Shown one piece after another: positions 1 to 23,519 of a stretch of 23,519 nucleotides of DNA. The position numbers were made by a program, and so were the translations under genes. How positions within the stretch are numbered: the first letter of the stretch is position 1; every line of letters begins with the position of its first letter. The notes under the pieces are model-generated. The model worked only from the letters and a program-made list of their open reading frames with translations, had not been told where the DNA came from and did not search any database. Origin of the DNA: a virus; the IMG/VR virus record IMGVR_UViG_3300034073_000285, positions 1 to 23,519 of that record, one strand, 5' to 3'.

Positions 1-1349
1 AGGTGAGAGCCTGATAGAGTGTCTTGGCGATAAGCATTGGCGCGATAAGGTTCAATGCTAGGACTAGTATTGCCCATGAGAATGGAAGAAGAAGCATTGG
101 GAGCAATAGCCATAAGATGACTAAACCGATTCCCAGTACCCTCAGCATCAGGTGCTTCACCTCTCTCAGATCCAAGTTGTTTATTAGCCTCATCTAGTTT
201 ACCTCTAATGTGTGCAAATATTTGTTTGTTACGTCCAACTGCCATTGCAGATTCCCATGGCGTGTTTGTTTTTTGTAAATATGCATGCCATCCCAATGCA
301 CCGATACCAATAGAACGCTCACGAATTGCAGAATATTTCGCTCTCTTAATTTCTTTTGGAGCATTATCAATGAAATATTGAAGAACATTGTCTAACATCT
401 CTGCAACATCTCTTAGAAATAATGGCTCTTTCTTCCATTCGTCATAGTATTCTAAATTGAGAGAAGATAAACAACAAACTGCAGTTCTTTTCTCGTTCGT
501 TGGTAGAATAATTTCAGAGCATAGATTTGATTGATGAACTTTTAATCCTTTGTCTTTTAACCACTGTGGTAAATGTTTGTTTGATGTATCAATAAAATGT
601 AGATATGGTTCACCAGTCATCATGCGCATTTCAAGAATACGCATCCACAACTCTTTAGCAGAAACAACCTCACGAACTTCATTGGATGCAGGGTCAATCA
701 ACTGCCATGAATCATCATAGTCTGAGTTTTTCATGGACTCTTCGATAATATGCATAAAAGAATCAGGAATATTAATTCCATGGTGCATATTCAGGCAACG
801 CATGTTCTGGTCGCCTGTTGGTTTACGCATCTCTAAGAAATTAATAATATCTGGATGGCTAATGTCAAGATAGGCAGCATAAGACCCACGACGAGTGCGT
901 CCCTGACGATATGCAAGACTCGACGCATCGTAAATTTTGAGGTGAGGCATAACACCAGTAGATTTGTCATCCGCTGAACGAATACCAAAGCCAATGCCAA
1001 CACCACCACCAAGCATACTAAGCCAATTAGTTTCACTAAGATTATCAACTAATCCCTCCGCTGTGTCTTCAATGTAGTTAAGAAAGCAAGAGATAGGTAA
1101 TCCTCTTTTACTTCTTCCGAATGAGAGAATAGGTGTTGAATAACTAAGCCAGTGTTTGCTGGAGTAATCGTAAAGTCTTTGTGCATGCTCTGGATTGCTA
1201 CCAAATTTGCTGCTAACGTATGCGAATCTTTCTTGTGGTGACTGTTCTTCATCTCTCATGTAACTTTCTTTTAATCTTATTCTTCCCAACTCATCAAACA
1301 ATTCATCTCGAGAATAATCAACCCTAATGCCATGCACGACACTTTCCAT
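1..1349 (-). CDS. nrdA: Ribonucleotide reductase class I large subunit (partial, C-terminus off window)
   Basis: Reduces ribonucleoside diphosphates to deoxynucleotides for phage DNA synthesis, normally with a small radical subunit not seen here. One frame is open from the ATG at 1349 to the window edge, giving 449 residues without a stop. Seen: ISC at residue 88 (E. coli C225 equivalent), the catalytic loop NLCSEI at 275-280 (N437, C439, E441 equivalents), and VCCLSSLNL at 291-299 holding the partner cysteine (C462 equivalent). The visible part ends at MGNTSPSIEP, the counterpart of the E. coli SNATNGIEP segment, so the last quarter with the tyrosine pair and C-terminal cysteines is missing. 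Only 87 residues precede the first redox cysteine, against about 224 in E. coli, so the N-terminal ATP-cone is absent. A GGAG ribosome site lies a few bases upstream. It follows thyX by 20 bases, in the same operon. Confidence 0.95.
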   Translation of the reverse strand, partial: MESVVHGIRVDYSRDELFDELGRIRLKESYMRDEEQSPQERFAYVSSKFGSNPEHAQRLYDYSSKHWLSYSTPILSFGRSKRGLPISCFLNYIEDTAEGLVDNLSETNWLSMLGGGVGIGFGIRSADDKSTGVMPHLKIYDASSLAYRQGRTRRGSYAAYLDISHPDIINFLEMRKPTGDQNMRCLNMHHGINIPDSFMHIIEESMKNSDYDDSWQLIDPASNEVREVVSAKELWMRILEMRMMTGEPYLHFIDTSNKHLPQWLKDKGLKVHQSNLCSEIILPTNEKRTAVCCLSSLNLEYYDEWKKEPLFLRDVAEMLDNVLQYFIDNAPKEIKRAKYSAIRERSIGIGALGWHAYLQKTNTPWESAMAVGRNKQIFAHIRGKLDEANKQLGSERGEAPDAEGTGNRFSHLMAIAPNASSSILMGNTSPSIEPYRANAYRQDTLSGSH

Positions 1350-1369
1350 ATATTGCTCCGTTTTTATTA

Positions 1370-2059
1370 TTATTGATTTACAAATTCGCTCGCCATAGGA
1401 AATACTGTGGCGATAACCTTTGCACACTCTCGTGCAATTTTCATGTGTTCTAATTGTGTACCATTTGCGCTACGCAATTCAATGAAGTGAACCCAACTAC
1501 GTAGTGTTCCATTCATATAAAGACGAGATACAGTTAGTCCTTCTGGTAAAACTGCTCTTGCCTGTTCTTTTGCGATGCCATTTTTGATCGCCCATTCATA
1601 TTCTTTTTTCACAGTGAACAAGACACGCTTTTGTGCACGTTCCCATTCAATTGATAACATCTTTTGCGTTTCATTATTTGCATCTAGACTAACAGAGTTC
1701 TGACGATTTTTTATGTCCTGTAGTCTTGCTTCTCTCAACACAAAAGCGTCGTCCAACTCTGCTGTTGGATCTGCATATCGTTGTGAAAATTCTTGAAATG
1801 AAAAAGAGCGATGGCGTAGAATCTGACGAGCGATATCTCTAGTTGTTTCAATCTCGAGACAAGCACTCACCATTTCTAGTGGTGACCAGTGTTTGTGTTT
1901 AATAAGATAACGAATTAACTTCTCAGATGTTTCTGTGTTGAACTGATTGGATGGATTAGATACTCTGGCACAAAATGCTACTAACTCCTGAACATCTACT
2001 AAACCCTCATCATACATTTCACTACTTGCATTACTATAACTAATGAGTTTTACTTTCAC
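1370..2059 (-). CDS. thyX: Flavin-dependent thymidylate synthase ThyX
   Basis: Makes dTMP from dUMP using FAD, NADPH and methylene-tetrahydrofolate. Seen: the signature RHRSFSFQEFSQRY, matching RHRxxSxxExSxRY, at about residues 82-95, and a C-terminal segment with RSWVHFIELRS, typical of the family. The length of 229 residues is normal. I chose the GTG at 2059: a GGAG lies six bases upstream and the GTG overlaps the primase stop as GTGA. A frame extended to a TTG at 2071 adds four residues but would place the ribosome site inside the gene. It sits between primase and ribonucleotide reductase, so the operon pairs primer synthesis with nucleotide supply. No hydroxymethylase features are visible, so it is taken as an ordinary dTMP maker. 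Confidence 0.95.
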   Translation of the reverse strand: MKVKLISYSNASSEMYDEGLVDVQELVAFCARVSNPSNQFNTETSEKLIRYLIKHKHWSPLEMVSACLEIETTRDIARQILRHRSFSFQEFSQRYADPTAELDDAFVLREARLQDIKNRQNSVSLDANNETQKMLSIEWERAQKRVLFTVKKEYEWAIKNGIAKEQARAVLPEGLTVSRLYMNGTLRSWVHFIELRSANGTQLEHMKIARECAKVIATVFPMASEFVNQ

Positions 2060-3081
2060 TTCTTTCTCCAATTAATAAATTTCAACTTCGCTTCCATACC
2101 AGTATAGGTGTTTGTATTTATTAGTTCGATGATTTCAGCAGGTGACATTTCGCCATATAAAATCATATCATTAATATCTTTTTGCGTAACTGTATCAGGA
2201 TACATGCATACGGAATAACCTAAATCAATATACTTCTCTAACTGCTTAACAATATCTTTGTTTCTTGGTTCATTATCCATTACAATAGTAGCATTCGTCA
2301 AAAGTTTACGAATAGTTGGAGTATCAAAAGATGATCCAGATACTGCGATTGCATTTGGGAGAAACAAAGAATCTATTGGACCCTCTACCACATAAATTCG
2401 TTTTCCATAATCTACTCGATCAAGACCATAAATTTTTTCTTCTGTCTCGTCAACTTTAATGGTATAATACTTAGGATCTTCATCTCCATATGCTCTAGCC
2501 TGAAATGCAAAACACTTCCCTGCAGAAGTGAAGTATGGGATAATCATCCTTGGATGCTCACCTTCGATTGGTTCAACAAACTTTGGCGTCACAGAGTTAG
2601 TGAACTTTTTAAACTTTGGAGCAAAGTAAAGAAAATGCCATTTGTCACGTGGAATCTTACGCTTTAATACATACTTAACTGCAGGATGAGAGACATCTAA
2701 TTTATCAATTCTGTCTAAAGATGATAAGATGTCATCTTCAAGTAACTGTGGTGCTTCTTTTTCTGGAATTATTTTTGATACATCTTTGTGCGAGTTTTGT
2801 TTTACTGCGCCAGCTTTATATCGTTCAAGAACATACTCATCATACAATTGTGGATCAACATACTTGATAAGATTACCAATGTTAGTAGAATGACCGCAGT
2901 TGTGACACTTACAAAACAAATCAGTTTTTGCTCTGTAAATATATCCTCGTGCCTTTAACTTATTTTTAGATGAATCACCACACACTGGACAAGAATAGTT
3001 CCAGAGATAATCGTTTTTTTGTTTGAAATTTCGCAAGCGACTACCCAGTATTTGGGCATACTTTGCATCAATGTATAACAT
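2056..3081 (-). CDS. 61: DNA primase, T4 gp61-like
   Basis: Synthesises RNA primers for lagging-strand replication, working with the gp41 helicase encoded at 19500-20891. Seen: an N-terminal zinc-binding element with CPVC at residues 31-34 and CHNC at 59-62, followed by a basic linker, then a TOPRIM domain with VVEGPIDS (E233 to S238) and IVMDNEPRN (D269 region), the acidic metal-binding residues of DnaG-type primases. The length of 341 residues matches phage gp61. The ATG at 3081 has a GGAG five bases upstream and an approximately 18-base leader from a clear promoter. It is the first gene of the primase-thyX-nrdA operon and overlaps thyX by four bases. Confidence 0.92.
   Translation of the reverse strand: MLYIDAKYAQILGSRLRNFKQKNDYLWNYSCPVCGDSSKNKLKARGYIYRAKTDLFCKCHNCGHSTNIGNLIKYVDPQLYDEYVLERYKAGAVKQNSHKDVSKIIPEKEAPQLLEDDILSSLDRIDKLDVSHPAVKYVLKRKIPRDKWHFLYFAPKFKKFTNSVTPKFVEPIEGEHPRMIIPYFTSAGKCFAFQARAYGDEDPKYYTIKVDETEEKIYGLDRVDYGKRIYVVEGPIDSLFLPNAIAVSGSSFDTPTIRKLLTNATIVMDNEPRNKDIVKQLEKYIDLGYSVCMYPDTVTQKDINDMILYGEMSPAEIIELINTNTYTGMEAKLKFINWRKK
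2066..2069 (-). promoter_or_regulatory. Ribosome binding site deciding the thyX GTG start
   Basis: GGAG on the minus strand, six bases before the GTG at 2059 and inside the end of the primase gene. It favours the GTGA stop-start overlap over the upstream TTG. Confidence 0.7.
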
Positions 3082-3093
3082 AACAACTCCAAA

Positions 3094-3118
3094 TGTAGAG
3101 TATGTATTATACTCTACA
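3094..3118 (-). repeat. Perfect inverted repeat over the primase promoter
   Basis: Arms TGTAGAGTA and TACTCTACA are exact reverse complements of nine bases, separated by seven bases. The repeat covers the -10 box and the expected transcription start, so the outer arm lies upstream of the RNA. That suggests a protein-binding operator, or a hairpin only in read-through RNA coming from the lysis genes. Confidence 0.6.
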
Positions 3119-3134
3119 AGACATTACAAAGCAA
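3106..3134 (-). promoter_or_regulatory. Sigma70-like promoter of the primase-thyX-nrdA operon
   Basis: TTGCTT (3129-3134) and TATAAT (3106-3111) on the minus strand are exactly 17 bases apart. The -35 box starts two bases after the stop of the upstream gene. It shares TTGCTTTG and GTATAATACATAC with the promoter before uvsX. Expected leader about 18 bases, holding the GGAG ribosome site. Confidence 0.75.
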
Positions 3135-3136
3135 AT

Positions 3137-3490
3137 TTATTGAAATATTTTTGTAAGATCTACAACAGTTGAAATTAACCAACCGATGACTGCAGCAGCA
3201 CCGATTACATACCATTTCCACTTTTCTAAGTTTTTAACTCGATCATCTATTTGCTGGACATCATTACGAATCTCATCTTGGATTTCTTTATGTTGTTGTT
3301 GCGCTGCAAGTGCCTGAGCATTCATTTTATGCTCGATCCTAGTTTGCATATCATCCATTTTATCAACAATTTCTCTGTTTCCAGTAGTGATTCGAGAGTG
3401 GAGTTCTTTAATATCTCCCTTCATCTCTCTCATATCTTCCTTAATTGATTCTACTTGGATTTCCAATTTTGCGATTCTTTCTTGGTCCAT
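3137..3490 (-). CDS. Coiled-coil, C-terminal membrane-anchored protein (XhlA-like)
   Basis: 117 residues. Seen: a long heptad-rich, charged helix from about residue 5 to 90, ending in NLEKWKW, then one hydrophobic segment at about 93-110 (YVIGAAAVIGWLISTVV) and a seven-residue tail. This layout, a cytoplasmic coiled coil with a single C-terminal membrane helix, is that of the XhlA/hemolysin-like phage proteins linked to lysis. It lies three bases after the o-spanin gene and closes the late operon, so a lysis role (holin partner or regulator) is likely by context. It could instead be a membrane anchor of another process. No holin with several membrane helices is seen nearby. Confidence 0.6.
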   Translation of the reverse strand: MDQERIAKLEIQVESIKEDMREMKGDIKELHSRITTGNREIVDKMDDMQTRIEHKMNAQALAAQQQHKEIQDEIRNDVQQIDDRVKNLEKWKWYVIGAAAVIGWLISTVVDLTKIFQ

Positions 3491-3493
3491 GAA

Positions 3494-3880
3494 TTACTTG
3501 CTCTCAACTTGTTTGTTAGATTCGTAATACTCTTTATATTTTACAATAATCGCTCTTTGATTGGCGATATAATTACGAAGTTCAGCCATGGTCAACGCAA
3601 GTTGTTCATAGCCATTATCAGTTATAGCAAATAATACTAAATCATCATTTTGTTCTTTTAATTTAGCAAATACTTGTTCAGCATTATCAGGTGTTATAAC
3701 CACCCAAGTCAATTCTCTTGCCTTAATTGGTTCTGGCAACTCTATATTTAGTTTTGTGCGCTCTTCAGCTTTAGTTTTAATTTCGATTGGTTTTACTTTA
3801 TCACCAAACAAATTAAAACTAGCACACCCACTAACGAGCAGGGGCAGTGTAATACTTATCAATAAGTGACGGACATTCAC
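3494..3880 (-). CDS. Outer-membrane lipoprotein, candidate o-spanin (Rz1-like)
   Basis: From the GTG at 3880 the 128-residue product has a compact lipoprotein signal: short basic n-region (NVRH), hydrophobic stretch LLISITLPLLVSG and lipobox VSGC with the lipidated cysteine at residue 19. The GTG has AGAGG six bases upstream; an ATG at 3907 in the same frame adds nine residues but has no good ribosome site and gives an unusually long n-region. The mature part holds a small proline-containing stretch (ELPEPIKA) and a C-terminal helix. The start lies inside the 3' end of the i-spanin-like gene in another frame, the overlapping layout typical of Rz/Rz1 pairs. Role inferred: disrupts the outer membrane at lysis. 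The mature chain is longer than lambda Rz1, so identity is not certain. Confidence 0.65.
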   Translation of the reverse strand: MNVRHLLISITLPLLVSGCASFNLFGDKVKPIEIKTKAEERTKLNIELPEPIKARELTWVVITPDNAEQVFAKLKEQNDDLVLFAITDNGYEQLALTMAELRNYIANQRAIIVKYKEYYESNKQVESK

Positions 3881-4349
3881 GATTAGCCTCTGTTGGTGAT
3901 TTTGCATTTTTCTCTGCGTCAGTTAATGGCGAACCAGAAGCGAGTTCTAAACAACGAAGTGCATTCTTACTTCCACGATTAACTAACTTTTCTATTAATT
4001 CTGGTTTTTCTGCTGCGACAACACCCAAATCTCTTTTATCAAATTTGTTTGCTAATGTGGCAACATCTTTCTTTTGTTTTTCGTTTTGTTCTTGTAATTC
4101 TTTATTTGTCTTTTGTATTAATTCTATATCAGCACGCATTTGATTCATCAATGCTTGTTGTGCTTCAATACCATCTTGTAGTTTTTTGTTATTAATTTCG
4201 CTGACTGCTAAATCTGCTCTAAGTCCAGTAACATACCACAAACCACCAGCAATTAATAATACAATTACTAGTGTGACAATTGCTTTAATGATCGTGCCAA
4301 TTGGTAATGGAAACATACTACGTTTAGGTGGTTTTAATTTCAGTCGCAT
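3831..4349 (-). CDS. Membrane-anchored coiled-coil protein, candidate i-spanin (Rz-like)
   Basis: 172 residues. Seen: a basic N-terminus, one membrane helix at about 19-41 (TIIKAIVTLVIVLLIAGGLW), then a long coiled coil at about 44-104 rich in Q, E and K, and a C-terminal periplasmic segment with two cysteines (C133, C159). That is the layout of inner-membrane spanin subunits, which span the periplasm and bind the o-spanin lipoprotein. The lipoprotein gene begins inside its 3' end, supporting the pairing. It overlaps the preceding gene by 26 bases. T4 carries the equivalent pair as pseT.3/pseT.2, but I claim no sequence identity to those, only architecture. Confidence 0.65.
   Translation of the reverse strand: MRLKLKPPKRSMFPLPIGTIIKAIVTLVIVLLIAGGLWYVTGLRADLAVSEINNKKLQDGIEAQQALMNQMRADIELIQKTNKELQEQNEKQKKDVATLANKFDKRDLGVVAAEKPELIEKLVNRGSKNALRCLELASGSPLTDAEKNAKSPTEANRECPSLIDKYYTAPAR
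3887..3891 (-). promoter_or_regulatory. Ribosome binding site deciding the o-spanin GTG start
   Basis: AGAGG on the minus strand, six bases before the GTG at 3880 and inside the coding end of the i-spanin-like gene. Confidence 0.55.
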
Positions 4350-4851
4350 TGATATCTTTTCTTCTCGCCATCAACTGATATTTTTTGATATTCTTTTTAT
4401 CTATTTTTGGTTGGTCAGTAGAAACTGCAGCACCAGTAGAATTTGCTGGTGCGTCTTCACTTAAGAATTTTTTAACAACAAGTTCTTCTTCAACCAATGT
4501 AACATTATTCTTTAACACTTCCATAATTTTATTGTAGCGTTCTTCCATAAGAGAAGTAGTTCTATTACCATTTTGATAATATTCTTTAACAAGAAACAAC
4601 GCAGCAACTAAACTCTTCAATTTACTTTCGCCACCTGGAAGTTTATTAATAATTTTTTTCATATTAAACACTAGGCGATGCAAATAAGAATAAGCATCTT
4701 TCTCTTCTGATGTTTTAAGAGAAGATGTTTTCTTTAAATTCTTACCATTTTTATCAATGATGCCTAACTTGTAGGCTTGAGTATCTTCAAATGGCGTGAC
4801 AAGCATAGACAAGATTCTATATGCTATCAGATTGTCAACGATTCTACTCAT
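4324..4851 (-). CDS. Conserved T4-like phage protein of unknown function
   Basis: 175 residues. The N-terminal 100 residues (starting SRIVDNLIAYRILSMLVTPF, then LGIIDKNG and TSEEKDAYSYLHRLVF) resemble a protein common in marine T4-like phages next to late structural genes; no function is known to me. It is helix-rich, with a low-complexity linker (DAPANSTGAAVST) before a basic C-terminus. There is no signal peptide or clear membrane helix. Its ATG overlaps the stop of the preceding gene as TAATG, and its 3' end overlaps the i-spanin-like gene, so it is expressed with late genes. A structural or assembly role is a guess from position. Confidence 0.7.
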   Translation of the reverse strand: MSRIVDNLIAYRILSMLVTPFEDTQAYKLGIIDKNGKNLKKTSSLKTSEEKDAYSYLHRLVFNMKKIINKLPGGESKLKSLVAALFLVKEYYQNGNRTTSLMEERYNKIMEVLKNNVTLVEEELVVKKFLSEDAPANSTGAAVSTDQPKIDKKNIKKYQLMARRKDINATEIKTT

Positions 4852-5231
4852 TAGATTTTCCTTAGTGTGGTAATAATTGTTTCATCTAAAACAACATCAG
4901 ATAAAACAATACCAAATTCTGGTAATGTCTCTGGCATTCTGTTTAAGTAAACTAAGAATGTAACCAGAGCATCCCAATTTGATTGTTCTATTTTATAGAA
5001 CAACATTCTAGTTGTGGCATCACCAAAAATATTATAGAGTACGATTATGTGATTAAGTATGAGTCTTTCTCTCAACTCACCATTATTTTTATATCTTGAT
5101 AAAAGTTTCTTTAGATATAAAAACTTTTTCATATCTTCCTCAAACTCAGCTAAACTATGACATTGTGGATTGTCATAATGATGCATTGCATAAAGAAGAA
5201 AATTACTTTCGTTTAACTTTTCACTAACCAT
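4851..5231 (-). CDS. Conserved small phage protein, unknown function
   Basis: 126 residues. Seen: an N-terminal segment NFLLYAMHHYDNPQCHSLAEF and a middle LRERLILNHIIVLYNIFG followed by ATTRMLFYKI, which I recognise as a family widespread in T4-like marine phages but without assigned function. It is mostly helical, soluble, with no catalytic motif. It lies just after a hairpin at 5248-5268 and a late-promoter-like AATAAATA at 5278-5285, so it may head its own late transcript. Coupled by TAATG to the next gene. Confidence 0.75.
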   Translation of the reverse strand: MVSEKLNESNFLLYAMHHYDNPQCHSLAEFEEDMKKFLYLKKLLSRYKNNGELRERLILNHIIVLYNIFGDATTRMLFYKIEQSNWDALVTFLVYLNRMPETLPEFGIVLSDVVLDETIITTLRKI

Positions 5232-5247
5232 ACCATCTCACATAAAT

Positions 5248-5268
5248 GAGGGGAGCCAATCTCCCCTC
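5248..5268 (-). terminator. Stem-loop between the structural gene and the 126-residue gene
   Basis: GAGGGGAG and CTCCCCTC form a perfect eight-base-pair stem with a five-base loop, 15 bases after the stop of the upstream structural gene. On the minus strand it is followed by ATTTATG, a poor U-tract, so termination may be partial. It could also act as a 5' leader hairpin or RNA-stability element. Confidence 0.55.
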
Positions 5269-5277
5269 TTCATAATG

Positions 5278-5285
5278 TATTTATT
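5278..5285 (-). promoter_or_regulatory. Possible T4-type late promoter
   Basis: AATAAATA on the minus strand, one mismatch from the T4 late consensus TATAAATA. It overlaps the stop of the structural gene. RNA would begin just before the stem-loop at 5248-5268. Short motif in AT-rich DNA, so chance is possible. Confidence 0.35.
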
Positions 5286-5823
5286 AGGCTACTGTAATTG
5301 TTCCTGCAGCAGCTGCGATAGGTGCGCTGATAGCAACGGCAGAAGCAGTAGATGTTCCAGTGTCAACAATAGATCCGCTGTTTAGAGCGATAGATTGTGC
5401 AGCAATAGAAAGAACATCATCAACTGCGACAGTTCCTACACCACCTGCATATTCAAATACGATACGGTTTGTTCCTGAACCAGAATCATAGTATGCCTGT
5501 AAGTTAGCAAGAGAACCGCCACCAGCTTGGTCGTTGGCGATCAAGATGTATGGGTCACCAGAGATAGTAACCTTTTCGTTGTAAACAACTTCAACTTGAA
5601 TTGCACCAGTTCCGCCGTATGATGTTGTTAAAAAGTTAACAGCGTTGATTGTTGCGTTACCAAGAGAGGTTGACAATGTTCCAATCGCGCAAAGAATTTC
5701 TTCAGTGCCACTTGGTTGTTTGTAGACCCATCCTTTTGGAGTCGCAAAGGTGTTTGCCTTTTCTTCAGTTGAAAGCCACTTTGGCTTTGATTCATCAGTA
5801 GTAGAGTTTCCCCATAGTGCCAT
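5284..5823 (-). CDS. Virion structural protein (probable)
   Basis: 179 residues. The N-terminus MALWGNSTTDESKPKWLSTE and GWVYKQPSGTEEILCAIG resemble short structural proteins that T4-like marine phages carry near head and neck genes. The rest is rich in G, S, T, A and V with alternating beta-strand patterns and an alanine-rich C-terminus (AISAPIAAAAGTITVA), as in decoration or fibre-like beta proteins. A strong AAGGAG ribosome site precedes the ATG at 5823, suggesting high expression. A hairpin follows the gene. Assignment to structure rests on composition, family resemblance and neighbours; the exact location in the virion is unknown. Confidence 0.6.
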   Translation of the reverse strand: MALWGNSTTDESKPKWLSTEEKANTFATPKGWVYKQPSGTEEILCAIGTLSTSLGNATINAVNFLTTSYGGTGAIQVEVVYNEKVTISGDPYILIANDQAGGGSLANLQAYYDSGSGTNRIVFEYAGGVGTVAVDDVLSIAAQSIALNSGSIVDTGTSTASAVAISAPIAAAAGTITVA

Positions 5824-5838
5824 TTTATTTCTCCTTGT

Positions 5839-7710
5839 TTATTTAATTCTAGGACCACGAGCACCAGACTTTGCACCTGCTGGTCTACCACGTCCTCGTT
5901 TTTGAGTTTGATTATCATCTTTTGCATCGAAACCTTGTTCGTCTTTTTCACGCTCTTTTTTAGCGTATTCAGAACCATAGGTTCCAGAGTGACGATATAC
6001 GCCACCCTTTGGTTCATATTCGAGCATCATCATAAATTCTTTATAAGATAACATTTCTGTTTCCTCTTTCTTTGTTCCTCTGTCTGCTTCGAGTTTAGCA
6101 GCAATCGCCATTTCACGACGCTTTTCTTTGCTCTTACCTGCGAACTGTGGAGCATCAGATGCTTGGAAATCTTTAATAACATCACCCATCTTTGATGTGG
6201 TAAGATTAATTTTTTCATCTAACTCAACTTCTTCTTTGGCTAGACGATCAATTGCTTTATTAACACCATCTTGACGCTTCCAAGATTTTTTCTGATAATG
6301 ACCAGCTAATTTTAAGCCAGCATCTTTTAGATTTTTATTACGACGACCTTTAGCATCAAGTTCAAAATCCTTTGACATTTTTTGATTCATACGAGAATCG
6401 TGTGATGCTTTCTTAGCATAAGATGCAAGAGTAGATTTGTTCAACTCATCTAATTCTTCAGCTTCTTCCTCTACCATTCCAGTGCGACGTTTCTCACCTT
6501 CGATGTATGAGTGTAAGGATTCAACTTCACTCATCACTTTAGAAAGTTTATTCTGATACCATTCTTCAACTTCACCACCCATATCAATGTACTCTAGAAT
6601 TTCTTCTGCAGCATATTTGATAAAGTGTAGTTGAGTCTGAGCCATTTCCATTTTCTCAGAAGTCTCGTCTTCTTCCTTCATAACTTTCTTCATACCCATC
6701 TTGGCAAGATGTTTTGCAGTTGATGGACCAATACCGAATTTACCTGGAACTGCAGAAGGATTCTTCTTTGGTTTGTCAGGAGTAAATGGAAGATCGTCTT
6801 CTTTCTTCTTATCAGTTTCTTCTTTAGTTAAACGATTAACTGCTTTGTTGATACCGTGCATACGCTTAACTGCTTTCTTAACATCTGGCTTGGCATCATC
6901 GTAATCTGATTTCAGATGCTTGTCAGCAGTTTTTGCATCCATACCACGGCTGATGTTATGTGCATAGTCAGCACCAGCCAATGTTTTCTTGTGGGTAGCA
7001 TCAGCAGTTCTGTTAGCCATATCAACAGATGCCTTTGAAACATATGAGCCGAGAGTCTTCTTTGAGATCTCATCGATCTGCTCAACTTCTTCATTAGTTG
7101 GATGACCAACACGACCCTTTTTAGTAGCCATGTATTCTTTATACTCTTTAGTTCCTTTGATATATTTTCTATCTGGAACTGGAGCAACAGGTGCTTGCTC
7201 TTTCATTTCTTCTTTGTCATCTTTCTTTTCAGAGTTATCAAAGACAATTTCTTTGTGAGACTTGCGACCAGATGGACCAACTTTATAGTCAGCACGTGCC
7301 ATACGATCTGCTGCTTCATCAATCTCTGTTTCTTCTTTTAGATCAGAGTGTTTAACTTTGGTAGCACCACCATTGTTAGCACCTTGGAAATGAACTTCAT
7401 CACCTTTGCGGCGAGCAGTCCAATGTTTTCCATCTTCAGTTTTAAACTTGTGCTCTTGTTCGTCTTTCAATTTAGCAATTGCTTTGTGATGTTCTGGATG
7501 CAAAGGAATAGAAAAGTCTGCGCCATGGTGAACAGTTTTCATAGTTCCCCAAGAATACTTCTTGGTTTCTACTTTTGCTTCAGTTAGCTCTTCTGATTCT
7601 TCTTTTCTTAGAAGTTTAAAGTCGTGCGCATCGATTTTACCATTCTTATTCTTATCGATCTTGTGCTGCTTACCTTTAAGTGCTTCTAAAAATTGTGTAT
7701 AAGATTTCAT
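5839..7710 (-). CDS. Large charged modular internal-head-type protein
   Basis: 623 residues, very rich in K, E and D. Seen in order: a leader MKSYTQFLEA resembling a T4 capsid targeting sequence; a canonical EF-hand loop D19 to D30 (DKNKNGKIDAHD, ligands D, N, N, D, D); two related modules of about 80-90 residues (209-298 and 417-494), each beginning IDEI/LDEL-x-K-x-TL and ending NKAxxRLxKEE; a helical module at about 351-412; a second leader-like MLSYKEFMMMLE at 553-564; and a C-terminal AT-hook-like RGRGRPAG at 605-612. Modules are separated by acidic linkers containing (L/I)xE, the recognition type of the T4 prohead protease. Inference: a packaged or scaffold protein processed in the head. 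A CGGAG site and a late-promoter-like motif lie upstream. The precise role is unknown. Confidence 0.6.
   Translation of the reverse strand: MKSYTQFLEALKGKQHKIDKNKNGKIDAHDFKLLRKEESEELTEAKVETKKYSWGTMKTVHHGADFSIPLHPEHHKAIAKLKDEQEHKFKTEDGKHWTARRKGDEVHFQGANNGGATKVKHSDLKEETEIDEAADRMARADYKVGPSGRKSHKEIVFDNSEKKDDKEEMKEQAPVAPVPDRKYIKGTKEYKEYMATKKGRVGHPTNEEVEQIDEISKKTLGSYVSKASVDMANRTADATHKKTLAGADYAHNISRGMDAKTADKHLKSDYDDAKPDVKKAVKRMHGINKAVNRLTKEETDKKKEDDLPFTPDKPKKNPSAVPGKFGIGPSTAKHLAKMGMKKVMKEEDETSEKMEMAQTQLHFIKYAAEEILEYIDMGGEVEEWYQNKLSKVMSEVESLHSYIEGEKRRTGMVEEEAEELDELNKSTLASYAKKASHDSRMNQKMSKDFELDAKGRRNKNLKDAGLKLAGHYQKKSWKRQDGVNKAIDRLAKEEVELDEKINLTTSKMGDVIKDFQASDAPQFAGKSKEKRREMAIAAKLEADRGTKKEETEMLSYKEFMMMLEYEPKGGVYRHSGTYGSEYAKKEREKDEQGFDAKDDNQTQKRGRGRPAGAKSGARGPRIK
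6229..6462 (-). repeat. Second copy of the internal protein module
   Basis: Encodes residues 417-494 of the 623-residue protein: starts LDELNKSTLASYAKKASHD and ends RQDGVNKAIDRLAKEE. It matches the copy at 6817-7086 at both ends, while the centre differs in sequence and length. A diverged protein-level repeat, not a recent DNA duplication. Confidence 0.7.
6817..7086 (-). repeat. First copy of the internal protein module
   Basis: Encodes residues 209-298 of the 623-residue protein: starts VEQIDEISKKTLGSYVSKAS and ends RMHGINKAVNRLTKEE. A related start (EEQIDEVSSDLVKKA) also occurs in the 886-residue protein at 8488-11148. Confidence 0.7.
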
Positions 7711-7734
7711 AAACTGTCTCCGTTTTATTCTTAT

Positions 7735-7742
7735 TATTTATT
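7735..7742 (-). promoter_or_regulatory. Possible T4-type late promoter of the 623-residue gene
   Basis: AATAAATA on the minus strand in the 33-base gap, one mismatch from the T4 late consensus. RNA would start about 18 bases before the ATG at 7710, leaving room for the CGGAG ribosome site. Confidence 0.45.
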
Positions 7743-7743
7743 C

Positions 7744-8229
7744 TTAACTGCCAACTAGACTTTCATTGTCGTAAATTGAGAACTGCGGTGTTTCTACTTT
7801 AGAGTCCCAACCATGTTTACGTAATTTAACAATACAATGTCCTGGTCCATCGAAAGTGAAACGTAGATCTCTATTAGCATAAATTCGATCAACAAATCCA
7901 TGATGATCGAATTCATATTGCCCACCATTTATTAGATAATAGTGACTGTGAACAGTTCCTGCACCAGCATCTAAAATACGAGTGATATCAAGTTGTTTGT
8001 CTTTCTTAAGACCCCACCAGATGGCAGCAATGAATGCATGAGATCCAGCATATTGCGCAAAATGTCCATCTGTTTCTGGTGCATCATTTGTTCCAGCAAC
8101 ATATACTTGTGTTGGTGTCGTCAACCAAGTGCTTAAACTTAGATCTATAGATTCACCAGCAGACTCAGTAGTATATACTTTAATTACTGCTTCTGTCTCT
8201 GTATTTTTTAATACATGTATTTTAGACAT
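7744..8229 (-). CDS. Virion structural protein (probable)
   Basis: 161 residues. Beta-rich sequence with the segment IYANRDLRFTFDGPGHCIVK and the ending YDNESLVGS; an N-terminus SKIHVLKNTETEAVIKVY and a middle AFIAAIWWGLKKDKQLDI. I recognise this pattern from small structural or neck-region proteins of marine T4-like phages. There is no catalytic motif, membrane segment or signal peptide. It begins five bases after the stop of the 88-residue gene and is the last gene before a likely late promoter. The assignment is by family resemblance and location among late genes. Confidence 0.6.
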   Translation of the reverse strand: MSKIHVLKNTETEAVIKVYTTESAGESIDLSLSTWLTTPTQVYVAGTNDAPETDGHFAQYAGSHAFIAAIWWGLKKDKQLDITRILDAGAGTVHSHYYLINGGQYEFDHHGFVDRIYANRDLRFTFDGPGHCIVKLRKHGWDSKVETPQFSIYDNESLVGS

Positions 8230-8234
8230 TTAGA

Positions 8235-8501
8235 TCACCATGCCTTACAAGACCAATATCTTGCTTTATCTTTTGGACCAGGATTGTCGCAGTTGTGTCG
8301 TGCACGGAAAGACTTACGACGACCAGGAATATGTTTCTTGATAGTCATATTCTTATCGCCAAAGTTAACCTTGACAACATTACCATTTGCATTCTTAACA
8401 AAAACTTTAGACTTCTTTACGTCACCAGCCATAGGTTTATTTAAAGGAACTTCTCTTCCTTGATATTCTGCTTCGGCGAGCCACTCTTTAAAACGCAACA
8501 T
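8235..8501 (-). CDS. Small basic protein with capsid-targeting-like leader
   Basis: 88 residues. Seen: the leader MLRFKEWLAE followed by A, which fits the capsid-targeting pattern with an L-x-E cleavage site; then a compact domain with NVVKVNFGDKNMTIKKHIP and the ending SFRARHNCDNPGPKDKARYW plus SCKAW, with two cysteines and a histidine that could bind metal. The C-terminal domain occurs in many T4-like marine phages, often as a module of larger proteins; its function is unknown to me. Start overlaps the preceding gene by 14 bases. Inference: a small packaged protein processed after residue 10. Confidence 0.6.
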   Translation of the reverse strand: MLRFKEWLAEAEYQGREVPLNKPMAGDVKKSKVFVKNANGNVVKVNFGDKNMTIKKHIPGRRKSFRARHNCDNPGPKDKARYWSCKAW

Positions 8502-11148
8502 TGCTAGACCCCTTTGTCATTTTAGTATGAGACAATCTAGACTTCTCGATTTTTCTAACTCTTGGAGCAAGTCTCATCGCTAAACGATTGATGATTTGTT
8601 TTCTATTTTGAATAACTTTTTCAACTCTTTCTTTTTCAGCTACAGAGATTTTGCTTGGATCACGTCCACGCAACAAACGCTTCTTCATAAGTTTAATCGC
8701 TAAACGACGTGAACGCTTGTTAATTGTATTTGTATTCGAGTAACGCTTTAATGCAATTTTAGTTGCACGCTCACGCTTTGCTTTGGTGCGACGAATACGA
8801 AACTTTGCTTTCATACGTTCAACACGAGAAAGAACTTCCATTAATGTTTCTTCTTCTAATTGTTTTTCTTCTTCATCTTCTGGTAGTTCTTCGCCAGTTT
8901 CATCATCGACAACAGTTAGTTCCTCTTCATCATATAGATCATAGATGTCATCATCACTGATATGATTCATGAAGTGCTCAATTTCTTCTTCGGATGGATC
9001 TTCATCTGCAAAGATATGCTCTTCCCAGTTTTCTTCGTATTCAGAAACATCTACTGCACTTTCTTTCACACAGTTTGGAACATACTTGTTACCCTTTTTC
9101 TTAATACCAACCTGCTTATAACCTACCCAGCATGCTTCATAGATTTCTTCTTCCATGTCTTCACCAAACATTGCACGATATTTCTTTGTATGTTTTGATT
9201 CTTTAGTCTTTGCAGTAGCATCTCCAGGTGCTGGTTCATATGCTGATGGATCACTGTCACTTTTCTTATCCATCTTGTCCCAATGTGCTGCTCTTGCTTT
9301 TGCAGTTGCAGAAGATAAACCTGCTACATATTTCTTTGGAAGACCAGACTCTTTATCTTTTGGAACTTCTGGAAGTTTTGCTTCTTCAAGTTCTTCTTCC
9401 TCACGAAGATCTTTATCAGCACCATGATATGTGCCTTTACCCTTTGTGATGTAAGAATTTACACGAGCCATACCCCACTGCTGTGGAGTTGTTCCTGGAC
9501 GATGTCCAGAGTTCCATGCCGCAACACCACGTGCATAGACTTTCTTAAGAGTTGATAGTGACACACCAGACTTTTGCGCTTTTGCAGCTAAACCTGCTGA
9601 TGTAGATTCATCTAATTCTTCTGACAACTTCTTTGCCATGGTGTCAGATTCTTTCTGACCCTTCTCATATGCTTTTTTGACGAAACGATGTCCTTGATCA
9701 TCTTTACCTTTAGCAAAAGCAACATCTCTTGCTTTTTTAACTAGATCAGATGACACTTCATCAATTTGTTCTTCTCCAAGATGATACTTTACTTTGCGAC
9801 GACGTAAATTATCTTGACCACCTGGATGAACTAATGTGTGTCCAACTTCTGTTGGATCTGTAACTTTAACTGCATGTTCATAATCATGATCTGATTCATT
9901 GTCTTTTTTATTATCAGCCATCGAGTGAGCAGCATATTCATAATCTTGTTCTTGTTCTTGAACCTTTTGTAATTTCTTAAAGTCATTAAAGCGAAGAACG
10001 TCTTTGGCAAAATTATATTTTGATTTTTTATTTACTACTGGAGAGTCAGTTGTGACAGAGATCTTATCTGTACCATTTGGTTGTGTCACAGCTTCTTTTA
10101 ATTTTGTTGGCTTCAATGTAGCATCATACTGAATACCTTGTTCAGTTGCCAAGTTTAACATTTTATCAAGAATTGCCAGTGCTTCTGGGTTCAATGATTT
10201 AGTGCGCACACGACGTAAAGCCTGATTAATAAGCATGTCAGGATTTGATGATGTCTCTGCATTTTCAACACCAAGCATGGTCGCAATAATACGAGCGACC
10301 TTTAGTTTGTCATTCGGTTTTAATGTCTTGTCGGTTAGTGCTTCGTTCATATCTTTTTCTTCCGTTGGTTGCACATCATGAATCCATTTGGAAACTAATG
10401 CTCCAGTTTGTTCTTTTAGTAATAAATGATTTGAACCACGCTTAACAATTGTAAACTTTTCACCATCTGATTCTACAATATCACCTTCGTTAAAAATCTC
10501 TCCACGAAAGTATTTTTCACGAAGATCGTCTTTTACTAAAACAATCTGTTCTTTAATTGATTCAAGTCCCATACCCTCACGAATATCATTCATCAATCTT
10601 TTACCATCAATATCACGGACAGTAGATGGTAATCCTTTTTTGAATTCTGAATAATTACCTTTCACTGCAAGCGCACGCATTTTAGAAGCAGACATTCCAG
10701 AAGCATCATCAGCATCTGGATCTCTTTCACCTGCAGAGATAACTTCGATTGTATCAAAGTTAAACTCTTTACCATTATAGGTGTTTAGCAATCTTTTAAA
10801 TTCTGGAACACGATCGCTACCAGCAACCATAACGATATTCTTGTAACGCTTATTTAATTCTTTTGCTGCTTCTATGAAAGTACGAACATGTTCGTTTGCC
10901 GCAGCAAACTTAGTATTTCTGAACATAAGGTTTAAATACTTAACCTTTTTATCCACAGTTAGTGGATTCTTTTTAGAATCTTGGGATCTGGATGCGTAGA
11001 TTACGTGGTCAGCATTTTTCTGCTGAGCCAGTTTTTTGACAGCTTTGACAAGCAATTCGTGACCAATCGTCGGAGGATTAAATCTCCCGAACGCAAATAC
11101 TACAGTCTTAGAGGGTAACTCTTTAATTAGTTGTCTATAATCTTTCAT
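8488..11148 (-). CDS. Nucleotidyltransferase-headed modular protein, candidate internal head protein
   Basis: 886 residues from the ATG at 11148; in-frame ATG 11157 and TTG 11160 add three or four residues but break the leader. Seen in order: a leader MKDYRQLIKE matching the T4 capsid targeting pattern; a cytidylyltransferase/NMN-adenylyltransferase-like domain at about 12-195 with GRFNPPTIGH (21-30), AGSDRVPEF (about 109-117) and SASKMR (about 153-158); a low-complexity charged part; a module SGVSLSTLKKVYARGVAAWN to TKGKGTYHGADKDL (about 527-581); a lysine-rich module with KESGLPKKYVAGLS and SKHTKKYRAMFGED; a small CWVGYK to PNCVKE domain with two cysteines; a strongly acidic stretch (about 702-770); and a highly basic C-terminal domain with LLRGRDPSKISVAEKERVEK. 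Inference: packaged enzyme with processed linkers. The nucleotide substrate is unknown. The NTase domain is well supported, the rest by pattern only. Confidence 0.75.
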   Translation of the reverse strand: MKDYRQLIKELPSKTVVFAFGRFNPPTIGHELLVKAVKKLAQQKNADHVIYASRSQDSKKNPLTVDKKVKYLNLMFRNTKFAAANEHVRTFIEAAKELNKRYKNIVMVAGSDRVPEFKRLLNTYNGKEFNFDTIEVISAGERDPDADDASGMSASKMRALAVKGNYSEFKKGLPSTVRDIDGKRLMNDIREGMGLESIKEQIVLVKDDLREKYFRGEIFNEGDIVESDGEKFTIVKRGSNHLLLKEQTGALVSKWIHDVQPTEEKDMNEALTDKTLKPNDKLKVARIIATMLGVENAETSSNPDMLINQALRRVRTKSLNPEALAILDKMLNLATEQGIQYDATLKPTKLKEAVTQPNGTDKISVTTDSPVVNKKSKYNFAKDVLRFNDFKKLQKVQEQEQDYEYAAHSMADNKKDNESDHDYEHAVKVTDPTEVGHTLVHPGGQDNLRRRKVKYHLGEEQIDEVSSDLVKKARDVAFAKGKDDQGHRFVKKAYEKGQKESDTMAKKLSEELDESTSAGLAAKAQKSGVSLSTLKKVYARGVAAWNSGHRPGTTPQQWGMARVNSYITKGKGTYHGADKDLREEEELEEAKLPEVPKDKESGLPKKYVAGLSSATAKARAAHWDKMDKKSDSDPSAYEPAPGDATAKTKESKHTKKYRAMFGEDMEEEIYEACWVGYKQVGIKKKGNKYVPNCVKESAVDVSEYEENWEEHIFADEDPSEEEIEHFMNHISDDDIYDLYDEEELTVVDDETGEELPEDEEEKQLEEETLMEVLSRVERMKAKFRIRRTKAKRERATKIALKRYSNTNTINKRSRRLAIKLMKKRLLRGRDPSKISVAEKERVEKVIQNRKQIINRLAMRLAPRVRKIEKSRLSHTKMTKGSSNVAF

Positions 11149-11196
11149 TTGATCCATCAATCTAAAATAGTGCCTATTATTTAGGACTTTTGAAAC

Positions 11197-11433
11197 TTAC
11201 GCTAGGCTTAGCATTGCCTCCGCTGCAGCGCAAATCCAACGACAAGCGACTTCATCGGAAGCCAATTCTTGTTGTGCTCTTACTGAAGCGACCTCACTAA
11301 CCAAGAATTCATATTCTTCTCTAGAAAGATCCCCTTTAGCATAATCTTCTCTAAAAGCAACTAGATCTGCAGCTAACTTTCCTGCTGGACCTTCTTGTCC
11401 AGCCATTTCTCTTAATTCATTGAATAAATTCAT
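11197..11433 (-). CDS. Small acidic helical protein, unknown function
   Basis: 78 residues from the ATG at 11433, which overlaps the lipoprotein stop as ATGA and has GGAG six bases upstream; an ATG at 11445 would add four residues but contains that ribosome site. The sequence starts MNLFNELREMAGQEGPAGKL and is almost wholly helical and acidic, with DLSREEYEFLVSEV in the middle. Similar short proteins are common among T4-like marine phages. No motif reveals a function; a regulator or assembly chaperone are both possible. Confidence 0.65.
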   Translation of the reverse strand: MNLFNELREMAGQEGPAGKLAADLVAFREDYAKGDLSREEYEFLVSEVASVRAQQELASDEVACRWICAAAEAMLSLA

Positions 11434-11771
11434 CTTCCTCTCCATGCGTCTGCTACAGTGTCAACTCGGACACGATTAATTTTAAGAACTGACTCACAAA
11501 ACTTTTCATTACTAGATGTATTGGCTTTCTTTAAAGCAGACTCTAATTCTTCTATGGATTTCGCCTGTGGGTCTTTTCTAAGAGAAGCATAAACCTTTAG
11601 TTGCTCTACTTTACCAAATAATTTATTCCAATCTTTATCTTGACAATTTGTCTTATCAATGGCAACTTTAACTTGAACAAGATTATCGAACAATGCGCCA
11701 TCGTGCGGAATTGGTAGGATGAAAGAACATCCAGTTAACAGAACAGAAAATACTACAGCAGCTAGTTTCAT
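11430..11771 (-). CDS. Small lipoprotein, unknown function
   Basis: 113 residues from the ATG at 11771, which overlaps the stop of the ligase-like gene as ATGA and has AAGGA eight bases upstream; the in-frame ATG at 11780 abuts that site. Seen: a textbook lipoprotein signal MKLAAVVFSVLLTGC with the lipidated cysteine at residue 15. The mature part is about 98 residues, helical, with two further cysteines (in NCQDKDW and FCESVL) that could form a disulfide in the periplasm. The residue after the lipidated cysteine is S, so outer-membrane sorting is expected. Possible roles include superinfection exclusion or envelope protection late in infection, but nothing in the sequence decides this. Confidence 0.7.
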   Translation of the reverse strand: MKLAAVVFSVLLTGCSFILPIPHDGALFDNLVQVKVAIDKTNCQDKDWNKLFGKVEQLKVYASLRKDPQAKSIEELESALKKANTSSNEKFCESVLKINRVRVDTVADAWRGR

Positions 11772-12997
11772 CGTTGCCATCCTTTTATAATATCTGGTGA
11801 GAAGTTAGACTTACTAAACTCGAGGCGATCGACAATCTTCACAGCACCACCAGTTAAGTGGTCAATTGCCACAAATCCTTCCACACCAGTAACTTTGTAT
11901 CCATTAGTAGTGCGTAGGAATGTATTGATGTGTCCTGCTTCATTCATTTTATCCACAATCATCTGTTTTGCTGCAGCAAGAAGATTTACCAGATCAAAGA
12001 TCTTAATAATTTCTGCTTGGTCATGGTCAGTAAAAAACTTCAGAACACGTTTACGCTTTTCGTCTTTTCCTGCTTTGCCCTTTTCAGTCTTGAGTTTATC
12101 AATCTCTGCCTGATACTTATCGTGGATATAGTTAAATAATCCAACCACATGAGCATGAGTATTGGTAACTTGTAGTCCCTGACGAACTTTAGAGTTGTTA
12201 TAGGTATTTACTGCAGCATTTAACTCTTCATCATCTTTAATAGCGTTCAGAGTTGCTGCGGGGATTGACTGGAAAATCTTTCCAGCATTTGATAGGATGT
12301 TGGTCAACTGAGCAGTTTCTGCTGCAGTGAAAGTGGCAGTGCCAGAATAGTCTTTGTAGTTTGCATCATCCATCCAGACAGAAGGAACTTTTGCCATATG
12401 TGAAACAATAGATTGCCCGAATGATGCTTTCATTTCTTCGAAGGAACTACCAGTGTATGTTGTATGCCAAACCACGCCAATCTTTGCTTTCATAATTTGA
12501 GCAGCAAGTGGACTGTTTAGTGGAACTGCATACACGATAGTGTTTGGATGGAATGTCACATATTTAACTCCATCGATGGTGACGACTTGTTTGTCGTCAG
12601 TGAACATCAGGTCACCTTGATAAACTCCAGACTTGATTCCGAGTTTCTTGAACTCAGCGAGTGCTACTTTGAGTTTGGCAGCAAGATCACCTTGCGTGTC
12701 TGCATCAATCTCTGCTGGAGTTTTATAGACTTTGGGATTCTTATTGAAGACACCTTTCTTTGCTACAAAGAACTTGCCATCTGTTGGATCGATTCCAGCA
12801 AACACGGCAGGTGCACCATCCCATTTTACTGTTGCGGTAATTTTGTTTGTCGCATTACCAGCGAGCATGTCACGTAGGTCACGTAGAAAATTGATAGCCT
12901 TGCGTGTGCCATCTACACCACCATCGAATACCAAATCTTCCACATGGGTCATATGGGTATTCTTTTGTTCAACGATAAAACTCTTTAGACTCTTCAT
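11768..12997 (-). CDS. Ligase-fold nucleotidyltransferase-like protein with capsid-targeting-like leader
   Basis: 409 residues. Seen: the leader MKSLKSFIVE followed by Q (residues 1-11), fitting the capsid-targeting pattern with I-V-E as cleavage site; VKWDGAPAVF with K58 in a KxDG context, the motif I of covalent nucleotidyltransferases (DNA and RNA ligases); GVYQGDLMF at 124-132 in the place of motif III; VTFHPNTIVYAV; a long helical insert at about 230-360 with a lysine-rich stretch; VEGFV at 372-376 in the place of motif IV; and AVKIVDR at 385-391 with K387 in the place of motif V. The spacing between III and IV is much larger than in T4 ligases. Inference: an adenylating enzyme joining nucleic acid ends, or a domain that lost activity, packaged in the head. 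Preceded by a sigma70-like promoter. Confidence 0.6.
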   Translation of the reverse strand: MKSLKSFIVEQKNTHMTHVEDLVFDGGVDGTRKAINFLRDLRDMLAGNATNKITATVKWDGAPAVFAGIDPTDGKFFVAKKGVFNKNPKVYKTPAEIDADTQGDLAAKLKVALAEFKKLGIKSGVYQGDLMFTDDKQVVTIDGVKYVTFHPNTIVYAVPLNSPLAAQIMKAKIGVVWHTTYTGSSFEEMKASFGQSIVSHMAKVPSVWMDDANYKDYSGTATFTAAETAQLTNILSNAGKIFQSIPAATLNAIKDDEELNAAVNTYNNSKVRQGLQVTNTHAHVVGLFNYIHDKYQAEIDKLKTEKGKAGKDEKRKRVLKFFTDHDQAEIIKIFDLVNLLAAAKQMIVDKMNEAGHINTFLRTTNGYKVTGVEGFVAIDHLTGGAVKIVDRLEFSKSNFSPDIIKGWQR

Positions 12998-13009
12998 TTT
13001 TCTACTATT

Positions 13010-13038
13010 ATTATACCCTAATTTGCAATAAAAGACAA
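13010..13038 (-). promoter_or_regulatory. Sigma70-like promoter before the ligase-fold gene
   Basis: TTGTCT (13033-13038) and TATAAT (13010-13015) on the minus strand are exactly 17 bases apart in the 80-base gap. Expected start about 13003, leaving only about six bases before the ATG at 12997, so the RNA would be nearly leaderless. It lacks the TTGCTTTG start of the two other promoters. Confidence 0.45.
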
Positions 13039-13077
13039 CAATAACCCTACAGATTTGATGGGATTATAACCCCTGTA

Positions 13078-14022
13078 TTACCAAGGGTCTCCAGAGAGTT
13101 TCACGGAGGAAGCCATCTTTTCTGACTCGAATTTAAATCGAATCTTCATAATTTTCTTTTCCCCTGCCTTTACTCCAATGGATTCGTTACCGACTTTTTC
13201 TAGAGTCATAGGATATTTTCCGAGTGCCTCAAGTTTCTCGTTTTTCACTGGATCCATCACTGTGGCTTTGTATGGTGGTTTATTACCTTGTCCTGTTACC
13301 TTAATATATGGTGGACGTAAAATTTCTGCGTCCATCCAATCAGATAACAGATACTTCATTAATTCTTTTTGATTCATTCGATTAATGCGCACAAACAATT
13401 CATCACGCATTGCTGCTAGAATTTGTACACCAATCGCTTCAGTTTCTATTTTAACTTTTGGATTTGCACGAATGTATAATTTACGTTCTGTTGCACCAAC
13501 AGGTAGTCTGAATTTCTTAATTGTTTGGTCTAGTTGATTCTTATATTCATCTGCCAATGAGATATTTAAACTTCTGTCAACAGTACCAATACCTGGATTC
13601 TTAAAACCGATGTCGCCAGAACCTTGAGTTGCTTTGGCAGATAAACCAAGGAAACCTTTGGATGGACCATCTGAAAATTTCACTAGAATGTCAGTTGGGT
13701 TTTTCTTTTGATCAACTGGTTCACCAAAAGCGGATGTCATGGAGTTTGGTCTTGCTGTCCACCAGACTTGTTTCACTGGTGCTTTGTATCCATTTGCTTT
13801 AGCCCATTTAATAAATTCTGCAGCCATAGCAACTGCTTTACCTTGGGCGTCTTCTACTTCATGTGGTTGCGCTTGCTTCACTCGTTGTTCGTATTGGAGT
13901 TTAGCAGCATTGTCGAACCACTTATTTCCTGCGAGAACATAACCAGTGTAGATTTCATTAATGTCAGATAATACTGTATTCGCTGTAGCCATTTCTGTAA
14001 TATATTCTTTAAAAGTTTTCAT
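13078..14022 (-). CDS. PD-(D/E)XK nuclease-like protein with capsid-targeting-like leader
   Basis: 314 residues. Seen: the leader MKTFKEYITE, very close to the T4 internal protein III leader as I remember it (MKTYQEFIAE), with I-T-E as cleavage site; a helix with INEIYTGYVLAGNKWF that supplies E23; then PTDILVKFSD (D111) and GFLGLSAKATQGSG with S128-x-K130. E, D and (S/E)xK in this order and beta-strand setting resemble the PD-(D/E)XK fold of restriction-type nucleases, in which the second acid can be replaced by S. This fold call is an inference from few residues. The C-terminal part is basic. It starts six bases after the metallopeptidase gene, with no clear ribosome site, suggesting coupling. 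If right, it is an injected nuclease acting on host DNA. Confidence 0.5.
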   Translation of the reverse strand: MKTFKEYITEMATANTVLSDINEIYTGYVLAGNKWFDNAAKLQYEQRVKQAQPHEVEDAQGKAVAMAAEFIKWAKANGYKAPVKQVWWTARPNSMTSAFGEPVDQKKNPTDILVKFSDGPSKGFLGLSAKATQGSGDIGFKNPGIGTVDRSLNISLADEYKNQLDQTIKKFRLPVGATERKLYIRANPKVKIETEAIGVQILAAMRDELFVRINRMNQKELMKYLLSDWMDAEILRPPYIKVTGQGNKPPYKATVMDPVKNEKLEALGKYPMTLEKVGNESIGVKAGEKKIMKIRFKFESEKMASSVKLSGDPW

Positions 14023-14028
14023 AGTCTA

Positions 14029-14751
14029 TTATTTAGTTCTTTTATTCACACGAATGATATTCTCGTATTTTCTATCCCACTTAGTGACTTGCTGAATTAT
14101 TTTATGAATGGCAAAGTTATTTCGATGATCATAACCGAAAACTTTTAGAATATAGTTGAATGTTTTTGAATCTTTTTTTGATTTGAAACGAGAAAGTAAA
14201 ACATCTACTGGGACATTTGGTTTATACATTTTATAATCCAAAAAGATGCAATGAGCGTATGCTTGGATTTCATCGAACTCAGAGAGATATCTTCTTTCCG
14301 CGTCTTTTAATGCATTTCCAACTTTTTTATATGGAACGATATAGTTGCTATATTCATCCATGCGTCTATCATACTGCATGAAGTGTATCATCTCATGCAT
14401 TAGAACTTGTAGGAATTTATATTTAAATTTACTCCAAGACGCTTCTGTGAATTTGAAGGTGTCGAAATAATCAGTGTGTATCTGAACTATACACTGTCTG
14501 TCTTCTGGATCGTATTGACCACCGATTGCAATGTATGAAAGGTAGAACTTCGCTTTAGATTTCTCTTTACGAAATTCTACCTTTGTTCGCCATTTTTTAC
14601 AGTAGTTTACGAGTCCAACCGAATCGTTGCGATATCGGTCTAGGTCTTTCCAAACTTTCGCTGGAATGAGTTTAGCCCTGAATGGTCTCTCGTAGAAATT
14701 GAGTAGATCCAGCCAATCGTAGTTAGATGTTTCTAGGAAATTCATATACAT
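14029..14751 (-). CDS. Zinc metallopeptidase-like protein (HExxH)
   Basis: 240 residues. Seen: HEMIH at residues 119-123 inside LQVLMHEMIHFMQYDRR, the zinc-binding helix of metallopeptidases, and a second helix YLSEFDEIQAYAHCIF (157-172) whose E158 or E161 could be the third ligand, as in gluzincins. A basic N-terminal region (R25 to K68) and a basic C-terminus flank the core. There is no signal peptide, so it acts in the cytoplasm or in the particle. It lies 18 bases after the P-loop kinase and just before the group of leader-bearing genes. Targets are unknown; processing of phage or host proteins is possible. An ATG two codons downstream is an equal candidate start. Confidence 0.65.
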   Translation of the reverse strand: MYMNFLETSNYDWLDLLNFYERPFRAKLIPAKVWKDLDRYRNDSVGLVNYCKKWRTKVEFRKEKSKAKFYLSYIAIGGQYDPEDRQCIVQIHTDYFDTFKFTEASWSKFKYKFLQVLMHEMIHFMQYDRRMDEYSNYIVPYKKVGNALKDAERRYLSEFDEIQAYAHCIFLDYKMYKPNVPVDVLLSRFKSKKDSKTFNYILKVFGYDHRNNFAIHKIIQQVTKWDRKYENIIRVNKRTK

Positions 14752-14769
14752 CCTAGAAAGACTCCTACA

Positions 14770-15378
14770 TTATTTGGCTAAATGTTTCTCCAAAAACGCA
14801 AGAATCTTTCCCTGCTCCTCCAAGTTGGTATTATTAAACTCAGTGATATAGGGCATCAATTCAAAATTTGATAGTAGATTACTATATTTAGTTTCTCGAC
14901 CTCTTAGGAATTGCTCGGACTGGTCGGAACCTCTATCCTTATAGCGTTGTTCTAAAGTCTCTTTTGGGGCTTTTAGATAGACTACCTGCAAGTCGGTCTG
15001 GTCGAGTCCCATAGCGAACTCTAGGAAAGACTGATTAAAGATTCGATCGCCCTCGAATAGAACATTACAGTTATGAGTCTGGATCCACTTTTGGACCTCT
15101 GGTTGGACTGCCATCGATAGGCGATCTGTTCCTGCAAAAGTCTCACCTTCCTGATATTTACCTAGGATATAAAGATCCATTTCCTCATTATACATGGCGG
15201 AAATCAGCTTCGCTGGCTCACATTCGATCCAAGTTTTACCTTCCATAAACTTACGGAATAGAGTGGTTTTACCAGTTCCAGGTTGTCCACCCACAGCAAT
15301 TAGTTTTCTCACTTTTAATTCTCTCGTAGTAACAGACATTGAAATTTTGTCAGTAAAGGCTAGTTTCTCGACTGGCAT
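14770..15378 (-). CDS. P-loop kinase, candidate hydroxymethyl-base DNA kinase domain
   Basis: 202 residues. Seen: Walker A GGQPGTGKTT at 30-39 after a beta strand KLIAVG; NVLFEGDRIF (about 104-113) as a Walker-B-like strand with D111; LQVVYLKAPKETLEQRYKDRG with the lid-type basic segment and GRETKY. This is the shape of small nucleoside/polynucleotide kinases. It is unlike T4 gp1 dNMP kinase in its P-loop and length. The gene two places upstream encodes a helical protein resembling the helical part of 5-hydroxymethyluracil DNA kinases, so I infer that this could be the kinase half acting on hydroxymethylated bases in DNA. A free nucleotide or RNA end kinase is the alternative. It starts one base after the stop of the 140-residue gene. 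Confidence 0.7.
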   Translation of the reverse strand: MPVEKLAFTDKISMSVTTRELKVRKLIAVGGQPGTGKTTLFRKFMEGKTWIECEPAKLISAMYNEEMDLYILGKYQEGETFAGTDRLSMAVQPEVQKWIQTHNCNVLFEGDRIFNQSFLEFAMGLDQTDLQVVYLKAPKETLEQRYKDRGSDQSEQFLRGRETKYSNLLSNFELMPYITEFNNTNLEEQGKILAFLEKHLAK

Positions 15379-15379
15379 A

Positions 15380-15802
15380 TTATGCGTTCTTTACATCATT
15401 AATAAGATTCTTTAATTCTTCTTCAGTGAAGACCCATGCACGACCCAAGAAATGATGGACATCTGCATTCACATCGTGTCTCTTGGTGAATGTTATTTTC
15501 TTCATTATATCGCGAGACATATTGCGAGCCAAATTTTCTTTAATCTCATCTGCATATGTAGGAACAGTTTCTTTTAATTTTAGTAACTCTTGTTCCTGCA
15601 CTTTGTGATCAACTGTAATCCTATTAAAAGAATAACGATCTAAAATTTCGTCAGTTATTTGTTCCATAGCGAGAGTCCCATATACAGTATTTGCAGTAAG
15701 AATATTGCTATTGGTGCTTGATATGGTAATTGTGTTCATATCAATAGTTCCATCAGCCATAGATGGATAAGTTACAGAGTTAGTCATTAAATCATCATTC
15801 AT
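15380..15802 (-). CDS. Small protein of unknown function in the modification operon
   Basis: 140 residues. Seen: an N-terminal third rich in S, T and N with beta pattern (DMNTITISSTNSNILTANTV), a middle charged helix (KVQEQELLKLKETVPTYADE), and a C-terminal part with HHFLGRAWVFTEEELKNLI. No catalytic motif, signal or membrane helix is seen, and I do not recognise a family with known function. Its ATG overlaps the stop of the 339-residue gene as ATGA with GGAG upstream, and the P-loop kinase starts one base after it. Lying between the two halves of a putative kinase, it could be a subunit, but a late structural role is equally possible given the beta-rich N-terminus. Confidence 0.6.
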   Translation of the reverse strand: MNDDLMTNSVTYPSMADGTIDMNTITISSTNSNILTANTVYGTLAMEQITDEILDRYSFNRITVDHKVQEQELLKLKETVPTYADEIKENLARNMSRDIMKKITFTKRHDVNADVHHFLGRAWVFTEEELKNLINDVKNA

Positions 15803-16818
15803 GCGAACATCTCCAATCCTTCAAGTAGTGGTTCTTCATCATTAAACATCCATTCTAAATTTTCAAGTTTACCAGTTCTCAAAAATGAACTGAATCTTTC
15901 TTTATTAATACCACGTTTGTCATCCAAACGAAGATCGATAGTTTCATTTCTTGCTTGCCAAAGAACATCCCAATCTATTCCATACCATCCGTCTTTTTCG
16001 ACTTGCATAATTTCTTCAGCTTGTCGATCAAGATAGTAACCAAGATATCGACCATGATGTTCCCTAAAAATCTTTTTAAAAGAACAGAGGCAAGTTTCCA
16101 TAGTGAAGTAGTCAACAACATGGGCTAACTCTGGGAACCTGTTTCTCGTTTCCTCGATAATCTCTCTCGCTTGTGACTCAAGTCTCGCATAATCTGCTCT
16201 AGACAATTTTCTATCCAAATCGTGCTCTTGTGCAAGGGCATAAAGAAGTCCATTACGATGAGAGCGAGAGCCATCATAATCATCAAGCATGAGGCTAGTA
16301 GGAGTAATCCTAATCCCAGCAGTATGCTTAAGATGCTGAAGATAAAACCAAGTGGAATAACGACCAAACTTGTGCAACCCACTTTTAATGCTTGTCCACA
16401 AAGCTGTAAAGTTTGCCTCCTCATTGTCTCCATAATAATTCTCCAATGTTTCTCGTTGTGTTTTATTCCCAATAAATTTTTGATAAGACTCAAACATGGA
16501 GGGCAAATGACCTTTGTTCCACTTCGTGTCAGTCTGATAACGCAGTCTTTTATAATTAGCAGTATTCCATTGAGTAATACGATCTACAGTCGCCAATTCA
16601 AAGTCTGGAAACTCGTTTAAGAGAATCCAAGATGTTGGTGCATAATACGTATTACCATATAGCCAAGCAAACCAAAGACGTTGCTCATCATTATGTTCAT
16701 AACGCTTGTGTAGATAATTAGTCATCCACACTGCTGGGTCACAGTCATCATATTTTAATGACCATGCATACCAACGAATAAATGCTTCTCTACGATTTTC
16801 TGCTAAACGATAATCCAT
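15799..16818 (-). CDS. Helical protein resembling the 5-hydroxymethyluracil DNA kinase helical domain
   Basis: 339 residues. Seen: REAFIRWYAWSLKYDDCDPA near the N-terminus, then QRLWFAWLYGNTYYAPTSWI, LLNEFPDF and WNTANYKRLRYQTDTKWNKG, an aromatic-rich helical pattern that I associate with the family first described as alpha-glutamyl/putrescinyl-thymine pyrophosphorylase clade 2 and later linked to 5-hmdU DNA kinases. A P-loop is absent here, but a P-loop kinase is encoded two genes downstream, so the enzyme may be split. It has several cysteines (LCSF region) and ends PLLEGLEMFA, loosely like the clamp-binding tails of its neighbours. Its ATG overlaps the acetyltransferase stop as TAATG. Family assignment is from memory of the pattern and needs a profile search. 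Confidence 0.5.
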   Translation of the reverse strand: MDYRLAENRREAFIRWYAWSLKYDDCDPAVWMTNYLHKRYEHNDEQRLWFAWLYGNTYYAPTSWILLNEFPDFELATVDRITQWNTANYKRLRYQTDTKWNKGHLPSMFESYQKFIGNKTQRETLENYYGDNEEANFTALWTSIKSGLHKFGRYSTWFYLQHLKHTAGIRITPTSLMLDDYDGSRSHRNGLLYALAQEHDLDRKLSRADYARLESQAREIIEETRNRFPELAHVVDYFTMETCLCSFKKIFREHHGRYLGYYLDRQAEEIMQVEKDGWYGIDWDVLWQARNETIDLRLDDKRGINKERFSSFLRTGKLENLEWMFNDEEPLLEGLEMFA

Positions 16819-17459
16819 TATACTAAAAATTCTTCAAGTGATGGTTGTTCCATTAAAGCATCACGCAACCATGCTTTACCAACTGCATCAATTGCTGCTT
16901 GCGTTTTTGCTTTCTTCTTATCACCCCACTTATAGGATTCTAATCCCTCTGCGCGGAATTGATCTCTTGCCTTATAAGGTGGCAGAGCCGAGATTGGATT
17001 TGCGATAGCAGCAGCTCTAAATGCGAGTTGCTCATTACGAGTGGGGAATAGAATTTGGTCAGAGCGGAGACTACCTGTGGGGTCAACTGCCCAGAAGATG
17101 AGACCATTTCTGTAATGCCAAGTGACTGAAGTTGGCGTACAAGATATTTTAAGTCTTTTAGATTTTCGCTCTTCAACTGCGTACCTAATCCAAGATTCCC
17201 AACATTTGCTGGCGTATCCATTTCCTTCTTTTCCTTCCAATGTGACTATCTCATACAAATTGGCATATCCATCACGATTGTGTGTGGCAAAAATTAATGA
17301 AACAATTTCTCCATTAACTTCATACGCCATAGGTGGTGCTTTATCGTAATTGTGAAAACGATACCACAATGAATGTGCAGCTGATAAGAACTTTGTGTTC
17401 TTACCAGCTGGGCTGTTTTTAATTAGTTCTTCTACTTTTGTAGAATTAACAAAGTTCAT
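16818..17459 (-). CDS. GNAT-family N-acetyltransferase with clamp-binding-like tail
   Basis: 213 residues. Seen: strands YEVNGEIVSLIFAT and LYEIVTLEGKEGNGYA, the latter ending in the acetyl-CoA pyrophosphate loop (GxxGxGxA, G76 to A83), followed by helix KCWESWIRYAVEE, strand RLKISC and the motif-B-like WHYRNGLIFW. This is a GNAT core in about residues 30-130. The extra 80 residues have no known domain and end PSLEEFLV, nearly the same as the tail of the dioxygenase and of the DNA polymerase. Expected to move an acetyl group onto an amine; in this context the amine could be on a modified DNA base (inference). It overlaps the amidotransferase gene by 14 bases and shares TAATG with the next. 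Confidence 0.75.
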   Translation of the reverse strand: MNFVNSTKVEELIKNSPAGKNTKFLSAAHSLWYRFHNYDKAPPMAYEVNGEIVSLIFATHNRDGYANLYEIVTLEGKEGNGYASKCWESWIRYAVEERKSKRLKISCTPTSVTWHYRNGLIFWAVDPTGSLRSDQILFPTRNEQLAFRAAAIANPISALPPYKARDQFRAEGLESYKWGDKKKAKTQAAIDAVGKAWLRDALMEQPSLEEFLV

Positions 17460-18129
17460 AATGTTGATAATCTACTGCACTTGTAATATTTTTACGCTCA
17501 ACGCTCATTGCAAGACATGCATCAAATGTGACGTATGTATTGATTAAAAATTCTGTAGTAAACCCATCTACACCTGCTCGATAAGGAATATCTTTTGTAG
17601 AAGTAATTATACATCCATTATTGAAAGTTGTCAAATATAATGGACGCTTACCATTACGATAAGAACGAAGAGTTTTGTCTGCTCTTAACTCACAAACACC
17701 CATAGACATGTTTGGAAATTCTTGCAAAGGATTCTCAGAATGCAAAACTAACTCGCTATCGTTTTTAGTGATGCAATCATATCCATACAACTCTTTCCAA
17801 TTCTCTGGTAACTCTTGCGTGATAACTCCATTGTGAACAATACTTTTTGTATCATGAAAAAGTGGTTGATTGTATTCTAGATCGCTGGTGCTATATCGAC
17901 AATGAGCAATCATATACAAATTACCATCTTCGTTTAGATATGATTCAAAATCAAATGGAAACTTGTCAGCAGAGACTGGAAGTCTCTGTGTAACAATACT
18001 ATTGTTTTTAACATAAGAGATGCCAGTTGCATGCATTCCTCGAATCTTAGACTCGAGGATTATACGTTTGATCATCTCCAACTGATTAACAGATGGATTC
18101 TGAACGATTGTTCCTACGACAGCACACAT
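17446..18129 (-). CDS. Class II glutamine amidotransferase (Ntn hydrolase), stand-alone
   Basis: 227 residues. Seen: C2 directly after the initiator Met (MCAVVGTIVQ), to become the N-terminal nucleophile; RGMHATGISYV (30-40); HCRYST with R78 for the glutamine carboxylate; HNGVI with N100 and G101 forming the oxyanion hole; and NDSE with D124. Without the Met these lie close to the GlmS/PurF numbering (C1, R73, N98, G99, D123). Such domains release ammonia from glutamine and are normally fused to a synthase; here the domain stands alone, so the acceptor must be another protein, perhaps the neighbouring modification enzymes (inference). Its ATG overlaps the dioxygenase stop as TAATG. Confidence 0.88.
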   Translation of the reverse strand: MCAVVGTIVQNPSVNQLEMIKRIILESKIRGMHATGISYVKNNSIVTQRLPVSADKFPFDFESYLNEDGNLYMIAHCRYSTSDLEYNQPLFHDTKSIVHNGVITQELPENWKELYGYDCITKNDSELVLHSENPLQEFPNMSMGVCELRADKTLRSYRNGKRPLYLTTFNNGCIITSTKDIPYRAGVDGFTTEFLINTYVTFDACLAMSVERKNITSAVDYQHYELC

Positions 18130-19490
18130 TATCCAAAGAACTCCTCAAGACTATTTTTCTCTGCTTCAGGATGGTACTTTAACAGTTCTTCACGACCAAG
18201 TTTCTGTTCGCAGTAATCATACCACTCTTGTGAGTCCCACATTCCTGGACTTACACCATTCCAAAGATGACGCATTGTACCATCTTCATAGAATTGTCCT
18301 GGATGCTCTTTGTTAGTTCTGCGTGACTCAACAAAATCATAACGACAATCTTCGTATTGTTTGCTACCAAGTTCAAGCATCTTCTCACGGAAGTAAACAA
18401 CCAATGAAACACGTTCTGCTTCTTCGTCACCAAGAACAATTGGAGTATTACCATGAATAACTTCATGATTGTTAATCAATAGTAGATCTCCTGGACGGAC
18501 ATTTACTGCCACACGATACTCAGGTGCAATCAAATACCCACCAGTGAAGTTACCATTGTTTGAAAGAACAAGAAGGTTAGACAAACCAGTATCCAGATCA
18601 CCAGCATCACGATGCGCTGCAGTTCTGAATGTCTTGTTGACAGTAATAGTAGTGAATGGTGTTCCTGGAACCAAGAATGCTGGATCGAGTTTCTTTGCAG
18701 CTTCCATCTGATTGTTATAACGCCATGGAAGTAGTTCTTTAAAACCACGAGCAAGAGATTGTAAGAATGGGAATGCCATGGCAAACTTCTCTGGTTCACG
18801 TGCAGTGTAAGATGTAGCACGACCATAAGGAATGCGCGGATAACGATCGTACCATCCAGCGATGCCAGACATAACACCATTGGCATATGTCGTTGCGCAA
18901 ACATAATTCTTTTCTACATGACGTGCTTCTTTAATCATCTCAGATGGTTCGAGTTTGCGTGTCTTCTCAACCCACTCGCTGAACAAAAAGTTATCACGCT
19001 TAACTGCTTGAATACCCCAAACATTATTTCGTGTAGATGGTTTGTCAGTTTTGTTCTTATGCTTCTCTTTGAGAATCTCAATTGGATCTCCATCAAGCGA
19101 TGCTTTTGGATCCAAGAAATAATCTAGAACATCAGACTCATATTCAGTGACCCACTCACGATTACCAAGAGATTCTTTTCTTGGACCTGCAGCCATACCA
19201 CGATTCTGTGTTTCAGTTGCTGCCTCGCGCAGACCAATGTATGCCTGATCTTGTTCTTGTTTGTTGAAGAAGTTTTTGCGGAACTTAAAAATAATCTTAC
19301 GCTCGTCCATACCTTTGTCACAAGTGTTACATTCTTTATCACATGCAGCTTGTGTACCAAGATCGCAATCTGGTGGTGCGTAAACATCGCAGTCTTCTTC
19401 AACTAGAATGTCATAGTGACTTTCATCTAGAAATTGACCAAGCAAATGCTCACAATCATGTTTAGTTTGTGCTACAATAACCTTTGCCAT
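18129..19490 (-). CDS. TET/JBP-like 2OG-Fe(II) DNA dioxygenase with clamp-binding-like tail
   Basis: 453 residues. Oxidises a methyl group on a pyrimidine base in DNA if the family call is right. Seen: AHRDAGD with H293 and D295, the iron HxD; strands LSNLLVLSNNGNFTGGYLI and RVAVNVRPGDLLLIN; EVIHGNTPI with H346, the distal iron His; and ERVSLVVYFR with R360 or R368 for 2-oxoglutarate. This ordering and the TGLSNLLVL/GGYL segments are those of phage TET/JBP enzymes. The N-terminus carries a cysteine cluster (C34, C42, C50, C54, C57) that may bind zinc. The C-terminus is NSLEEFFG, matching the polymerase tail SLEDFFG. It starts nine bases after the gp41 helicase and opens the modification operon. 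A cytosine methyltransferase, which known phage TETs need, is not in this window. Confidence 0.8.
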   Translation of the reverse strand: MAKVIVAQTKHDCEHLLGQFLDESHYDILVEEDCDVYAPPDCDLGTQAACDKECNTCDKGMDERKIIFKFRKNFFNKQEQDQAYIGLREAATETQNRGMAAGPRKESLGNREWVTEYESDVLDYFLDPKASLDGDPIEILKEKHKNKTDKPSTRNNVWGIQAVKRDNFLFSEWVEKTRKLEPSEMIKEARHVEKNYVCATTYANGVMSGIAGWYDRYPRIPYGRATSYTAREPEKFAMAFPFLQSLARGFKELLPWRYNNQMEAAKKLDPAFLVPGTPFTTITVNKTFRTAAHRDAGDLDTGLSNLLVLSNNGNFTGGYLIAPEYRVAVNVRPGDLLLINNHEVIHGNTPIVLGDEEAERVSLVVYFREKMLELGSKQYEDCRYDFVESRRTNKEHPGQFYEDGTMRHLWNGVSPGMWDSQEWYDYCEQKLGREELLKYHPEAEKNSLEEFFG

Positions 19491-19499
19491 TTATTTCTC

Positions 19500-20891
19500 C
19501 TAAAACTTAAATCCTTCGAACGACTCTGTCTTTTGCCTTCTTCCAAATGAACTTTTATCGAACATTGGTGTATCATCATCTTGTCCAGAATCAGATAATC
19601 CATCTTGAGCAGACGCTTCAGTATCATAAAGTTTCATCTTTGCTCTATCAATTCCAACAACGAATCTTTTATAAAATCCTGGATCATTATATCGATTCTT
19701 TAACTGCTTAACAATAATCTGATTCAATGCTTCTAACTCTTCATTACTAACTAAAGCAAACATAAAGTCAGCTGTTGCAGGCAAACCAAAAGATTCAGAA
19801 GTATCTTCTAGTCCTGGATCACTATTTGTATATCCAGAACGAGTAGTTTGAGTAGCTGAAACGATTGGAACATTGTACTCAACTGCCAGTCCTCTTAGTT
19901 CTTCTGCGATTGCCTTTACATATGTATAAGAGTTAATACTTCCACCTTGCTTCATTCTTTGACTTGCGCAGATATTCAAGTAGTCAATAAAGATAATGTC
20001 AGGCGTAAACTCTCTTTTTAACTTTAGTTCTTCCAATAATGCACGGAAATGACCTGCATGAGCACCAGCAGTTGGGTATTCTTTAATGATAAGTTTACCT
20101 TTAGTTTTGTTGGCAATTTTAGAGATACGATTCTCGTAAATATCTCTGTCAACCACCTTCAACTCATCCATGGTTAGGTTCAAAAGATTCGCATCGATTC
20201 GTTCAGCGATTCTTTCTTCTGCCATTTCCATAGTTATGTATAAGACATTTTTACCCTGATTTAAACATGAGCCAGCAACGTGACACATAAACAGAGATTT
20301 ACCAACACCTGTGCCTGCCAATGCAATGTTAAGAGTTTTCTTACTCAGTCCACCCTTCGTGATTTTATTAAACATTTCCAAGTCGAATGGAATCTTCTCT
20401 TCAACCCTATGATAGAAATCATAACGCGAATCATGATCTGCCAAATAGTCGTGACCAACATGATTGTCAAATGAAACGGCAAGTGCGTCAGATAGTATGT
20501 GAGGTATCGCATCTTTAGTATGTACCTTATCTCCCCCATCAATAATTTTGATCGAGGCTAGGATTGCATTATAAACTGCACGATCTTTACAGAATTTTTC
20601 TGTATTTTCTAGAAGCCATTCTTCATTGGATGGTTCATGATCGAGTGTGCGTACAAATTCAGCGACTTCATTTAATTCTTTATCGCTTAAATCTTTACGA
20701 TTTGAAAGTTCGATTGAGAGTATTTCTTTCGAAATCGGCTTGTTATACTTGTTAAAGAATTCTACAATTTCGTATGCGATGATAGATTCTTTTCTATCTG
20801 CAAAATACTCTCTCTTGATAAATGGAATAACTTTACGACAATACTGCTCATCATGAATCAGACTGCTCAGAATCTTTTGTTCTATTCTCAT
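19500..20891 (-). CDS. 41: Replicative DNA helicase, T4 gp41-like (DnaB family)
   Basis: 463 residues from the ATG at 20891 (a TTG one codon upstream is less likely). Unwinds DNA at the fork and partners the gp61 primase. Seen: an N-terminal helical domain (IEQKILSSLIHDEQYCRKVI), then the RecA-type motor with AGTGVGKS at about 192-199, ITMEMAEERIAERID, the Walker B strand DIIFIDYLNI at about 304, and VSATQTTRSGY with the sensor Q and R. The acidic C-terminus ends ESFEGFKF. It overlaps the gp40-like gene by 41 bases and directly precedes the dioxygenase gene. Gene order uvsX-40-41 is that of T4. Confidence 0.95.
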   Translation of the reverse strand: MRIEQKILSSLIHDEQYCRKVIPFIKREYFADRKESIIAYEIVEFFNKYNKPISKEILSIELSNRKDLSDKELNEVAEFVRTLDHEPSNEEWLLENTEKFCKDRAVYNAILASIKIIDGGDKVHTKDAIPHILSDALAVSFDNHVGHDYLADHDSRYDFYHRVEEKIPFDLEMFNKITKGGLSKKTLNIALAGTGVGKSLFMCHVAGSCLNQGKNVLYITMEMAEERIAERIDANLLNLTMDELKVVDRDIYENRISKIANKTKGKLIIKEYPTAGAHAGHFRALLEELKLKREFTPDIIFIDYLNICASQRMKQGGSINSYTYVKAIAEELRGLAVEYNVPIVSATQTTRSGYTNSDPGLEDTSESFGLPATADFMFALVSNEELEALNQIIVKQLKNRYNDPGFYKRFVVGIDRAKMKLYDTEASAQDGLSDSGQDDDTPMFDKSSFGRRQKTESFEGFKF

Positions 20892-21180
20892 CAACTCCGC
20901 CTGTATATACTAAATCGTTATTAGCAATACCTTGATGAATCAATTCAACAAGGATATCACCAATGTATTGTTCAAAAGGTTTTTTATCTGTCAGACCTTT
21001 GTCTGCATAATCTAAAATTTCGTATTCGAATTTAATGCTGACTTTATCATTTTGATCGTCTTCACCAAATTCTACTTTACCATAGGTATATACTATACCC
21101 TCAAACGCACCTTCTGTCAACTTAATTGCTTGGAGACCAGTTGATTTGCTCTCCATAACTACAATGGGTAGATTATTCAT
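20851..21180 (-). CDS. gp40-position protein (possible head vertex assembly chaperone)
   Basis: 109 residues between uvsX and the gp41 helicase, the place of gene 40 in T4. Seen: NLPIVVMESKSTGLQAIKLT, a strand pair FEGIVYTYGKVEFGEDDQND, KFEYEIL, and an acidic, disordered-looking C-terminus (GGVDENRTKDSEQSDS). T4 gp40 has been linked to head vertex assembly; similarity is claimed here from position and size with a pattern I recall only loosely. No catalytic motif. It overlaps uvsX by eight bases and gp41 by 41 bases, so all three are translationally coupled. Confidence 0.6.
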   Translation of the reverse strand: MNNLPIVVMESKSTGLQAIKLTEGAFEGIVYTYGKVEFGEDDQNDKVSIKFEYEILDYADKGLTDKKPFEQYIGDILVELIHQGIANNDLVYTGGVDENRTKDSEQSDS

Positions 21181-22243
21181 CGAACTCTAACTCTTCCAAT
21201 GCTTTATCCAATTCGTCAGAATTAACCATCTGCACAGTACCAATTGAATATTTGTTTTTTACAAACTCATAGAAAGACTTATCCATTAAGATTGGCATCC
21301 AAAAATCTTTTGTGTCAGTATCTTTAATGCGATATTTCTTTTCATCTGTCTCACCAGTAGAGACATTTACTTTTTGATACCAACCATTAGATGGTTTGAT
21401 TACATGACCACTTTCGAGTGCGAGATCCAATAGACCGCTCCACTTGCTAATACCACCATCAAAAGATACGCTAACAGGAATCTTAGATTTTTCTTTAACA
21501 TATCTACTCTTTTCTACGTTAATGATAAAGTTATAACCAGTCACTTCAGTTCCGTCTTTCTCTTGCTGACGACCAAGAATAAAGATGTTGTCTGCTGAAT
21601 AATAGGAACCAGTACCACCACCAACGATGTCTTTAGGATACAAACCAATCTCTTTATATGTATGATTCACGACAACCATTGGGATATCTTTAAGAGTCAG
21701 ATGTGGTGTTACCATACGGAATAAGGATTTCAATTGTTTCGCTCTAGACATATCCGCAACAGACTTACCTTCCATAGCATCTTCAACTTCTTTCTTGGAA
21801 GCAAGGTTGCCAATAGAATCAATAATGATAATTAATCGATCGCATCTCTCTAGATTTTGTAGCTGTTGCATGACATCAAACTTCAATTGTTCAATGTCTG
21901 TGATAGGAGTATGAAGAACCCTATCCATATCAATACCAAATGCCTCAAAGTAAGACTGTGGTGTTCCAAATTCAGAATCATAGAACAGCAACGCAGCATC
22001 TTCGTATTTGTCCAAGTAAGACTTTGCCATTAGCAAACTAAATGCAGTTTTAAAGTGCTTTGATGGACCAGCCCACATTGTAAGACCTGGAGTAAGACCA
22101 CCATCAAGACGACCAGAAAGAGCCAAATTGATTACTGGGATGGAGGTAGGAATCATATCCTTCTTGGTGAAGAACTTCGACTCCGACAAGACAGCAGTAT
22201 CTTTGATAGTGCTGTTCTTTTTAATTTTATCTAAAATACCCAT
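21173..22243 (-). CDS. uvsX: RecA-like recombinase UvsX
   Basis: 356 residues. Forms filaments on single-stranded DNA for strand exchange, recombination-dependent replication and repair. Seen: Walker A GPSKHFKT at 59-66, a variant typical of phage UvsX; LLFYDSEFGTPQSYFEAFGI; Walker B RLIIIIDSIGNL; SRAKQLKSLFRMVTP; PMVVVNHTYKEIG; and VGGGTGSYYSADNI, the DNA-binding loop region. It ends in an acidic tail (LEELEFDE), as expected. The ATG at 22243 has an AAAGGA site and follows a clear sigma70-like promoter with a leader of about 22 bases. It is the first gene of the transcript that continues through gp41 into the modification genes. Confidence 0.96.
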   Translation of the reverse strand: MGILDKIKKNSTIKDTAVLSESKFFTKKDMIPTSIPVINLALSGRLDGGLTPGLTMWAGPSKHFKTAFSLLMAKSYLDKYEDAALLFYDSEFGTPQSYFEAFGIDMDRVLHTPITDIEQLKFDVMQQLQNLERCDRLIIIIDSIGNLASKKEVEDAMEGKSVADMSRAKQLKSLFRMVTPHLTLKDIPMVVVNHTYKEIGLYPKDIVGGGTGSYYSADNIFILGRQQEKDGTEVTGYNFIINVEKSRYVKEKSKIPVSVSFDGGISKWSGLLDLALESGHVIKPSNGWYQKVNVSTGETDEKKYRIKDTDTKDFWMPILMDKSFYEFVKNKYSIGTVQMVNSDELDKALEELEFDE

Positions 22244-22271
22244 AGCGATTCCTTTTTATAAAGATGTATGT

Positions 22272-22300
22272 ATTATACAATATATTTTGATGCAAAGCAA
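22272..22300 (-). promoter_or_regulatory. Sigma70-like promoter of the uvsX-gp41-modification operon
   Basis: TTGCTT (22295-22300) and TATAAT (22272-22277) on the minus strand are 17 bases apart. The -35 box begins immediately after the stop of the oxygenase gene. It shares TTGCTTTG and GTATAATACATAC with the primase promoter, which argues for one regulated class. Confidence 0.8.
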
Positions 22301-22852
22301 CTAAGGATTGTTTTTGGAATGAGGAACATCAAACACAAAGTTAATTCTAACACAATCTCCAACATTCTTTGCAGCATGTGGTAGTTTGTTATTAAACCAC
22401 AATAATGTTCCTGGTTCTACTTTTACTGTTTCTTCTCCAACAGTGTACTCATAAACACCTTGTATTGCAAGATGGTATCTATCTCTTGTAAGATAATATG
22501 TACCAATATCAATATGTTTTCCAACTTCCCCACCAACTGGTAAAGATAGAAAACCACAACGACTAAACTTTTTAAAATTGCGTTTTAGGAATGCAATAAT
22601 TTCTGTGTGGTGATGTATTGCTGGAGTTGGAACACACAACTCGCTGTCACCAACATACTCATCTACAGAACGAACTGCTCCCATAACTAACTGCAATACA
22701 CCTGCTTGTACTGCAGGAAATCCCCACTCATCTACCAAATCATGAGCACCCTCAATATTCTTTTGAGCACCCCAATCTTCTGGATACTGATGCAACTGTT
22801 TTAGTATCTTAGAAACATTGATTCCTGTTTTTATAATTCTAATGTTATCCAA
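22301..22852 (-). CDS. 2OG-Fe(II) oxygenase, aspartyl/asparaginyl beta-hydroxylase-like
   Basis: 183 residues. Seen: GGEVGKHIDIG with H113 and D115 as the iron HxD, then YHLAIQGVYEYTVG, the strand GTLLWFNNKLPHAAKN with H159 as the distal iron ligand, and VRINFVFDV with R169 for 2-oxoglutarate. This is a complete small double-stranded beta-helix enzyme of the type annotated in marine T4-like phages as prolyl or aspartyl hydroxylase-like. The substrate is unknown: a protein side chain is the family norm, yet its place between the polymerase and uvsX leaves DNA or a replication protein possible. Its ATG overlaps the polymerase 3' end by eight bases, so it belongs to the polymerase transcript and precedes a new promoter. 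Confidence 0.85.
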   Translation of the reverse strand: MDNIRIIKTGINVSKILKQLHQYPEDWGAQKNIEGAHDLVDEWGFPAVQAGVLQLVMGAVRSVDEYVGDSELCVPTPAIHHHTEIIAFLKRNFKKFSRCGFLSLPVGGEVGKHIDIGTYYLTRDRYHLAIQGVYEYTVGEETVKVEPGTLLWFNNKLPHAAKNVGDCVRINFVFDVPHSKNNP

Positions 22853-23519
22853 AGAAATCCTCCAGTGAAGTTTCCTCTTGCGTTTTCCATCCTAGTGGTT
22901 CGATAACAATCTGTAACGCATCAAGAAAAACTTTTTCGAATTGTTTATCATAATCTATGTATGCTTCCAATCCTAACTGTTTTGGTAAATGTTGGCTAAA
23001 GGCAATAACATCTTCTTGAATGGGATTCGGTGTGCGCAAATACACAAACTTAATCTTATCGCCATCACGAATCGCCTGATACTTCTTATCTAATTTGAGA
23101 CGCTTCAAGTGATGATTGTAAAGCAACGCACCACGAACTTGAATAGGTGTTCCCTTTGTATAAATTGGAGAACCAGCATACTGTTTTATTCCATTACAAG
23201 AACGAGGAAACGCAATCTCTTCGACAGGCATCTTATCAAATTCTTTTCGGAAATCCATCACGTATTTGTGAAGATCTTTCTCAGTGCCGTGCAAAATAAC
23301 TTGTAACGAATCTTTAAGTTTGTCACGAATAACAGCAGGTGTACTCGACTTGACCATTTCCAAGCCCATAACTTTGATCTTAGGTTTCGCATATTGAACA
23401 CCCTCTGAGTTGTGAACATTAATAACATAGCGTTTCTTCGCAGTCCAGATTGCCTTGTCAGCCAAAACCTCACGCTTCATCTGCATCTTCTGAGCAAACG
23501 CATTCATGTAATCTGCCAA
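22845..23519 (-). CDS. 43: DNA polymerase, T4 gp43-like (partial, C-terminal end)
   Basis: The last 224 residues of a family B polymerase; the frame is open to the window edge, so the N-terminal part is outside. Seen: MKREVLADKAIWTAKKRYVI and IKVMGLEMVKSSTP, which closely follow the thumb region of T4 gp43, then the weakly conserved C-terminal thumb and the final SLEDFFG. T4 gp43 ends SLDFLFG as I remember it, the peptide that binds the gp45 sliding clamp, so the last seven residues are read as the clamp-binding tail. The apparent TTG start at 23519 is only the window edge. It overlaps the oxygenase gene by eight bases. Confidence 0.95.
   Translation of the reverse strand: MADYMNAFAQKMQMKREVLADKAIWTAKKRYVINVHNSEGVQYAKPKIKVMGLEMVKSSTPAVIRDKLKDSLQVILHGTEKDLHKYVMDFRKEFDKMPVEEIAFPRSCNGIKQYAGSPIYTKGTPIQVRGALLYNHHLKRLKLDKKYQAIRDGDKIKFVYLRTPNPIQEDVIAFSQHLPKQLGLEAYIDYDKQFEKVFLDALQIVIEPLGWKTQEETSLEDFFG

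What the first reader, a model, noticed from the sequence alone, without database searches (positions are those of the whole stretch)
7680..14022. Set of proteins with T4-style capsid targeting leaders: a package of injected effectors
Seen: four N-termini fit Met-(Lys/Leu)-x-(aromatic/Leu)-x-x-(F/Y/L/W)-(I/L)-x-Glu at the same ten positions: MKTFKEYITE, MKSLKSFIVE, MKDYRQLIKE and MLRFKEWLAE. A fifth, MKSYTQFLEA, is a variant with the Glu one place early. Known: T4 internal proteins start with a ten-residue capsid targeting sequence (IPIII is MKTYQEFIAE as I recall) removed by the gp21 protease after (I/L)xE. The bodies behind the leaders are unrelated: nuclease-like, ligase-like, nucleotidyltransferase-headed, basic and modular. 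Inference: an arsenal loaded into the head and delivered with the genome.
Basis: partly seen in the sequence, partly recalled or inferred. Interest (0 to 1): 0.85.

Follow-up and report, generated by a model that had tools for sequence, protein, structure and literature searches.

The report
Capsid-packaging tags on phage cargo proteins
A marine relative of phage T4 carries a cluster of unrelated proteins that share a ten-residue start tag like the one T4 uses to load proteins into its head, and related phages with the same tag have been found carrying such proteins in their particles, so the virus probably ships a kit of enzymes with its genome.

Summary
The conserved positions (4, 7, 8, 10) are those shown in T4 IPIII to direct capsid targeting and cleavage (passage, PMC9026906).

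Virion mass spectrometry in relatives supports packaging. In cyanophage S-CREM2 a whole-genome leader scan gives five genes, and four are in its published virion list, including SAM hydrolase, a kinase and the cytidylyltransferase. The cytidylyltransferase carries a leader in the four phages checked where it was detected in virions.

The leader is portable. On the nuclease-like body it needs three changes on the tree. A leader-first scan of viral contigs found at least 120 stretches; the listed proteins fall into 46 body families; the reversed pattern gave 0.

Cleavage, injection and cargo functions are inferred, not shown. T4 capsid targeting is known; multi-enzyme, modular cargo looks like a new variant.

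The parts
13993..14022 (-). Leader MKTFKEYITE of P0001; directly followed by MATANTVLSDINEI, the start of leaderless homologues
13078..14022 (-). P0001, 314 aa, PD-(D/E)XK nuclease-like body (invariant NPTD and GLSAKAT); most homologues lack a leader
   Evidence: no Pfam or PHROG match
12968..12997 (-). Leader MKSLKSFIVE of P0002; Glu10 invariant in 19 homologues
11768..12997 (-). P0002, 409 aa, DUF6267; ligase-type motifs KWDG (58-61), EGFV (373-376), VKI (386-388)
11119..11148 (-). Leader MKDYRQLIKE of P0003
8488..11148 (-). P0003, 886 aa: NMNAT/cytidylyltransferase-like head plus a chain of modules separated by (I/L)xE
9403..9606 (-). DUF5824-like module of P0003 (residues 515-582) directly after LDE; free leader-bearing gene in phage C48C1
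9055..9135 (-). ACWxGYK module of P0003 (residues 672-698) directly after IYE
8491..8835 (-). Basic C-terminal module of P0003 (residues 772-886) directly after LME; free leader-bearing gene in phage C48C1
8472..8501 (-). Leader MLRFKEWLAE of P0004
8235..8501 (-). P0004, 88 aa, phrog_7595 module; in relatives either leader-bearing or a C-terminal module behind (I/L)xE-A
7681..7710 (-). Variant leader MKSYTQFLE-A of P0005 (Glu at position 9)
5839..7710 (-). P0005, 623 aa, modular protein with (I/L)xE before modules at residues 45, 133, 215, 423 and 500
14027..14035 (-). TAAATAATA, late-promoter-like, just upstream of P0001
11175..11183 (-). TAAATAATA, late-promoter-like, just upstream of P0003
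7732..7740 (-). TAAATAATA, late-promoter-like, just upstream of P0005

Best explanation
The cluster is a packaged-protein locus of a T4-type (Kyanoviridae-like) phage. Each leader works like the capsid targeting sequence of T4 internal proteins: positions 4 and 7 dock the protein into the prohead core, and the S77 prohead protease then cuts after the (I/L)xE at position 10 (position 9 in the variant). The mature bodies (nuclease-like P0001, ligase-like P0002, NMNAT-like P0003 head, small module P0004, modular P0005) stay in the head with the DNA and are delivered at infection. Shown in relatives: leader-bearing homologues are in purified virions. Inferred: packaging in this phage, cleavage, injection, and roles such as countering restriction or adjusting NAD and nucleic acids in the first minutes.
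For: Leader far above chance. T4 work places targeting at residues 4 and 7 and processing at 8 and 10, with gp21 cutting after L/I-x-E (PMC9026906: section 9 read; section 10 as a passage). S77 protease and Gp23 in 14 of 14 T4-type records tested; gp23 of 5 of 5 relatives examined has an [ILMV]xE site at about residue 51-57, where a propeptide end is expected. S-CREM2: 5 leader genes genome-wide, 4 in the 52-protein virion list (hypergeometric 0.0115). Cytidylyltransferase leader plus virion detection: S-CREM2 MKNFSSFLTE, S-SCSM1 MKSFLQFLKE, S-SM1 MKKFSAFLNE, S-SZBM1 MRFRQFIIE (PMC10665884, PMC9602691, PMC3037559, PMC9146016). S-PM2, reported not detected, has no leader before that domain. P0002 family: 74 of 80 loci keep the pattern. 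Leader portability. TAAATAATA occurs exactly 3 times in the window, each just upstream of a leader gene.
Against: No virion data exist for this phage, a 23.5-kb metagenomic contig without head genes. The mass spectrometry seen does not give N-termini, and the S-CREM2 and S-SCSM1 authors say such proteins might be co-purified. The fifth S-CREM2 leader gene (gp175) is not in the list; one of the four hits, ORF13, rests on a single peptide. Most P0001 homologues (65 of 80) have no leader, so that body also serves without packaging. Several virion-detected proteins of the same locus (e.g. S-CREM2 ORF155, 156, 160; S-SCSM1 ORF89, 90; S-SZBM1_139) have no leader. Syn9, HTVC008M and Melnitz have few or no strict leaders. 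(I/L)xE also occurs inside P0003's head region (5 sites), which an unselective protease would cut.
Confidence: 0.85

Rival explanations
1. The leader targets the proteins to the prohead core, but they act in head assembly (scaffold or DNA-condensing proteins), and little or nothing active is injected.
For: T4 IPIII also affects head assembly (PMC9026906, passage); many modules are charged and low in complexity; T4 core proteins such as gp22 and gp67 are cut to fragments (section 9).
Against: Several leader-bearing bodies are recognisable enzymes: adenylate kinase, SAM lyase, HAD phosphatase-like, NMNAT-like; bodies vary widely, 46 families among 83 proteins. T4 Ip1-3 are injected inhibitors of type IV restriction (PMC12373910, passages).
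Confidence: 0.1
2. The shared N-terminus is an amphipathic peptide with another role (membrane or polymerase recruitment, translation initiation) and resembles the T4 leader by convergence.
For: The genes lie among replication genes between gp41 and gp61; many homologues of P0001 do without it.
Against: Glu10 is invariant in P0002 homologues while neighbouring residues vary; leader genes coincide with a virion mass-spectrometry list; T4 61.1 in the same gp61-gp41 interval carries the same leader type as ipII and ipIII.
Confidence: 0.04
3. Chance, or shared descent of N-termini by gene duplication.
For: Adjacent genes could have arisen by duplication.
Against: The bodies are unrelated; the leader changes three times on one body; shuffles, internal ATGs and the reversed collection scan give almost none.
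Confidence: 0.01

Closest known systems
T4 internal proteins IPI, IPII, IPIII with capsid targeting sequence, cut by gp21
   Same: Ten-residue N-terminal leader with aromatic residues at 4 and 7 and (I/L)xE at 8-10; diverse bodies; S77 protease in relatives
   Different: Cargo includes larger enzyme-like and modular proteins; located between gp41 and gp61; leader positions 2, 4 and 7 looser (Leu, Trp allowed)
T4 gene 61.1
   Same: Leader MKTFKEFIKE, in the same gp61-gp41 interval
   Different: 54 aa, hypothetical protein in the record
T4 Alt (packaged ADP-ribosyltransferase)
   Same: Packaged enzyme processed by gp21 (PMC9026906)
   Different: Seven-residue propeptide; no homologue seen here
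Virion-associated NMNAT/cytidylyltransferase, SAM hydrolase and kinase of cyanophages S-CREM2, S-SCSM1, S-SM1, S-SZBM1
   Same: Homologous cytidylyltransferase with leader, found in virions
   Different: Their papers, as far as read here (passages and named sections), give no packaging signal
SPN3US-type ejection proteins cut by a prohead protease
   Same: Head-packaged, protease-processed cargo (titles and abstract starts)
   Different: Different phage group; not compared by sequence here

Membership tests
T4-type capsid targeting sequence | N-terminal ten residues, hydrophobic/aromatic at 4 and 7, (I/L)xE at 8-10 | tested here: met
   4 of 27 genes; fifth in a nine-residue form
T4-type capsid targeting sequence | Cognate S77 prohead protease in the same phage | tested here: inconclusive
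   The window contig holds no head genes; 14 of 14 T4-type records have it
T4-type capsid targeting sequence | Protein found in mature virions | tested here: inconclusive
   Published virion lists for leader-bearing relatives; none for this phage
T4-type capsid targeting sequence | Cleavage after Glu10 | not testable with these tools
   No N-terminal peptide data seen
T4-type capsid targeting sequence | Delivery into the host with DNA | not testable with these tools
   No such data seen for the marine relatives
Covalent nucleotidyltransferase (DNA/RNA ligase) superfamily (P0002) | KxDG, EGxV and VK motifs | tested here: met
   K58, D60, G61, E373, G374, V376, V386, K387 invariant in 19 sequences; the motif assignment itself is recalled
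Covalent nucleotidyltransferase (DNA/RNA ligase) superfamily (P0002) | Ligase fold | tested here: inconclusive
   Best Z 5.9, T4 RNA ligase 2 (148 aligned, 4.8 A); many ligases in the list, but unrelated helical proteins reach similar Z
PD-(D/E)XK nucleases (P0001) | Nuclease fold with D...(E/S)xK | tested here: inconclusive
   HinP1I Z 6.4 (102 aligned, 3.8 A); invariant D111 and S128-A-K130
Pfam DUF6267 (P0002) | Score over the curated cut-off | tested here: met
   359 bits against 27
Pfam CTP_transf_like (P0003 head) | Score over the curated cut-off | tested here: met
   27.9 bits against 21; no NCBIfam cut-off reached

The most novel reading that the evidence does not exclude
The two large proteins are capsid-targeted polyproteins: one leader carries a string of modules into the prohead, and the prohead protease cuts at the (I/L)xE before each module, so one gene yields a cocktail of small packaged proteins. 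Modules move freely between 'own leader' and 'behind a cut site in a chain', a plug-in system for loading phage heads that is shared by many marine phages.
Probability: 0.5. Interest if true: 0.85.

Novelty: new variant of a known kind. Interest (0 to 1): 0.74.

Why it matters
Cyanophage papers report enzymes such as NMNAT and SAM hydrolase in virions without knowing whether they are cargo or contaminants. A readable ten-residue tag would tell which proteins are packaged, from sequence alone, in one of the most abundant phage groups in the sea. It points to the injected proteins most likely to meet host defences first (the leader-first set includes a SAM lyase, an anti-restriction-type activity by recalled knowledge), and the tag-plus-cut-site scheme could be used to load chosen proteins into phage heads. 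The prediction is directly testable on isolates already in culture.

Tried and rejected
Near-identity search of the phage collection with the whole window: no match. P0001: no Pfam or PHROG family at 0.05, and nothing near a curated NCBIfam cut-off. Profile search of P0002 against solved structures: nothing convincing. PADLOC: nothing for the five window proteins; the adenylate-kinase-like cargo gave weak kinase hits. Foldseek gave no match below E 0.001 for either model. Plain TAAATA is not enriched in the window (21 found, 24 expected), so the promoter argument rests only on the longer TAAATAATA (3 exact; with one mismatch 19 found, 16 expected); P0002 and P0004 have none. A fixed-offset test of (I/L)xE before modules is weak for modules C (5 of 18) and D (10 of 43). 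The total number of (I/L)xE sites in P0005 is not above shuffles (7 against 5.6); in the P0003 tail it is mildly above (12 against 6.7). The Melnitz basic protein (Mel_14525) did not align to the P0003 tail at 0.01. Internal Met hits such as the one repeated in G001, G003 and G004 (MKLFKEYIKENPEIWN and alike) lie deep inside a longer ORF and were judged false positives by eye. S-CREM2 ORF136 (MQTFSMFFSE) and ORF12 (leader-like stretch near residue 17) fail the pattern and are not counted.
Full report
WHAT IS THERE. The window is a 23,519-base virus record with T4-type replication genes; by ORF content and order it resembles Kyanoviridae such as C48C1, Melnitz and HTVC008M (gene names partly recalled). 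On the minus strand, between a gp41-type helicase (19500-20894) and a gp61-type primase (2056-3081), lie the five genes of the finding. A similar order (a gene before DUF6267, DUF6267, one or two small genes, cytidylyltransferase, small gene, large gene) occurs in C48C1, Melnitz and HTVC008M.

CHANCE. In T4, ORF scanning with a slightly broader pattern gives ipII, ipIII and 61.1 plus one 41-aa chance ORF (names). T4 61.1 lies next to gp61, in the same gp61-gp41 interval as the cluster here.

MATCH TO A TESTED SIGNAL. In T4 IPIII the first ten residues suffice for packaging; residues 4 and 7 matter for targeting, 8 and 10 for processing, and gp21 cuts after L/I-x-E (PMC9026906: section 9 read; section 10 as a passage). 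These are the conserved positions here. In 19 homologues of P0002 Glu10 is invariant while the other leader residues vary, and 74 of 80 loci keep the pattern (these are the best 80 of 231 and share at least about 67% identity; one search peptide spanned the leader end). All 14 T4-type records tested, T4 included, carry the S77 protease and Gp23. Gp23 of 5 of 5 relatives examined has an [ILMV]xE site at about residue 51-57, in two cases LFE-A.

VIRION DATA FROM RELATIVES. S-CREM2 (PMC10665884, Table 3 in section 18) lists 52 virion proteins. A scan of all its start codons gives five leader genes: ORF6 SAM hydrolase, ORF13, ORF14 kinase, ORF154 cytidylyltransferase and gp175; the first four are in the list (gp175 identified; hypergeometric 0.0115 with 221 annotated features). 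A stricter DNA pattern gave exactly ORF154 and ORF6, both in the list, and 0 reversed; ORF154's N-terminus had already been seen by then, ORF6's had not. The cytidylyltransferase was detected in virions of S-CREM2, S-SCSM1 (passages of PMC9602691), S-SZBM1 (passages of PMC9146016) and S-SM1 (passages of PMC3037559), and it has a leader in all four, nine residues long in S-SZBM1. In S-PM2 it was reported not detected; there the annotated gene runs in from a DUF6267-like stretch with no leader, though that record splits DUF6267 in two and its start is unsure. The S-CREM2 and S-SCSM1 papers allow that such proteins may be carry-over; the leader gives a reason to think otherwise. Against: other virion proteins of the same locus have no leader.

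PORTABILITY. Of 80 P0001 homologues (best 80 of 100), 15 have a leader and 65 start at or near the MTANTVLSDINEI stretch. In the window the leader sits in front of an intact MATANTVLS; in L294-L304 it replaces the Met. On a tree of 58 distinct bodies the leader needs 3 changes, forced by well-supported branches. Starting from the leader alone, a scan of viral contigs stopped at 120 stretches; the reversed pattern gave 0. Among 86 matches in the 80 listed loci, 84 lie within 34 codons of an upstream stop, as real gene starts do. Their bodies form 46 families (83 proteins of at least 45 aa). Of 20 of these 46 representatives sent to Pfam, 4 passed a cut-off: adenylate kinase, DUF2608 (with HAD phosphatase hits), glucosaminidase and S-adenosylmethionine lyase; one RNA ligase match fell just below; 15 had none. 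The pattern had Lys2, Phe4, Lys5 and Ala11 built in, so those positions are not evidence. Of 18 of these records, 7 show the S77 protease; many are short fragments.

MODULES AND CUT SITES. P0003 and P0005 are chains of modules. In 23,207 translated ORFs, module A is preceded by [ILMV]xE at a fixed place in 19 of 19 distinct contexts (16 of 17 and 3 of 3 with two other models of the same family), and the P0004 module in 66 of 82 (at most 11 in 500 shuffles); B 17 of 35, F 10 of 19, G 13 of 25, I 7 of 11, D 10 of 43, C 5 of 18. Contexts were thinned at about 70% identity over 16 residues; rows whose match began late in the model or too near the ORF start were dropped before the count. When such a module stands first in its ORF, the stretch before it is often a leader. 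Phage C48C1 has the DUF5824-like module (64% identical over 73 residues) and the basic C-terminal module of P0003 (28% over 108) as free genes starting MITFKKYLEE and MLSFKQFVSE; in the second alignment the leader's last Glu aligns with the Glu of LME in P0003. This favours protease-cut chains but is not proof: the site could be part of the module.

CARGO. P0002 has invariant KWDG, EGFV and VKI and resembles ligases weakly (best Z 5.9). P0001 resembles PD-(D/E)XK enzymes weakly (HinP1I, Z 6.4). P0003's head is a CTP_transf_like domain. T4's Ip1-3 inhibit type IV restriction enzymes (PMC12373910, passages). A reasonable guess is early protection and takeover (restriction, NAD, nucleic-acid ends); this is inference.

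TIMING. The exact nine-base TAAATAATA occurs three times in the window, each 13-35 bases before a leader gene; TAAATA also precedes gp23 in some relatives. That these are late promoters is recalled from T4, not tested.

NOVELTY. The targeting principle is known. A search for 'capsid targeting' with 'cyanophage' gave one paper, the T4 review, whose 'cyanophage' occurrence is in a reference title. Further searches listed nothing that applies it to these phages, judged from titles and abstract starts; most subscription papers are not held, so earlier mention cannot be excluded.

Noticed in passing
window 22845-23519, 18129-19490, 16818-17459 (minus): Three proteins (polymerase C-terminus and two others) end in SLEDFFG, SLEEFFG and SLEEFLV, like a sliding-clamp-binding peptide; possibly a set of clamp-recruited proteins.
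   Followed up: no
L278, L279, L288-L291, upstream of the P0001 homologue: Tiny reading frames such as MKKFE-stop and MKQFE-stop (and an MKFKQYMSK-like one, partly seen) sit just before leaderless P0001 homologues; they could be decayed leaders.
   Followed up: no
window 3494-3907 and 3831-4349 (minus): Overlapping genes for a membrane-anchored coiled protein and a small lipoprotein-like protein, resembling an overlapping spanin pair.
   Followed up: no
window 5284-5823 (minus): phrog_11617 protein starting MALWGN; S-SCSM1_95, which starts the same way, is annotated as a virion protein; it has TAAATA 22 bases upstream.
   Followed up: partly
L369 S-SCSM1 gene 93 (12127-12336): A 69-aa virion-annotated protein ends in RTFKEFLEYIE, a leader-like sequence at the C-terminus, perhaps like the C-terminal propeptide of T4 Alt.
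   Followed up: no
T4 NC_000866 18966-19130: T4 gene 61.1 starts MKTFKEFIKE and may be an unrecognised packaged protein.
   Followed up: no
L380:3736-4149: Leader followed by YHGTPESSADKIKKSGF, which recalls ADP-ribosyltransferases; Pfam gave no match.
   Followed up: partly

Follow-up and report, generated by a model that had tools for sequence, protein, structure and literature searches.

This locus raises the question of why a phage DNA polymerase and several unrelated DNA-modification enzymes end in the same short peptide. The window, by which we mean the whole 23,519-nucleotide stretch of viral DNA analysed, carries on its minus strand (on which all features described here lie) the C-terminal 224 aa of gp43, a T4-type family B DNA polymerase (22845-23519), cut by the contig end. 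The fragment belongs to PHROG 262 (E=4.6e-90), is at most 57% identical to cyanophage gp43, and terminates in SLEDFFG (22848-22868), a predicted clamp-binding motif. The 453 aa TET/JBP family Fe(II)/2-oxoglutarate dioxygenase (TET; 18129-19490; Pfam Tet_JBP, 2.2e-26) ends in SLEEFFG (18132-18152); its iron ligands, HxD...H, are unchanged across 34 relatives, and in its predicted fold the protein corresponds to Naegleria Tet1 and human TET2. SLEEFLV (16821-16841) closes a 213 aa GNAT-fold acyltransferase (16818-17459), whose Pfam score was just below the cut-off. The AlphaFold model of this protein (mean pLDDT 93.8) matched GNATs in Foldseek (E=3e-5, prob 1.0), and its acyl-CoA loop, GKEGNGYA, is conserved.

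The gene order of this replication block is pol-uvsX-gp41-TET-GATase-GNAT-ADDT, and the stop codons of TET and GNAT overlap the following ATG. The UvsX recombinase (21173-22243; T4_UVSX_C, 8e-18), the gp41-like replicative helicase (19500-20894; DnaB_C, 2e-20) and the stand-alone class II glutamine amidotransferase (GATase; 17446-18129; GATase_6, 6e-7) have no tail. The last gene of the block encodes a 339 aa amino acid:DNA transferase (ADDT, PF18724; 15799-16818; Pfam, 1.2e-21) that ends in GLEMFA (15802-15819), a diverged form of the motif lying just beyond 16818-22880, the interval described in the first-pass annotation. A tail-less P-loop nucleotide kinase (Ploopntkinase3; 14770-15378; Pfam, 4e-9) is possibly the base kinase of a modification pathway.

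The resemblance of the tails was evaluated with a profile built from sources independent of the window: the polymerase tails of T4, two cyanophages, P-HM1, C48C1, DLP6 and Cr30, and the tails of T4 gp55 and gp33. C-termini were scored against a background of 44,820 internal positions. In each of five related contigs (74-272 genes each) the TET C-terminus ranked second, after the polymerase only, with a per-protein P of about 1e-4 to 5e-4. The GNAT tail ranked third to sixth in the same contigs (P about 1e-3 to 9e-3). The ADDT tail scored at noise level (P about 0.06), in agreement with the first-pass annotation, which had called it a weaker match.

Conservation was assessed among relatives whose loci had been collected blind to the tail, by counting distinct C-termini that carry L-x-x-[FL]-[FL] at their extreme terminus. 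The motif was kept in 47 of 48 polymerases, 88 of 90 TETs and 67 of 67 GNATs, whereas ten other genes of these loci, with about 500 C-termini in total, never had it; the count was 0 of 74 for GATase and 0 of 48 for the kinase. In TET, the linker from a conserved HP to the end of the FF comprises 13-16 residues with an entropy of mostly 2-3 bits, unlike the L and the FF of the tail, which are nearly invariant. The TET tail extends beyond the fold at low confidence in the predicted structure (pLDDT 53-71). The comparison of C-termini in relatives proposed by the first-pass annotation thus bears out its observation: the shared tail is real and not a product of chance, and the TET and GNAT tails are under selection.

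By profile score, GNAT and ADDT are the weaker members of the set. The GNAT tail ends in FLV or FLK in the clade of the window, not in FFG; the distant homologue L237 ends in NLEEFFG. In the AlphaFold model the GNAT tail is short and packed as a helix (pLDDT 79-83), and its freedom is less clear than that of the TET tail. With GNAT as query, the phage collection yielded no isolate. LExF was present in 60 of 63 ADDT C-termini from the tail-blind relatives, and distant ADDT homologues end in SLESFFGDS, LESFFGDT, GLEEFMV and GLEEFF. Judged by these sequences, the ADDT tail is probably a diverged version of the motif. We do not count ADDT as an equal member, the window tail being at profile noise and membership being likely only through the distant homologues.

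A DNA scan of 2.9 M viral contigs with three patterns (SLEEFFG, TL[DE]EFFG and SLD[DE]FFG, each followed by a stop) revealed which other families carry the tail. The matches comprised 119 polymerases, 55 TETs, 12 D12 MTases, 10 proteins like TET-associated glycosyltransferase (TAGT), 7 probable N4/N6 MTases, 3 Mom proteins, 2 GT1 proteins, 1 C5 MTase, 1 SinI-like protein, 2 proteins of unknown family and 2 spurious matches. Apart from gp43, the scans gave almost only DNA-modification families, which were annotated from one or two representatives each, the remaining members being assigned by clustering. Such scans select for the tail, and the counts indicate families able to bear it, not frequencies. 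T4 core genes were found on the same short fragment for 44 of 55 tailed TET loci and for 32 of 38 other non-polymerase tail loci. SLEEFFG, the one pattern used on 85,000 bacterial and archaeal genomes, gave 27 matches there, all in frames of at most 30 aa and none in a real protein.

Binding of the T4 clamp tails to gp45 and their interchangeability are established. These tails read SLDFLFG in gp43, SLDFLYEAND in gp55 and TLDFLL in gp33, and bind gp45 from the C-terminus of each protein (PMC2988020, PMC7892883). They resemble the window tails in position and in the consensus [S/T]L[D/E]-x-hydrophobic-hydrophobic; the present tails have FF in place of FLF or FLY. In RB69 gp45 (1B8H) the polymerase peptide occupies a hydrophobic patch. 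The polymerase and TET tails match the T4-type sliding-clamp-binding motif (SCBM) consensus, and the GNAT tail is weaker by profile but fully conserved. The T4 gp55 linker is variable (PMC2988020), as is the TET linker here. In relatives the late sigma factor gp55 carries the motif close to its C-terminus (VDLDDFLGDNN, NLDDFIEGD, SSLEVFFEEN, SSLDDFMEEGNV), where T4 gp55 has its clamp-binding motif. The gp45 gene is absent from the window itself and was found in relatives G001-G004, G006 and G011-G013.

Polymerase and modifier tails also change together. DLP6 has TLDSFFA on the polymerase, TLGDFFV on TET and DLSSFFN on a TAGT; the corresponding ends in C48C1 are TLEDFFG, SLEEFFV on TET and TLDAFFG on a Dam-type MTase. 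The Cr30 polymerase ends in DLSSLFD and a 308 aa GT-like protein in SDLSKLF, and in L521 QVSLF on the polymerase is paired with SVSLF on a TAGT. In a permutation test on seven hand-aligned lineages the covariation was significant (P=0.0008; P=0.03 without the two most deviant). The test is limited to these lineages because the L521 glycosyltransferase, when used to scan for relatives, retrieved nothing but itself.

The first-pass annotation had regarded tail-less modifiers beside a tailed polymerase as evidence against a common docking peptide. This combination occurs, but rarely: the TETs of Cr30 (ending in GATLF) and L521 are without the full tail, and in both cases the glycosyltransferase bears a polymerase-like one. 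The tail is absent from the TETs of S-CBWM1, HTVC112P and P12024L, phages outside the T4-like group in which no T4-type replisome was detected. Two Mom proteins from outside the group, those of Mu and Y8A, are tail-less too; Mom of the T4-like Melnitz ends in TLEGFF. Cyanophage Dam, T4 alpha-GT and T6 TAGT lack it. Three loose whole-genome matches were judged unrelated: a 320 aa protein by the head genes (PLDFFIG), a 240 aa protein (LEGMQSFF) and an 83 aa thioredoxin-like protein (LLEFL).

Selection, the variable TET linker, covariation with the polymerase and the spread to unrelated modification families strongly support a shared docking peptide, whose counterpart on T4 gp43, gp55 and gp33 binds gp45. 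The best explanation, which we consider probable, is that a clamp-binding tail tethers the modifiers to gp45 and couples DNA modification to replication. [S/T/N/D]-L-[D/E]-x-[F/L]-[F/L] would then be the T4-type sliding-clamp-binding motif, which these phages use as a portable C-terminal add-on of gp43 and of DNA-modification enzymes. TET, GNAT and probably ADDT would be tethered to the gp45 ring that trails the fork and would act on bases of newly synthesised DNA. In a likely route, TET would hydroxylate in situ the methyl group of a pyrimidine; the hydroxylated base would be activated by the P-loop kinase and coupled by ADDT to an amine or an amino acid, and either GNAT or the amidotransferase would complete the modification. 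We infer gp45 binding by the modifiers, replication-coupled timing and pathway chemistry from sequence. In three long relative contigs we detected neither a C5-MTase nor a ThyA-type hydroxymethylase; the absence of the former would favour thymine over 5mC as the TET substrate. On balance we also lean towards a general clamp tool-belt, in which one portable peptide was independently added to TET, GNAT, ADDT, TAGT, Mom and several MTase families, and the whole pathway sits on gp45, writing on DNA as it leaves the polymerase.

The tails might bind gp45 and yet link modification not to replication but to packaging or to the late transcription that depends on the clamp. The gp55 of these phages has the same motif, and the same gp45 face serves T4 late transcription (PMC7892883). 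The tailed genes, however, are located in the replication block, and protecting replicating DNA would need modification ahead of late transcription; we regard this possibility as rather unlikely. Docking on another partner, be it the clamp loader, SSB, the helicase loader or the host beta clamp, is improbable, as is a targeting function that does not involve gp45. The bacterial beta-clamp motif, QL[SD]LF, is a short hydrophobic clamp peptide and often C-terminal. Binding of the present tails to gp45 is predicted, and the L521 polymerase tail does resemble this pentapeptide. The window tails, in contrast, have neither its Q nor its LF and do not fit it, the motif is shared with polymerase and gp55, which bind gp45 in T4, and it occurs mainly in contigs bearing T4 core genes.

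It is very doubtful that the tail merely reflects translational coupling, its codons serving as a ribosome-binding site (CTNGAGGAR) from which the following, overlapping gene is translated. A Shine-Dalgarno-like stretch partly overlaps the tail in 65 of 81 TETs and 34 of 42 polymerases, and the TET and GNAT stops do overlap the next ATG, but the stretch occurs in only 5 of 69 GNAT tails, whose amino acids are nearly invariant. Tail codons vary synonymously, and such a need leaves the Leu and Phe-Phe unexplained; GATase, kinase, gp41 and uvsX at the same loci never have the tail, and distant phages with different gene orders retain it. This artefact is therefore mostly rejected. Chance convergence of short acidic-hydrophobic C-termini is scarcely credible, and for TET and GNAT refuted, since even with a motif of just 6-7 residues and ADDT by itself at noise, the tail is conserved against tail-less controls, and the scan matches show a strong enrichment of polymerases and modifiers and, in the bacterial and archaeal genomes, no real protein.

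Tethering of modifiers to the clamp has precedents. T4 alpha-glucosyltransferase, a DNA-modification enzyme, binds gp45 (Sommer 2004, cited and confirmed in PMC13216743), although its share of T4 glucosylation was not chiefly due to this binding (PMC13216743); it ends in QFDIITK, without such a tail, and belongs to a different family from the present modifiers. In T4 the SCBM is on the polymerase and transcription factors, and here also on DNA-modification enzymes. Eukaryotic DNMT1 joins PCNA through a PIP box, placing a modification enzyme on a trimeric clamp in a replication-coupled manner; the motif, its position and the enzymes all differ from the present case. The window tails do not match the PIP box QxxhxxFF, as they lack a Q three positions ahead of the hydrophobic residue. 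We know of no TET enzyme that uses a clamp tether, and the literature searched, with incomplete coverage, held no report of tails of this kind on modification enzymes. In M6 and ViI, thymidine is hypermodified by an hmU-DNA kinase and transferases (PMC6449724). These clusters resemble the present one in that a P-loop kinase and transferase act on DNA after polymerisation, but there hmdU is made as a nucleotide, whereas here a TET/JBP enzyme is present instead.

The tail shared by unrelated modifiers in a large group of T4-like phages suggests that these enzymes travel with the replication machinery and modify DNA during its synthesis. A hypermodified phage with a large, fast-replicating genome needs modification before host nucleases meet bare DNA. 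A shared clamp tail would be a simple answer to how post-replicative enzymes keep pace. If this is true, replication-coupled modification would be a rule of the phage group, beyond the lone case of T4 alpha-glucosyltransferase, and a parallel to DNMT1-PCNA built from unrelated parts. New modification enzymes could be found through their last seven residues, and if the tool-belt reading holds, the L334 family and other tailed proteins of unknown family would be among them.

In the window, a piece of a T4-like phage genome, the genes under study lie on the minus strand. The first-pass annotation had given the C-terminal ends of the DNA polymerase, the dioxygenase and the GNAT acyltransferase as SLEDFFG, SLEEFFG and SLEEFLV, and the sequence reads exactly so (22848-22868, 18132-18152 and 16821-16841, minus strand). 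In family searches the polymerase fragment matched phage DNA polymerases (4.6e-90) and the dioxygenase matched Tet_JBP (2.2e-26). Structure prediction assigns a TET fold to the dioxygenase and a GNAT fold to the 213-aa protein; the HxD...H residues of the former are invariant in 34 relatives. The 339-aa protein, ending in GLEMFA (15802-15819, minus strand), matched amino acid:DNA transferases (ADDT, PF18724, 1.2e-21). Family searches also identified a class II amidotransferase, a P-loop kinase, UvsX and a gp41-type helicase. An Asp/Arg-hydroxylase-like cupin protein (22301-22852), encoded after the polymerase and kept in relatives, has no tail.

T4 gp43, gp33 and gp55 end in SLDFLFG, TLDFLL and SLDFLYEAND. 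These tails are established, mutually interchangeable gp45-binding motifs (PMC2988020), which dock on a hydrophobic patch of the clamp (PMC7892883); sequences and papers agree with the earlier statement that gp43 binds gp45 by its end and that gp33 and gp55 have similar tails. Phages related to the one in the window carry a gp45 gene, and their gp55 resembles that of T4 in having the same motif close to the C-terminus, with a few acidic residues after it. On this evidence the window tails are the local version of the T4 motif. The tail may instead dock on a partner other than gp45, or may couple modification to late transcription rather than replication, although gene order favours replication.

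Chance resemblance was assessed with a profile built solely from clamp tails of other phages. In each of the five related contigs examined, TET ranked second behind the polymerase and GNAT third to sixth, and the ADDT tail scored at noise, in keeping with the weaker match first assigned to this protein. Since distant ADDTs end in SLESFFGDS and LESFFGDT, the most plausible reading of GLEMFA is a copy that has diverged. The proposed comparison of C-termini across homologues used relatives gathered by protein similarity, not by tail. With each distinct C-terminus counted once, the motif stands right at the end in 47 of 48 polymerases, 88 of 90 TETs and 67 of 67 GNATs. Ten other genes at these loci, with amidotransferase, kinase, helicase and UvsX among them, contribute about 500 C-termini, none of which has it. 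The TET linker preceding the motif varies in length and composition, L and FF being almost constant; distant GNATs end in NLEEFFG or STLEFFL. The tail DNA of polymerase and TET often contains a Shine-Dalgarno-like sequence for the next gene, which overlaps. Reading the tail as a by-product of that sequence leaves the Leu, the Phe-Phe and the confinement to this set of genes unexplained, and the sequence occurs in only 5 of 69 GNATs, whose amino acids are nonetheless kept.

The gp45-binding reading was followed into other phages by inspecting C-termini. No tail was found on the TETs of S-CBWM1, HTVC112P and P12024L, judged by annotation to lack a T4-type replisome, an assessment that covered only some of the record in the case of S-CBWM1 and P12024L; S-CBWM1 has a polymerase-gamma type enzyme. 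The Mom proteins of Mu and Psychrobacter phage Y8A have none, and that of the T4-like Melnitz phage ends in TLEGFF. The tail is optional among T4-like phages: cyanophage Dam, T4 alpha-glucosyltransferase and the TET-associated glycosyltransferase (TAGT) of T6 end without it. The combination held to speak against a shared tail, a tailless modifier beside a tailed polymerase, does occur, the tail being lost or altered in the TETs of phage Cr30 and contig L521, but the TET and GNAT counts show retention to be the rule. In C48C1 a D12/Dam-type methyltransferase encoded directly after the polymerase (L004:8480-9364) ends in TLDAFFG, added beyond the point where cyanophage Dam homologues stop, as expected of what appears to be a portable add-on.

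Judging by the sequences, modifier tails tend to deviate in the same way as the polymerase tail: TLDSFFA (polymerase), TLGDFFV (TET) and DLSSFFN (TAGT relative) in DLP6; TLEDFFG (polymerase), the methyltransferase TLDAFFG and SLEEFFV (TET) in C48C1; DLSSLFD (polymerase) and SDLSKLF (glycosyltransferase-like protein) in Cr30; QVSLF (polymerase) and SVSLF (TAGT) in L521. A permutation test on seven lineages aligned by hand gave P=0.0008, and P=0.03 once the two most deviant lineages were dropped, which is modest support. QVSLF and SVSLF look like the bacterial beta-clamp motif, yet the L521 contig (145504 bases) has a gp45 homologue.

DNA patterns for SLEEFFG, TL[DE]EFFG and SLD[DE]FFG plus stop were scanned against 2.9 million viral contigs, keeping at most 80 loci per scan. 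A scan that picks sequences by their tail can reveal the families bearing it, but not how common it is inside any of them. Among the 214 matches listed, annotated by one or two representatives per cluster, 119 were polymerases, 55 TETs and 38 other real matches; two were spurious. The others comprised 12 D12 adenine methyltransferases, 10 TAGT-like proteins, 7 probable N4/N6 methyltransferases (Pfam scores under cut-off), 3 Mom, 2 group 1 glycosyltransferases, 2 members of a protein family of unknown function, 1 C5-methyltransferase and 1 SinI-like fragment. T4 core genes lie on the same short fragment at most of these loci. Across about 85,000 genomes of bacteria and archaea, the SLEEFFG pattern had 27 matches, none ending a frame of more than 30 aa. 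On two T4-like contigs (L334:3456-4511 and L294) a 328-351-aa protein (PHROG 17781/13881), a candidate DNA-modification enzyme, ends in NTLEEFFG. The SinI restriction endonuclease-like protein (148 aa, L402:899-1345, Pfam 6.7e-5) ends in SLDDFFG, on a contig also carrying gp43, gp41 and uvsX.

Four further minus-strand proteins of the window (13078-14022, 11768-12997, 8235-8501 and 5839-7710) have similar N-termini (MKTFKEYITE, MKSLKSFIVE, MLRFKEWLAE and MKSYTQFLEA), recalling the sequence that targets T4 internal head proteins to the capsid. Such starts cluster downstream of modification genes in relatives, and the four may be packaged internal proteins.

Clamp-bound modification has a precedent, since T4 alpha-glucosyltransferase, itself tailless, binds gp45 (Sommer 2004, confirmed in PMC13216743); this binding is not the main cause of its modification ratio (PMC13216743). 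The literature searched held no report of TET, GNAT, ADDT, TAGT, Mom and methyltransferases sharing a clamp motif at their C-termini. JBP hydroxylates thymine in place. As three long relative contigs yielded no C5-methyltransferase, no ThyA-type hydroxymethylase and no TAGT, TET may likewise act on thymine, hydroxylating it in place, and the kinase, ADDT and GNAT/amidotransferase steps would follow, a chemistry we infer. The gp45 trimer can hold the polymerase together with other partners; TET, GNAT and probably ADDT would use their tails to dock on it, acting on duplex DNA as this moves through the ring. Both gp45 binding and the timing of modification are directly testable.
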